A DNA stretch of 64,000 bases, taken from Cordylochernes scorpioides (lineage: Eukaryota; Arthropoda; Arachnida; Pseudoscorpiones; Chernetidae). Both the position numbers and the translations under genes were made by a program. This document shows positions 1-64,000 of the stretch, in pieces. Each line of letters begins with the position of its first letter. Positions within the stretch are counted from its first letter, which is position 1. The notes under the pieces are model-generated. The model did no database searches, was not told where the DNA came from, and was given only the letters and a program-made list of their open reading frames with translations. Location: the NCBI GenBank assembly GCA_030710605.1, contig CP092863.1, forward strand, positions 105,386,099 to 105,450,098, given 5' to 3'.

Positions 1-2
1 GT

Positions 3-1331
3 ATAAGATTAAAGTGTGAATTAGATTTAAAGCATAATGGGCAAGAACCATCTGAAAAAAAAGTTAATTTACAAGTTAAAATGCCTAAACTTGAGTTGCC
101 AACTTTCAATGGTAGATTAGAATCATGGCTTTCATTTAAAGATATATTTTTTTCTGCAATTGGTTCTAACTCACGAATACCTGATATTGAAAAGTTACAA
201 TATTTGAAAGGCCAACTGAGAGGCGAAGCCCTAAGACTGGTCAACGCATTTCCAATTACAGCCGATAATTATGTTGAGGTTTGGCAAACTTTATTAACAA
301 GATATGATAACCCAAAGGATCTAATTTTCACCCAAATAGATAATGCATTAAGATTACCAAAATTAGCCGATGACAACCATAATTCAATGTTTAAACTTCT
401 AGATAGCTGCAACAAAATAGTAAGAACAGTGAAGGTATTGGGTTACCAAATCGATAGTTTATCTGAGGTATTTTTCGTCAAGATCATACAAGATAAGCTT
501 GATAAAACCACAAGAAAACAATGGGAATTGCAGAACAACCCAAGAGTTGTGCCTTCAATTAAGGATTTAATGGAATTTTTGGAAATCCACGCAAAAAGCT
601 TGCAGAATTTACCAAATAAAGATTCAAATGTGGAGAAACATTCAAAGAAAAAGGAATTACAAAAGGTGAATGTTTATAATTCATCTATGATAAAATGTCT
701 TAAATGTGAAGGTGCACATGCTCTTTCAAGCTGTAATTTATTTTCTGAATTACCTGAGTCAGAGAGAGTGAATTTTGTTAGTTCAGCTAAATTGTGTTTC
801 AGATGTTTAAAGCCAAACCATTTAGCAAAGAATTGTTATTGCAAAAACATTTGTCAAATTTGCAAGAAAAGACACCACACTTTGATTCACCAAGAAACCA
901 AGGTTCAAGAAGTTGATGAAGGGAAATTTGAGTGTGGAGAAGACATCAAAAATACAACTTGTCTTTTAAGTAATGAGAAATATTTTTCAAATGTCATGCT
1001 TACAACCGCTAGGATTAAAATCAAGGATAACAATGGTGTGCCTCAGACATGTAGAGCCTTGATAGACTCAGGGTCTCAGGCGAACTTTATATCAGGACAA
1101 TGTAGAAAAAGACTAGGACTTGAATATGTTACCTTACACTCGCAAATATCGGGAATTTCGGGACATTTTGCGAGTCACTCTTATGGACTTGTGGAGTTTG
1201 AATTTACGTCACATATTAAATCAGATGAACTTTTCAAGGTGAACGCCTTGGTGTTGGATAAGTTGACAAATAATTTGCCAACTCTTTCCAAAGTCAAACT
1301 TGGCGCATCTCAAAACCATGCCTCTGGGTGA
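3..1331 (+). CDS. BEL/Pao gag and aspartic protease (5'-truncated)
   Basis: The frame is open from the window edge; the first internal ATG is at 81. Counting from that ATG, residues 3-160 resemble the DUF1759 gag domain (start MPKLELPTFNGRLESWLSFK). Cys/His knuckles lie at about residues 205-275 (CLKCEGAH, CFRCLKPNHLAKNC, CQICKKRHH). The retropepsin motif ALIDSGSQANFISG is at about 327-340, with D-S-G as the catalytic triad. Gag packages element RNA and the protease matures the polyprotein. The frame ends early at 1331 because of a +1 shift near 1284-1290; protease homology continues in the next frame. Confidence 0.9.
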   Translation: MRLKCELDLKHNGQEPSEKKVNLQVKMPKLELPTFNGRLESWLSFKDIFFSAIGSNSRIPDIEKLQYLKGQLRGEALRLVNAFPITADNYVEVWQTLLTRYDNPKDLIFTQIDNALRLPKLADDNHNSMFKLLDSCNKIVRTVKVLGYQIDSLSEVFFVKIIQDKLDKTTRKQWELQNNPRVVPSIKDLMEFLEIHAKSLQNLPNKDSNVEKHSKKKELQKVNVYNSSMIKCLKCEGAHALSSCNLFSELPESERVNFVSSAKLCFRCLKPNHLAKNCYCKNICQICKKRHHTLIHQETKVQEVDEGKFECGEDIKNTTCLLSNEKYFSNVMLTTARIKIKDNNGVPQTCRALIDSGSQANFISGQCRKRLGLEYVTLHSQISGISGHFASHSYGLVEFEFTSHIKSDELFKVNALVLDKLTNNLPTLSKVKLGASQNHASG

Positions 1332-2691
1332 TCCAGATTATATTATTTCTGCTCCCATCGACATATTAATTGGTGCAGAGTTAGCTATGACCCTGTTCAC
1401 TGGCGAGTCCGTTATCGGCGATGAAGAACAACTAACTGCTACTTCTTCTAAATTAGGATGGCTCCTTTCTGGAAGAGTTTCCTTTAAGGGTAGTAGGAGA
1501 AGTATTAGGAATATCATTCAGTCACATCATGCATGCCTGGAAACCCAAAATATAGTCGAAAAAATTTGGAAATTGGAATCCATTCCTGATGTGACTTCTA
1601 TATCTAAGGATGAAAATGAAAGTGAAATCCATTTTGTGGAAACACATGGAAGGGATTCCACAGGCAGATATGTTGTACAACTGCCATTTCGGAATGACTG
1701 CCAATTAGGAGATTCAAGATCCAATGCGATCAAAAGACTTTGTTCTTTGGAAAGATCTTTGATTCCACGAACTGAAGTTTATGACCAATATAGAAGCTTC
1801 ATTAAGGAATATCTTGAATTGGGACATATGAGCTTAGTACCAAAGGAAGTTATCATTAAGGGAAGGTACTATCTGCCTCATCATCCTGTAATAAAGGGAA
1901 AAGGTTGCACCACCAAATTGCGAGTAGTATTTGACGCATCAGCAAAGACTGATTCAGGTTTGTCCTTGAATGATGCTTTAATTCCAGGGCCCAAAATTCA
2001 ACAGGATTTGTTTCACATCATTCTGAGATTCAGAATTCATCCTGTTGCTATAAATGCTGATATCGCCAAGATGTATAGGCAAATTAGAATATCACAAGAA
2101 GACTCGGAATTCCAAAGAATTGTATGGCGGAATGATCCTCATGATAAAATAAAGGACTATCGGCTAGAAACTGTCACTTATGGGACTAGTTGTGCACCAT
2201 TTTTGGCCACTCGTATCATCAAACAGTTGGCTTTGGATGAGCAGAGTAAGTTTCCAAAAGCTAGCAAAATAGCATTGACAGATTTTTATGTTGATGATCT
2301 AGTAACTGGAACTTGTTCAGTAGATGAAGGCAAGAATTTGGTGCAAGAACTCTATGGTTTACTGAGTGCAGGAGGCTTCGAACTTCGTAAGTGGACTTCC
2401 AATGTTCCTGATGTTCTGTCACTTTTACCAAATCATTTAAAATCCACCAACACAAATATTGGGTTTGAGGAATCCAAGGAATTTGTCAACGTTTTAGGCC
2501 TTCAATGGCAACCAAGAACTGATGGTTTCACATTTAAGGGAATAGCTCTGCCACTGAACTCTATGACAAAACGAGGAATACTATCACAGGTTGCTAAAAT
2601 ATTTGATCCACTGGGTTGGATCTCACCATTTACGACCACTATTAAACTGATTTTGCAAGAACTTTTGGAAGACTGGTTTGGAATGGGATGA
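1291..2691 (+). CDS. BEL/Pao pol: protease C-terminus and reverse transcriptase
   Basis: The frame continues the polyprotein after the shift. The first residues (PLGDPDYIISAPIDILIGAE) are the BEL-type protease C-terminus. RT motif A is INADIAKMYRQIRI with the catalytic Asp, motif B region is TYGTSCAPFLATR, and the catalytic box is DFYVDDLVTG (YVDD) near 2290. RVVFDASAKTDSGLSLND is the typical BEL RT N-terminal block. The frame stops at 2691; in the next frame the protein carries on as LEWDDPIPEELRRK. This is not an independent gene, because its apparent start is created by the frame break. Confidence 0.92.
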   Translation, partial: KSNLAHLKTMPLGDPDYIISAPIDILIGAELAMTLFTGESVIGDEEQLTATSSKLGWLLSGRVSFKGSRRSIRNIIQSHHACLETQNIVEKIWKLESIPDVTSISKDENESEIHFVETHGRDSTGRYVVQLPFRNDCQLGDSRSNAIKRLCSLERSLIPRTEVYDQYRSFIKEYLELGHMSLVPKEVIIKGRYYLPHHPVIKGKGCTTKLRVVFDASAKTDSGLSLNDALIPGPKIQQDLFHIILRFRIHPVAINADIAKMYRQIRISQEDSEFQRIVWRNDPHDKIKDYRLETVTYGTSCAPFLATRIIKQLALDEQSKFPKASKIALTDFYVDDLVTGTCSVDEGKNLVQELYGLLSAGGFELRKWTSNVPDVLSLLPNHLKSTNTNIGFEESKEFVNVLGLQWQPRTDGFTFKGIALPLNSMTKRGILSQVAKIFDPLGWISPFTTTIKLILQELLEDWFGMG

Positions 2692-4147
2692 CCCAATTCC
2701 AGAGGAACTAAGAAGGAAGCTGACTTTGATAAACCAGGATCTTCCATCGCTAGAGCACATTCAGATCCCAAGATGCGTGGTACCAGGTAATTTTATGAAG
2801 GTAGAATTTCATGGATTTTGTGATGCATCACAGAAGGCATATGCTGCATCTCTGTATCTAAAGGTGATCCTCTCAAACACAAGCGCTAAGACATTTCTCT
2901 TAGTGGCAAAAACAAGAGTCGCACCTATGAAGGTGGTTTCACTTCCAAAGTTAGAATTATGTTCTGCTCTACTTTTGGCAAGATTAGTGAAAACTGTATA
3001 TGATAACCTTCCTCTTACCATCAATGAAATTTATTTATGGTCTGATTCTACTATAGCCTTATGCTGGATCAATTCCGAGCCGTGCCGATGGAAGACATTT
3101 GTGGCAAATCGAGTTGCTGAGATACACCGGCTTGTCTCCGGGGTTTGGTGCCATGTTGATGGAAGGCAGAATCCAGCAGACTGTGCATCACGTGGAATAT
3201 TTCCATCCGACTTAGTAGAACATCCACTATGGTGGAATGGGCCACCATGGCCAATTGAACCTGCCCTTGAAATTAAGAAATTCATTAATAGCTCCAAGGG
3301 AGAATTTAAAGAAGAAGAAAAAATCAAGACGTATTTTGGTACAATTGAGTGTGAAATTCCATCCATTGTGATAAACTGCTCATCATTAACCAATCTGAAA
3401 TGTATCATAGCTTGGTGCTTAAGATTTGTCAACAACAGTCGAATGCCTTTACATTCAAGGAACAGGGAGCCCTTAACATTAAGAGAGTTGAATGATGCCC
3501 TGCTGACAGTTGTGAAGTGTGTTCAATCTATTGAATTTTCCAAAGAAAAGCATTGCCTGTTAAGCAACAAGCCAATCCCGAATAAGAGTAGAATATACAA
3601 TCTATGTCCCTTTTTGGATTCAAGGGGAATCATTAGAGTTGGCGGACGATTAAAAAATGTAAATGTTCATGGTGATCGGATTAATCAAGTTTTACTTCCA
3701 AGATCACATCATCTTACCACTCTTATTGTAAACAATGTTCATGTCCATAATCTTCACTCATCAACTCAAGCTACGCTTTCAGCAATAAGAAATATATTCT
3801 GGATACCTTCTGGAAGAAATGTTGTACGGAAAATTTTAAGAACATGCATGAAATGTGCTAGATTTCGTAAAGAAGCTCCTTTTCAATTAATGAGAAATCT
3901 ACCTTTTGCAAGGATCAACAGATCAAGGCCGTTTTTGGTAACTGGAATAGATTTTGCAGGACCTTTTCTGATTAAACGGAACATGGGACGTACAACTTCA
4001 ACCATGAATGCTTACGTTGCCTTGTTCATATGTTTCAGCACTCGGGCCATTCATCTAGAATTAATCAGTAGTCTGACCACAGATGCTCTCATATCCACAA
4101 TAAGAAGGTTCATTGCTCGAAGAGGTAAACCAGCAACAATTTTATAG
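2678..4147 (+). CDS. BEL/Pao pol: RNase H, integrase zinc finger and first part of core
   Basis: It opens in the RT-RNase H connection. RNase H blocks are FHGFCDASQKAYAASLY, the KLELCSALLLARLV segment, LWSDSTIALCWI and ADCASRG, with acidic active-site residues present. The H2C2 integrase zinc finger is HVHNLHSSTQATLSAIRNI followed by CMKCARF near 3735-3870. The integrase core begins with VTGIDFAGPF (first catalytic D). The frame stops at 4147 directly before the second catalytic Asp, which lies in the next frame. RNase H degrades the RNA template and integrase inserts the cDNA. Confidence 0.92.
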   Translation: MEWDDPIPEELRRKLTLINQDLPSLEHIQIPRCVVPGNFMKVEFHGFCDASQKAYAASLYLKVILSNTSAKTFLLVAKTRVAPMKVVSLPKLELCSALLLARLVKTVYDNLPLTINEIYLWSDSTIALCWINSEPCRWKTFVANRVAEIHRLVSGVWCHVDGRQNPADCASRGIFPSDLVEHPLWWNGPPWPIEPALEIKKFINSSKGEFKEEEKIKTYFGTIECEIPSIVINCSSLTNLKCIIAWCLRFVNNSRMPLHSRNREPLTLRELNDALLTVVKCVQSIEFSKEKHCLLSNKPIPNKSRIYNLCPFLDSRGIIRVGGRLKNVNVHGDRINQVLLPRSHHLTTLIVNNVHVHNLHSSTQATLSAIRNIFWIPSGRNVVRKILRTCMKCARFRKEAPFQLMRNLPFARINRSRPFLVTGIDFAGPFLIKRNMGRTTSTMNAYVALFICFSTRAIHLELISSLTTDALISTIRRFIARRGKPATIL

Positions 4148-4817
4148 TGACAACGCCACTAATTTTGTTGGTGCGCATAAGATTATTGGGAAACTATGTC
4201 ACAATGCCAGTAAGGTTCTTACGAATTCAGAGGGAATTCAGTGGAAATTTATTCCACCAGCAGCTCCACATTTTGGTGGACTGTGGGAAGCCGGAGTTAA
4301 GTCCATGAAATATCATCTTAGAAGAACAATGGGCAGTGCTTTGCTAAATTTTGAAGAACTAACAACATTGTTAGCACAAATTGAAGCTTGCCTGAATTCA
4401 CGACCTCTTTGTCCTCTTTCTGAGGACCCTGAAGATCTACAGGCATTGACTCCTGGTCACTTCTTAATAGGTGGTTCTTTAACAGCGCTTCCCGATGAAG
4501 ATTACATCATAGCAATGAGTTTGCCAAATAGTTGGCAATTAATTCAAAAATCAATGAATCATTTTTGGACAAGATGGTCCCAAGAATATGTGTCACAACT
4601 TCAACAAAGATCCAAATGGTGTAAGCCCCAACCCAACATTAAGGAAGGATCCCTGGTGTTGATAAAGAATGAACAACAACCTCCACTAGCATGGAAGATT
4701 GGAAGAATTTCAAAGGTGTTTCCAGGAGATGACGCTAGAATCAGAGTGGTAGAAGTCAAGACTGCTAATGGGACTTACAGAAGACCTATTGTAAAATTAT
4801 GTTTGTTACCTATATAA
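4137..4817 (+). CDS. BEL/Pao integrase core C-terminal part and DUF5641-like tail
   Basis: FYSDNATNFVGAH carries the second catalytic Asp of the DDE integrase, and PHFGGLWEAGVKSMKYHLRR carries the catalytic Glu. NSRPLCPLSEDPEDLQALTPGHFL is the conserved block after the core. The C-terminal 90 residues (W..RSKW...LVLIKNEQQPPLAWKIGRI...DARIRVVEVKTANGTYRRP) match the DUF5641 domain that ends BEL/Pao Pol. The end at LCLLPI just before the polypurine tract looks natural. The true frame joins the preceding one near 4138-4143. Confidence 0.9.
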   Translation, partial: QFYSDNATNFVGAHKIIGKLCHNASKVLTNSEGIQWKFIPPAAPHFGGLWEAGVKSMKYHLRRTMGSALLNFEELTTLLAQIEACLNSRPLCPLSEDPEDLQALTPGHFLIGGSLTALPDEDYIIAMSLPNSWQLIQKSMNHFWTRWSQEYVSQLQQRSKWCKPQPNIKEGSLVLIKNEQQPPLAWKIGRISKVFPGDDARIRVVEVKTANGTYRRPIVKLCLLPI

Positions 4818-4844
4818 TGTTTTTTGATGGTCCCCCATCAAGTT

Positions 4845-5030
4845 AAGGCGGGAGAATGTTTAATTTAGCTAGAATATTTATGTTTATATAAAGGTTTAAT
4901 TTAATTTTTCTATGATTGTGTAAATATTCATTGAATTTATCATCATCACCTTTGTTGTTTACAAAAATGTTATATGAAAAATAAAGTAATGTAAAATAAC
5001 GAAGTGGTTGCCCTCATGTTTACTGATCCA
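4845..5030 (+). repeat. Polypurine tract and 3' LTR start of the BEL/Pao
   Basis: Immediately after the pol stop, a purine-rich GGCGGGAGAA precedes TGTTTAATTTAG, the usual BEL polypurine-tract/LTR junction. AATAAA occurs about 125 bp into the LTR. The right border is uncertain. Confidence 0.65.
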
Positions 5031-5129
5031 ATGTTTTAATAATCTAAGGTTTATGTTGTAAGAAAATTATACATTGAGAAGAATTATACAGCATCATAAT
5101 AGACAACTTTCTTTTATAACTTTTATTTT

Positions 5130-5530
5130 TGTCTGAATTTGTCAAAACTGGTGTTGTAGTTCATTCTTTATCTCTCCCATAGTGAAGTTTTGTAACTAGG
5201 GTAATAAACATGATGCATCGTTTTGAGGCATGATAAAGGGAGAGGTGCTTCTTTAGATGCATGAATATAATTCTCCCGTATAACTTTGTTATATATATGT
5301 TGTATTAAAATATTATTTTATTTATAAAATTATATTTCATATATTCAAATACTCTGTTAAATCGACCGCCAGAGGTCACGCTTCTCCTATAAAAACTCAT
5401 TGTTGTTTTTTCCCGATGGCCGGCTCAAATCTTTTGCACATTATGTAAATAAGTTTTTAATTTTTTTATTATTATTACGCCTTAAGCCAGGCATTACCTT
5501 TATCAAATTATGTTTTTTTTATATATTCTT
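5130..5530 (+). repeat. Dispersed LTR-like repeat, family shared with 12.0/14.6 kb and 57.7 kb
   Basis: Two segments recur elsewhere. 'AACTGGTGTTGTAG' through 'AAAGGGAGAGGTGC' matches 57.71-57.82 kb. The block with CCGCCAGAGGTCAC, TATAAAAACTCATTGTTG, GGCCGGCTCAAA and ACGCCTTAAGCCAGG matches the reverse complement of the LARD LTRs at 12.04-12.45 and 14.57-14.98 kb and the copy at 57.88-58.02 kb. The middle holds a TATA-like element. No coding capacity is seen. Probably a decayed LTR plus the adjoining internal 3' end. Confidence 0.6.
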
Positions 5531-5559
5531 TTAGCTCAATTAAAGCTATTTTTGATAAC

Positions 5560-5985
5560 TAATTTAATTATTGTCACGACTGCAGTGTCACATGCTCATA
5601 GATTCCGGGATCAAGCAAATGATCAATAATTCTATATTAAATCCTTTGAAATCAAAAATCTTTTTACAACATATATATACGATACATTTTGAATGATAGA
5701 AAGTAAATTTCCAGTTTAGCTTTGTTCATAGTTTCTCTCTCCCTCTCATTTCCTTAAATTCAATTTTATGTATGCAAATAAAACCAAAATCTCTAAATTC
5801 AATTGTACAATATAAATCTTTTAATATGTATATTTTAAAGCAGTTAACATGTATGTAAATTTTGTTTTTGTATAAAAGATTTGGAAAATAAAGAGAGAGA
5901 GATGATTGAGGTGGAGACAGCCACAAACGACTGCTAATTTTTCACACATCTATAGTAGAATATACATCATATATATACATGAAAT
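5560..5985. other. AT-rich intergenic sequence, nothing recognised
   Basis: AT-rich, with short TATATA runs and no sustained coding pattern. The one reading frame of 66 codons here (minus strand) is low-complexity and resembles nothing I know. Confidence 0.5.
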
Positions 5986-6200
5986 TGAAACTATTTTAGA
6001 CGCGTATGATTCTTTTTTAGAATTAAACAATTTTTTACTGCCCTTACTGCAATGATAAATTGATGAGAGGTTTCCAGGTTGTAAGTGATACTTCTAGTTC
6101 TCCTGTTGAAGGACAGGTTGGCCCGAAAGCTTGAGAAATAAAAAATGGAGAAACCTAGCTCTGGATTGCTTATTGATTTTGTTGAATTGCATTTTTTATA
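5985..6200 (+). repeat. Degenerate palindrome-family arm next to a hammerhead-like PLE motif
   Basis: 5985-6060 matches the arm of the palindrome family at 10.9/26.0/54.8 kb (GACGCGTATGATTCTTTTT, then CTGCCCTTACTGCAATG). At 6110-6132 CTGTTGAAGGACAGG...CCCGAAAGCTT resembles the hammerhead-like motif in the palindrome at 36.5 kb (TTGAAGGAC...GTCCGAAAGCTTG). The GAA-AGCT-T tail fits a minimal, self-complementary stem III. No full fold is visible. Confidence 0.45.
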
Positions 6201-6410
6201 ATCAATTAACCATTAATACTCAAAAAAGTATCAAGTTATATATAACAAATATATAAATATGTGGCGTGAACTGGGGTTTCAGTTACCGAGATTGGGTTAG
6301 AAAGAACAAGACACACAAGCAGGAGCCGCTAGACTAGAATGGAACATATGGAGAACGAGGGAGGGCTGTACAAGAAAGAGCGGTTGGTCGGCGTGTTTTC
6401 AAAATGTATA

Positions 6411-6963
6411 CACTCATGGACAAAACTTAAAAAAGGAAGTTGTACCTTTTATCATGTATATCGGGATTCATCTAATGACTCTGAAAAATAAACTCTGAAT
6501 AAATTTCAGACAAAAACTCTGAAAGATATTTTTATTTATATATATATTTATTTCAATTCAAAGCGTTATGTCCCCCTAGGAACACTTGCGCTGTCATACA
6601 TGTATGACTTTACATTTGTCTATACATATATTTACAATAATTTTAGTCCGTGAATAGAATAGTCATATGATATTAACAATGAGAAAGAGAGAAAAAACGA
6701 GAAAAAAAGAACTGTGTACAAAAGAAAGAAGTGTCTGGCAATATGTAAAATCAACATAATATAAATTATTAGTTTCTTAAAAGATATTTGTTGCTATATA
6801 ATTTAAAATATATCTACAAAAGGTATTGAATTTGACCTTTATTGAAAACACACGAGATAATCAAGTGTGAACAAAATTGCTTCTGTCTCCTTTAAACAAA
6901 AAAAAAAATACAGGCGAGAAGCGACATCAAAGACAATCCACCTTCTAAAGTTTTGTCCATGGC
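6411..6963 (+). mobile_element. Mariner-like MITE with an inserted LINE tail
   Basis: The left end CACTCATGGACAAAACTTAA, preceded by TA, and the right end AAAGTTTTGTCCATGG match the perfect copy at 18488-18687. The internal text 'AACACACGAGATAATCAAGTGTG' also matches. The copy is about 350 bp longer because of inserted material that includes 6549-6590. That stretch is the reverse complement of the LINE 3' tail seen at 58561-58611. Confidence 0.65.
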
Positions 6964-7743
6964 TATATTACATCAAAACGGAAAGAAACTGGTCGCTGAA
7001 CTATACCCGGAGAACTTAACTAAGCCAATGAACTCGTCCAAAAGGGTCAAAAGATGGCGCCAGGCATTATAGACTGGCTAGACCCAACTTGATTTATGTT
7101 TAAGACAACCCGTTACACTTTTTTTTCACCATTATCTTATAGTACTCTGCAATAAATTCTCATTAAAAATACATATATAGTAATTACATAGTACTAAAGA
7201 GAGAGGTATGGAATCTAAGATAATAAACTATATTAAATAAAAGTCAAACAAACTAGAACAGTTCTCTCACACCATCTAGACAGAAGCGTTATACCATTAC
7301 CTCAGTTAATGCCAGAAATGGCCCAATTCCAACCCCGCTCCACATACTTTCAGCTCGCCAAACGTTCTATTAAAGTTTTAAGATCGTAGCAAGAAGAAGA
7401 GAACTTTAAAGCGCGCGCTATACTCTCCCAGAAAATAAATTCCTCGCTCCCAAAAAATTCGTCTGCTCACAAGATTAAAACGTCGTCTGTGAGAAATAGA
7501 GATCCCCTAGACGGCGCTAGCGTCGTTTCTTTTTTTTTAGAAAAATCTGGAGGCTACATTATCCCCCCGACCTCCATTTTTTTAGATTTCTTCTGTTCAA
7601 TTCTTCTTCTCTTATTTATTTGTTTATTCCACTTAGAGCCCCTCCACCGGGCGGCTTGGGATTTAAAAAGTCCAATACTTTCAAGGGGATATATTAGAAA
7701 GAGAATATCTGGCTCAATCGAGATTTCTATACTTTATTCCATA
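6963..7743. other. Unassigned intergenic sequence
   Basis: AT-rich, with a somewhat GC-richer patch near 7360-7520 (GCGCGCGCTATACTC, ACGGCGCTAGCGTCG). The reading frame at 7489-7869 is not convincing: it runs into the Helitron start and a GTCC microsatellite. No gene or repeat recognised. Confidence 0.45.
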
Positions 7744-8728
7744 TCTATATATATAAAAATGGATGTTTGTTGGTCCGTTGGTCCGTTGGTCCGTCCGTCC
7801 GTCCGTCCGTTCGTGATAATCTTCTACATCGCTCAACCAATCGTGATGAAACTTTGGGAAGATGTTTAGTATACTACCGGGATGGTTTCTGGCTAATTAC
7901 CCTTTAGAAATAACCTTTCGTTGCATTTTTATTTACGAAAAACGTAAATTCACTCGCAATCAACGCCCCCTCGCGGTAGACGTTTGGCCTGAAATAGCCT
8001 CGCATGAGCTTATTTGTAACGTCAAGCTTAGCCTATAGGTTAGGTACACAGCTTCGTACCCCCGCAACCTAGGTTCGAGGCTCAGCGTGGGTGTTTTTTT
8101 TTTTTTTTCATTTCTTTTATATTATTGTATTCTTTTATATTATTAAAAATATTATTTTATTTAAAATGTAGGCTTTTTAAAATAAAAATTAACATAAACA
8201 ATTTTTTAATAATATTTGTAACAAACCTAGGTTCGAGGCTCAGCGTGGGTGTCTTTTTTTATTTTCATTTCTTTTATAATATTGTAGCAAGGTCTGTTTT
8301 TACAGCATTATTATATTTTTATTGGTTTATTTTAAAAATGTTTGTTATGAAGGCTCTATGTAATACTATTTAGAGTACATTTTTACATTTTTAAACACCT
8401 AAGCACCCCTCTTTTTAATATTGTAGCAAAGAATTGAAAGTATTAATTTATTTTAGATGTTTGCCATGAAACTTTGGGAGGTTGTTTGGTATACTATCAG
8501 GACGATTTCTGGCGAATTATTTTAGAATAATATTTATAACAATAATTATAGCGCAATTAGGACATAGTGATTATATTCTGTGTTTGTGCATATATAAATA
8601 TTTTACAGAAAATGTGAGAACGTTCTATTCGAATATCTCGAACACAAAAAACAATACAAATAAACGCGTTCACTGACATTTATTAATGCAGTGAATATAA
8701 TCAATGATTACAATGAAGGGCTATATTA
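7744..8728 (+). mobile_element. Helitron-like non-autonomous element, 5' part
   Basis: It begins TCTATATATATAAAAATGGATG followed by a GTCC-rich stretch, the same start as the copies at 55389 and 60601. An element end (hairpin then CTAG) appears only at 8916, after a second TCTATATATATAAAAA start at 8729, so the two copies are nested or adjacent. Inside, 'AACCTAGGTTCGAGGCTCAG' followed by a T run occurs twice (about 8066 and 8226). It resembles a tRNA-type B box with a pol III terminator. Confidence 0.5.
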
Positions 8729-8916
8729 TCTATATATATAAAAATCACTTTCAAATTTTAACGTAACGTTCCTTTCTCAATCCCGTAGGGCTTTAGATCG
8801 GCTAAAACATTTTATCTCTATAAGTGAATATTAACTTTACTTTACTGAATAGTTTAGTATAATGTTAATTTAACATATTACAATTTAGCCACAGCAACGC
8901 GTGGCCGGGTTCGCTA
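8729..8916 (+). mobile_element. Short non-autonomous Helitron-like element
   Basis: It starts TCTATATATATAAAAATCAC and ends with a small hairpin (CCACAGCAACGCGTGG) then CCGGGTTCGCTAG followed by T. A TC 5' end and a 3' hairpin followed about 10 nt later by CTRR are Helitron hallmarks. The body is 188 bp with no coding capacity. Confidence 0.6.
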
Positions 8917-9425
8917 GTATATATATATATATATATATGATATATGTGCTATTTCTTTGAATAAAATATGAGTTATTCTATATATACGCCTCTTGTTTTT
9001 TATTTGAACAATAGAAATTTTATATACGAGTGTGTAGGCTACAAAATAAATTACTTCATTTAAAATATGTTTGGAAAACTACTGGTATTTCGACCTACCT
9101 CTGAGGTAGGAACACAATTCACAAACAAAAAGGTTCCGAATAAATTTAAAGGAACAGACACACTATATATAACTTGTGAGTAAAAAGGATCTCCAGTGAA
9201 TAGATTTGGTTTTTAAAAGGGGCGTACCTGGGGATCTGTGAGATGAAATTACATTTTTCAGAATATTTTGAAGGATTCCTTCTATATGAATTTATTGTAC
9301 AATAGTTTCGAGGTTTTCGGTAAATTTTTATTCAACGTATCCTTATATACTTCCTTTTTCATGTGAATATATTAATATATAAGGTTTTCACACAAATATA
9401 ATGATCATGTAGTTACGTTTCATAA
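8917..9425. other. AT-rich sequence with microsatellite
   Basis: A TA run at about 8918-8940 follows the Helitron end, then AT-rich sequence with no gene. 'GACCTACCTCTGAGGTAGG' near 9092 is a short perfect hairpin. Confidence 0.4.
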
Positions 9426-9429
9426 ATGT

Positions 9430-9545
9430 CACATCTCCCTTCAAATCTTGATACCATCTATTGACCGTCTCCAAAAACAAGCAGCCTCAGGTCAGTGACA
9501 AAACCACAACACCAGCTATGGAAAACTAAGAAGCGTCCACCTGTA
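9430..9545 (+). repeat. Dispersed repeat (SINE-like), copies at 15.0 and 43.8 kb
   Basis: 'GTCACATCTCCC' ... 'CTATTGACCGTCTCC' ... 'GTGACA' ... 'ACAACACCAGCT' ... 'AACTAAGAAGCG' recurs at 43.82-43.93 kb in the same orientation and at 15.02-15.12 kb reversed. Family identity is unknown. Confidence 0.5.
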
Positions 9546-9639
9546 GACCATGGCTTCGGACTAATTGCCCTCTTAAATTTAAGTCAGACTTTATTCTATG
9601 AAATCCACATGGATGCTCGTGTAGAAAACCTGAGGAAGT

Positions 9640-9905
9640 TTCATATTTTGAGGTTGCCGTTCGTCTATTTTTATTTAAGGAGACAGAAGCAATTTTTTTC
9701 ACACTTGGTTATCTCGTGAGTCTTCAATAAAAATCGCTATGTATCAAATATCTTTCAGAGTTATTGCCTGAATCCTGATATACACGGTAAAAGATACAAA
9801 TTCCTTAAGTTTTGTCCATGAGTGTATCTTTCAAAGTTATTGTCTGAATCCCGATATACATGCTAAAAGGTGCAACTTCCTTAAGTTTTGTCCATGAGTG
9901 TAGTT
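9640..9905 (-). mobile_element. Mariner-like MITE fragments (two ends in tandem)
   Basis: 'TTCCTTAAGTTTTGTCCATG' followed by AGTGTA occurs twice (ending near 9825 and 9902), each preceded by the body text 'AGAGTTATTG..TGAATCC.GATATACA'. This is the 18488-18687 MITE family, here as two truncated ends. Confidence 0.55.
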
Positions 9906-10244
9906 TGCATAATGTTGCACATCTTCGCGAACCCATTAGCCTGATGAAACGTGATCGTGTGAAGAGGCTAGCCGCTCTTTAAACTAAAAATAATAAAATA
10001 AACTAATTGTGAAAATATAATTTTAATTACTTTTCACAAAAATAAAGTTCCCATAAAACTAATTATTCGTTCAATCATATTTATAAGATAGCATAATAGT
10101 ATATAAAGACTCTAAAAATGAAAATTCGAAGAGTTAACGCTATATATACCTCAAACTAACCAAATAGGAAAGATGAGAGACAATCTCAAAATATCCTAAT
10201 AACAGCCTCAACAATTTTCCTACTTACATATTTCCATCTTTTGG

Positions 10245-10370
10245 AAAATAGATCAATCCATAGATAAATATTCAAATAAAAAGGCATATATTGGATCAAA
10301 CTAAATGCACAAAGTAAAATAAATGATATTTTGATCCAATATATGCCTTTTTATTTACATATTTCCATCC
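10245..10370 (-). repeat. Truncated PLE terminal-repeat hairpin
   Basis: 'AAAAAGGCATATATTGGATC' and its reverse complement face each other about 40 bp apart. To the left, on the minus strand, 'TATGGATTGATCTATTTTCC' matches the PLE start-codon region at 50727 and the sequence that follows the hairpins at 37.15 and 63.51 kb. The hammerhead-like motif of the longer copies is deleted here. Confidence 0.6.
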
Positions 10371-10934
10371 GCAATTCAAATTCCGGTTAGAGGCTTCATA
10401 CACACAAAAAAAAAACATTAAAATAAATTAACACCACACGCATGTATATATTAAACTACAAAAATACCTCAAGATATTATTTTTCCAACTAGAACTTAAG
10501 ATTTGTGGTGCAGTAAAAGGCATCTAATAAAATGTAAAACTGGATGCAATGGAAGAAGAATGTCTCAGGAAGGTTTTCTATGTGACCGCTTTTGTCAAAT
10601 TCATTAAGATGGTGTCGTGTAGGTGAGGTGGGCTTAATTAAGATCGCTTGTCTCTTCTTTTTTTATCTCTCTTCTTCTTTTTTTTTTATCTCTGTAGCCA
10701 CCGCCGACTTAAAGAAGGAGGTTCCTGTTATAAAAAAAAAAGCAGCAGCGGTGTCATAGCGTGTGAGGAAACCTTAATAAACTTGATCCTTCTTGTTGTT
10801 GTTTGCTGAGGAGAATGGATTCCTGTTACAAAGAAATATTATTCTATGATATTTTGTATATATATATCGTAATTTAAACAAAGCTATATAATATGATGCC
10901 CTATCGCGCCATCTGTTATCAAAATTATAAATTA

Positions 10935-11277
10935 TTTTAAAGGCGTAAGATTCTTTTTGAAAATAAACAATTTCTACTGCCCTTACTGCAATGGAAAAAT
11001 TAATGGGAGGGCCTGGCTCATCATTGTAATCGTAATTCTACTGTCCTCAAAGCTTATGTCCATATAGTTCTTCTAAAATACCCATTGCAAGAGTCTAACA
11101 ACAGTATCACTATAAAAGGAATTTCCGAAAATGCAATATAACTGCGGTATGGTATATTAAACTGGCGAAACCGCTGGGAGGGTTCACCACTGATGAGCCA
11201 GGCCCTCCCATTAATTTTTTCAATTGCAGTAAGGGCAGTAGAAATTGTTTATTTTCAAAAAGAATCATACGCCTTTA
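10935..11277 (+). repeat. Long palindrome, family A copy 1, with ribozyme-like cassette
   Basis: About 90-bp arms (10935-11023 and 11188-11277) pair almost perfectly. They read AAGGCGTAAGATTCTTTTTG ... CTACTGCCCTTACTGCAATG ... GGGAGGGCCTGGCTCATCA and its complement. The roughly 165-bp centre has ACTATAAAAGG near 11110. At 11162-11201 lies the cassette CTGGC-GAAAC ... CTGATGA-GCCAG. GCGCCATCTGTTATC flanks on the left, as in copy 4. Confidence 0.75.
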
Positions 11278-11598
11278 AACAAAGCTATATAAGTTAATAG
11301 TCCTTATTCAAGCTTGTACCATATTAATTGTCATTAACTCTGTCCCATCTGCCTTCACACATATTTAGTGTAATTAATTATAACTTTCAATGAATGAAAG
11401 GAAGAAAAATTGCAATTATTTAGGATTTTATTGTGAATTATAACTTTATTAATAAAACTTAAATCTTTATTATGTTTGTACCATAGGATAGGCCATAGTT
11501 AAATTAGTATAAACCCATATAAATTGTAACACTATTGATTATTTTCGACCACTCTATTGCTCAAAATATCACAATCTGCCTTATGTAAGTAATAAAGT

Positions 11599-12024
11599 AT
11601 GACGTCTTCCCAGTCGTCTCAGGATGGCACCAGTTTGCCACCGGACCCCAGGGGAAGGGAGGATGACCCACATAAGTCACTGACCAATGAAAATCAATCC
11701 CCGGGGATCCCGGGCAGGAAGAAAAGGGAAGGCAGGCCGGCTGTCCACAGTTAGAGTTATGGCTGGGATTTCTGACATGACGCTCAGTATTAGGTCCATT
11801 GTCATCTCACGACGGCCCCCGCGGCTCCAAGCTGACGCCGTGTTTCCTCTGCTAATCCTCAACTTCCCCCTGGTTCTGGTGCCACTTGAGACGTCCTGGG
11901 AGAGCGTCTTTTGATCCCAAACTTTGTCTTTACTGTCCCGTGCGGATTTCCCACTCTGCACGCCTTGCTACTCAACCCCGACTGTTTCCAACTCACTTGT
12001 CTGCTTACCCGGGTTTACGACATA
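11599..12024. repeat. GC-rich block, possible solo LTR
   Basis: Base composition jumps (for example ACGGCCCCCGCGGCTCC near 11813) compared with its AT-rich neighbours. The block starts TGACGTCTTCCC and ends TTTACGACA before a TA run, so TG...CA ends are possible. No target duplication is clear. The overlapping frames on both strands (11677-11961 minus, 11687-11914 plus) give no recognisable protein. Confidence 0.35.
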
Positions 12025-12036
12025 TATATATATATA

Positions 12037-12451
12037 TATTTTATAATAGAATTTAAAAAATGATTGTGAGTTTCTGCTTGATATTTTATCATGTTGAGGA
12101 TTATGGTAATGGTGGTGCAGTCGTGGCTATAATAATAATAAAAATGGTTTTGATCAGACATTGATTTATTGTGCTGAGGAATGAATACAGATGAAAAACA
12201 TAATTTTGTACAAGTACCGCCTGGCTTAAGGCGTAAGAATGATTAAAACAAAATATTATTTACATAATTACAAAGTTTTGAGTCGGCCAACGGGGAAGAA
12301 CAACAACGAGTTTTTATATGGGAAGAGTGACCTCTGGCGGTCGATTTAGCAGAATATTTTTATCTATGAAATATATTTTTAAATAAATCAATATCTTAAC
12401 ATTTTAAATAATATCTTAATATAACATTTTAAATAATACTTTTATATAACA
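12037..12451 (-). repeat. 3' LTR of the LARD-like element
   Basis: About 415 bp, essentially the same as 14566-14983; a few differences are visible, such as AAATGATTG versus AAATTATTG at the left end. Contains CTCATAAAAACTCG-like promoter text on the minus strand, as in the related copies at 5.4 and 57.9 kb. Confidence 0.75.
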
Positions 12452-13939
12452 TTTCCCCCCTGTGAAGAGAATAATATGGGATAATTAAGAGTAAAGTGAT
12501 AAAAATTTAGCTTTAAAAAAAGATAAAATTATTAGAAAGAAAGGTGAGAGGTGATATTCACTCATCATATTGGTTTTAAATATGGTAACCAATAGACAGG
12601 AAAGTAGAAAATGATGCATAACAAAAATGTGGTATAGAGTGGAAATGTGGTGATGAGAGAAAAAGTGTTCCATAATCGTATTGGCTTGTTGTGAACCAAT
12701 AGACTGGAAAATGAGAAAATGACACATTATAATAAGAATGAAGAAGGAAAATAAAATGAATGATTATTAAAAAGTGAGAAATAAAAGGGTGATTTTCCTT
12801 GATCATATTGGCTTGTTGTGAGCCAATAGATTGGAAAAGACATATGAAAATGGTACACATATATTATATTAAAAATGAGGAAGGAAAATAAAATGCAGAA
12901 TTATTAAAAAGAGTATATGAATGAAAAAATGATGAAGAACATGGAAAACAATATGACAAATAATTGGCAAAAGATATATGGCAATGCTAAAAACATTTTA
13001 TGATAAAAGGAATTTATGAAAAAAATGCAATAAGTTGAAGGCAAAGTTTAATTATGTACAAAGGAAAAGGTGCAAATAAGGAATGAACATGGTAAGAATA
13101 AAGAATGGGCATTGAAAAAAAAGAATCAAGGTGAACAAAAACAAAAGTTAAAATTTACATATGTTGGTAGCGTTAAATTTACATATTGGCTAGGTACGCT
13201 TTAAGATATTTACATATTTAAAAGTAAATGGGGTAAATTTCAAATTTTGAAAATAACATATGAAATGAGAATAAGAAAATATCATATACAAAAAATTTGG
13301 GTATTTAAAATATAAGATAAAAATATGAAGCAATAGAATATTGTGGTGATTAACGAAAACATATAGTAGAAATATGATTTTTAAAAATGCCAAAGATAGT
13401 TTAATAGAATATTGAAGATTTGAGAAATAGGTAATATTATTTTGTTGTTGTTTCCCTGGCCGACTGTTTTACATATGATGTTAAAAAATGATAGTTGTAA
13501 ATGGTTTAGATTATTTGAAAATGTTTTAAAAGTAAAATATGTAATGGGAGATATATTATATAAACTAATTTAATAAAGAAAAAAAGGTTTCAAAAGGTGT
13601 GGTGTAATTTAAAGGGAAAAACAGCTATGGTAAAATTGATATATAAAAATAATATGACAAAAAGGGTATATTTAAGCAAATAATCGATTGAAAACTATTT
13701 AGAAGTATGGGTGAAAATTACAAGTTAAAATTAGGTAAACTGCGCAAAATGTTTGATACAAAATACCTTGAAATGGATGATTCCGGCTGGAGTTGAATTC
13801 TCGGGAGATGGCCGGCGTTGGGCGGAAGGTGTGATGGCCGGAGTTGGCTATAGATGGAGATGACCATGTCTGCTTGGAGATTGGTATGTTTTCTTGTAGA
13901 GGCTATGTTTGCTTGTGGAAAATGACTATGGTTGTTTGT

Positions 13940-14470
13940 AGGTGACTATTTTTTGATGGAGAAGGCTATTTTTGATTGGAGTAGGTTATGTTTGATTTGC
14001 ATAATTAAAAGTGAGCTATGTTTGGTTGAAATGAACTATTTTTGATTGAAATGAACTATTTTTGATTGAAATGAACTATTTTTGATTGTGAGAAAGCTAT
14101 TTTTGATTGAAATGAACTATTTTTGATTGTGAGAAAAGTTATTGTTGGTTGAGATGGCTATAGTAGATTGTTGAAGATTTGCATATTAGTTTTGATTTTA
14201 CCATTTTTTTCACACAAGTTTCAGATATCCTGTCGGCTATATTATATTTTAAAAAGATAGATAAGATATTCTGCTTGTGTGTGTATTTAGAATTGTTGAG
14301 ATTATCTTGATTTTGGTTATCTTGAGGAGATGACTATGGTTTCTTGCGGAGTAGCTATGTTTGCTTGCAGAGGCTATGTTTTGATTTAAGTAGGTTATTT
14401 TTGGTTGCTTGTAGGTGAATATTTTTTTGTTGGATAAGGCTATTTTTGATTGAAATGAACCATCTTTGAT
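13940..14470 (+). repeat. Diffuse minisatellite, about 20-bp unit
   Basis: GAACTATTTTTGATTGAAAT repeats head to tail at 14034-14110, with scattered degenerate copies (GGCTATTTTTGATTG) from 13940 to 14470. It lies inside the LARD and explains the low-complexity minus-strand frame at 14249-14545, which I do not consider a gene. Confidence 0.7.
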
Positions 14471-14565
14471 TGGGAGAGCTATTTTAGATTGGATGATTTG
14501 CATATTTGAGTTTGAAAAATTTTGCTTTTGGCATATTGAACACACAGGTAAATATCCTGTCGACT

Positions 14566-14983
14566 TATTTTATAATAGAATTTAAAAAATTATTGTGAGT
14601 TTCTGCTTGATATTTTATCATGTTGAGGATTATGGTAATGGTGGTGCAGTCGTGGCTATAATAATAATAAAAATGGTTTTGATCAGACATTGATTTATTG
14701 TGCTGAGGAATGAATACAGATGAAAAACATAATTTTGTACAAGTACCGCCTGGCTTAAGGCGTAAGAATGATTAAAACAAAATATTATTTACATAATTAC
14801 AAAGTTTTGAGTCGGCCAACGGGGAAGAACAACAACGAGTTTTTATATGGGAAGAGTGACCTCTGGCGGTCGATTTAGCAGAATATTTTTATCTATGAAA
14901 AATATTTTTTTTAAATAAATCAATATCTTAACATTTTAAATAATATCTTAATATAACATTTTAAATAATACTTTTATATAACA
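14566..14983 (-). repeat. 5' LTR of the LARD-like element
   Basis: Partner of 12037-12451. On the minus strand its end is followed directly by AGTCGACAGGATA. The outer border lies in a TATATA tract, so a target duplication cannot be proven. Confidence 0.75.
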
Positions 14984-15014
14984 TATATATATAGCTATAT
15001 ATATAACATATATA

Positions 15015-15165
15015 TAAGCTGGTGTTGTGGCTTTGTCACCGACCCGAGGCCGCTAGTTGCGGCGACGGTCAATAGATGGCGTCTGTTTTAGACGTCTATT
15101 TTGACGGGAGAGGCGACCCTTGTCTCTTTAGATCATTTTCCTCCCGGCAAAATTTCCATCTATAT
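15015..15165 (-). repeat. Dispersed repeat, reversed copy of the 9.4/43.8 kb family
   Basis: AGCTGGTGTTGTGGC ... GACGGTCAATAG ... GACGGGAGAGGCGAC is the reverse complement of the blocks at 9.43-9.53 and 43.82-43.93 kb. Confidence 0.5.
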
Positions 15166-15174
15166 ATATATATA

Positions 15175-15954
15175 TGTGATGATTTAAGACCATGGAATTG
15201 TTGTAAATAGTCTAGATATCTACTACCTCATGTTCCACCCCATGACTGTATATAACTTCTTATGTACTGCAAATAGAAAGCCTCAACTAACATCAATCTG
15301 TACCGCGTAAGAATCTAATAAAGTATAGCAACTGTACAGATAGAAGGAATGGAGACTAACAGGAGAAAATTAAGGTTAAAACTAATCAGGCTTAGGTGAG
15401 AGTAGAAGTAAGGCCTAGCAAAGAGGCTTAAAGTTAGAACAACTATTAATAAAATTACAGCTAATTTTATTATCGCGGAAATCATAAAAGTCGAGTTTAA
15501 CTGCCAGTATTTCCTGGGCAAGGCCGGTATATCTTCCGACAAAGACCTCAGCAAAGACCAATTAGAAGATAACACCTAAGTAGGTCAACCAATAGCCAAC
15601 GGCCACGTGACATATTCCTACCAATTAGGAAACAATACCTAAGTAGGTCAGCCAATAGAAAACGGCCACGTGACATCTTCCTACCAATTAGAAAGAAGAA
15701 AGGTCTTGGTGTTAAATCGAGAACCTAGGTTAGGCAGTCTGCGCTTGGATCTCACCAAGGTAACACTTGCTCTAAAGATCTCCCTCTCCGCTCATCCCAT
15801 TCCTTCTTGACGTCAGACGCTTCTTAGTGGAATCTCTGTTTGTTTATTTCACCTTTGGCCCAGCTGTGTCGCCTTCCACCACGACTGCACGGTAGAGTTG
15901 ACATCGAGGTTCGTCTAGCATCAGGTAACACTGGTCCCAGAGGTCCCAAGATAT

Positions 15955-15958
<4 letters not shown>
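15175..15958 (+). repeat. Solo LTR with perfect inverted termini
   Basis: The block starts TGTGAT and ends ATCACA, and both sides are TA repeats. It holds AATAAA near 15317, CCAATTAG/CCAATAG boxes, a duplicated segment of about 60-70 bp (GGCCACGTGACAT twice) and 'TTAAATCGAGAACCTAGGTT', which resembles part of the Gypsy LTR at 37.5 kb. No coding sequence is adjacent, so it looks like a solo LTR of a related family. Confidence 0.6.

Positions 15959-15994
<36 letters not shown>
15959..15994. repeat. (TA)n microsatellite
   Basis: Uninterrupted TA dinucleotides at the LTR border. Confidence 0.9.
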
Positions 15995-15996
<2 letters not shown>

Positions 15997-16020
15997 ATAG
16001 TATAGCCACGCTTGATAGAT

Positions 16021-16410
16021 TAAAACAGGAAGTAGGTGAATAGCGTGGTAAGTTTCTTTATTTATTTTATTTGCCGATCAATAAAGTTGCGTGGGTAACC
16101 CGCGGATAAAAGGTGTAAGTAAACGGTTCGTTTCTCGATTCTACTAAATAAAGGAAGGGAGCAATGGGTAAAAACGCGCTTAGAAAGAGTTCTAACGGTG
16201 GTAATTTTATGGGAGACGGGAGCATGAGATAAAAAATGTAAGTAAGAAGGAGTAAAACCAGCCTTACGAAAAACGTTTGTATAGAAACGACCCTGGAGGT
16301 TAATCACTAAAACATCCAAGAACGGGATACAATTAAAACAGGAAGAATTGTGAGTAAAACATAAACAATAAAGAAACTTACCACGCTATTCACCTACTTC
16401 CTGTTTTAAT
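16021..16410 (-). mobile_element. Penelope-like element fragment between inverted repeats
   Basis: About 42-bp inverted repeats (16021-16063 and 16369-16410, AACAGGAAGTAGGTGAATAG and complement) enclose a piece of PLE coding sequence. Inverted terminal copies are common at PLE ends. Confidence 0.65.
16062..16319 (-). pseudogene. PLE reverse transcriptase thumb fragment
   Basis: The 85-residue frame contains FRKAGFTPSYLHFLSHAP, VSHKITTVRTLSKRVFTHCS and SAGYPRNFIDRQIK. Its order and spacing match the post-palm region of the PLE at 52.3-52.5 kb (YRKPTHTGSYLNFNSFGP, CHKVAVVKTLSKRL, NNYP.EFIKKQL). It is a truncated relic of a different PLE subfamily; no RT palm or GIY-YIG domain is present. Confidence 0.75.
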
Positions 16411-16439
16411 ATATATATATGTAATAAGGTGAAGTTCTG

Positions 16440-16560
16440 GTAGCTCTTGTAGAATCCTGTCGACTAGAAATGTGATGTGGTGAGGTATCCTGTCGACTAG
16501 AAAATGTGGTGAGGTCTGGTAGCCTCTTGTAGAATCCTGTCGACTAAATATGTGATGAAG
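16440..16560 (+). repeat. Short tandem repeat containing ATCCTGTCGACTA
   Basis: 'AATCCTGTCGACTA' and close variants occur four times in about 120 bp with GTGATG/GTGGTGAGG between them. The motif is the complement of the PBS-like AGTCGACAGGAT found beside three LTR families. Confidence 0.6.
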
Positions 16561-16589
16561 TTTCCAGTCGACTTAAACTATGGTGTGAG

Positions 16590-17275
16590 TCCCTGTCAAC
16601 TCTCGCTTACTGTGTTGACCGAGAGGGACAGTCAGGATGGGGAGTTTTCCAGTACCTCTCTGCACCTTGGAAGACCTTTTACAGTTCTCACAAAGTACAG
16701 GCAGTCGTGGTCGAGGCAGAGTGGAAAGCTTGGGAATGTCCACACAAAAAACGAAGACACAGTTGCACTAAGAAAGTTCCGTGAACAGATAAAAGTTGAG
16801 CTAGGAGCGAAAGATGGAGATAGAAGATTTCTTACTGGTCTACATGGTGGATGAGATGGACCATGGGGTAAAACCGACGCGGGCTCGCGCAGATGGTGAA
16901 CTAACTGTATTTTTGGCTAAAGACGGGGGCCTTTTATATATTTTCCGAGAAATAGAATATTTCACCAGATGTGAGAGGGGATCGTCTGGTGACATTCTAA
17001 ACTGGCGCCGTGGCAGTTTCCTTATTTAGACCTTGTTGTTTTGTGACTTCCATCTATCTCGAATTTAGACGTTTTTGACCTTTTGCGTTAGCTCAACTCT
17101 TAATCTATTACAGAGTTTTATTTATTTATCCTCAGTTTGTACAAATTACATTACATATGATGATGTAATGACACATGTCAATCATGCATATAACCATTTA
17201 CAGATGTGTTTCTACTATACAGCATTAAAATCTTGTTATAAGGTATATACAATATAGGGTTGTTGGTTTAAATTA

Positions 17276-17278
<3 letters not shown>
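16590..17278 (-). repeat. 5' LTR and leader of a third LARD copy, truncated
   Basis: On the minus strand, from 17278, TATGGTAATTTAAACCAACA leads into the same text as the LTRs at 20813 and 25252 (ACACATGTCAATCATGC, the GTACTTTGT-like segment, and the block with GGACATTCCCAAGC). It ends at about 16605, where GCGAGAGTTGACAGGG parallels the leader after the LTR at 21515. Several indels are present; the internal region is missing beyond about 16430. Confidence 0.7.

Positions 17279-17323
<45 letters not shown>
17279..17323. repeat. (TA)n microsatellite
   Basis: About 45 bp of TA repeats at the LTR border; a second TA run lies at about 17463-17485. Confidence 0.9.
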
Positions 17324-17326
<3 letters not shown>

Positions 17327-18487
17327 TAGTAATTTTTTATATTTGGAAAATAGAGGAAAAGTAAACTATTAAGAACAACAGATTTTGAATTAATTTTGAG
17401 TCAGAACAGCAAGCTAATTCTGTATCAAAATTTATTAATCTTAAAACTTTTCATAACTATACTATATATATATATATATATATATGTCATAATTTGTATA
17501 ATATCAAAGATGTATAATTTCTTTTCGCCAAAATAAGTTTTTAAATATGTTAAGCTTATGTTAAAATGTAAATATGCAAATTCATCCATCTATAAAAATT
17601 GTACAAAAATAAACGTGGCACACATCGCGGGCGAATGCTACGGCACGTCGCTGCTCACTTGGCTGGAACTAATTCTTGGGGAATGTAAGTATAAAGATTG
17701 CACCCTCCCATTCGATTACGACATATATAGTATATTTTAACATTTATAAGCACCATAAAATTTATATTAAATATTTTTTATTATATATTGTCAACGTTTC
17801 GAACAAAATCTTTTGTCTTCAACTGTAAATTTTCTCGTGCGAGATCGCATATACACTATTAAATACATTTTTAAAGTCTTGCCGAAACACGTCGACAGAA
17901 TAATTTTTTTTTATCCGAAGTAAAGCACAGAGATATACTTGAATATAAACCCACGTGATGATTCCGTTAGAACTCCCTGTTAGTACAATTCCAGATTTGT
18001 TCCAGAGGAAATAACGTTCAATCGGTCCAGTAAACGTATGCCTAGACACAACCCTTCATTTATTTTCCCACCCTAAATCCCACGTCTGAACTTCACACAT
18101 TTCCCCACGGTCAAATTATACCAAACCATGAATATTAATGGTGTTCGAAGATATGAAAAATGGGGCCGAGGAAAATATCTCATTTGTATTCCAGACGTTA
18201 TGCGGTTGAAATTTATTCGATATCTTTTCTCCAACAGCATACTTTTTGCTTTAAAGTTTGTAAAGAATCAATAATTGTTCACCTTTAGGATTTTACCAGT
18301 ATGAGATAATTAATTGCAAATTAAAGATAAACTATGATAGAAAGAATGAACTGTAGTTAGGGGCGTTATTACACACAATGTATTCGAACATTCTTTGTAA
18401 ATAAACATGTAAAATTATAGACAAAACTTAAGGAAGTTGTACCTTTTAGCATGTATATCGGGATTCAGACAATAACTCTGAAAGATA
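17324..18487. other. Unassigned intergenic sequence
   Basis: AT-rich sequence with short frames (17558-17740 plus, 17819-18049 minus) that lack recognisable motifs. 18420-18487 is a partial MITE end (GACAAAACTTAAGGAAGTTG) in tandem with the intact copy that follows. Confidence 0.45.
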
Positions 18488-18687
18488 CACTCATGGACAA
18501 AACTTAAGGAAGTTGAACCTTTCAGCATGTATATCGGGATTCAGACAATAACTCTGAAAGATATTGATTGACCTTCATTGAAGACACACGAGATAACCAA
18601 GTGTGAACAGCCTCTGTCTCCTTAAAAAATTAAAGACGAGCAGAGAAATCAAAGACATTCCACTTCCTTAAGTTTTGTCCATGAGTG
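18488..18687 (+). mobile_element. Intact mariner-like MITE with perfect TIRs
   Basis: A 200-bp element flanked by TA on both sides. Its 26-bp terminal inverted repeats begin CACTCATGGACAAAACTTAA and are perfect. There is no coding capacity. It is the reference copy for the fragments at 6.4, 9.7 and 34.8 kb. TA flanks and short TIRs suggest mobilisation by a Tc1/mariner transposase. Confidence 0.85.
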
Positions 18688-19039
18688 TATATAATGTGGA
18701 AGATGCGAAAGAGAAAGAAAAAAAAACAGTTTTCCATAATTATCTAGGTTTTTCTCATTTTTAATTGTGAATTCCATATAAATTTCCTTATCTCAAGTAA
18801 ACGAAGTACAGGCCACTGTAAGTGCACCACATATCAACATATGTAAAAACAGTTGAACAAAATTGTGAACAAATTTGCCTCTATCTCTTTCAAAAATCAG
18901 ATGAAGGGCGATATCAAAGATTTTCCATTTTTTTTTTAGTTTTGTCTATAATTAGAGAGTTTTTATGTAGAGTTCGTATAATTGGAGATATCGAGGTTCC
19001 AAAATAACTCTTTTAGGTTCCACTCAAAAGAGAAACGTA

Positions 19040-19512
19040 GTTAATGATATTTACAGTAGATAATAGTGAAGCGGTGCAGCAAAGAAGTTGTAGAGATCAT
19101 GTGGGCAAGCCAAGAAAAGAAGGTATGCAGGGCCCCCTATGACAAGGAAGCGTTTATTGACAGATTCCAGAGGAGGGGGCGGGAGATAAAGAGTCCAGCT
19201 GAAGCCATGTGAAGGAAGGAGCCGAGATAGCAGTCGGGTTGAAGGGGAATTGTGCGCCGAGAGGACATCACAGTTTTGGAAGGAACGTCAGTCTGGTAAC
19301 ATCGAGATCTGCGGCAAGGAGAAGACAGTGACGAGGAGGATCCCTCTAGTGGCGGACAATGAAGGCAAGTCCATCTACTGTATATAGTTATTAATCTACT
19401 TTTTAAAGCACTGGGAATAAATATACTGTACTAAGCTGTATCCACAAAGAATCCACATTGTTTTCTTAGAAAGCTTGAACGCAAACATCGACAACTGAGA
19501 AGCGTCGTAACA
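19040..19512 (+). repeat. Probable LTR related to the solo LTR at 19.97 kb
   Basis: It shares 'TCTGCGGCAAGGAGAAGA' and flanking text with the minus strand of 20.27-20.34 kb. GGGAATAAATA near 19420 supplies a polyadenylation signal and the block ends GCGTCGTAACA before ATATG, as the 19972 copy does on its other strand. The left border is not determined. Confidence 0.5.
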
Positions 19513-19971
19513 ATATGTTACAGGTTCTTCATATTCACAGTGTATTCACATATTTACAAGGTTAGAGTCTTGTGCGGAGTCTTGAATTCGGTGTATTCTC
19601 TCTTCTAAGATGGTCTGTTATCTTCATTTAGTATTCCTAGGTACGTGTTTTTTCCTTTCCTTTTTAATTGGAGATAAAGGCAATCAAATATGTCGGGAAT
19701 TATTTATAATATAATATAAATATTTTGTGCCAAAAGTCTACATGGGGAAAATAAAAGAAACAAAATGCAAATTCTATATTATATGATAACAATTTATTTT
19801 AATATATCCAGCTATTATATAAGTGAGAATTATTTTTTAAAAGCTAAAAGTAAAAGTGTGTTAATCTTCAAATTACAATATATATAGGCATTATTGGTAT
19901 ATTGATTTGTTTTCTCCTATATTTTTTACATTCTTTATTCACATTCTAATTTCATTCATTTTTAAATATAT

Positions 19972-20435
19972 TGTTACGTCGTACCCAGACGCTATTCGCG
20001 TACTTTGTCTACTAAGGATGCCACAAAGATACACACGTGGGTTCGAAGGGATTGCAGCTAAAGTTAGCGCTTTATTGTATCTCACTTAACAGAAGGAATA
20101 CAACAGTGGGACTTGCCTTCAACCTCCCCGTCAGAAGAATCCTTGGCGCCGTGGATGTCCTCTTGTGAAGCGCTCCGCTCAACCCTATACACATGCAGCC
20201 TGGCCCACACTGCCTTGTAGGCCGCTCCGATGTCAGTCTCTCCTGGCACCGCCTTGTAGGATCATTCACACCGGCAAGTCGCCACATCTTCTCCTTGCCG
20301 CAGATGTCACCAGACTCTGTCCTTCCCACACAGAAATGCTGTTTTTAGAGCCTGCCACATGGTAACGGTGGAAGCTGGAGTCCATCCCTCTTTCCCCAAC
20401 TTTACTCTAGTATCTTGGCCTTGTCATTATGTTAC
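19972..20435 (-). repeat. Solo LTR, minus orientation
   Basis: TGTTACGTCG at the left and ATTATGTTACA at the right give TG...CA ends. ATAT precedes and follows the block, a possible 4-bp target duplication. On the minus strand AATAAA occurs near 20070. The overlapping short frames (20072-20329 minus, 20165-20365 plus) are not convincing genes. Confidence 0.6.
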
Positions 20436-20591
20436 AATATGATAAAAAGACAATTCCTGATCGTACAACTGAATGTTGCTGATAGCCCACTGCCATCTAT
20501 CGAGGTATATATTAATTATCTGTTTATTTTTTAAAATAATTATTTGTTTTTCCTCTACTTCTTTACTTTTGAGATATTTTAAATCAAGTAT

Positions 20592-20772
20592 AGTAGAACC
20601 TCTCTGTAAAAGACACCTAATTGCAGAGTCAAAGTGTCCTTTAAGGAGAAAGGTGTCCTCTTTCCGGAGAGTTGCTAAATAGTAAAAATGGTAATTTTTC
20701 AGATAAAAACTGTCCTTTGTAGAGAGGTGTCCCCTAGCAAGAGTGTCCTTTCAAGGAGGTTCTAGCGTATTA
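20592..20772 (+). mobile_element. MITE with AGAACCTC termini
   Basis: The left end TAGTAGAACCTCTCTGTAAA and right end CAAGGAGGTTCTAGCGTA are imperfect inverted repeats. GTGTCCTTT and AGGTGTCC alternate inside. TA borders fit a Tc1/mariner-type MITE of about 180 bp. Confidence 0.6.
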
Positions 20773-20812
20773 GTATTAATATCTATGGGTAGCATATGTA
20801 AAAAAGTATATA

Positions 20813-21515
20813 TGGTAATTTAAACCAACAACCCTATATTGTATAATACTTATAACAAGATTGTCATGTTGTATATAGAACCACATTTATAAATAATTAT
20901 ACGCATGATTGACATGTGTCATTGCATCACCATATGTAATGTACTTTGTACAAACTGAGGATAAATAAATAAAACTATGTAATAGATTAAGAGCTGAGTT
21001 AAAGCAAGATTAAGAAGTTCAAAAACGTCTAAGAAGGAGGTCGAGATAGAAACCCTAAAGAGGAATTTAGCGAGTCGTTGCCATCAAGATCAAAGGGTGC
21101 AGAGTGCCGCAGACGTGCAAAGTCCACTCTCCACCCCCCCCCCCCCTCCTCGGGAATGGTATATAAAAAACCTCGGTTTTTAGCCGAATGCAGACAGTCA
21201 CTTCACCGTCGGCGTGAGCCCTTGTTGGTTACAGCCAGGTCCACCTCATCGACCATGTAAAACAGTAAGAACTTTTCTAACTCCATCTTGCTCTTAGCTC
21301 GACTCCTATCTTTTCATGGAACTTTCCTTCTACAACTGTGTCTCTTCGTTTTTTGTGTGTGGACATTCCCAAGCTTTCCGCTCTGCCTCGACCACGACTG
21401 CCTGTACTCTGTGAAAACTGTTAAAGGTTTTCCAAAGTGCAGAGAGGTACTGGAAAACTCTCCACGCCCTGACTGTCCCTTTCGGTTACTACAGGTTTGA
21501 CCCTCGGTTACCACA
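20813..21515 (+). repeat. 5' LTR of the 5.1-kb LARD-like element
   Basis: About 703 bp with AATAAATAAAACT at about 20965, a poly-C tract at 21136-21148 and a TATA box at 21160. Nearly identical to 25252-25951; short differences include ACTGAGG versus an indel near 20958, and TTTTCATGG versus TGTTCATGG. Confidence 0.8.
21136..21170 (+). promoter_or_regulatory. Candidate LTR core promoter (poly-C plus TATA box)
   Basis: GGTATATAAAAAAC follows a run of 13 C by about 12 bp, inside an LTR. The same arrangement is kept in the 3' LTR (poly-C about 25570-25583, TATATAAAA about 25597). Confidence 0.6.
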
Positions 21516-21835
21516 GTTATAGCGAGAGTCGACAGGATAACCACAACGAAGAAGGTAAGAAGCCTGTCCAGATAGAAACGAGAAAGAGCAAAGATGGAGG
21601 AACAAACCCGCCGCCAGTCCAACGAAACGACCAATCAATCTTCCCCCCAACGACACAGCCGAAGATCCCGCAAAATAAGCCGGTGAGAAGTTCTCCACCT
21701 TCGGCCTTACAACGCAACCACTTTCCAGGCAACATGCCACCGCCGCCAAACAGAAGTTACAAGCTTTTACAAGCTCTACTTGGAGCGTCTTCCGCGTCAT
21801 CAGGACAACAACTAAAGATCAAATCTCCTGACTGA
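21497..21835 (+). CDS. Hypothetical leader frame, possible gag relic
   Basis: A 112-codon frame begins in the last bases of the 5' LTR and runs into the leader. Its product is rich in Pro, Ser, Gln and Lys (TNPPPVQRNDQSIFPPTTQ, NMPPPPNRSYKLLQALLGAS) and has no zinc knuckle. An overlapping frame from 21593 encodes an Arg/Ser-rich 31-mer. Position after the PBS suggests a decayed gag start, but no family is recognised and it may be chance. Confidence 0.25.
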   Translation: MTLGYHSYSESRQDNHNEEGKKPVQIETRKSKDGGTNPPPVQRNDQSIFPPTTQPKIPQNKPVRSSPPSALQRNHFPGNMPPPPNRSYKLLQALLGASSASSGQQLKIKSPD

Positions 21836-21839
21836 ACAA

Positions 21840-24800
21840 TCCTCAAAACTGTGAGTTTTTAAAAAATATAATTAACTCTATCTTCATGCTCACAACTTGA
21901 TTCTCCGTAAATTTAATGTTTATTTTCACTGTAAACATTTTAAATCAATTTATACCATTTTTATATCATTTCAATTCAAATTTTAAATCTTTTACATCCT
22001 CAATTATCAATTTTTACTTTATTTCAAGCAAATTATAAATTTTAATTCATTACTTTCAATTTTACATTTTTAAAAAATGATTATTTTTTTTAATTACTCG
22101 AATCATAAGTCTGAACAAATTTGTGTGTTTTTCTTAATACCTTATTTTTATACCAAAACACCAATTTCTCAATCATATACTCAAAACTTTGCAAAAATCA
22201 TTGTTATGTTCACTATTTTATATAAACGACCCCTTCAAATTATAAGTCACTATCACGCCATTGCCCCTTTTACAAAGATAATTTTCGCACTACCATAATC
22301 AACGATTTAAAAAATATATATAAATTTTAATAAACATAGGTGGAACGCATTTTTTTTTTTAATATCAAAAATCAAAAGATACAATATCTTCAAAATCACA
22401 ACTAGAAGAGTAACTGTCCTTCCCCAAAACAAGTTTAAAATCCAACACAGTTTCACTCCCTTGTCCTTTCCTTCCACATGCATAATTATTAATCATCCAC
22501 ACACCTCTTTCAACAAACTTCAACACACTCCCCCATCACTTTTTCCAATTGGCCACCATCTATTAGCGCGCGACTTAGGAACAAATCAATCACGAGCCAC
22601 ACACGCTCCATATCGTCGCCACTAAACGTGCCACATCCACTAACAGCCAAATTATCTCGATGTGTTTTGTACAACCACCCATGACTAGTAAATTTGTTGT
22701 TCATGGTGAAACAAGTAAGATGCTGTACCAAAATCAAAGACTTCACGTGACACCTTTCTATTCAATTCACTCACTCGTGTCACACAGCGCATCACAACAA
22801 TTTTTCTCACTTAACAGGCCACAAAGACGCCTTCATGCCTGTGACACAACTCATCCCAAAGCGTGTCCACGTCGAAAGTCGCACTTTTACTCACATCTAA
22901 ACCTGACATCATTGAATAACATTTGTACTAAGTCCACAACAACGTCGAAACACAACACTTACGAACACCGAGAAAACTACCTCTTTCAAATACGCTATAA
23001 AACTACCAACAAGCTTTCACCACTCTCAAAGGGAGTTTAACCAGTAAACCAGTACCCTAACGTACATTCAAACCCTCAAAACTGTACTACAACAAGGATT
23101 TCCAAAACGTCTGTTATCTGACAGAGCGCCCGCTTTTACCTCAGAAAAATTCCGCAAATTTCTAATAACACACCCCATTCTGTCACAAGTTTTCCACCCA
23201 CCTATTTAATGTTCAATGTTATCCCCCCAGATCTAATAACTCATCTTAATCCATACCCAGAAATAACTAGAACTAGAGAGATAGCACGCTCTCTTACCCA
23301 AAATAAGCATAAAAAAGATTTTAAAAAACATTTGACTCCAGATATCTTTGAGACGCAGCTATTCCGAATTATACCGCCTCAAACTTCCCAGCCATTCCTA
23401 CATTTATAAATCCAGATTTATTTAACATCGATCGTTTTAAAACAAACCTCAAGTAGTGACCAGAAAATTTCCCGTTAAATTCACAAACCTATTCTATCTA
23501 CATACACTACAACAACCCATTTGGATCTGTATTACTTACTTACTTACTCTCTTTCACACAATATAATCTTTGAACCCACCAGATCCAAACTAGAGGAGAA
23601 AGAATTTAACGCTGTAGACAACCCTATCTTTCCCCCTTCAAAGATATACAACGGCCTCCCTCCCCGCTCACAAAGCTGTCATCTAGACATCGGAATGACC
23701 GCCATGTGTAACATGTGTTTCACCTCAGCCATTTATATTTCCTCGATAATTTCACAAATTCCCAGACAGAGTCATAAAAATACCGGATTGATAGACTAAA
23801 CAACTCGAGACCATGCCGCGTCACCTAAATCCATTGGCACTCTCTCCCTATCTCGTCCTCCAGTAAATTAAGGCCGTGTCCTATACATTATTTTATTCCA
23901 CACATTTTACTACAGTCGATATCTTAACCTAACTTTTTAAAACATTTAGATATTTGAATTTGAACAAGACCTACCTTAAATTGAGCATTTTGATATTTTA
24001 ATCCTGTGTAAATCTCTATTTTTTCTACATATCAAACATTTTACATGTTAAATTGATAACAAAAATTATATTCTATTTGTATAAATTTTTTTTTTACCTT
24101 TCAATTATATAATCACATATTTTTAATCCAACATTATTTAAAAAAAAAAACAATTTGACTTTTATCTTTCATAATATTTTAGTATTACAAAAGATTTAAC
24201 TTGTTGTCAAAAATCACTTTAATTCTTCATTATTATTACTTTTATATATAGATTGTTTGATTTTGTTCACTTAAACTTTATTCAACCACAATGATATTTC
24301 TATATTTTTATTCATTTTATAATTGTTTTTATACCTTTATAATAGGACAAATAATATCATCAACTATCGGGCATACAGCAATCTATTTCTCTAACCACTT
24401 CAGTGTACTTTTCACTACTATATTCTCACACAAGTCATTGCTTCACATCAACGTAGAAAGACGACAGTACTGCTTGACAATTTTTTGATTTCGTAATTTC
24501 AACAAACTCCTTGAACACAGTTCCCCAGATTTAAAATTCCCAACTTCTGGCTTTAACACGCTTCAAAAGTTTACTTCAATCATCCGCAGAGCACAAATCA
24601 CCAACGCAAAAACAAAGCGTTCACAACTCACAATTTTTTCAGCTCTAGCGGACCACAATCAACCTTTAATTTTAAGTCAAGTCAGATCACCTACTGTCGA
24701 TACAACAATTCTACTTATAGCATGGTTCTCCATTTCACCCCTTTCAATCATATAAATGAACAACTTTTTCTTCAACAACTTTTCAACCCAATAACCCTAC

Positions 24801-25251
24801 AATTGTGACAAAGCACTGTAACCTTATGCAGGATCACAGGTGAAACATTGCCTAGGAAGACACGCAAGTCTATATCCTCGCTTTGCACCTGGGCCTAAGT
24901 ATTTGGTTACCTGTGTAATACCTACAATTGCTTATTCTTTAACCCCTAACCCTTTCCAACTCCCGCCAACAATCTCCTAGAACATCATTTTATTTTTATC
25001 ATCCTTATTTTTTTTATAAACCAAAGGCTTTATCTAAATGTCTCTTTTATAATGAATATCATAACTTTTGAATTAAATATAAGTTATATTTTTTATAATT
25101 TTCAGATATATCCAAACAAAACATCTTTTTATAGCCCTTTTTAGCCCTCACAGTTTAAATTAATTAAAATAAAATTTAATTACTTACCTGTGTTAGAGAG
25201 GCTTTTCCCGTTTAAACCCGGATAAACCCTTTCACTCACGGGGCTCATCTA
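21840..25251. other. Non-coding interior of the LARD-like element
   Basis: AT-rich sequence with short frames only (for example 22660-23040, 23521-23799), none with known motifs. The plus strand is pyrimidine- and A-rich with few long G runs over several kilobases. Just before the 3' LTR, CTCACGGGGCTCATCTA is a weak candidate polypurine-tract position. Confidence 0.5.
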
Positions 25252-25951
25252 TGGTAATTTAAACCAACAACCCTATATTGTATAATACTTATAACAAGAT
25301 TGTCATGTTGTATATAGAACCACATCTATAAATAATTATACGCATGATTGACATGTGTCATTGCATCACCATATGTAATGTACTTTGTACAAACAGGATA
25401 AATAAATAAAACTATGTAATAGATTAAGAGCTGAGTTAAAGCAAGATTGAGAAGTTCAAAAACGTCTAAGAAAGAGGTCGAGATAGAAACCCTAAAGAGG
25501 AATTTAGCGAGTCGTTGCCATCAAGGTCAAAGGGTGCAGAATGCCGCAGACGTGCAAAGCCCACTCTCCCCCCCCCCCCCCCCTCCTCGAGAATGGTATA
25601 TAAAAAACTAGGTTTTTAGCCGAATGCAGACAGTCACTTCACCGTCGGCGTGAGCCCTTGTTGGTTACAGCCAGGTCCACCTCATCGACCATGTAAAACA
25701 GTAAGAACTTTTCTAACTCCATCTTGCTCTTAGCTCGACTCCTATCTGTTCATGGAACTTTCCTTCTACAACTGTGTCTCTTCGTTTTTTGTGTGTGGAC
25801 ATTCCCAAGCTTTCCACTCTGCCTCGACCACGACTGCCTGTACTCTGTGAAAACTGTTAAAGGTCTTCCAAAGTGCAGAGAGGTACTGGAAAACTCTCCA
25901 CGCCCTGACTGTCCCTCTCGGTTACTACAGGCTTGACCCTCGGTTACCACA
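25252..25951 (+). repeat. 3' LTR of the 5.1-kb LARD-like element
   Basis: Partner of 20813-21515, ending CGGTTACCACA before TATATATAA. Confidence 0.8.
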
Positions 25952-25968
25952 TATATATAATATTTTAA

Positions 25969-26187
25969 AATTCTAAACTATTATAGACGCGTATGATTCT
26001 TTTTAAAAATAAGCAATTTCTACTATCCCTAGTGCAGTGGAAAAATTAATGGGAGGGCCTGGCTCATCAGTGGTGAACCCTCCCAGCGGTTTCGCCAGGC
26101 CCTCCCATTATTTTTTCCATTGCAGTAAGGATATTAAAATTGTTTATTTTTAAAAAGAATCTTACGCGTCTATAATAGTTTCGAATT
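25969..26187. repeat. Long palindrome, family A copy 2
   Basis: Arms 25969-26062 and 26096-26187 are inverted copies (GACGCGTATGATTCTTTTTA ... GGGAGGGCCTGGC). The centre carries the CTGGC-GAAAC/CTGATGA-GCCAG cassette on the minus strand (26059-26098). AACAGATGGCGCG follows on the right, the junction sequence seen at the other copies. Confidence 0.75.
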
Positions 26188-26199
26188 TTAATAACAGAT

Positions 26200-27057
26200 G
26201 GCGCGCCAATGCATCATAATATAATATTTATATATGAATAAAACAAAGCATCAAGGGCTGCGTTTCTTTATTATATAAATATGATTTTTTACGGACACAA
26301 TTTAAAAAATATAAACTCTCCTTTAAAAACAAATAAAGTGCCTAGAAACAACAATTGATAAATTTGTTGAAGTTCATTTTGAAATGATTGATATAACAAA
26401 TAGTTCGATCTTTATTCCTAAAGGTCTTCTCTCTAGATGATGTTAGTGAGAAAAGACGCGATGATATTAAAGATGAAGTGTTGCTGCATATAGTGTTACA
26501 TCAATGTTAATGCGCCTTACATTTATTCAAAATATTCTATGTTATTTAATATTTATTTAAAACAGAATATTTAGATTATCATCATTCCTTTTTATAGTTT
26601 AACTCCTTTTGTAATATTTATTGCACATATCTTGATTGGTTATTGGAGCGAGAGAGGACCTAGGCGAGAACTGCGGATCACGACCTACGAGGAAGACCAC
26701 GAGTAAATAAACACAATGACGTTGAAAGGTAATTTATTTTTATTTACTACTATTTATTTACTTTTACATTTATTTATTTGCTTTGAATATGGAAACCCGC
26801 TCGGTGTATAACACCAAGAAGGAAGAAACCAAGGTCGACGACCCTGAAAAGCTGAAAACTTGGTGCAACAATGGGGAAAGTCCTCTCTAAAAGAATTAAA
26901 CTCAAGATTATTGGATTTAAAACAAATTGGTCAAGCTACCTAAGAAACAATTAATATTTTTAAAGAATCGGGGCCAATGAGGCATTTTCAGATCATAAAA
27001 AGTACCCAATGCGGAAATCTAACCCGGTTCGTAGCGGTCGAAACTGTTTAGACCATC
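26200..27057 (+). other. Unassigned sequence with a short gag-like frame
   Basis: 26640-26710 is less AT-rich (GAGAGAGGACCTAGGCGAG). From the ATG at about 26790 a frame of 33 codons reads METRSVYNTKKEETK and then DDPEKLKTWC before a stop. This could be the start of a decayed element gag, but there is too little to identify it. Confidence 0.25.
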
Positions 27058-27189
27058 TGTTGAAAAGAAAAAAAAAAGTGGTTCACCAGCTTTGTTCGCG
27101 CAAGTCGTGGAAATGTAAAATAGACCAAATTGATATAAAATATAACTTTTATTTTGCCTATCTGCAAAATCTTGTTCTTAACAGGTTTT

Positions 27190-27985
27190 ATTTACATATA
27201 TACATTCAACTTTAACTTCTCTAGCTTTAACTTTGACTTCTCTAAATTTATCTTCTTTATCTTTAACTTCCCTGAGTTCTTTAACTTTATCTTTAACTTC
27301 TTCGAGTTCTTTAACTTTATCTTTAACTTCTCTGAGTTCTTTAACTATATCTTTAACATCTTTGAGTTCTTTAACTTTATCTTTAATTTCTCTGAGTTCT
27401 TTAACTTTATCTTTAACTTCTCTGAGTTCTTTAACTTATCTTTAACTTCTCTGAGTTCTTTAACTTTAACTTCTCTGAGTTCTTTAACTTCCCTGAGTTC
27501 TTTAACTTCATCTTAAACTTCCCTGAGTTCTCTAACTTCATCTTTAACTTCCCTGAGTTCTTTAACTCATCTTTAACTTCTTTGAGTTCATTAAATTTAT
27601 CTTTAACTTCTTTGAATTCTTTAACTTTATCTTTAACTTCTTTGAGTTCATTAAATTTATCTTTAACTTCTTTGAGTTCTTTAACTTTATCTTTAACTTC
27701 TTTGAGTTCTTTAACTTTAACTTTATCTTCTTTGAGTTCTTTAAATTTATCTTTAACCTCTTTAAATTCTCTGAGTTCTTTAACTTTATCTTTAACTTCT
27801 CTGAGTTCCTTAAATTTAACTTTGACCTCTTTAACTTCTCTGAGTTCTCTAAATTTATCTTTAACCTCTTTAACTTCTCTGAATTCTTTAACTTTATCTT
27901 TAACTTCTCTGAGTTCTTTAACTTTATCTTTAACTTCTTTGAGTTCTTTAACTCTATTTTTTTTACTTTAACTCTTCTTTAACTT
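27190..27985 (+). repeat. Minisatellite inside the LTR, about 30-36-bp unit
   Basis: Tandem CTTCTCTGAGTTCTTTAACT and TTATCTTTAA blocks with variable spacers (CTTTGAGTTCATTAAATTTAT and similar). The plus-strand frames it creates (Ser/Leu/Thr-rich or Phe/Asn-rich) are repeat artefacts. The same array occurs at 31800-32260 in the partner LTR, so it belongs to the LTR. Confidence 0.9.
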
Positions 27986-28122
27986 TAACTTCTTCTATTC
28001 TTACTTTGATCCACCTTCCGCCAACTACCCCATTCCGATCTAATACCTTCTCCTCACCTCTACTATGCCCTGTCCTCTCTTCACCCCCCGACCTCTTTCT
28101 CGCGGCGACTTTTATAGTCGTA

Positions 28123-29020
28123 CTAGCCGAATGACCCGGGCAACGCCCGGGTTTTACCCGATTAAATGTTTTTATTCAAATACTATTCGTTACAATTATA
28201 AATTGCCACCTTGGATGTCACTTTTGTGAAACGTCCCGCTCCAAACTTTGTGTGTTTCCAAAATATAAAAATGTAAATTTCCACAACGATATTTGAAATT
28301 ATATTATTTTGATTTTCAAATACTATTCGTTACAATTATAAATTGGCGCCGTGGATGTCACTCTTGTGAAACGTCCCGCTCCAAACTTTGTGTCTGAGAA
28401 GCGATATTTTTTATAGAAAGATGATCTGGTTTTTGTTTTCTACTCGAATGAATGTTTTTCTGTTAGAGTTTTGTTCCTGCGTACAAAACAATGAACTGGT
28501 TTCACCCGTGGTCTCTGCTTTTTGGAATTTTTCTCGATATAATTTTGTATCTGTTAATCAAACATGATACAGCAATATCGTCTATCTGATAATCAAATAT
28601 AATACAGCAATATTGTCATCATCATTTTCTGACTAAAAAATACCAACTATTTTTGCCCAGAACCTGTCAATTTTATTTTTTATTGGCTAAAAATCCGATA
28701 AATATATTTTCCAGATTTTTCTCTATGTCCTGTCAAAACACGTTTTACATGTACATTAGGTCAGCTGATATTACCTACCTCCCATCTTCACCGCTAGAGG
28801 CGCTGCTTGCGAGCGAAAAGGCAAATTTGCAACGCAATTTGCAAATAACCTGAAGAATATTCGGGATAGAGACCTGAAATTTTCACTATAAGTTTTTCCA
28901 GGTTCTACTTTATATACTGTTAAAATTTCAGTCAGATTAGTTACGTATTGTGGACGTGTATAGCCGACATAGATACCCACATACATACATACATATATAT
29001 ACTGACTTTTATATATATAG
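28123..29020 (-). mobile_element. Non-autonomous Helitron-like element
   Basis: On the minus strand it starts CTATATATATAAAAGTCAG and ends with a hairpin (ACCCGGGCGTTGCCCGGGT) followed by CATTCGGCTAG then T, Helitron-style. Interior text (CAAAGTTTGGAGCGGGACG, AACAGAAAAACATTCATTC) matches the copies at 49.35, 53.5 and 60.6 kb. The 3' terminal part is duplicated inside (28150-28260 and 28315-28420). Confidence 0.75.
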
Positions 29021-29187
29021 GGATAAAAGGTCACGTGGACGGACTCTGTGGATTTACTCTGTGGCGCATCCCGTGATGCACGCCATCTAGAGCCGTTTTC
29101 CTGAATCAAAATTTAAAATTATACATTTCCAACATACTCCCACCTTTTTGTATGGGAATACAAAAACAAAAAAGCAAAAATACTATT

Positions 29188-29500
29188 TTATACAATAGTG
29201 TTTTGCACCACCGTTTCTTTTTTCTCCTCTAAAACTTGTTCTTCATTTGGAGTCGGCTTTTGTTTTGGCCACTTGTCCTCAGATTCTCTCAACCACTGGG
29301 GTCCCTCCCACCATTTAGACAAAATGAATTGTGGTGCGTAGCAACCTCTCGAGGGCAGGTCAGCAGGGCTGTGTGCACCCGGTACAAATCTCCAATCAAC
29401 TATATTGGCAATAGACTCGAAAGGTGCAACTCTAGTCTTAGTGGCCACCAAGGAGACGTGAACGACTCCATCCTGTACACCTCTCAAAAAGGCAACTGTT
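29188..29500 (-). pseudogene. BEL/Pao pol remnant (RNase H region, internally deleted)
   Basis: VVHVSLVATKTRVAPFES, DWRFVPGAHSPADLPSRGC and LSKWWEGPQWLRESEDKWP are diagnostic BEL/Pao RNase H blocks. The middle of RNase H, with the KLEL and SDS motifs, is deleted between RVAPFES and the next block. RT, integrase and DUF5641 are missing. Confidence 0.8.
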
Positions 29501-29935
29501 ACATAAGCCCCCCTGTGCCCGAATCTCCAAAGACATGGAGTTTTATGACCTCTGCAGGATCTCGTATCCCTATTGTCTCTAATTCCCATAAGAATGTCAC
29601 TCTCTGTTGGGTTGAAAGTAAGGCGATAACCATTTGATAACTTGTCTCTGCTTTCACTTTGGAACTGTCTGGACAGGGTTCTTCTTTAGCTGCGTTCACT
29701 TTGAGACAGTCTGGACAGGGTTCTTCTTTATCTACTTTCATTTTGGAACTGTCTGGACAGGGTTCTTCTTTAGCTGCGTTCACTTTGGAACTGTCTGAAC
29801 AAGGTTCTTTATCTACTTTCACTTTGGAACTATTATGAGATCTGTTATCTGACCTCCAATTTAAATTTTCCTGACTATGTGAGGTTTCTCTGCACATCAT
29901 CTCAAAATGAGGTCCCTGGCAACGCTTGCATCTTA
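29499..29935 (-). pseudogene. BEL/Pao gag C-terminus with zinc knuckle and Cys-Pro-Asp repeats
   Basis: On the minus strand RCKRCQGPHFEMMC near 29890-29930 is a CCHC-like knuckle. It is followed by five repeats of about 48 bp encoding K.EEPCPDSSKV variants, then LWELETIGIRDP, which resembles the start of the BEL pol peptidase region, then LHVFGDS of RNase H. The repeats correspond to the DNA tandem array at 29650-29830. Confidence 0.65.
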
Positions 29936-29939
29936 CAAA

Positions 29940-30866
29940 AGATCGAATGATTGGACTTTCACCAATTTAGAGAATCCACAAAGGATAGAATAATTGGACT
30001 TTCACCAATTTAGAGAATCCACAAGGGTTAGAATGATTGGACTTTCACCAATTTAGAGAATCCACGAAGGATAGAATGATTGGACTTTCACCAATTTAGA
30101 GAATCCACAAAGAATGGAATGATTGGACTTTCACCAATTTAGAGAATCCACAAAGGATAGAATGATTGGACTTTCACCAATTTAAATAATCCAGAAAGGA
30201 TAAAATAATTGGACTTTCACAAATTTAGAGAATCTTCAAAGGATAGAATGATTGGACTTTCACCAATTTAGAGAATCCACAAAAGATAGAATAATTGGAC
30301 TTTCACCAATTTAGAGAATCCACAAAGGATAGAATAATTGGACTTTCACCAATTTAGAGAATCCACAAAGGATAGAATGATTGGAATTTCACCAATTTCG
30401 AGAATCGACAAAGGATAGAATAATTGGACTTTCACCAATTTAGAGAATCCACAAAGGATAGAATGATTGGACTTTCACCAATTTCGAGAATCCACAAAGG
30501 ATAGAATGATTGGACTTTCACCAATTTAGAGAATCCACAAAGGATAGAATAATTGGACTTTCACCAATTTAGAGAATCCACAAAGGATAGAATAATTGGA
30601 CTTTCACCAATTTAGAGAATCCACAAAAGATAGAATGATTGGACTTTCACCAATTTAGAGAATACACAAAGGATAGAATAATTGGACTTTCACCAATTTA
30701 TAGAATCCACAAAGGATAGAATAATTGGACTTTCACCAATTTAGAGAATCCACAAAGGATAGAATATTGGACTTTCACCAATTTAGAGAATCCACAAAGG
30801 ATAGAATGATTGGACTTTCACCAATTTCGAGAATCCACTAAGGATGGAATGATTGGACTTTCACCT
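29940..30866. repeat. 43-bp minisatellite inside BEL/Pao gag
   Basis: About 21-22 copies of a 43-bp unit (GAATGATTGGACTTTCACCA, ATTTAGAGAATCCACAAAGG, ATA), with point variants (TAGAGAA/TCGAGAA, AATGA/AATAA). It separates the gag start from the gag zinc knuckle. On the minus strand the gag frame reads into the first unit and stops. Confidence 0.95.
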
Positions 30867-31161
30867 TCTGGGCGACAATTCCCACTTGTAGGCCATAATT
30901 CTCACATTGCTCCATCTCATCATTGATTTGAGCTTCTGTGGACCTCGGATCATCCAATAATATTTCTTTTATTCTATTATCAATCGACGTCAGTCTATCA
31001 TTAAGAATGCTCAATCCTTCAAATTTGGCCCTTATCAAAACTATATCCACTTCTTCCAGATCTAGACCTGACTTTATTTCGCTTGAGGCACGAGTGATAA
31101 TACTCCTCAAGGGAGCACTTTCTCTTTTAAGCTTTTCCATCTCCACAAATTGCACGAACAC
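30838..31161 (-). pseudogene. BEL/Pao gag N-terminal fragment
   Basis: The 107-residue frame starts MFVQFVEMEKLKRESAPLRS; the ATG before EKLKRE (about 31140) is the more likely start because it follows the leader. The sequence is charged and helical (ASSEIKSGLDLEEVD, LNDRLTSIDNRIKEILLDD), as BEL/Pao gag N-termini usually are. It ends in the minisatellite. Confidence 0.6.
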
Positions 31162-31172
31162 CTTAAGGTGAG

Positions 31173-31194
31173 ATCACGTCCGGCTCACCAGTAA
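31173..31194 (-). promoter_or_regulatory. Primer-binding-site-like sequence of the minus-strand BEL/Pao
   Basis: Minus strand TTAC then TGGTGAGCCGGACGTG follows the LTR terminus CAACA. A TGG-initiated PBS a few bases after the LTR is usual. The primer tRNA was not identified. Confidence 0.6.
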
Positions 31195-32362
31195 TGTTGA
31201 AAAAGAAAAAAAATGAAGTGGTTCACCAGCCGTGTTCGCGCAAGTCGCGGAAATGTAAAATAGACCAAATTGATATAAAATATAACTTTTATTTTTAAAA
31301 TAAAAGGATTTAAAAGCGCGAATGTTTCTTTTATACGAATGTTTCTTTTAAATCCTTTTATTTTATATGTATAGATGGCGCGTTATTGCTTTGTGTTAAT
31401 TTATTCCTAATGGCCTTCTCTTTATAGTTTGCTGAAGAGCATTGCTCGAAGCAAATATTTGAATGTAATTCTATTGTCCTATAAGCTTATGTCCATAGTT
31501 TACTTGAAAACCATTTCTAAGATTCCATCCTTCAGTGTAGCATATAAAAGCAGAATGATCCAATACAGTTTCAGAGCTCTGAGAAGCGGTCTGGTGGATT
31601 AAATTGGCGAAACCGCTGGGAGGGTTCACCACTGATGAGCCAAGCCCTCCGAATATATTTTTTCATCGCAGTAAGGACAGTAGAAGTTCGTTTTATGTAT
31701 AAAAGAAACATTCGCGCTTTTAAATCCTTTTATTTTATATGTATAGATGGCGCGTTATTGCTTTGTGTTAACTTTTATTTTGCCTCTCTGCAAAATCTTG
31801 ATTTTAACAGGTAACTTTAACTTCTCAAATTTTATCTTCTCTAGCTTTAACTTTGACTTCTCTAAATTTATCTTCTTTATCTTTAACTTCTCTAAGTTCT
31901 TTAACTCTATCTTTAACCTCTTTGAGTTCTTTAACTTTATATTTAACTTCTCTTGAGTTATTTAACTTCCCTGAGTTCTTTAACTTCATCTTTAACTTCC
32001 CTGAGTTCTCTAACTTCATCTTCAACTTCTTTGAGTTCTTTAACTTTATCTTTAACTTCTTTGAGTTCATTAAATTTATCTTTAACTTCTTTGAGTTCTT
32101 TAACTTTATCTTTAACTTCTTTGATTTCTTTAACTTTATCTTTAACTTCTTTGAGTTCTTTAAATTTATCTTTAACCTCTTTAACTTCTCTGAGTTCTTT
32201 AACTTTATCTTTAACTTCTCTGAGTTCTTTAACTCTATCTTTTTTTACTTTAACTCTTCTTTAACTTTACCTTCTTCTATTCTTACTTTGATCCACCTTC
32301 CGCCACACACCCCATTCCGATCTAATACCTTCTCCTCGCCTCTACGACTATGCCCTGTCCTC
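31195..32362 (-). repeat. 5' LTR of the minus-strand BEL/Pao, truncated by satellite
   Basis: Matches 27058-28080, including the minisatellite (31800-32260) and the CCACCTTCCGCCA ... TGCCCTGTCCTCT end. It then jumps at about 32362 into the 56-bp satellite, so the LTR's own start is lost. A hairpin element is inserted at 31298-31769. Confidence 0.75.
31298..31769 (+). mobile_element. Hairpin element, family A copy 3, with 13-bp target duplication
   Basis: TAACTTTTATTTT precedes the insertion (about 31284-31296) and follows it (about 31769-31781); the uninterrupted LTR at 27.15 kb has it once. Short arms (TTTAAAAGCGCGAATGTTTC and complement) enclose a centre with GCATATAAAAGC near 31530. The cassette at 31604-31642 is TTGGC-GAAAC ... 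CTGATGA-GCCAA, a paired change relative to CTGGC/GCCAG in the other copies. ATGTATAGATGGCGCG occurs at both sides. Confidence 0.75.
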
Positions 32363-34255
32363 TGGACCTTGGCATAGGCCACAAGGAAACCTATTGGCGA
32401 CGCCAGGGATGCATAATCTGGACCTTGGCATAGGCCGCAAGGAAACCTATTGGCGACGCCAGGGCTACAAAATCTGGACCTTGGCAAAGGCCGCAAGGAA
32501 ACCTATTGGCGACGCCAGGGCTGCAAAATCTGGACCTTGGCATAGGCAGCAAGGAAACCTTTTGGCGACGCCAGGGCTGCAAAATCTGGACTTTGGTATA
32601 GGCTGCAAGGAAACCTATTGGCGACGCCAGGGCTGCAAAATCTGGACCTTGGAATAGGCAGCAAGGAGACCTATTGGCGACGCCAGGGCTGCAAAATCTG
32701 GGCCTCAACATAGGCAGCAAAGGAATCTATTGGCGACGCCAGGGTTACAAAATCTGGACCATGGCATAGGCCGCAAGGAAACCTATTGGCGACGCCAGGG
32801 CTGCAAAATCTGGACCTTGGCATAGGCAGCAAGGAAACCTCTTGGCGACGCCAGGGCTGCAAAATCTGGACTTTGGTATAAGCTGCAAGGAAACCTATTG
32901 GCGACGCCAGGGCTGCAAAATCTGGACCTTGGCATAGGCAGCAAGGAGACCTATTGGCGACGCCAGGGCTACAAAATCTGGACCTTGACATAGGGGCAAG
33001 GAAACCTATTGGCGACGCCAGGGCTGCAAAATCTGGACCTTGGCATAGGCCGCAAGGAAACCTATTGGCGACGCCAGGGCTGCAAAATCTGGACCTTGGC
33101 AGAGGCAGCAAGGAACTCTATTGGCGACGCCAGGGCTGCAAAATCTGGACCTTGGCATAGGCAGCAAGGAAACCTATTGGCGACGCCAGGGCTGCAAAAT
33201 CTGGGCCTCAACATAGGCAGCAAGGAACTCTATTGGCGACGCCAGAACTGCAAAATCTGGGCCTTAAAATAGGCAGCAAGGAACTCTATTGGCGACGGCA
33301 GGGCTGCAAAATCTGGGCCTTAACATAGGCAGCAAGGAACCCTATTGGCGACGACAGGGCTGCAAAATCTGGACCTTAACATAGGCAGCAAGGAACTCTA
33401 TTGGCGACGCCAGGGCTGCAAAATCTGTGCCTTAAAATAGGCAGCAAGGAAACCTATTGGCGACGCCAGGGCTGCAAAATCTGGACCTTGGCATAGGCAG
33501 CAAGGAACCCTATTGGCGACGCCAGGGCTGCAAAATCTGGACCTCAACATAGGCAGCAAGGAAACCTATTGCCGACGTCAGGGCTGCAAAATCTGGACCT
33601 TAACATAGGCAGCAAGGAAACCTATTGGCGACGCCAGGGCTGCAAAATCTGGGCCTCAACATAGGCAGCAAAAGAATCTATTGGCGGCGCCAGGGCTGCA
33701 AAATCTGGGCCTTGGCATAGGCAGCAGGGAACCCTATTGGCGACGCCAGGGCTGCAAAATCTGGACCTTGGCATAGGGGCAAGGAAACCTATTGGCGACG
33801 CCTGGGCTGCAAATCTGGTACTTGGTATAGGCTGCAAGGAAACATATTGGCGGCGCCAAGGCTGCAAAATCTGGTACTTGGTATAGGCAGCAAGGAAACC
33901 TATTGGCGTCGACAGGGCTGCAAAATCTGGACCTTGGCATAGGCCGCAAGGAAACCTATTGGCGACACCAGGGCTGCCAAATCTGGTACTTGGTATAGGC
34001 TGCAAGGAACCCTATTGGCGGCGCAAAGGCTGCAAAATCTGGACCTTGGCATAGGCCGCAATGAAACCTATTGGCGACGCCAGGGCTGCAAAATCTGGAC
34101 CTTGGCATAGGCCGCAAGGAAACCTATTGGCGACGCCAGGGCTGCAAAATCCGGACCTTGGCATAGGCAGCAAGGAAACCTATTGGCGACGCCAGGGCTG
34201 CAAAATCTGGACCTTGGCATAGGCAGCAAGGAAACCTATTGGCGGCGCCAGCCAT
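32362..34255. repeat. 56-bp satellite array, about 34 copies
   Basis: Unit: GGACCTTGGCATAGGC, NGCAAGGAAACCTATTGGCG, ACGCCAGGGCTGCAAAATCT. Variants affect CCTTGGC/CCTCAAC/CCTTAAC and AAACC/AACTC. Because 56 is not a multiple of 3, all six frames read through for long distances; the resulting frames (such as 32671-33111 minus) are artefacts. Left junction is in the BEL LTR, right junction is GGCGGCGCCAGCC. Confidence 0.97.
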
Positions 34256-35962
34256 CTGTGCTTAATATGATGAACTATTTTAAAAGGGAATTCTCCTGTT
34301 TCGCAATATAAAAATAGTGTATATTCAACAAACAATACCCAACTCTTTTTTAAAGAGCCATTGCAGAAACATTAAATGTTGGCCCACTAGCGATATCCAA
34401 ACGTTTAAAAACCAATGAAAGCATTCAAAAGCAAGAAAATCAGATGACTGTACGTTAAATTTTAATAAAACCTAAAAACGCTATTAGACCTGTAAGTAGT
34501 AGCTCAGAAACACACAAAGGAAATAATTATTATTCATTAAATCATGACACGGGATAAAAGTTAAGCACAAAAAAACATTGTGTAGGCTTAGACATTTTTC
34601 GACATCGTTTTCCAGGCATATTAATCTTTGTTTCAATTTCATGCTGTGAATATTTGGTAGAATCAGCTAGTTGAAGTGTACCCACGTGGACAAAACTTTT
34701 GGAAGAGGAAAGTCTTTTTTGTAGCCGGTAGTTCACATTTTTAAGAAGACAGAGGTTGTTCACACTTGGCTATCTCGTATGTCTTCAATAAAGAAAACTG
34801 TAATATATTTCAGAGTTATTGTCTGAATCCCGACATACATGTTAAAAGATACAACTTCCTTAAGTGTTGTCCATGAGTGTTTTTTTTCTGAGTTATTGTT
34901 GAATCCCAATATACATGCTAAAAGGTACAACTTCCTTAAGTTTTGTCCATGAGTTCATTTCGCGTCCAAGCTAACGAAACCATCACCAGAGAACGCTATC
35001 AATTAAAAAAAATAAGCCGCACATTGAAACAAAAAATCCCGATTGTGCGAAAAGACACGGAAAAATTAGCAGCTTTCAATTAAGATGTCCCATCTCACCC
35101 TTCATAGTCACCTGATATTGCTTCTTATGATATCTAAATTTCTCGATCAATTATTCATAATCTGCCTGAAGAATGCTTCCTTTGTGAACATACAGAAATT
35201 TGGGTCATTTCGTGGATAGCCTCTAAAAATGATTCGTACTATGGACGTTAATGCTATCCAATACCTGAGAAATGTTTTACCTAACGATATACAATATTTT
35301 AAATACACAATCTGTAATCATTTCTCTACTATAAAGTCATTTTTAAATCAAATAATCATTTTTTCAAATTAATGTACACCCTATATAAACTTCTATTTTT
35401 ATTCTAGAATGTTTAAATATGTTAAAATGTATATTAATGTTTCAAATATAAATACTTAATAATATATAAACAAAACTAATTTTTGGCGGGAAAAACTACA
35501 TCGCAGACGATATTTAAAAAAAGGTCGACCTCATTTACGTCTGAATAGAGATATACATTAAGTCATTTTCTCTCAACAACAATAAAAAAAATCAAATTAC
35601 ATAATCCAATCTTAACTAAATCTTCTCTTTAAAAAAAAAAGATCTCCAGAAGATTCTAGACTTCGATAGGATCGTCTGATTCTTAATCAAACGAGGCGTA
35701 GAGGCAATTAAGTCCTAAATGGGCTACACCCATCTTGTGACGTCACAACCCCGTCCAATCAAATCCCTGCAAGAAAAAATCTGCATTTATTTTAACCTTT
35801 AAAATGGCTTTTTTGGGCAGAATATTTTATAGCAGAAGATTTAGGTTGAATATTATAATGGCATCATTTATGCTCTTTTTTATACGTACTAGAATTCTGT
35901 ATCTCTCAAGTGTATTAAATACGCTGAATTTGAATATTTATCTGTTATATTCTCTTATAATG
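34256..35962. other. AT-rich intergenic sequence with MITE fragments
   Basis: 34735-34957 carries two truncated ends of the 18488 MITE family (CTTCCTTAAGTTTTGTCCATG and a variant) plus the body text CACTTGGCTATCTCGT. The rest shows no gene; the short frames here (34542-34763 minus, 35804-36052 plus) have no recognisable motif. Confidence 0.5.
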
Positions 35963-36217
35963 TACACCCATACCTCGCTTTGCATCGGGGTTACGTTCCA
36001 AAAAAAAAAAAACACGACGCAAATTGAAACTACGCAAAGTGAAAATATGTGAAGGCGCAATTAAAAACAAAGGTGTTGCCATATTTTAGGAAAAAAAATT
36101 AAAGACTCGAATCCAAAACAACGCAACTTCGAAAATCTAACGACGCACAGTGAAAATCAGTAAAAATTAAGCAGCGACGCAACTTCCAAAAAAAACGCAA
36201 AACGAGGTATTGGTGTA
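35963..36217 (+). mobile_element. MITE with Tigger/pogo-like termini
   Basis: Starts TACACCCATACCTCGCTTTG and ends CGAGGTATTGGTGTA, inverted repeats of about 15 bp. The 255-bp body repeats 'ACGCAA..T' motifs. The TACA..TACCTCG terminus is typical of pogo/Tigger-type elements. No transposase is present. Confidence 0.65.
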
Positions 36218-36281
36218 TGTCAAATTGAATTTTGTGTGAGATTCTTTTCAAATATTTCAATAATATATATAATATCGAGTT

Positions 36282-36398
36282 AAAAAGTTTCTTTCAATTT
36301 TAAATTTGCAAGTTTTCGAGCCAATATACTGCTCTTCAACGGGCAAATACCCTATGTACAGCTTGCAAATTTAAAATTAAAAGAAACTTTTTACCTGA
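36282..36398. repeat. Inverted repeat around a 48-bp centre
   Basis: TTAAAAAGTTTCTTTCAATT ... TTTGCAAG is mirrored by CTTGCAAATTTAAAATTAAA ... CTTTTTAC. The centre includes GCTCTTCAACGGGCAAATACCC. Likely a terminal piece of a PLE-type element. Confidence 0.55.
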
Positions 36399-36464
36399 TT
36401 TTTATTTTTCCTTTTTCAAATAATTTCTGGGTAACTATTTCTCACATAAAATATATATAATATA

Positions 36465-36892
36465 ATAATGTGTATATAAAAATAGTATTTATTATTAAGT
36501 TGTTAACGTGATAATCCTTTTGAAGGACTGACAAGTCCGAAAGCTTGAAAATAAAAAGTTACACAAGATACTTAACCCTGAAAGCTTCATTTATTTTATA
36601 ATAGGCTAAATATATATTATAATATTGCTAATATATATTTTATCATATTAAATATAAGGTATAACTTGAAGCCTAATTGATTTTTAAAGTAATTAATGGG
36701 ATATATGTTATTCATATTGTTCTTAATTTTTATTAAAACATATTTAGCCTATTATAAAATAAATGAAGCTTTCAGGGTTAAGTATCTTGTGTAACTTTTT
36801 ATTTTCAAGCTTTCGGACTTGTCAGTCCTTCAAAAGGATTATCACGTTAACAACTTAATAATAAATACTATTTTTATATACACATTATTATA
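36465..36892. repeat. Long palindrome with hammerhead-like PLE motif
   Basis: Near-perfect arms of about 155 bp (36465-36620, 36735-36892). Each arm contains TTTTGAAGGACTGACAAGTC then CGAAAGCTTG. GGAC/GTCC form a 4-bp stem followed by GAA-AGCT-T, matching the stem II/GAAA/minimal stem III half of a hammerhead. The CTGANGA half is degenerate. Confidence 0.7.
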
Positions 36893-37142
36893 TTTTTAAT
36901 TAAAAAGGCATATATTGGATCAAAATATCATTTATTTCACCAATATTTCAGTTGACTGAGCGCCAACCTTTATCAAGATGTTATAACATATTTAAAGTGT
37001 GTCAACAACAAATTCAGCGCCACGTAATGTTGTTGATACACATTAAATATGTTATAACACCTTGATAAAGGTTGGCGTTCAGTCAACTGAAATATTGGTA
37101 ATATAAATGATATTTTGATCTATAAATGCCTTTTTAATTAAA
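36893..37142. repeat. PLE terminal-repeat hairpin with hammerhead-like motif
   Basis: Inverted halves start AATTAAAAAGGCATATATTG. Each half holds CACCTTGATAAAGGTTGGCG ... GTCAACTGAAATATTGGT (plus strand 37057-37099, minus strand 36939-36981). To the right TTATGGATTGCTCTATTTTC equals the PLE start-codon region at 50727. It directly abuts the preceding palindrome. Confidence 0.7.
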
Positions 37143-37515
37143 GATTTATTTATGGATTGCTCTATTTTCAAAACATTATTATATATTGAGAGAGGAATAT
37201 ATTACGTTATTTCTGTTTGAAATATGATATTCAGCCTATCTTTCATACCATTTTAGTTTTAATAGTTAGTGTCTAAATTTAAATATAGATGTACTATTTA
37301 TATTTTCACTGAAATCTAAAATAGTTTCTAAAATCAATATTTTGTTTGCTGACTCTATTCATCATTTCATTGTCAGAGAGATATAAAGTTCTGAAGCACA
37401 AAGAGATTAAAATATCACAAAATTATATACATATTTATGGACTAGGAAAAGTTCTACATAGCTAAGTCTCAGAGCTGCATAACTCCACAAGACCTAAACG
37501 GGAAACCGTGGTAAA
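37143..37515. other. AT-rich intergenic sequence
   Basis: Apart from the PLE start-like stretch at its left end, no repeat or gene is recognised. Confidence 0.45.
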
Positions 37516-37529
37516 TCCATGTCATAATT

Positions 37530-38145
37530 TGTACATAACTGGATGCAAACCCGCCCCAATATGTATGCAATGTATGTTTTAAAAGATTTTAATAAAGACA
37601 AGGCTTAAGAAATCTGGGAGAGAAAGGCCATCAAAGAGGAAGCAATCATTAGCAAGTTTTATTATCCAGGAACTCATAAAACTGGGTTCAAGAACCTAGC
37701 ATTTCCTGGACCATGTCAGAACAAGCTAAGAACAAAGAATTAGCAGAGACCCAATGAGAGTATAGGAGCATTAGTTAGGAACCAATGGGAATCGAGCACC
37801 CCTGGAAATTCATCCAATGAGAGCCCGGAATAGCTTTCGTCTTAAATCGGGAACGAAGTATAGGCAGTCGGGAGATCGCCGCCGTTGAGACCAGTTTGGA
37901 GCCAATCCCATCTCCTCAACCCCTCAGATAAGTCAATCCTCAATCATGTGAACAGTTATAGTCAATAGCCAACTCAGATCAATAGCTTCAACTCCTTTTC
38001 TCCCTAGATTGCTAGCCTTTTTCAACTCAACTCTGTGTCCTCGTTATTTTCCCTTGTGAATACCTTACCAACTCAGCAAACGACTGCGCCCACCACAAAC
38101 AATCAACTCAGCCAACTTCAAAAGGTAATTCGCACCGATCCCACA
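37530..38145 (+). repeat. 5' LTR of the Gypsy-type element
   Basis: Starts TGTACATAACTGG, ends CCGATCCCACA. Contains AATAAAGAC near 37590, CCAATGAGAG/CCAATGGG boxes and 'TTAAATCGGGAACGAAG'. A diverged minus-strand copy is at 50049-50675. Confidence 0.88.
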
Positions 38146-38161
38146 GTGAGTCGACAGGATA
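38146..38161 (+). promoter_or_regulatory. PBS-like sequence shared by several LTR families
   Basis: GTG then AGTCGACAGGATA directly after the LTR. The same 13-mer follows the LTRs at 14566 (minus) and 21515. It lacks the usual TGG start, so priming may involve an internal tRNA region. Confidence 0.5.
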
Positions 38162-38163
38162 AA

Positions 38164-38478
38164 ATGGAAAACAAACGAGACCAAGTAGCGAAAAGTAACG
38201 GCGACGATTTAGCGGAGAAAAGGAAAACCGCAAGACGCACCCTGGCAGCGATTATAATACAGTTGACGGTCGCCCTCCAAGGAGTGAGGTCTACCCGACG
38301 AGACGAGGACCGGAGCTCCGCCTGCGGGACAGACGCCGCCCACGCCCCCACCCCAGGCCGGAAGATGGACGGAGATGCCACCGCCGCCATGTGGCCGAGC
38401 GATCTGACGCGCCACTCCGAGGAACCATCACCCACCATGCCGGATCCCTACACCAGTATCCAGAAAAAAACCAAGTAG
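38164..38478 (+). CDS. Putative gag-leader frame
   Basis: From ATG 38164 a 104-codon frame reads MENKRDQVAKSNGDD, then a basic KRKTARRTLAAIIIQ segment and a Pro/Ser/Asp-rich tail. The longer open frame begins inside the LTR at 38035, but an ATG just after the PBS is the better start. No zinc knuckle or capsid signature; probably a gag remnant or accessory frame. Confidence 0.35.
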   Translation: MENKRDQVAKSNGDDLAEKRKTARRTLAAIIIQLTVALQGVRSTRRDEDRSSACGTDAAHAPTPGRKMDGDATAAMWPSDLTRHSEEPSPTMPDPYTSIQKKTK

Positions 38479-38551
38479 GTGGACTGTACCATCCCAACAA
38501 GCTCGACACTCGAACGCAAAGCAGTGCAAATAGCCCAAAATTTACACACGA

Positions 38552-39733
38552 GTGCACGGGCAGTGCAAACGGCCCCGACCCAGCAGCACGCCCGGCGTCC
38601 CACGCCGCCACCCCATGCCGAAGACGTACCAGCCGCGCAGAACTTTCGGAACTGAGGTAGGAAGGCAACGTCAACCCTTTGGCGTCAAGAAATTGACGCT
38701 GAAACTGTTTCTAACCCCTGATCTGCCATTCCCATTTTTAATTGACACAGGCGCAAGCTTGAATATAGTGCCATATAATCTGTACAATATGTTAAAAACT
38801 CACCTCCCTTATTTAAAATTAAAAGAACAGTCTCTAGATCTACAGACCCTAAATGGTCTTGCAAAAACAATAGGTAAACTGACCCTCCCTCTGACAATAG
38901 GTAAAATATCTAGAAAAGAGAATTTCCACGTGGAGGAAGCACCTCTGCCATTTGGAATTCTCAGCATAAATACCCTCCATCATTTTAAAATAACAATAGA
39001 TTTTAACCAAGGCACTATATTCCAACTTGGCGCCCCATTGTCTACCCCTACCTACCATTTTCACCATGTACCCAATGAATGCACATATTGGGAGTGCCAA
39101 GCAATGCCACAAAAAACCAACAATACGTCCAAACCTTGCGCACATGGCACCCAATGCGCGCATCCATTGGTCAAAACCCAATCACCCATCTGCCAATCTA
39201 GTCACGCGCCCGCACAACACAACTTTTTCACTAAGGCCAATTGCCTTTACTATATGCCCTCAACTCACAAGGCCACAACGGCTTCAAATCACAACGACAA
39301 TGCACAAATTGCGTCCCCCCAACAGGACAACATTAAACACACACATGACCACACGTCACCACACGACCCTCACGCACGTGTACATCGCAACAAACACGAC
39401 ACTCACAACAACAATACACAGACAGTATCCATCCAACAGGACGACTTTCACCACACTAAACACACACGTGTCCATACGTCGCCACACAACAGTAACACGC
39501 ACAACCAGCGCAACAAGCGCGACACTCGCACCAAAAGACGACAACACCAAGCAAACACATGCACAAACACGGCCAATACCACCACACCATCTGCACGAAA
39601 CATAGAGACAATCCACGCCACCAAACAACCACACAATCGCAAAACATTGCGATCTTTCTTAAGCGCTGTGAACGCTTACAAAAAGTTCATTCCGGACCAC
39701 GCCCGCTTGCGGACGCCTTTGTCAACCTTCTAA
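38552..39733 (+). CDS. Gypsy aspartic protease followed by His/Thr-rich stretch and RT thumb piece
   Basis: 393 codons. Residues 45-160 are a retropepsin: FLIDTGASLNIVPYNLY has the D-T-G triad at about 65-67, and PFGILSINTLHHFKITIDF is the C-terminal strand. Residues 185-360 are His/Asn/Thr-rich (HDHTSPHDPHARVHRNKHD, RNKRDTRTKRRQHQ) with no RT motif. The end (LRSFLSAVNAYKKFIPDHAR) is the thumb/connection block of Gypsy RT. The palm with YxDD has therefore been replaced by CA-rich repeat sequence. Confidence 0.75.
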   Translation: MHGQCKRPRPSSTPGVPRRHPMPKTYQPRRTFGTEVGRQRQPFGVKKLTLKLFLTPDLPFPFLIDTGASLNIVPYNLYNMLKTHLPYLKLKEQSLDLQTLNGLAKTIGKLTLPLTIGKISRKENFHVEEAPLPFGILSINTLHHFKITIDFNQGTIFQLGAPLSTPTYHFHHVPNECTYWECQAMPQKTNNTSKPCAHGTQCAHPLVKTQSPICQSSHAPAQHNFFTKANCLYYMPSTHKATTASNHNDNAQIASPQQDNIKHTHDHTSPHDPHARVHRNKHDTHNNNTQTVSIQQDDFHHTKHTRVHTSPHNSNTHNQRNKRDTRTKRRQHQANTCTNTANTTTPSARNIETIHATKQPHNRKTLRSFLSAVNAYKKFIPDHARLRTPLSTF

Positions 39734-40134
39734 AAAGGGATGTCATGTGGGTCTGGGATAAAGATGCCAGAAAGCGTTCACTAGCCTGAAAGAAAGCCTT
39801 ACAACACACCCCACGTTACACCTTTACCAGGAAGGTCTGCCATGCCAGGTGTACTGTAACGCCTCAACACTCGGCATCGCAGGCGTCCTCAAACAGGTCT
39901 ACCCTGATGGGAAGACCTATACAGTTCAGAATTTCAGCCGCGCTCTGCGTGCACACGAACGAAATTATCCCATGTCTCAACTACGATGCCTAGCAATTGT
40001 GGAAAGTGTGGATAATTTCCGTGTCAGTTTGATGGACAGAAAATTTACAATATTTTCTGACCATCACGCATTGCAGTGGCTGAAAGAGATCAAAACCCGT
40101 CAGGCAGACTATTTCGATGGAGATTAAGGCTATC
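39662..40134 (+). pseudogene. Gypsy RNase H, frameshifted and catalytically altered
   Basis: RDVMWVWDKDARK (frame 1) continues as FTSLKESLTTHPTLHLY and QVYCNASTLGIAGVLKQV (frame 3), so shifts lie near 39735 and 39768. The first RNase H acidic position is Asn (YCNAS where DAS is usual) and the Glu helix reads SQLRCLAIV. FSDHHALQWL keeps the third Asp. Two of the acidic residues appear lost, so activity is unlikely. Confidence 0.75.
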
Positions 40135-40923
40135 GAGATACGAATATGAGGTCCGTAGCATAAATGGAGTACAACAATTTGAAACGGTCGCCATACTTCA
40201 TAACCCGTTCTGTGGCTTCTTAGACGCCGCCCTCATTAAGAGCCATCAGCCTTCCCCATCGGGAAAGTCTAGCTTGACCATGGATCACAATGGACTGCAT
40301 ACCGTTTCCCGAAAAGGTGTAACTAAAATTATAGTTCCAAAATCGCTCACAAACAAACTACTTAAATCCGTCCACACACAACACAACCATCCAGACAACT
40401 CAAAGATGACGAGACTCATCTCTGCTCAATATATTGGCAGAACATGACACAAGACATTGGACAACAGGTAAAAACCTGTCCCACCTGCCAATTCGCAAGA
40501 AGTGTCGATGAATCCAACCCACCTCTACAAAGAGACACCGATACAGCCCACAGAAACAAACTAAATCCGTACACAAAACACACCACACACACAATACAAA
40601 CAATACCGAAATTACACCACCTACGACAGAGAAACGATTGCACATTTTCACTTAAAACACCTACACCCGACATTTCTTCAACAGAATCCTTGACCACCAA
40701 ACTGACGGACAGCGAACCTGACAGTCAATTAGATCCTACCATTTTGTCCAAAAAACGATTTACGCAATTCACCCACAGTAACAAGAAATACGACATAGGA
40801 CAACAACAAACACACCCCGTTCCAAAACCACCACAAACAATAGAAGTCCAACCAGATATCCCAGAGCCACAATTCATGGCAAAAACATGGAAGAAGATGT
40901 GCCAATATCCCATTTTCACCTAA
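40076..40923 (+). pseudogene. Gypsy integrase N-terminal zinc finger without DDE core
   Basis: Two overlapping frames. The first has SRYEYEVRSINGVQQFETVA, then VHTQHNHPDNSKMTRLI (HH). The second (from 40444) has MTQDIGQQVKTCPTCQFARS (CC), completing an H2C2 finger. What follows is Thr/Pro/His-rich text (TDTAHRNKLNPYTKHTTHT, PDISSTESLTTKLTDSEPD) with no DDE core and no chromodomain. Confidence 0.7.
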
Positions 40924-41267
40924 TCTCTGTTATTTGCCTGCTATTTCTACCCTATGGACTCGTCCCATTTTTATTCATCGTTCACATGCTAATTTATACC
41001 CTACCCTACCATCGGCTGTACCAGCTGCAGGAAGCAGTCTTCCATATAGGAAATTCCGTCTTAAAATCCATCTTCCATATAGGAAAATCCGTCTTAAAAT
41101 CCATCTTCCATATAGGAACTTCCATCTATGAAGCCATCTCCCATATAGGAAATTCCGTCCATGAAGCCATCTTCCCTATGGGCCAAGTCATTGTAGAACT
41201 CCTAGACATTCTATGGGAGATTCTCGCGGAAAATTTAGACAAACTTAAAGGGCCTCGAACCAACTAA
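40887..41267 (+). CDS. Small membrane-protein frame with 11-residue repeats
   Basis: 126 codons between pol and the 3' LTR, the position of an env-like frame. Residues 8-42 form a long hydrophobic stretch (ISVICLLFLPYGLVPFLFIV), one or two membrane segments. Then five 11-residue repeats of the form FHIGNSVLKSI, FHIGKSVLKSI, FHIGTSIYEAI and so on. The C-terminus is acidic/amphipathic (VELLDILWEILAENLDKL). No fusion peptide, furin site or cysteine pattern is visible, so an envelope role is not supported. Function unknown. Confidence 0.45.
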   Translation: MEEDVPISHFHLISVICLLFLPYGLVPFLFIVHMLIYTLPYHRLYQLQEAVFHIGNSVLKSIFHIGKSVLKSIFHIGTSIYEAISHIGNSVHEAIFPMGQVIVELLDILWEILAENLDKLKGPRTN

Positions 41268-41269
41268 GA

Positions 41270-42936
41270 AGAAACAAAAACGATGCCGGAGGGAGAAGCC
41301 CACCAATTCAATTAGGGCACCGTGCAAAGATCAATTAGGAGAGCGGATGTCGGTCATATTCCCCCGCTCGCGACAAAGACGCCCGCCATTCTTCCGGCCT
41401 CAAATTACGCCAGCAGGGAACCGTGGGCCCCTCTTGGCCGACAGCTAAATGGAGGTCACCAGCGCGCCCTCCCCGATATGGACACATTTTAGCGTCACCC
41501 ATCTTGGGATTCCAGTTCGAGCTACATATCGACTTTTACAAGATACACAATTTAATAATATTAATAACAAAAGACTTGATACGTTACAAACACATCCCAA
41601 TGAGTTTTACATTTCTATTCTTATTTTTCTGTTTCTAAAGACTTTCAAAACTCTACCTTTTTCCACACTAAGCCCATATCCAACTACACCTAGACACCAC
41701 AGACCTTCGACTTTTAATAACATTTTTTAAACAATATCACACATTAACATACTACATTCGGCCTTGAGATCTCGAAAAACAACACAAACACAAAGACGTA
41801 ATACACGTAAGGTTAATTAGATTCCCATGTCTCCTGTATACACAATATAAAGCACAATTGGGAAAGATCATGTTTCTACCCAAGAGTCGCACGGGACAGA
41901 CAAAAAATCTACGAGGCATAGCGTGACGTAGATTGTGGCATGTAATTTTGATTACAAATCGAGTTTGCGAACCTCGCTATACATATATTTTTTATATCAT
42001 TCATTTACATTATTTTCCTATGTTTAAATTCAAAATACTGAATCAAATTTACCATTTTTCATTAATTCAAATACTTATCATTTATTTTAATCAATTATTT
42101 ACCATTTATATAACCACTTCTTTTATTTTGTTCATAATTCAATAACTAAATAAATTTTTATCAACGAAAACTCACTGGTTTTCTTTTAAAATTAGATATT
42201 TTATTTTTTTTATTTGATTTACAAAAAGCCTTTTTCTTTTTCTTTTTTTTTTCTCATTCCCAATCTCGAGTACAAGATGGTTAGGCATTTCTTTTTTTTT
42301 CTCACCATGCAACAAAGCATTTTTCTTTCCTTTTTTTTCCATGCACCAAGCATTCACTTTGATTTCGTTCAACCTTTTTATTATTTTTGATTTCTCAAAA
42401 GACCTAATAGAACTCCCTCGATCTCATTCCTAATCTCGAGTAGAATATGATTGGGCATTTTTCTTTTTTCTCACCATGCAACAAGCATTCACTTTGATTT
42501 CGTTCAACTTTTTTTATTTTTGATTTCGCAAAAGACCTAATAGAACTCCCTCGATTTTCTTCCCAATCTCGAGTAGAATATGGTTAGGCATTTTTTTTTA
42601 CCATGCAACAAGGCATTCACTTTTATTTCTTCCAACTTTTATTTTGATTTCGCAAAAAGACCTAGTAGAATTCCCTCGACCTCATTCGCAATCTCGAGTA
42701 GAATATCGTTTAGGCGCATTGTCCTTTCTTTTTCCCCCGCTATGTACCATAGCATTCATTTTGATGTCTTACAATTAAAAATTTTTGATTTCTATTAATT
42801 ATACGCAAGCTATATATCATCAACACCATTCTCTTTTATCTCTTATATCACTACCAATGCTTGTATATAGCCTCTCTATAACCACAACTAATTTTCCACA
42901 AAAATTACTTTTTCCCTTTACAGAACTCACTCACTT
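41270..42936 (+). other. Non-coding 3' interior of the Gypsy-type element
   Basis: Becomes pyrimidine-rich. From about 42200 to 42780 a unit of roughly 130 bp repeats about four times (CCCAATCTCGAGTAGAATATG, GCATTCACTTTGATTTCG, GACCTAATAGAACTCCCTCG). No clear polypurine tract precedes the 3' LTR. Confidence 0.6.
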
Positions 42937-43552
42937 TGTACATAACTGGATGCAAACCCGCCCCAATATGTATGCAATGTATGTTTTAAAATGTTTTAAT
43001 AAAGACAAGGCTTAAGAAATCTGGGAGAGAAAGGCCATCAAAGAGGAAGCAATCATTAGCAGGTTTTATTATCCAGGAACTCATAAAACTGGGTTCAAGA
43101 ACCTAGCATTTCCTGGACCATGTCAGAACAAGCTAAGAACAAAGAATTAGCCGAGACCCAATGAGAGTATAGGAGCATTAGTTAGGAACCAATGGGAATC
43201 GAGCACCCCTGGAAATTCATCCAATGAGAGCCTGGAATAGCTTTCGTCTTAAATCGGGAACGAAGTATAGGCAGTCAGGAGATCGCCGCCGTTGAGACCA
43301 GTTTGGAGCCAATCCCATCTCCTCAACCCCTCAGATAAGTCAATCCTCAATCATGTGAACAGTTATAGTCAATGGCCAACTCAGATCAATAGCTTCAACT
43401 CCTTTTCTCCCTAGATTGCTAGCCTTTTTCAACTCAACTCTGTGTCCTCGTTATTTTCCCTTGTGAATACCTTACCAACTCAGCAAACGACTGCGCCCAC
43501 CACAAACAATCAACTCAGCCAACTTCAAAAGGTAATTCGCACCGATCCCACA
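42937..43552 (+). repeat. 3' LTR of the Gypsy-type element
   Basis: 616 bp, the same length as the 5' LTR. Differences seen: AGATTTT/TGTTTT, AGCAAG/AGCAGG, TAGCAG/TAGCCG, GCCCGG/GCCTGG, GTCGGG/GTCAGG, AATAGC/AATGGC. Confidence 0.88.
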
Positions 43553-44251
43553 TCCATGTATAGTAACTTTCTTTGCCTCCAATTTACCCAGATTAATCTA
43601 TTAGCTTGATTGTCTTTATATAATTTTCCCTGTATATAAATATCATGTTACCATTAAGTTCTATAACTGTTTTTCCTTCAGGTATCCTATATTTCTGCTT
43701 GGAGAATCTGTATAAGACTAAAAGGTCTTAATAAAGCTTTTGTTGTTGTATATACCTATTTGCATATATATAATAATAAAATTTCCGAAAGGATAAGATC
43801 TGTAAAAATAAATGTCGCATCTCCCGTCAAAATAGACGTTAAAACTAGTCACCAACTATTGACCGTCTCCGCAAATTAGTGGACTCAGATCGGTGACACA
43901 ACACCAGCTTTGGCAAACTGAGAAGCACCCACCGTTGATTTCACACTATTATTTCCATACAAAAAAATATATTTTTTTATCACTAACAAATAACCTGACT
44001 GATTCCTTAAAAATGCCAACATCAACAGCATATGTAAAACCCTTTTTGCATACATGATATAGTATAGTTACAATATAAATATTTATGACTTTATTTTACC
44101 ATTATTATAGCCCCCGCCCCCTTTACACAACGTACACTGTTTTAATATTAAAAATTTATTCTCTGTCTCATATACACACCTAACAACACAAGAGCCACTA
44201 ATGGTTAAAAACAAGACTGATATTGGTTCAAATTTGGGTCATCATATTTAT
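43553..44251. other. Intergenic sequence with a dispersed repeat
   Basis: 43820-43935 is the plus-orientation copy of the 9.4/15.0 kb repeat (GTCGCATCTCCCGTC, CTATTGACCGTCTCC, CAACACCAGCTTTGGC). CTTAATAAAGCTTTTG at 43730 looks like a poly(A) signal. No gene. Confidence 0.5.
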
Positions 44252-44588
44252 ATATAGACACGGGGGGTCGGTGGAAGGCTGGTTAAACCGTTTGGTTTTC
44301 GACCACTACGACCCGGGTTCGATTCCCGCATTGGACACTTTTTTCTGTATAAAAAAAAATGCTCCAATGTCCCCCGATTCTTGCAAAAGTCCAACCCCAC
44401 CAGCGAGTGCAAGTAACCAAACGAGGCTTTGGCACATTTGTAAGTGTAAAAGTCGAAATGCTTTTCACATGTGTAGACATGTGGTGCGCTTACAGTAAAA
44501 AAACAGTCGCTAACTACCCACCATGATTATCATGGCCTGTACCACGTGTACTAGGGATAAGCAAAAAAAAAAAAAAAAACATATAGAC
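44252..44588 (+). mobile_element. tRNA-derived SINE with poly(A) tail and target duplication
   Basis: ATATAGAC occurs at 44252-44259 and again at 44581-44588. The head (about 44262-44340) has a GGTGGAAGGCTGGTTAA A-box-like segment and a canonical B box in CCGGGTTCGATTCCCG. The body has no frame of interest, and the tail is a run of about 17 A at 44563-44579. Pol III promoter boxes, an A tail and a target duplication together support a SINE. Confidence 0.75.
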
Positions 44589-44623
44589 CTGAGTTATTTA
44601 GTGAGAAGAAGAGATTTAGTAAC

Positions 44624-44871
44624 TGTTGAGGGTTCAGGCGAGAATCCTCACGCCACTCGCGCCTGGCGGCGCCGGTGTGGCGGCGGGAACCGGCCGAGTC
44701 TGGAACCCGGCAGTTTGGTTTCGGTTTTGGCTGCGAGCGGAAGTAACTCCGCGTCTGGCTGTGTGTGGTGTTCTCCTTATTTTCCGGCACTGGTTGTAAA
44801 TAAAACCGGTACCAAGGGAGCTCCAACGACTCAAAGTGGATTATCGACAAAACAACGGGCACAACACAACA
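44624..44871 (+). repeat. 5' LTR of the 4.6-kb Gypsy
   Basis: GC-rich 5' half (CTCGCGCCTGGCGGCGCCGG), AAATAAAACC poly(A) signal near 44798, end ACAACACAACA. GTAAC precedes it. Confidence 0.95.
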
Positions 44872-44889
44872 TGGTGGCAGCGGTGGGAT
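44872..44889 (+). promoter_or_regulatory. Primer binding site of the 4.6-kb Gypsy
   Basis: TGGTGGCAGCGGTGGGAT abuts the LTR end, the standard PBS position and TGG start. The tRNA is not assigned. Confidence 0.75.
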
Positions 44890-44959
44890 CGTGAAGAGCC
44901 CAAGTAAGTGCCTTTTTAATTAATTCCACTCTTGTGCAATCAAATCTGACCTGGAATCA

Positions 44960-45745
44960 AATTCTTTCCTTCCGCCTGCTAACTTCAGTTTCAACGCCAA
45001 GGATTGGCCAAGCTGGAAACAGCGATTTTCTCGATACAGACTTCTCTCCAACTTGAACGCCAAGGAACAAGAATATCAGATCACAGCATTGATATATCTT
45101 ATGGGAGAGAGAGGGATGAAGAAATCCACTCTGCGTTCAATCTCTCAGCAGATATGCAAAGAACCTCGACAAAGTCATTGAAGCGTTCGACAACCACTTT
45201 ATTGGCAAACGCAACGTGGTGTATGAGCGGGCTTTGTTCGGATTAAGGAGTCAACGACCGGAAGAAACCATTGAGGAATTTGTAACAGTCTTGCACAGAA
45301 TATCTGAGCACTGCGAATACGCTAATCTGCGCGAGGAGCTTATTCGTGATCGTATAGTGCTTAGAGTAAAAGATAGGAAGTTGTCGGAGAAACTGATGCT
45401 AAACGAAAACCTGACCTTGTCCAAGGCAGTCGAGATCGCCCGTCAGTGGGAAGCTGTGATGCGTGAACAACAGGATCTTAACCCTTCTACATCGCAGGTC
45501 GACACAACGCGGAAAGTGGCCAAGCAGAAGCCTGAAGCATCAGGTCATGGCAAGGTCAATGGCAGATCAACGTCTAGACAAACAGACAGTGCCAAGGAAA
45601 CAGACGAAGGAAAAAAATTTCCAACTTGCTTTAACTGTGGGACTACCAAACATCATTATCGTTACAGAGATAAGTGCCCGCTAAGGACAAAGTCTGTGGA
45701 AAGTGCGGGAAAAAGGGCCATTACACTAATCTCTGTCGAATAAAA
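44960..45745 (+). pseudogene. Gypsy gag, frameshifted
   Basis: FNAKDWPSWKQRFSRYR (about 44990-45040) opens a capsid-like domain. The frame shifts near 45110-45160 and continues as FDNHFIGKRNVVYERALFGL and RSQRPEETIEEFVTVLHRIS. The first zinc knuckle starts CFNCGTTKHH near 45626. After another shift near 45678 a second knuckle reads CGKCGKKGHYTNLC. The stretch 45216-45743 is open. Confidence 0.8.
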
Positions 45746-45893
45746 ACATTGAGGTGAACGCCATATCCTCGGAGGAAACCCAGCGCGGGAGAAGGCCTCA
45801 TTTGTATATGCTGTCCGCGAGCCTTCGCTGGGAAGCAGAAAGAGCAGGTGGAAGTCAACAGTAAGAGTCAACGGCACTGCAATCCACTTCAAG

Positions 45894-46568
45894 TTGGATC
45901 CTGGCTCGGATGGGACGCTGATACCATTTTCCCTGTACAAGCGGTATTTCAGCAACGTCCAACTGACGCCTACCGACGGTCAACTGATGGCGGCCGCGAA
46001 CCAAAGATTGGATAATGCTGGGACCTTCGAGGCGAAGCTCCGAGCTAACACACGTGAAGTGACGGAAACCTTGTACGTGGTCCACCATTTGGAGCAACCT
46101 CTGCTGGGTGTCGGAGCCTGTGAAGACCTCCAACTCGTCAAACGAATTGATTTTGTCATCAACGGAAAAAGGAATGTCAATACTGAACGAGAGTTCCCTA
46201 AGCTATTTGAAGGACTGGGGCTTCTTGAACAGCCTTATCACATCAAGTTGAAGGAAGATGCCAAGCCCTTCTCCATACCAGTCCCAAGACGAGTACCTCT
46301 TCCGCTCATGCCGAAGTTAAAAGAGCAACTGGATGCCATGATGGATCAAGAAGTCATCGAACCAGTTGATGAGCCAACGGAGTGGTGCGCACCAATCGTC
46401 CTAGCTGGAAAGCCAAACGGGAAAATCAGGATCTGTGTAGACTTGTCCCGACTTAACCTGAGTGTGGAACGTGAGCTTCACCCACTTCCTGTCCTTGAAC
46501 ATGAACTAGCTCAACTCAACGGGGCCAAAATCTTTTCCAGGCTGGATGCTAACAGCGGATTTTGGTAG
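45894..46568 (+). pseudogene. Gypsy protease and N-terminal reverse transcriptase
   Basis: KLDPGSDGTLIPFSLYKRYF is the retropepsin site, but the triad reads D-P-G instead of D-T/S-G, probably inactivating. RT begins IKLKEDAKPFSIPVPRRVP, then GKIRICVDLSRLNLSVERE and FSRLDANSGFW. A TAG at 46566-46568 interrupts motif A where Gln is usual (a C-to-T change); the same frame continues beyond it. Confidence 0.88.
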
Positions 46569-47387
46569 ATTAAACTCTCTGAAGAAAGCCAAACGCTGAC
46601 GACTTTCATTACGCCCTTTGGCAGATATAAATTCAAAAGGCTTCCCTTTGGGATCTCTAGCGCTCCAGAACACTTCCAGAAACGTATGTCTGCTATCCTA
46701 CGCGGAGTCAATGGGGTAATCTGTCACATGGATGACATCCTTATCTTCGCAAAGAGAAAAGAAGAGCATGACGAGACACTACGCGAAGTTTTGAGACGCC
46801 TAAAGAACTCAGGAATTACGCTTAACAAAGAAAAGTGCCTGTTCGGTGTAAGCAACGTCACATTCCTGGGACATTACATCGACGAACACGGTATCAAGGC
46901 GGACGAAAATAAATTCAAAGCCCTCGCCGAGATGAAACCGTCAACTGACGTCAACGGGGTGCAACGTTTTATGGGCATGGTCAATTTCCTAGGCCGCTTT
47001 GTTCCAGACCTAGCGGAAATCACAAAGCCACTAAACGACCTAAGAAAGAAAGATGTGAGTTTCATCTGGGGATCACCACAGAAAAAAGCATTCGAGAAAG
47101 TCAAAGATGTTCTGGCCAGTGACCGAGTTCTGGCAAGCTTTGACATCTCTAAGAAGACCATGGTCTCAGCCGATGCATCATCGTATGGCCTGGGAGCTGT
47201 CCTCAAACAAGAGCATGAAGCGAACGAGTGGCGCCCAGTGGCCTATGCATCAAGGACGCTGACGAAGACGGAACAGGGATACGCTCAAATAGAAAAGGAA
47301 GCCCTTGCAATCACATGGGCGTGTGAGCGCTTCAAGGACTTTGTGGTTGGAAAACATTCCTCATCGAAACAGATCACAAACCTTTAG
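46569..47387 (+). pseudogene. Gypsy reverse transcriptase C-terminus and RNase H
   Basis: Continues in frame after the [23 protein letters not shown], then [20 protein letters not shown] (HMDD in place of YxDD; the two Asp are kept), [20 protein letters not shown] thumb. RNase [40 protein letters not shown]. The frame breaks at about 47352; the third RNase H block ([17 protein letters not shown]) and HTPGKDLITADALSR follow in another frame to a TAA at 47523-47525. Confidence 0.88.
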
Positions 47388-47525
47388 TCCCCATCTTCAC
47401 CACTAAAGATCTGAACGATCTAACGCCAAGGCTTCAACGGTACCGTATGAGGATGCTTCAGTTCTCGTTTCATATCTTTCATACACCGGGGAAGGACCTA
47501 ATCACCGCTGATGCCCTTTCAAGAT

Positions 47526-48610
47526 AACCACTTCCAGGTCATCTTCCCGAAGATGAAGAGCTCCAGGAAGAAGTTGAACATTTTGTGCGTAGCATCGTCC
47601 TGCATCAATCCACGACAGGCGATCGACTTGCCAAAATAGCCCTCAACCAGAAGCTGGAGCCTACCCTTCAAAATGTGGCATTTTATTCCAAAAACGGTTG
47701 GCCCGCCAAATGTCAGCTCTCTCCCTTTGAACGCTCGTTCTACGATGTTCGCGACGAGATAGGGGAAGAGAACGGCTTACTAATGAGAGGACTGCGAGTG
47801 ATCATCCCCTCTAACATGCGAAAAGATGTTTTGAACCGCATCCACGCAGGTCATCAAGGAATAACAAAATGTCGAGCAAGAGCAAAGGATCATGTTTGGT
47901 GGCCAGGAATAGGTCAAGAAAACCAGGATATGGTAAAAACCTATGATAAATGCATCGAGAATCAACCTCTAAAGCACGAACCACTCATCCCCAACGACTT
48001 TCCGGAACGACCGTGGCAAAAAGTCGGGATGGATCTCTTCCATTGCGAAGGAAGTGAGTATTTAGTCGTCGTAGACTACTTTTCTCGATTTATCGAGGTC
48101 GTATGACTTACTAAACTTTCCTCGGAAGCTGTGGTAGATCACAGCAAAGCCATCTTTGCTCGTCATGGCATCCCTGACATTATAATCAGTGATAACGGAC
48201 CACAATTTCGCCCATCAACAACTTCAGCTTTTACGAAGTTTGCCTCTGAAATTGGGTTTCGACACATCACTTCCAGCCCAAAGCATCCACAATCAAATGG
48301 TCAAGCAGAGGCTGCTGTCAAAATTGTGAAAAACCTGATGAAAAAGAATAAAGATCCGGTCCTAGCACTCATGGAGTATCGGGCAACACCCCTGGCAAAC
48401 GGACTCTCCCCTGCGGAACTTCTATTTGAACGGAAAATTCGCACTATGGTTCCCTGCACTTCATCATCACTAACCCCTAAAACAGTATATCAATCCAAAC
48501 TCAGGGGGGAAGAGGAGCAGCGGAAGATGGCGCAGAAAAAGGCTTTTGAGAGATGCCAAGCGGCCACGAAAAAGGCGGAACTAATTGCAGGAGAGAAAGT
48601 TTGGGTGTGT
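47526..48610 (+). pseudogene. Gypsy integrase
   Basis: H2C2 finger: IHAGHQGITKCRARAKDHVW then CIEN (one Cys of the CxxC pair reads as part of KCIENQ). Core: KVGMDLFHCEGSEYLVVVDY (D), IISDNGPQFRPSTTSAF (D), SSPKHPQSNGQAEAAVKIVK (E), all present. A TGA at 48104-48106 interrupts between the first and second catalytic Asp; the same frame continues. Confidence 0.9.
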
Positions 48611-48902
48611 GAAGGATCTACGAGCGTCGGGAAGTGTCCTCGAGAAGGCTTCAGCGCCCCGCTCATACATCGTGGAAACTCCTGTAGGGACCTACAGGCG
48701 GAACTATCTTCTTCTGGCTTCTTCCCAACAACAGGTCGACCCCAGTGAGACATCTCCTGACAGTCAACTCCTCGCTGAAACGGAGGAAACTCCGGGAAAT
48801 GAATTGCCTGCAGAGGAGCAACAACAGCTGCCAGCAATAGCTCCAGAGATGAAGCAGCTCTCTCCCTCACCTGGGAAAGTATCGCGGTATGGGAGAAGAT
48901 GA
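48585..48902 (+). pseudogene. Integrase C-terminal tail in shifted frame
   Basis: After a shift near 48608 the tail reads APRSYIVETPVGTYRRNYLL, the usual end of Gypsy integrase proteins. A Gln/Pro/Glu-rich end (EEQQQLPAIAPEMKQLSPSP) follows and stops just before the polypurine tract. Confidence 0.75.
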
Positions 48903-48944
48903 AGCGTGTCCATCGCTAACCTCCTCTAAACCTTTTGGGGGAGA

Positions 48945-49192
48945 TATTGAGGGTTCAGGCGAGAATCCTCACGCCACTCGCGCCTGGCGGCGCCGGTGTG
49001 GCGGCGGGTACCGGCCGAGACTGGAACCAGGCAGTTTGGTTTCGGATTTGGCTGCTAGCGGAAGTAACTCCGCGTCTGGCTGTGTGTGGTGTTCTCCTTA
49101 TGTTCCGGCACTGGTTGTAAATAAAACCGGTACCAAGGGAGCTCCGACGACTCAGAGTGGATTATTGACAAAACAACGGGCACAACACAACA
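48945..49192 (+). repeat. 3' LTR of the 4.6-kb Gypsy
   Basis: 248 bp, 10 differences from the 5' LTR by eye (for example GGGAACC/GGGTACC, AACCCGG/AACCAGG). Preceded by TTTTGGGGGAGA and followed by GTAAC. Confidence 0.95.
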
Positions 49193-49343
49193 GTAACCAA
49201 ATTTTTTCACGAATTCCCAATGATCCAAGATTTAATGGGTTTCCTTTTTGGTATTTGATTGAGCTAAACGAAGCGGAGTAAAGTTAGGTTGAATTAAAAT
49301 AAACCTGAAATAATTTTGATTGTCTGCCCCTTTTATAAAGCTA

Positions 49344-49502
49344 CTAGCCGAATGAGCCGGGCAATGCCCGGGTTTTACCCGATTAAATGCTTTTTATTCA
49401 AATACTATTCGTTACAATTATAAATTGGCGCCGTGGATGTCATTCTTGTGAAACGTCCCGCTCCAAACTTTGTGTCTGAGAAGCGATATTTTTATAAAGA
49501 GA
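49344..49502 (-). mobile_element. Helitron-like 3' end fragment
   Basis: On the minus strand it ends GGGCATTGCCCGGCTCATTC then GGCTAG, with interior AAAGTTTGGAGCGGGACG as in the 28.1 kb copy. The 5' part is missing; it joins directly to the next element. Confidence 0.65.
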
Positions 49503-50048
49503 CTAGCGGATGTACCCGGCTTCGCCCGGGTTTTACCCGAGTAAAGGTTTGTCTAACGAACATTTGTGTTAAAACAATTCTCTATAAATTTATAAAAAAA
49601 AAATAATAGATATATTTTGGTAATTTGAAACTCGTAAATTTGAATATCTAAATAAAGTGAACATTTTTTCCCGGTCCCTGTGTGCCGTGTCATCCTGAAT
49701 TTTGTCTTTCCTAATTTTCTACATTACAAAATCATCGTTTTATCTAGTGAACATTTTCCCGGTCCCTTGAAAAATACTCGATAAGTTGAATAAAATCAAT
49801 ATTAATTGGTTCCCTCGGTATATAGATTAAAAAAAACTTATCATCGTCGCAATGGTGGCGCTGCTTGAGAGTTAAATCTACAAATCTGAAAATAACTCTA
49901 AGGATATTCAAGATATTCAAGAAATTATTTTTCAGACACCTTCCCAGTACTACACTAAATAACTTCCCAAAGTTTCATGGCGTTCCAATGAGTGGTTTGG
50001 TCAGGCATAAAGGACAGACACACACACACATACATTCATTTATATATA
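49503..50048 (-). mobile_element. Non-autonomous Helitron-like element
   Basis: On the minus strand it starts TATATATAAATGAATGTATG and ends GGTAAAACCCGGGCGAAGCC, then GGGTACATCCGCTAG. It shares its body (GCAGCGCCACCATTG, CAAATTACCAAAATATATC) with the plus copy at 55389-56036. Confidence 0.7.
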
Positions 50049-50675
50049 TGTGGGATCGGTGCGAATTACCTTTTGAAGTTGGCTGAGTTGATTGTTTGTG
50101 GTGGGCGTAGTCGTGTTGGCTGAGTTGGTAAGGTATTCACAAGGGAAAATAACGAGGACACAGAGTTGAGTTGAAAAAGACTAGCAATCTAGGGAAAAAA
50201 GGAATTGAAGCTATTGATCTGAGTTGGCTCTTAACTATGGCTGTTCACATTATTGATGGTGGGACTTATCTGTTCGTTGAGAGGGTGATGGCTGGCTTCT
50301 AACCGGATTCCTTGGTCGGTCCAGGTGCTAACTCGATCCTGTCCAGGTCCCAACTACTAAACTCGGTTCGCGATTTAACAAGAAAACTATTCAGGGTTCT
50401 GATTGGCTGGTGGTTTAGACGTGTAAGCCTTCTATTGGTTCCTAGCTAATTCTCCTATTCTCTCATTGGCCTTTGCTGTCTCTTTGTTCTGGACTTGTTC
50501 CGACCTGACCCAGGAAATACTAGGTTCTTGAACCCAGTTTTATGAGTTCCTGGATAATAAAACCTGCTAATGATCGCTTCCTCTTTGATGGCCTTTCTCT
50601 CCCAGATTTATTAAGCCTTGTCTTTATTAAAATCTTTTAAAACATACATTGCATACATATTGGGGCGGGTTTGCA
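50049..50675 (-). repeat. Truncated solo LTR of the 37.5-kb Gypsy family
   Basis: Reverse complement of the 616-bp LTR (GTGGGATCGGTGCGAATTAC ... GGGGCGGGTTTGCA). It lacks the first 14 bp of the LTR and differs at many positions, so it is older than the pair at 37.5/42.9 kb. The PLE starts exactly where it ends. Confidence 0.85.
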
Positions 50676-50726
50676 TAATCGTATTTAAATCCAAAATAGG
50701 CCTTATTTTTAAAATATAAATGAATT

Positions 50727-52265
50727 ATGGATTGCTCTATATTCAGAATGATTGCAACCAGTTTTGGTTCTGATGCCCTTCGTCTCTCAAGAAAATTGGA
50801 AAGATTCCATCTATCTTTAAGCAGTTGGAAGGTACATCTGCACTTCAACCATAGCTGTCTCTCTAATGGAATTATTCCCCCTTCCTTGATTCTAAAAGAT
50901 CCTGTACGAACGACATTTTCGCGCAAAAATCTGTATCAAACGGGAAGAAAACTTTTGAATGCTCGCATCAAAAACTGTCACTATAACATAAACAAATCAA
51001 AATCGAATATTGAAATAATTATTCCTAATTTGAAACCATTGATCAGCGATGATTATTTTGAAAAGTTGAACACATTTATAGCCAGTAATTGCCAAAACAA
51101 AAGAGAATCTATACAACAAAGACATTCCAAAAAAATTAACAACTGGGCGAACAAATCTCAACGTCTCACACACCATAACACTGTGATTAATCTCTCAACC
51201 CAATCATTCACCCCAGAAGCAACAACTCTATTATCAAGAGGTTTGAACTTTGTGCCATCTCAAAAGATAAACACTCCTAAAACATTAGTCGCAATAGAGA
51301 ATTCAATTAAAAATTTCCCAGATGAACAAAAGTCGAAAATTAGAACAGAAATAGCACCAATTATAAAGAAATTAGAAAAACATAACAAGACTAATTTAAG
51401 TAAAGAAGAAAAGAATGCCATAAAACAATTGAAAGAAAACAAACAAATAATCATAGCACCTTCAGATAAAGGTAGAAACACGGTAATCATGGATGCAATA
51501 GAATATAATAACAAAATAGAACAGTTACTTCAAGATAAAGATATATACGAACCTTTAACTAAGAATCCCCTAACCAATCTTACAAAAGATTTCAATAGAC
51601 AATTTAACAAAATCAAGCGCAAATACAAGCTAGATAACAAAACCTTCGACAGTTTAAAAGCCACGGCTCAAAATCTTCCAAATTTACACGGTCTACCAAA
51701 AATGCATAAGCCCAATACCCCATTACGTCCCATAGTGTCATATTCTGGCTCGCCCCTGTACCCCATCACCAAATTTCTGTCATCAATTATATCACCATTC
51801 CAGAAGAAACTTCTCCACACAGTCCCCAATCCAATAGTAGCTATTGAAGCAATCAAAAATACTCCAGTTTCACCAGACAGCCGGATCATATCTTTTGATA
51901 TAGAATCCCTTTATACTTCCATCCCACATGACGAAGCAATTCTTGCATTACAAGAATTCATAAATTCCCACCCAGACTTACCCCTCCCCATCCCAAAGGA
52001 GGCTCTCATAGAACTGATCAAACTCTGCCTATCATTTAATTACTTCTTCTATAAGAACAGATATTTCAAACAGGTCAAGGGACTTCCAATGGGAAATCCT
52101 ATATCATTAGCCAATGTCTTCATGGATAAGATTGATAAGTTAATCGTTGAATCCACACAACTACAAATTTTAATGTGGAAACGCTACATTGATGATGTAT
52201 TATGCATCACAGAGGTGGATGTTTCCATAATTATGAATTTTATTAATAGTCTTAGACCTTTCTGA
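50727..52265 (+). CDS. PLE reverse transcriptase
   Basis: 512 codons from ATG, MDCSIFRMIATSFGSDALRL. Basic/helical N-terminal region to about residue 250, then APSDKGRNTVIMD (residue about 250), LPNLHGLPKMHKPNTPLRPI (motif 1-2), ISFDIESLYTSIPHDEA (motif A, catalytic Asp), KQVKGLPMGNPISLANVFMD (motif B), WKRYIDDVLCI (YIDD). PLE RTs prime from DNA ends and are related to telomerase. The stop at 52263-52265 is a frameshift; the thumb follows in another frame. Confidence 0.92.
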   Translation: MDCSIFRMIATSFGSDALRLSRKLERFHLSLSSWKVHLHFNHSCLSNGIIPPSLILKDPVRTTFSRKNLYQTGRKLLNARIKNCHYNINKSKSNIEIIIPNLKPLISDDYFEKLNTFIASNCQNKRESIQQRHSKKINNWANKSQRLTHHNTVINLSTQSFTPEATTLLSRGLNFVPSQKINTPKTLVAIENSIKNFPDEQKSKIRTEIAPIIKKLEKHNKTNLSKEEKNAIKQLKENKQIIIAPSDKGRNTVIMDAIEYNNKIEQLLQDKDIYEPLTKNPLTNLTKDFNRQFNKIKRKYKLDNKTFDSLKATAQNLPNLHGLPKMHKPNTPLRPIVSYSGSPLYPITKFLSSIISPFQKKLLHTVPNPIVAIEAIKNTPVSPDSRIISFDIESLYTSIPHDEAILALQEFINSHPDLPLPIPKEALIELIKLCLSFNYFFYKNRYFKQVKGLPMGNPISLANVFMDKIDKLIVESTQLQILMWKRYIDDVLCITEVDVSIIMNFINSLRPF

Positions 52266-53077
52266 AATTCACTTATGAATTAGAAGAAAATGGGTCTCTA
52301 CCATTTTTGGACTTACAACTGACCAGAAATCAAAATAAAATTGAAACGAAAATTTATCGAAAACCAACCCACACAGGAAGTTACCTGAACTTCAATTCTT
52401 TTGGTCCTATCTGTCATAAGGTTGCGGTGGTCAAAACACTATCCAAGAGGTTGACTACACATTTTACGGATAAAACTGAGGAAAAAATTGAAAGAGCTAG
52501 ATTATTTCAAGAACTTCAAAGCAATAATTATCCTTAAGAATTCATCAAAAAGCAATTATATGCACCAAAAATTCCATCCACGAACAATAGACAGATCTCA
52601 ACCCCGAACATGTTTTGCTCCCTACCTTACAGCTATGGCTGTGAAAGAATAGCCAGAAGTTTAAAAAAACACAATATTACAACCAGATATCAACCAAACC
52701 AGAATTTAAGAAGCATCTTCCGTCACCCTGATACAAAACAAATCTACAAGCCAGAAGATAGAGCGAATGTGGTTTATAAAATACCATGCAAATCCTGCCA
52801 GGCAATATACATAGGAGAAACCAGCAAACCTTTATCTGAAAGAATTAACCAACACAAATCCGCACTAAAGCGCCATAACCCGACATCTCTACTGGTAGAT
52901 CATGCATTCAACAATAGTCACACTCCAGACTTCGATCACACATCTATAATACATCAAAACATCAAAGAAAAACATTGCCGTTTATTTTTAGAAAGCTGGA
53001 GCTCATTAGAAAATAAAAATAGTATCAATAGAAAGATTGACTTGCCAGATGTATATACTCAGTTTAGAACCTCTTAG
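52262..53077 (+). pseudogene. PLE thumb and GIY-YIG endonuclease
   Basis: FTYELEENGSLPFLDLQLTR and KIYRKPTHTGSYLNFNSF are the post-palm PLE block. A TAA at 52535-52537 interrupts at NNYP, then EFIKKQLYAPK continues in frame. The GIY-YIG domain starts VVYKIPCKSCQAIYIGETSK (Y..YIG), then PLSERINQHKSALKRH with the conserved Arg, and FLESWSSLENKNSINRK near the end. This endonuclease nicks target DNA for integration. Confidence 0.9.
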
Positions 53078-53424
53078 ATGATTATGCTATTTACATGGTT
53101 ATTTTATTCCATTTTTAATCGGATATCTATTACTATTATTTGTATATTTATTTCACAGTTATTTCAATTTTTATGATATTTTATTTGTTTAATTAATTCG
53201 ATATCTCTTAATTTTCATTAGTCATTTACATATATCACTTTTTTCTTTAATTAATTTGATATCTCTTAATTTTCAATAGTCATTTACATATATCACTTTT
53301 TTATTTTGATTATATTTACTCTGTTTAGAATGTGTATATTAGATGGTTTATCGCCCAATAAGCTTAGAAGACGTCTAGTGGCTCACCTGGGGCGCGCGAC
53401 CTGCTGCGTGCTTAACTGCAAAAC

Positions 53425-53465
53425 ACCTCGTAAAAGATGGAAGATTGATCCATCGAAATATCGGT
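53425..53465 (+). ncRNA. Degenerate hammerhead-like ribozyme motif of the PLE
   Basis: ACC-TCGTAAAA-GATGG-AAGATTGAT-CCATC-GAAATATC-GGT. The 5-bp GATGG/CCATC stem, GAAA and a self-complementary ATAT before C match stem II, the GAAA box and a minimal stem III with C17. ACC/GGT can form stem I. The CTGANGA box is degenerate, so activity is doubtful. PLEs are known to carry hammerhead motifs. Confidence 0.5.
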
Positions 53466-53510
53466 AAATAATAATCGTATTTAAATCCAAAATAGGCCTT
53501 ATTTTTAAAA

Positions 53511-54003
53511 AAAAAATATATATATAGATAATCTGGCTTTGTGTCGAATGAATGTTTTTCTGTTAGAATTTTGTTTCTGCATACTAAAAATGAACTGGCT
53601 TCACCCGTTGTCTCTGCTTTTTGGAATTTTTCCGGATATAATTTTGTATCTGATAATCAAATATGATACAGCATAATTGTCATAGTCATTTTCTGACTAA
53701 AAAAACCCAACTATTTTTGCCCAGAACCTGTCAATTTTAATTTTTCTTGGCTGAAAATGCGACAAATATCTCTTCCATATTTTTTTTTCTATGTCCTGTT
53801 AAAACACGTTTTACATGTACATTAGGTCAGCTGATATTACCTCCCATCTTCTTTGCTAGAGGCGCTGCTTGCGAGCGAAAGAACAAATTTGCAATTCGGG
53901 ATAGAGACCTGAAATATTCAATATACGTTTTTCCAGATTCTACTATACATACTGCTAAAAGTTCAGTCATATTAGTTACGTATTTTACGTATATTACGTA
54001 AAA
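53511..54003 (-). mobile_element. Helitron-like fragment lacking its 3' end
   Basis: Body text (AATGAATGTTTTTCTGTTAG, AACCTGTCAATTTTA, CACGTTTTACATGTACATTA, GAGGCGCTGCTTGCGAGCG) matches the interior of the 28.1-29.0 kb copy. The CTAG terminus is absent. Confidence 0.6.
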
Positions 54004-54004
54004 G

Positions 54005-54275
54005 CATTCCATTCACAAAAGCAAACGATGACAGAATTGATGACTCTGATACTTGTATATTTTAATAATATAAATTAGTTTTAAAAATTGTAAAAAATAA
54101 AAAAATGCATCGGCCGGGAATCGAACCCGGGCCGCCCGCATGGCAGGCGAGCATTCTACCACTGAACCACCGATGGTTATAAGAAATTGCCATATTTGGG
54201 TATTTATTCCATTTACAAAAGCCATCGCTGACAGAATTGGTTGATTGTTGATTATGACTCTGATACTTTTATATT
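54005..54275. repeat. Direct repeat flanking the tRNA gene
   Basis: 'ATTCCATTCACAAAAGC', 'GACAGAATTG' and 'ATGACTCTGATACTT' occur at 54007-54057 and again at 54206-54266, with small indels. This suggests tandem duplication of a tRNA-bearing unit, one tRNA having been lost. Confidence 0.65.
54106..54176 (-). tRNA. tRNA-Gly (GCC anticodon)
   Basis: On the minus strand the 71-nt sequence folds as a tRNA: ATCGGTGGTTCAGTGGTAGA (A box), anticodon loop CTGCCAT with GCC, B box CCGGGTTCGATTCCCGG and discriminator A. A T7 terminator follows directly. The first acceptor pair is C1-C72 instead of G1-C72, and loop position 38 is T, so the gene may be weakened. A repeat of about 55 bp flanks it on both sides (54005-54062 and 54205-54275). 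Confidence 0.85.
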
Positions 54276-54279
54276 TGAA

Positions 54280-54745
54280 TCATATTTAACTATAACACAC
54301 TTCAGGGGAAACTATAGTTAAAGATGAATAGAATAAGAGGGGAACGTTATTTATATTTTTGTATATTAATATTGTGACCTATCTGCTGATAAACGGCGTC
54401 TACAAATTACAACTGGAGTAGCGTAGACACCCTCCTTCAACTACCATGCCTTCTCTTGTGGATTCAAGGAACATAATACATATTAAGTCGATACATCAAC
54501 TACATATCCCACAGTTATCTACAAGATTGTGTAAGAAAGAGAGAGTTGGTGGAACTTCATTCATACCGTCCAGATCTCCATGCAAGAAGCTTGACCTTAT
54601 ATAATTGAAGACATTCAGTGTCGAGTTCGTCAACTTATTTAATTTATTTAAAACGAAAAAAGGGGTGAACTTTCTTCTTTATCTATTTCATTATATAAAG
54701 ATATTTAATGATATGCATTATGTTACGATGTACTAGAGCGCCATC
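54280..54745. other. Unassigned intergenic sequence
   Basis: Mixed composition, no gene or known repeat. GCGCCATCTGTTATC at 54739 is the left junction of the palindrome that follows. Confidence 0.45.
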
Positions 54746-54751
54746 TGTTAT

Positions 54752-55016
54752 CAAATTATAAAACTATTCTAGAGGCGTAATATTCTTTTTAAAATAAAAC
54801 AATTTCTACTGTCGTTACTGCGATGGAAAAATTAAAGGGAGGGCCTGGCTCATCAGTGATGAACCCTCCCATGGTAGATTAAACTGGCGAAACCGCTGGG
54901 AGGGTTCATCACTGATGAGCCAGGCCCTCCCTTTAATTTTTCCATCGCAGTAAGGACTGTAGAAATTGTTTTATTTTAAAAAGAATATTACGCCTCTAGA
55001 ATAGTTTTATAATTTG
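54752..55016. repeat. Long palindrome, family A copy 4, nearly perfect
   Basis: Arms of about 118 bp (54752-54871 and 54897-55016) pair almost without mismatch, with a 25-bp centre. Motifs: AGGCGTAATATTCTTTTTAA, GGGAGGGCCTGGCTCATCAG. Cassette on the plus strand at 54884-54923: CTGGC-GAAAC ... ATCACTGATGA-GCCAG. Confidence 0.85.
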
Positions 55017-55019
55017 ATA

Positions 55020-55388
55020 TGCATTATGATTAAATATCTTATTTATGGTGGCGGTAATTATCTCCTTTTGCGGAGTAATTGGGTGTGTTTCCTGTTTATG
55101 GGAACATCACACAAAGGTAGGATGTTAACATTTAGCTGGGCTTAGTAGGACAGCAGCCTTCATGTCTAGGGTACCAGGAGTACAAGACTACAGACATACT
55201 TCGCCTTTCCTGCCTAGGGTCACCTCCCCGCTAACCTCCCACGCTAAGACAATTAAAAGGACTCTTATCTTATGTGTAATGGTATTGATCAAGGATATTC
55301 TCCGAAAGTATCTTTTTTCATTTTAAAGAAATAAAAGAGTTTGACACGCGTACTCAAAACTTTGTCTTTAATTTTATAAACAATATTA
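55020..55388. other. Unassigned sequence
   Basis: Less AT-rich, with GGTAGGATGTTAACATTTAG and CCTGCCTAGGGTCACC. No frame or repeat recognised. Confidence 0.4.
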
Positions 55389-56036
55389 TCTATATATATA
55401 AAATTGAATGTCTGTCTGTCTGTCTGTTTGTCTGTACTCTATAGATTCAAAAACCATACATCCAATCGCCGTGTAATTTTGGAATATTATTAGGTATATC
55501 ACCGGGAAGGTTTTTGAAAAATAATTTCCTGAATATCTTGAATATCCTTAGAGTTATTTGCAGATTTGTAGATTTAACTCGCAAGCAGCGCCCCCATTGT
55601 GACGATGATAACAAGTTTTCTTATCACTAAGTTTGTTATCTTAAATATTATTTATCAAAAGTAAGATTATCTCAGGATGACACGGCAATGTGACACGGGA
55701 AAAAATGTTCACTAGATAAAACTGATTTTCTAATGTAGAAAATTAGGAAAGACAAAATTCAGGATGACACGGCACACAGGGACCGGGAAAAAATGTTCAC
55801 TTTATCGAGAGATTCAAATTTACGAGTTTCAAATTATCAAAATATATCTTTTTTTTTTTAAATAAGTTTTTAGAGAATTGTTTTAACAAATGTTCGCTAG
55901 ACAAACCTTTACTCGGGTAAAACCCCGGGCGAAGCCGAGTACGTTTTATAAGTTTATAGATAATTGTTTTAACAAATGTTCGTTAGACAAACATTCACTC
56001 GGGTAAAACCCGGGCGAAGCCGGGCACATCCGCTAG
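55389..56036 (+). mobile_element. Non-autonomous Helitron-like element
   Basis: Starts TCTATATATATAAAATTGAA with a (GTCT)n run; ends ACCCGGGCGAAGCCGGG (hairpin), then CACATCCGCTAG and T. The last 100 bp are duplicated in tandem (ends at about 55940 and 56036). 648 bp, no coding capacity. Confidence 0.75.
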
Positions 56037-56560
56037 TTTCCTTATATATTACAGATTCACGTATTTGTAAAAGATAAATGATTATAAATTGGCACAGGAA
56101 TATTTGAAATTGAAATTTTAAAAAGATTTATAAAAACAATATATCAATAACTATGGCTTGATTAAAAAACACCAGGAAAGTATTTTTTCTTAATATATAT
56201 TATAAAAAATACAAACCACAACACATATTTTTATATTTCTCATTTATCCTTATCTCTTTACTTTAAAACGTAATCATTTAATTTAAACCTCTTTTATTTA
56301 TTCAATTTACTCCATTTGGTCCATTTACCTCTCCATCAATTTAACTTATAATTAAACTTTTGTTTACTCTCCGAATTGTTTATTCTATTTATTTATCGTT
56401 TCGTGTTCCACTCACATATATTTATTTATTAAACATCATCTCTCTCTTTTACTTCTATTCACTTATTTTCGAATTATTTATTTTTGATTTGATTTATTTT
56501 AAATTCTCAACTCTATCTGTTTCCCTTTATTTTTCGAAGTCGGCCTCCATCCCGAGACAG
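56037..56560. other. AT-rich intergenic sequence
   Basis: Pyrimidine-rich T/A sequence; the short frame at 56360-56563 is a hydrophobic low-complexity artefact. No gene. Confidence 0.45.
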
Positions 56561-56564
56561 TGAA

Positions 56565-57064
56565 AACAACAGCTTACTTACTATACCTCGACTAATTGGC
56601 AATTTGTCACATGTTTTCTACTCCACAGGCCGCTCCAAGCACACACTGTGGCAATGAACCAAGCAAGCAGTTAGACACCAGAACTGTAACACAAGTGAGT
56701 ATCCCCGTGTTCAGGGAGGAAGAGAAAACAACACCTCACTTACTACACCTCGACTAATTGGCCATTTGTCACATGTTTTCTACTCCACAGGCCGCACCAA
56801 GCATACACTGTGGCAATGAACCAAGCAAGCAGTAAGACACCAGAACTGTAACACAAGTTAGTATCCCCGTGTCCAGAGAGGAAGAGAAATCAACACCTCA
56901 CTTATATATACTACACCTCGACTAATTGGCCATTTGTCACATGTTTTCTACTCCACAGGCCGCACCAAGCACACACTGTGGCAATGAACCAAGCAAGCAG
57001 TAAGACACCAGAACTGTAACACAAGTGAGTATCCCCGTGTCCAGAGAGGAAGAGAAATCAACAC

Positions 57065-57096
<32 letters not shown>

Positions 57097-57245
57097 CTAC
57101 ACCTCAACTAATTGGCCATTTGACACATGTTTTCTACTCCACAGGCCGCACCAAGCAGACACTGCGGCAATGAACCAAGCAAGCAGTAAGACACCAGAAC
57201 TGTAACCCAATTGGGTATCCCCGTGTCCAGGGAGGAGGAGAAAAC
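56565..57245 (+). repeat. Four tandem exon-like units, 162-186 bp
   Basis: Each unit contains CACATGTTTTCTACTCCACAG, a 3' splice-site-like end, then about 65 bp (GCCGCACCAAGCACACACTG, GCAATGAACCAAGCAAGCAG), then ACACAAGTGAGTATCC, a 5' splice-site-like start. Units begin near 56570, 56732, 56900 and 57086; TA expansion lengthens the last spacing. The last copy has lost the GTGAGT (ACCCAATTGGGTATCC). The core encodes no conserved frame. Could be duplicated non-coding exons or a satellite with chance splice signals. Confidence 0.6.
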
Positions 57246-57369
57246 AACAGCAGTAGCTACCATCTACAAGTACCATCTTGGACTTGAGGTGGATAACACC
57301 AGCCATCACATCGACCTGCCCACTCTGTGGGAAAGAACTCTTGCAGTCTCCCATAGACGGAGTCCATCC

Positions 57370-58030
57370 CTCGTTGGGCGCCACCAATGAAGACATTGTT
57401 TATACTTTAAATATAGCATAAAAAGGTTGCGGAATAATGATATTCATGGGCCAAAAGAAGCACGTCTCCCTTTAATTGTGCATCAGAACGATTGAGTGCA
57501 TGAATATCATACTCTCGAAACTTTATGTTGTATTCTAGCCTGAAAATCGGCCCTTGCCACTTTACCAGCTTGAACACCTGTTTGGTAAATTTGACCAATT
57601 CCATAACTCCTCTCGTAGGATGTTATGAAATCGAAGCCGTCCCTGTACTGATAAGGCCATAGCCCAAAACCAATGGTATACAGGTTGGCTTTTTTTCTGA
57701 ATTTGCTAAAACTGGTGTTGTGGCTCATTCTTTATCATCACTAGTAAAGTATTTTACTAAGGTGATACACAGTGCATCGTTCTGATGCACAATTAAAGGG
57801 AGAGGTGCCTCTTTTGGTACATATATATATTATATAAAATTAGAGATCCTAGAACAAATTACTCTGTTTGTATTTACCACCAGATGTCGCCGCTTTCATT
57901 ATATAACCCTATTGTTGCTGTTTCCCGTTGGCCGGCTCAAACCTATTGTAATTATGTAAATAAGTCTTTCGGTTTCTTTATTCTTACGCCTTAAAACAGG
58001 TGGTACTTTATTACCAAAGGACACAATATT
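57370..58030. repeat. Dispersed LTR-family copy with PBS-like motif
   Basis: 57410-57830 shares blocks with 61.72-62.19 kb (CCATAACTCCTCTC, GATGTTATGAAATCGAAG, CTGAATTTGC) and with 5.13-5.26 kb. 57880-58020 matches the 12.0/14.6 kb LARD LTR reversed. On the minus strand near 57370-57393, TGGTGGCGCCCAACGAGGG resembles a tRNA-Lys-type PBS. The minus-strand frames here (57407-57604, 57507-57728) are unrecognised. Confidence 0.5.
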
Positions 58031-58111
58031 CACAAATATACGAGGGAAATGATGTATCAAATTCAATTTGAAGCTCAATCTTAAATAGATTAATATCCTA
58101 TATGATTGAAA

Positions 58112-58613
58112 ATGTGAGATGTATTCAACAAAATGTAAGAAAAGGTTTTACTGCGATAAGTGAGCTATAGGCCAACACTAGAGATGACTCATCTGACATT
58201 CTTTTGATTCAAGAACCATATGTTTTACATAAACTACTAAATTTCATTGGAACGCTTTTATTTAGTAATTAACTCTTTTTAAAATTGTTCTAATTGAATA
58301 ATTCTCTAATATATAGCATATTTTCATTATAAAATATTCCTTAAAACTTTTTTTAAATCTGTAAATTGTTTTTCTCGAATAGACACAACACTTTACAATT
58401 TGATTTCATTTAACTAAATTTGCTTACCAACCCTTTGTACATATATCAATTGTGTATATATATTTTTATATTTTATTCTAACTAACTTGCATACTAATTC
58501 TGTACATATTTAAAATATCTTTCTTTCTCTTCTTTAAAAATTTTGTTTATTTTTAAAGTACAAGTGTCCCTAGGGGGGCATAGCGCTCTAAGTCGAAATA
58601 AAGAAAGAAAGTT
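58112..58613 (+). pseudogene. LINE relic: endonuclease start joined to 3' tail
   Basis: 58112-58235 encodes VRCIQQNVRKGFTAISEL, a stop, then ANTRDDSSDILLIQEPYV. This is the start of an apurinic-like LINE endonuclease of the Jockey/R1 type (Q.N motif, catalytic Glu in QEPYV). Sequence then degenerates; 58561-58613 (AAGTGTCCCTAGGGGGG, AAATAAAGAAAGAAAG) is a LINE-like 3' tail that recurs reversed at 6549-6590. Most of the RT is deleted. Confidence 0.6.
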
Positions 58614-59038
58614 ATGTATTTATGTTCCATAAGCTTAATTAGAACTAATTATAATCTTAACGATTTTTATTTATATTTTCAAGATTTTCCACGATTGCAT
58701 ACCAATACCAATGTGCTCAATAGAACCAGCAAATATCATAATAATATTCATGTATCAAGTAAATGATCATTAATTCTTTATAAAATATTTCAAAATCAAC
58801 ATCAGAAATCATTTTTATAATATATATATTTATTAAAAAACGAAATAAAAAAATAAAAGATAAAAAGATCAGGTGTTGAAATCAATATAAAAAAAAAATG
58901 GCATATCCTGACCAGGAGCACATGTGCTTTACAGAAGGCAGAGCGCCATCTGGTGGAACAGAAATCAACTAAACATTGATTTAGCCTGTTCCCTGATATT
59001 TGGCCAACCCAATTTCTTGATAAATCAAGAAAAGCCAT

Positions 59039-59079
59039 CCACGAACGCGTTTCGCGCTTTTTGGCGCTCGTCAGCGTGG
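59039..59079 (-). ncRNA. Hammerhead ribozyme, copy 1
   Basis: Read on the minus strand: CCACG (stem I), CTGACGA core box, GCGC-CAAAAA-GCGC (stem II and loop), GAAA, CGCGTT, CGTGG (stem I). All core positions of the hammerhead consensus are met (C3 U4 G5 A6 N7 G8 A9; G12 A13 A14). Stem III is A-C/G-U around GC, i.e. the self-complementary ACGCGT, so a dimeric fold is plausible; cleavage would follow U17. AGCC/GGCT extend stem I beyond an internal loop. Confidence 0.88.
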
Positions 59080-59389
59080 AGTAGGCTGAACCATTGAGAC
59101 CAAAAAAGATTTTTTGATCCCAATGGCTTCCTGAAAAACCAAGAAATGGGTATTTAAGGCCAAACCTGCGTAAATACGCTTAGCACATTAAAAAACGAAA
59201 TAAAAAAATAAAAGATAAAAAGATCAGGTGTTGAAATCAATATAAAAAATGGCATATCCTGACCAGGAGCACATGTGCTTTACAGAAGGCAGAGCGCCAT
59301 CTGGTGGAACAGAAATCAACTAAACATTGATTTAGCCTGTTCCCTGATATTTGGCCAACCCAATTTCTTGATAAATCAAGAAAAGCCAT

Positions 59390-59430
59390 CCACGAACGCG
59401 TTTCGCGCTTTTTGGCGCTCGTCAGCGTGG
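59390..59430 (-). ncRNA. Hammerhead ribozyme, copy 2
   Basis: Identical 41-nt core to copy 1, 351 bp downstream in the same orientation. Confidence 0.88.
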
Positions 59431-59740
59431 AGTAGGCTGAACCATTGAGACCAAAAAAGATTTTTTGATCCCAATGGCTTCCTGAAAAACCAAGAAATGG
59501 GTATTTAAGGCCAAACTTGCGTAAATACGCTTAGCACATTAAAAAACGAAATAAAAAAATAAAAGATAAAAAGATCAGGTGTTGAAATCAATATAAAAAA
59601 TGGCATATCCTGACCAGGAGCACATGTGCTTTACAGAAGGCAGAGCGCCATCTGGTGGAACAGAAATCAACTAAACATTGATTTAGCCTGTTCCCTGATA
59701 TTTGGCCAACCCAATTTCTTGATAAATCAAGAAAAGCCAT

Positions 59741-59781
59741 CCACGAACGCGTTTCGCGCTTTTTGGCGCTCGTCAGCGTGG
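59741..59781 (-). ncRNA. Hammerhead ribozyme, copy 3
   Basis: Identical 41-nt core, exactly 351 bp from copy 2. Confidence 0.88.
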
Positions 59782-60022
59782 AGTAGGCTGAACCATTGAG
59801 ACCAAAAAAGATTTTTTGATCCCAATGGCTTCCTGAAAAACCAAGAAATGGGTATTTAAGGCCAAACTTGCGTAAATACGCTTAGCACATTAAAAAACGA
59901 AATAAAAAAATAAAAGATAAAAAGATCAGGTGTTGAAATCAATATAAAAAAATGGTTTTTTGGTTTTTCAGGAAGCCATTGGGATCAAAAAATCTTTTTT
60001 GGTCTCAATGGTTCAGCCTACT

Positions 60023-60063
60023 CCACGCTGACGAGCGCCAAAAAGCGCGAAACGCGTTCGTGG
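60023..60063 (+). ncRNA. Hammerhead ribozyme, copy 4 (inverted unit)
   Basis: Identical core on the plus strand, after the head-to-head inversion near 59952. Copies 3 and 4 face each other and could pair as double-stranded RNA in a read-through transcript. Confidence 0.88.
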
Positions 60064-60373
60064 ATGGCTTTTCTTGATTTATCAAGAAATTGGGTTGGCC
60101 AAATATCAGGGAACAGGCTAAATCAATGTTTAGTTGATTTCTGTTCCACCAGATGGCGCTCTGCCTTCTGTAAAGCACATGTGCTCCTGGTCAGGATATG
60201 CCATTTTTTATATTGATTTCAACACCTGATCTTTTTATCTTTTATTTTTTTATTTCGTTTTTTAATGTGCTAAGCGTATTTACGCAAGTTTGGCCTTAAA
60301 TACCCATTTCTTGGTTTTCCAGGAAGCCATTGGGATCAAAAAATCTTTTTTGGTCTCAATGGTTCAGCCTACT

Positions 60374-60414
60374 CCACGCTGACGAGCGCCAAAAAGCGCG
60401 AAACGCGTTCGTGG
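60374..60414 (+). ncRNA. Hammerhead ribozyme, copy 5
   Basis: Identical core on the plus strand, 351 bp after copy 4. Its unit ends at about 60562 (GGATATGCCATTTTTT) before a TA tract. Confidence 0.88.
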
Positions 60415-60600
60415 ATGGCTTTTCTTGATTTATCAAGAAATTGGGTTGGCCAAATATCAGGGAACAGGCTAAATCAATGTTTAGTTGATTTCTGTTCCAC
60501 CAGATGGCGCTCTGCCTTCTGTAAAGCACATGTGCTCCTGGTCAGGATATGCCATTTTTTATATATATATTTATATAATATTATATTTAATATTTATATA

Positions 60601-61111
60601 TCTATATATATATATATAAATGAATGTTTGTATGTTTTTTTGTATGTCCGGCATACAAATTCGCAGTAGTTCACTAATTCAAACCAAAATTTCCATACAT
60701 AGGTGAAAAAATACGGGGAAGACCATAGGCTATTTTAAAAAATATATAAATCAATTATTAAAACTATATATTTTTAGTTAGAAAATGATGATGACGATAT
60801 TGCTGTATCATGTTTGATTATCAGATACAAAATTATATCGGGAAAAATTCCAAAAAGCAGAGACCACGGGTGAAACCAGTTCATAATTTTGTACGCAGGA
60901 ACAAAATTCTAACAGAAAAACATTTATTCGAGCAGAAAACAAAAGCCAGATCATCTTTCTATAAAAATATCGCTTCTCAGACACAAAGTTTGGAGCGGGA
61001 CGTTTCACAAGAATGACATCCACGGCGCCAATTTATAATTGTAACGAATAGTATTTGAATAAAAACATTTAATCGGGTAAAACCCGGGCGTTGACCGGGT
61101 CATTCGGCTAG
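60601..61111 (+). mobile_element. Non-autonomous Helitron-like element
   Basis: Starts TCTATATATATATATATAAA then TGAATGTTTGT, ends AACCCGGGCGTTGACCGGGT (hairpin), CATTCGGCTAG, T. Same body as 28.1-29.0 kb in opposite orientation (AAAGTTTGGAGCGGGACG). The short frame at 60810-61016 is not a gene. Confidence 0.75.
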
Positions 61112-61720
61112 TTTCAAATAAACACTTATGGTTTTAAAGTAACCAGTTAATAAAGCAGTTTCAATTTAAATCTTCCTTCTTATATACTTTCCTATTTAAA
61201 ACTCTTTTTTAATTCAATAAAAACATTCGCTTCTTTCAATAGAATTACTTTCCTTCACACACTAAAGGATTTATACTAACGTGTTCCCCCCCCCCCAAAG
61301 TGTAGCAATGGGATTATGTGTATCTGCATAGTCAGGTCGTGTTGGCCAATGACGAATGTCGCGTGACACACGCCATGGATTTCTAATCATTCTCATTAAT
61401 ACCTTTGTAATAAATCAATTAATTAAACGCTCGTTAACTTTGATAGAATAAATTGAACTTTCGCTTACACCTCTTCCTCACACACACGCATTCGGAGAGG
61501 TAATATCCTCTGCAATACATATAAATAATAAGTAAAAGAGTTTCCGAGGCCTACCTTGGTACTACAGCTGTAGACATGTGATGTACTTCAGTTCAAGCTG
61601 ACACAGTCTTCTATCTGCCATGATTCTCACCCACTACGGGTAATAACTGTAGACAAGTCTATATAGAGGAGTGTCTAACATAAGATTGCGGGAGAGAATG
61701 GTATCCACATTTACCAAATA
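61112..61720. other. Unassigned intergenic sequence
   Basis: AT-rich with a C10 run at about 61288. No gene or repeat recognised. Confidence 0.4.
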
Positions 61721-62190
61721 AGCACTTCTCCCATTAAAAAGACATCTAAAATATGCATTTTAGTTTATTACACCTGTATAGAACGTTAAGATGGTAGTGG
61801 TGAATGTTCTTTCTCGCCTCAAAATCGGCCTGTGCCACTTCAGCTCAAACACCTTTATGGATATTTTCAACCGTTTCCATAACTCCTCTCTAGGATTTTA
61901 AAGGCGTAATATGGATTATAAATCAGAACTACAAGATAATAAGACCAAATCCAAATGAATAAATAGTGTGCGACGTTTCGCTAATAGCTTTGTTACAGAT
62001 ATTTCACACACTATTTATTTATTTGGATTTGGTCTTATTACCATGTAGTCTTCTCTAGGAGATGTTATGAAATCGAAGTCGCCCTTCTACTAAAGAGAGC
62101 CATAGCCTGTAGCCATGGTATGCGGTTGTTTATTTCCTGAATTTGCCAGAATTGACATTATGGTTCATTTTGCATCACCACCTTAACGTT
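61720..62190. repeat. Dispersed LTR-family copy with an inserted palindrome
   Basis: Blocks CCATAACTCCTCTCTAGGAT and GATGTTATGAAATCGAAGTC match 57.60-57.63 kb, but are split here by the palindrome at about 61915-62045. CTCTCTAGGA occurs at both sides of the split, a likely target duplication. Confidence 0.55.
61941..62040 (-). repeat. Palindrome with hammerhead-like motif in the loop
   Basis: Arms AAGACCAAATCCAAATGAAT and complement surround 61966-62011. On the minus strand this reads GTGTGTGAAATATCTG, TAACAAA, GCTATTAGC (3-bp hairpin), GAAACGTC, GCACAC. GAA-ACGT-C and a GTGTG/CACAC-type stem I match the hammerhead 3' half; the CTGANGA box is degenerate. Confidence 0.55.
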
Positions 62191-62194
62191 CTAT

Positions 62195-62583
62195 ACCGTA
62201 ATAATGAACCATTATGTATAGATTTAATGCATTTTTAGCGGTATATGTGCCTTTGTTAGTACTCTAAATTGTTTAGAACATAGAAGAGTCCTATGAAGGT
62301 ATATGGATCCCCCATTTAAATCCAATTACACCATTGGCCCAGTTCCAGATTGGCTTCTAACCACATTCCACGTGCCAAATGTCCTTGGCTCTCCATGGCC
62401 AGGTAATTGGCTCAAGGCATGTCACGGTTTTTTGTTTTCTCTTCTCACAGCAGCGCTATAAACCTCTATATAAAGATGATGTATTAGCCCGCCATCTGTT
62501 ATAACAAATTTGAACTATTGTTTATTTAAAGATCTTGATATTCTTTAACTATAGCGGTAGTTGCATTGCACATATATTGAAAA
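62195..62583. other. Unassigned intergenic sequence
   Basis: CGCCATCTGTTATAAC at 62489 is the junction sequence of the family-A palindromes, here without the palindrome. No gene. Confidence 0.4.
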
Positions 62584-62690
62584 CTAGCGGATGTACCCGG
62601 CTCCGCCCGGGTTTTATTTGAGTGAAAGTTTGCCTAACGAATATTATTGAAAATAATTGAAAATAATATTCCGGAACACAGAATAATATT
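62584..62690 (-). mobile_element. Helitron-like 3' end fragment
   Basis: On the minus strand it ends CCCGGGCGGAGCCGGGTACA then TCCGCTAG; the rest is missing. Confidence 0.6.
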
Positions 62691-62691
62691 T

Positions 62692-63500
62692 AATTAAAAA
62701 GGCATATATTGGATCAAAATATTATTTATTTTACCAATATTTCAGCTGGCTGAACGCCAACCTTTATCAAGGTGTTATAACATTTTAAAGTGTGTCAACA
62801 ACAAACTCAGCGCCACTAACGTCAACAGCATTAAGTTTTTAAAATATTTTGTTATATTCAATGGGAAGAAAAATTTGAAAAATATATTTATATTATGAAC
62901 AAAATAATTTTTGTAAAATATGGGTGTGAATATTTTGAAAATTAACAATAACGCCTATTTTATATTTTAAAATTATTTGTACTATGTGTAAAAATATTTT
63001 TCGTATAAAAATAAATAAAAATAACAAAATATATATAAAATAAAGGTTAAACTAATTTTTTTTTCTGAAAACACAAAGCGTAAAAAAATATTTGAAAAGT
63101 TGGTTGAAATATGTTTTCAGAAAAAAATTTAGTTTAACCTTTATTTTATATATATTTTGTTATTTTTATTTATTTTTATACGAAAAATATTTTTACACAT
63201 AGTACAAATTATTTTAAAATATAAAATAGGCGTTATTGTTAATTTTCAAAATATTCACACCCATATTTTACAAAAATTATTTTTTTCATAATATAAATAT
63301 ATTTTTCAAATTTTTCTCCCCATTGAATATAACAAAATATTTTAAAACCTTAATGCTGTTGTGACGCTATGTGGCGCTGAGTTTGTTGTTGACACACTTT
63401 AAAATGTTATAACACCTTGATAAAGGTTGGCGTTCAGCCAGCTGAAATATTGGTAAAATAAATAATTTTTTGATCCAATATATGCCTTTTTAATAAAAGA
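62692..63500. repeat. Giant palindrome with PLE ends, about 380-bp arms
   Basis: Left arm 62692-63070, loop about 40 bp, right arm about 63112-63500, nearly perfect. Outer ends AATTAAAAAGGCATATATTG match the palindromes at 10.3 and 36.9 kb. Each arm has the hammerhead-like motif (plus strand 63411-63454: CACCTTGATAAAGGTTGGCG, TTCAGCCAGCTGAAATATTG). The sequence after it, TATGGATTGCTCTATTTTC, is the PLE ORF start. A transcript would form a very long hairpin. Confidence 0.8.
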
Positions 63501-63654
63501 TTTATCTATGGATTGCTCTATTTTCAAAACAGAATAATATGATAATAATATTCATTACATTATATATTAATATAATATATAAAATATATTTTTCGAGCAA
63601 ACATATTTTCTCTCTCTACTGAATAGATTTCTAAAAAGATATATATAAATATAA

Positions 63655-63703
63655 ATATCTAGAGATATACTACATGATCTTAGCCAAAAGGCCGAGAAAC
63701 GAT
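63655..63703 (-). pseudogene. Truncated U2 snRNA copy
   Basis: On the minus strand ATCGTTTCTCGGCCTTTTGG then CTAAGATCA reproduces the 5' end of U2 snRNA with one C-to-T change in the first ten bases. Similarity fades after TGTAGTATATCT, so the branch-point-recognition region and Sm site are missing. A retroposed or decayed fragment. Confidence 0.8.
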
Positions 63704-63934
63704 ATTTTATAAATAGAGGTAGGTTTTAAGTGCCACAAAAACAATCTCCGAGAATTTGAATAAACACTTTTTATCTTACACGTTTCCAATAAATCTCTCT
63801 ATAGAATACTTAGAAAGTATCCAACAAACATTTTCTTACTTTGTGATCAATTAAAATGTTTATTCAATCGATATATAAAAATAATATTGAATACATTTTT
63901 ATCTTCAAAGATATAGTTTTAATAAATTTGAACT

Positions 63935-64000
63935 ATTGACGCGTACGATTCTTTTTTTTTAATAAATCAATTTTCTACTGTTCTTACTGCAATGTTAAGC
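63935..64000 (+). repeat. Family-A palindrome arm, cut by window end
   Basis: GACGCGTACGATTCTTTTTT and CTACTGTTCTTACTGCAATG match the left arm of the copies at 10.9, 26.0 and 54.8 kb. Confidence 0.6.

Follow-up and report, generated by a model that had tools for sequence, protein, structure and literature searches.

A two-armed hammerhead retrozyme array in a pseudoscorpion, with a design that points to Penelope-type reverse transcription of a small RNA circle from two ends

The question raised by this locus is how a short unit without a long open frame, carrying a ribozyme, comes to stand in an animal genome as two arms laid back to back, and which machinery could have placed it there. The unit lies in Cordylochernes scorpioides, within a window that comprises the whole stretch of 64,000 nucleotides analysed here (contig CP092863.1 of assembly GCA_030710605.1, positions 105,386,099 to 105,450,098). 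At 58832-60564 of the window a retrozyme array of about 4.9 copies of a 351-bp unit is found, with five hammerheads. The initial annotation had described one tandem array; its coordinates and its 351-bp period were recovered, the leftmost unit being 355 bp long, but the simple tandem layout was rejected, the arms being opposed and the hammerheads divided between the strands, three on minus and two on plus. The left arm (58832-59951, sense on the minus strand) runs leftward for 3.2 units from an inner end at unit position 146 to an outer end at 208, where unit RNA positions are counted from the predicted cleavage site. The right arm (59956-60564, sense on the plus strand) runs rightward for 1.7 units from an inner end at 249 to an outer end at 155. 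The arms meet head to head at 59952-59955, an inner junction of 4 nt that belong to neither arm. It should be noted that a 14-bp target-site duplication, ATATATATATTTAT, borders the array on the left (58820-58833, its final 2 nt also fitting the unit) and on the right (60561-60574, its initial 4 nt also fitting the unit), so that the array looks like one insertion. A duplication of at least 14 bp was reached by 2 of 5,000 flank shuffles.

The unit itself has a GC content of 39%, below the 50% that bounds metazoan retrozymes, and a length within their range of about 150-450 bp. In line with the earlier claim that no protein is encoded, the longest stop-to-stop frame reaches 97 aa in four concatenated units, and the unit lacks an RT and GIY-YIG coding region. 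Among Pol III boxes, no B box was found in the unit, and the A box gave one match, in antisense only. Unit positions 88-101, CCACCAGATGGCGC, resemble a CTCF binding site, a putative assignment; if real, thousands of copies might affect chromatin. The earlier classification as a metazoan-type, recently active retrozyme stands with respect to unit size, hammerhead, GC content, duplications and identical core; the simple tandem layout that accompanied it does not.

The five hammerheads are located at 59024-59090, 59375-59441 and 59726-59792 on the minus strand and at 60012-60078 and 60363-60429 on the plus strand. Within the window, a strict type I descriptor gave exactly these five matches; 200 dinucleotide shuffles gave no match at all. 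The five identical 41-nt segments reported earlier, which satisfy all core positions, were found in the sequence, each with a stem I of 5 bp, a stem II of 4 bp and the AGCC/GGCT extension of stem I. In the covariance search that had been proposed, each of the five is matched by Rfam HH9 (RF02275) with a score of 38 bits (E 1.7e-7), which lies below the gathering score of that model, 52 bits, and for this reason a default Rfam run shows no hammerhead. In the fold, stem I is extended and interrupted, and the loop of stem II is CAAAAA. Three features go beyond the earlier description, namely the 14-bp duplications, U17 as the cleavage-site nucleotide in five of five hammerheads, and a stem III, ACGCGU, reduced to a single A-U pair with a palindromic CGCG loop, as in dimer-type hammerheads. 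U17 as cleavage nucleotide is usually weaker than C.

Folding energies agree with dimer-type cleavage, since a single hammerhead favors a competing fold (-20.0 kcal/mol, against -16.6 kcal/mol for the hammerhead form), and the double hammerhead folds at -40.5 kcal/mol. The 351-nt monomer that had been predicted corresponds to the distance between successive predicted cleavage sites. As a circle, this monomer folds at -112.6 kcal/mol (z -7.3), which none of 200 shuffles equaled, with an ordinary paired fraction of 63% (20 of 200 shuffles equally high); the pairing probability in this fold is 0.81-0.99 for the 5-bp stem I of the hammerhead and about 0.6 for stem II. The type I hammerheads of the units are predicted to be self-cutting. 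According to PMC7229834, the axolotl hammerhead HHR_Amex1 cleaves poorly alone and better as a dimer; with a weak, palindromic stem III here and dimer dependence there, failure of a monomer to cleave is an unsafe criterion against the ribozyme.

The distribution of the unit was followed in the 2.62-Gb assembly of 24 contigs with a 29-nt core pattern that has one free position. A genome-wide search had been suggested, and it returned 1,434 + 1,447 = 2,881 occurrences of the ribozyme core, with none for the reversed-pattern control and none in viral or prokaryote contigs. At least 18 HH9 matches were obtained among the 58 of 178,716 candidates that were scored, the best scored match reaching 41.8. 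The expectation of a conserved core with compensatory changes is borne out for the core, present in thousands of copies, and hardly for the stems: at one stem II position with 27 changed copies, 24 kept the old partner, 2 were compensated and 1 had U-U, a pattern that lends no support to selection on stem II and is expected of copies decaying after insertion. Sampling covered the window and the first 100 places in the list of 2,881; these 100 lie on contig C1, below 77 Mb. They form 39 clusters, of which 21 are single copies, 3 have one orientation and 15 are mixed. All 15 mixed clusters have the order minus then plus, with no step from plus to minus, and they make up 15 of the 18 clusters with at least two listed cores. 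The same order is seen in further pairs (C16, C1) and arrays (C3, C23).

The loci of these 39 clusters and the window (locus L070) were fetched, and the 40 loci contain 46 unit clusters, 28 of them minus-plus, one minus-plus-minus-plus (L063), 17 of single orientation and none plus-minus. Plus-to-minus neighbors occur at L063, where one two-armed element adjoins another, and at L069, where a 113-bp plus fragment lies about 200 bp ahead of the minus arm. Clean duplications at some of the 17 single-orientation clusters (13 bp in L061/L062, 8 bp in L066/L067) imply that one-ended insertion also occurs or that an arm was lost. In one of these 17, L031, a stretch of about 30 nt can be recognized by eye as part of a second arm. 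L059/L060, L061/L062 and L066/L067 are paired loci that share a single-arm insertion and have similar flanks, and were therefore probably duplicated within larger repeats. A single insertion at L051 (799-9206) has one arm of about 4.0 units and another of about 19.9, almost every unit being 352 bp long.

The outer ends of the two-armed clusters favor two positions of the unit. Two end classes were defined after inspection of the data, A at unit positions 200-210 and B at 144-163, with preferred ends at about 208 and about 155, 53 nt apart, both adjoining U6 runs; the array in the window ends at A on the left and at B on the right. In the 40 fetched loci, 50 of the 56 outer ends of 28 two-armed clusters fall in A or B. 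Both ends could be classed in 22 clusters, and 21 of these have one A and one B, one is BB (L033) and none is AA, for which the chance is 5.5e-6 at even odds. In the other 6 of 28 one end lies outside both classes: L040, L041 (at position 282), L047 (second cluster), L054 (both clusters, the first truncated at the border of the fetched sequence) and L058. Duplications of at least 11 bp, mostly 11-19 bp, flank 20 of 22 clusters, compared with 30% of 238 mismatched flank pairs. Many sit in TA-rich DNA, where mismatched flanks give up to 21 bp; several are other than simple TA runs, for example at L053, L064, L065 and L068. No poly(A) tail was seen at the outer ends. Around the two sites, stems are predicted at 131-137/167-173 and 116-122/207-213, which would put B inside the loop of a hairpin and A at the base of an outer stem. 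The motif TCAACACCTGA is retained in most copies, including older ones with variable neighbors, and is absent from L066, L067 and L039. This motif, or the predicted stems at the start sites, may perhaps be a candidate binding site for a reverse transcriptase.

The two-armed architecture points to two-ended reverse transcription, of the Penelope type, of a small RNA circle. Our main reading, to which a probability of roughly 0.68 is assigned, is that of a high-copy, animal-type retrozyme whose monomeric RNA circle would be copied into DNA by Penelope-type machinery working from the two ends of a single break. During the first stage, arm transcripts would be cut by hammerheads acting as pairs, and the 351-nt monomer would be circularized by a host RNA ligase. 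During the second stage, a Penelope-type RT/endonuclease would cut AT-rich DNA in a staggered manner that leaves 3' overhangs, and the two 3' ends would share one circle as template, priming at site A (about 208) in one case and at site B (about 155) in the other. Each reverse transcriptase would then circle the template for part of one lap to about 20 laps. Finally, the two cDNA ends would be joined at arbitrary positions, giving back-to-back arms with the RNA 3' ends outward. Cleavage, RNA circles and the enzyme of this cycle are what we infer from the sequence. Two-ended priming would account for the order of the arms and for the duplications, and equally for outer ends at preferred positions and inner junctions that are scattered. 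The presence of one A and one B per circle would explain why an element so rarely has two ends of one kind.

A precedent for several of these steps is provided by the purified Anolis Penelope protein, which cleaves DNA that is AT-rich and extends the two strands, beginning on the RNA at either of two neighboring internal sites, the interval between them being the tail (PMC11167929). Two results of that work count against the main reading: the start site did not differ between the strands, and hammerhead mutants had no effect on insertion. The same work also supplies an argument that the template might be a linear multimeric transcript of an array, with the hammerhead as a relic: unprocessed RNA was the main substrate of that protein in vitro (PMC11167929). 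The U17 nucleotide and the weak stem III of the present hammerhead would fit such a template. A linear multimer, however, would offer many A and B sites, so that frequent AA and BB elements would be expected, and none and one of 22 were seen. Differing ends suggest that A and B each occur once on the template, which would make it a monomer, and for a monomer to give arms of many units it has to be a circle. The scarcity of AA and BB elements tells against the linear multimer unless the protein complex itself imposes the asymmetry of the ends, as it may, instead of a monomeric template. Accordingly, the linear template is considered unlikely, though it is the strongest of the alternatives.

It may also be supposed that the two arms arise by LINE-type target-primed reverse transcription with twin priming and owe nothing to Penelope machinery. 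Twin priming inverts the 5' part of an insert and would likewise give opposed segments. The duplications, mostly 11-19 bp and at least 11 bp in 20 of 22 clusters, are within the range reported for Nematostella repeats, whose 15-bp duplications are likened to LINE mobilization in PMC4918200. This is opposed by the two preferred internal outer ends, one per arm, and by the fact that a poly(A) tail was not seen; the published match for two adjacent internal starts with a one-sided tail is Penelope (PMC11167929 and PMC3846280). A LINE origin is accordingly judged improbable.

The two arms of one insertion appear to derive from one RNA variant. Seven loci have a full unit per arm, and in 6 of them both arms share the commonest unit length (343, 350, 351 or 352 bp); the exception is L032 with 350/351. 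Of 24 loci, 21 have arms that diverge less from each other than the median across other loci, and 3 have arms that diverge more. Only in 9 of 24 loci does an arm find its closest match, alone or in a tie, in the opposite arm of its own locus, since young copies at other places hardly differ. An 8-bp deletion, present in 31 exact genomic copies at 10 places, is found in both arms at 3 of the 10 (C1, C3 and C23, with 6+6, 3+1 and 2+5 copies), and at the remaining 7 exact matches occur in one orientation only.

Arms of a single variant would also be produced if the second arm arose by snap-back self-priming of a single cDNA, resembling a model proposed for Penelope inverted repeats in PMC3846280. 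Self-priming predicts equal inner positions in the two arms, and the inner junctions are scattered: the positions of the two arms lie within 10 nt in 2 of 27 pairs, where 1.6 are expected by chance, and they also disagree in three pairs outside the 27 (the second cluster of L047, the first of L054 and the second of L063). Nor would self-priming explain a preferred start at both outer ends, and it is regarded as very improbable. Inner ends at the cleavage site were considered and rejected, since ends at unit position 1 were an artefact of a linear query and shifted with rotated queries; inner ends at 318-350 (9 of 54, with 5.1 expected) are not counted as a signal. Ordinary satellite DNA, amplified and inverted through DNA recombination, would give tandem, near-identical units, up to about 20 per arm as in L051, yet it is scarcely credible for dispersed loci with preferred ends and target-site duplications, in which random inversion would have yielded both orders and not the minus-then-plus order of all 15 mixed clusters among the first 100 listed places. 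Two-armed retrozymes can separate the models of Penelope inverted repeats, self-priming and two-ended priming.

With two-ended priming on a circle as the preferred reading, a bolder generalization may be offered, which is held tentatively and at slightly less than even odds. Two Penelope-type reverse transcriptases would insert animal retrozymes simultaneously on one monomeric circle, one at each 3' end of a staggered break; the rule of one A and one B would be the signature of a template with single start sites, the arrays would be fossils of circular RNA templates, and the Penelope tail would have the same cause.

Regarding the enzyme, the window holds a broken Penelope-like element at 50675-53517 on the plus strand, with RT (Pfam RVT_1) and GIY-YIG matches in different frames, between 47-bp direct repeats. 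The element attests the presence of the presumed class of helper without marking this copy as the one in use. No helper Penelope whose ends match was identified, the copy in the window shares no significant stretch with the unit, and at 49000-54300 no Rfam hammerhead matched to E 10. Coding regions of LTR retrotransposons lie at 81-4817 and 45216-48748, by eye BEL/Pao-like and Gypsy-like, and these retroelements together with the Penelope-like one are compatible with an animal host. The window further contains minisatellites at 29935-30865 (43-bp unit x 21.7) and 32361-34251 (56-bp unit x 33.8), a tRNA gene at 54106-54176 on the minus strand (Rfam 58.9 bits, anticodon GCC by eye), and at 56562-57249 a separate tandem array of 162-186-bp units in which the strict descriptor finds no hammerhead. 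In PMC7229834, Penelope-like elements are named as strong candidates for mobilizing animal retrozymes, and according to PMC7761336 no motif in retrozyme repeats indicates the helper. The two-armed design and the two preferred starts would be such a pointer, and they bring the helper question within reach of a test that needs a single purified protein and a 351-nt circle.

Compared with metazoan non-LTR retrozymes, as presented in PMC7229834, the present unit is alike in its type I hammerhead, its length within 150-450 bp, low GC content, duplications longer than 4 bp, high copy number and stable fold of the monomer. Those retrozymes are reported there as tandem copies, whereas here the two-armed arrangement is the common multi-copy form in the sampled places; the words "inverted", "head-to-head" and "opposite" are absent from the main text of that paper, and no description of two-armed retrozyme arrays was found in open PMC papers among the matches listed. 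The one-pair stem III and the palindromic tetraloop are shared with HHR_Amex1, the amphibian satellite hammerhead of the axolotl (PMC7229834), from which the array hammerhead differs in its cleavage nucleotide, U17. In invertebrates, helix III is stable in most hammerheads of type I (PMC7761336). The array hammerhead resembles Hammerhead_HH9 in the loop of stem II, the core and the overall layout and differs from it in its score against the cut-off.

Bdelloid Penelope elements, as described in PMC3846280, carry pLTRs at their borders, some direct and some inverted head to head. Several inserts have 8-10-bp duplications and others lack them, one inverted pLTR may bear a 31-bp tail, and the inverted junctions are often palindromic; no cross-mobilization between Penelope types was seen by those authors. 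The retrozyme is like such EN-containing Penelope-like elements in its head-to-head arms, one-arm tail, short duplications, AT-rich targets and two internal starts of reverse transcription (PMC3846280 and PMC11167929). It is unlike them in that the unit lacks a long open frame, the "tail" measures 53 nt against about 31, the arms range from 0.1 to about 20 units and the inner junctions are non-palindromic. The retrozyme behaves like a Penelope-like element in the design of its inserts, yet is not one.
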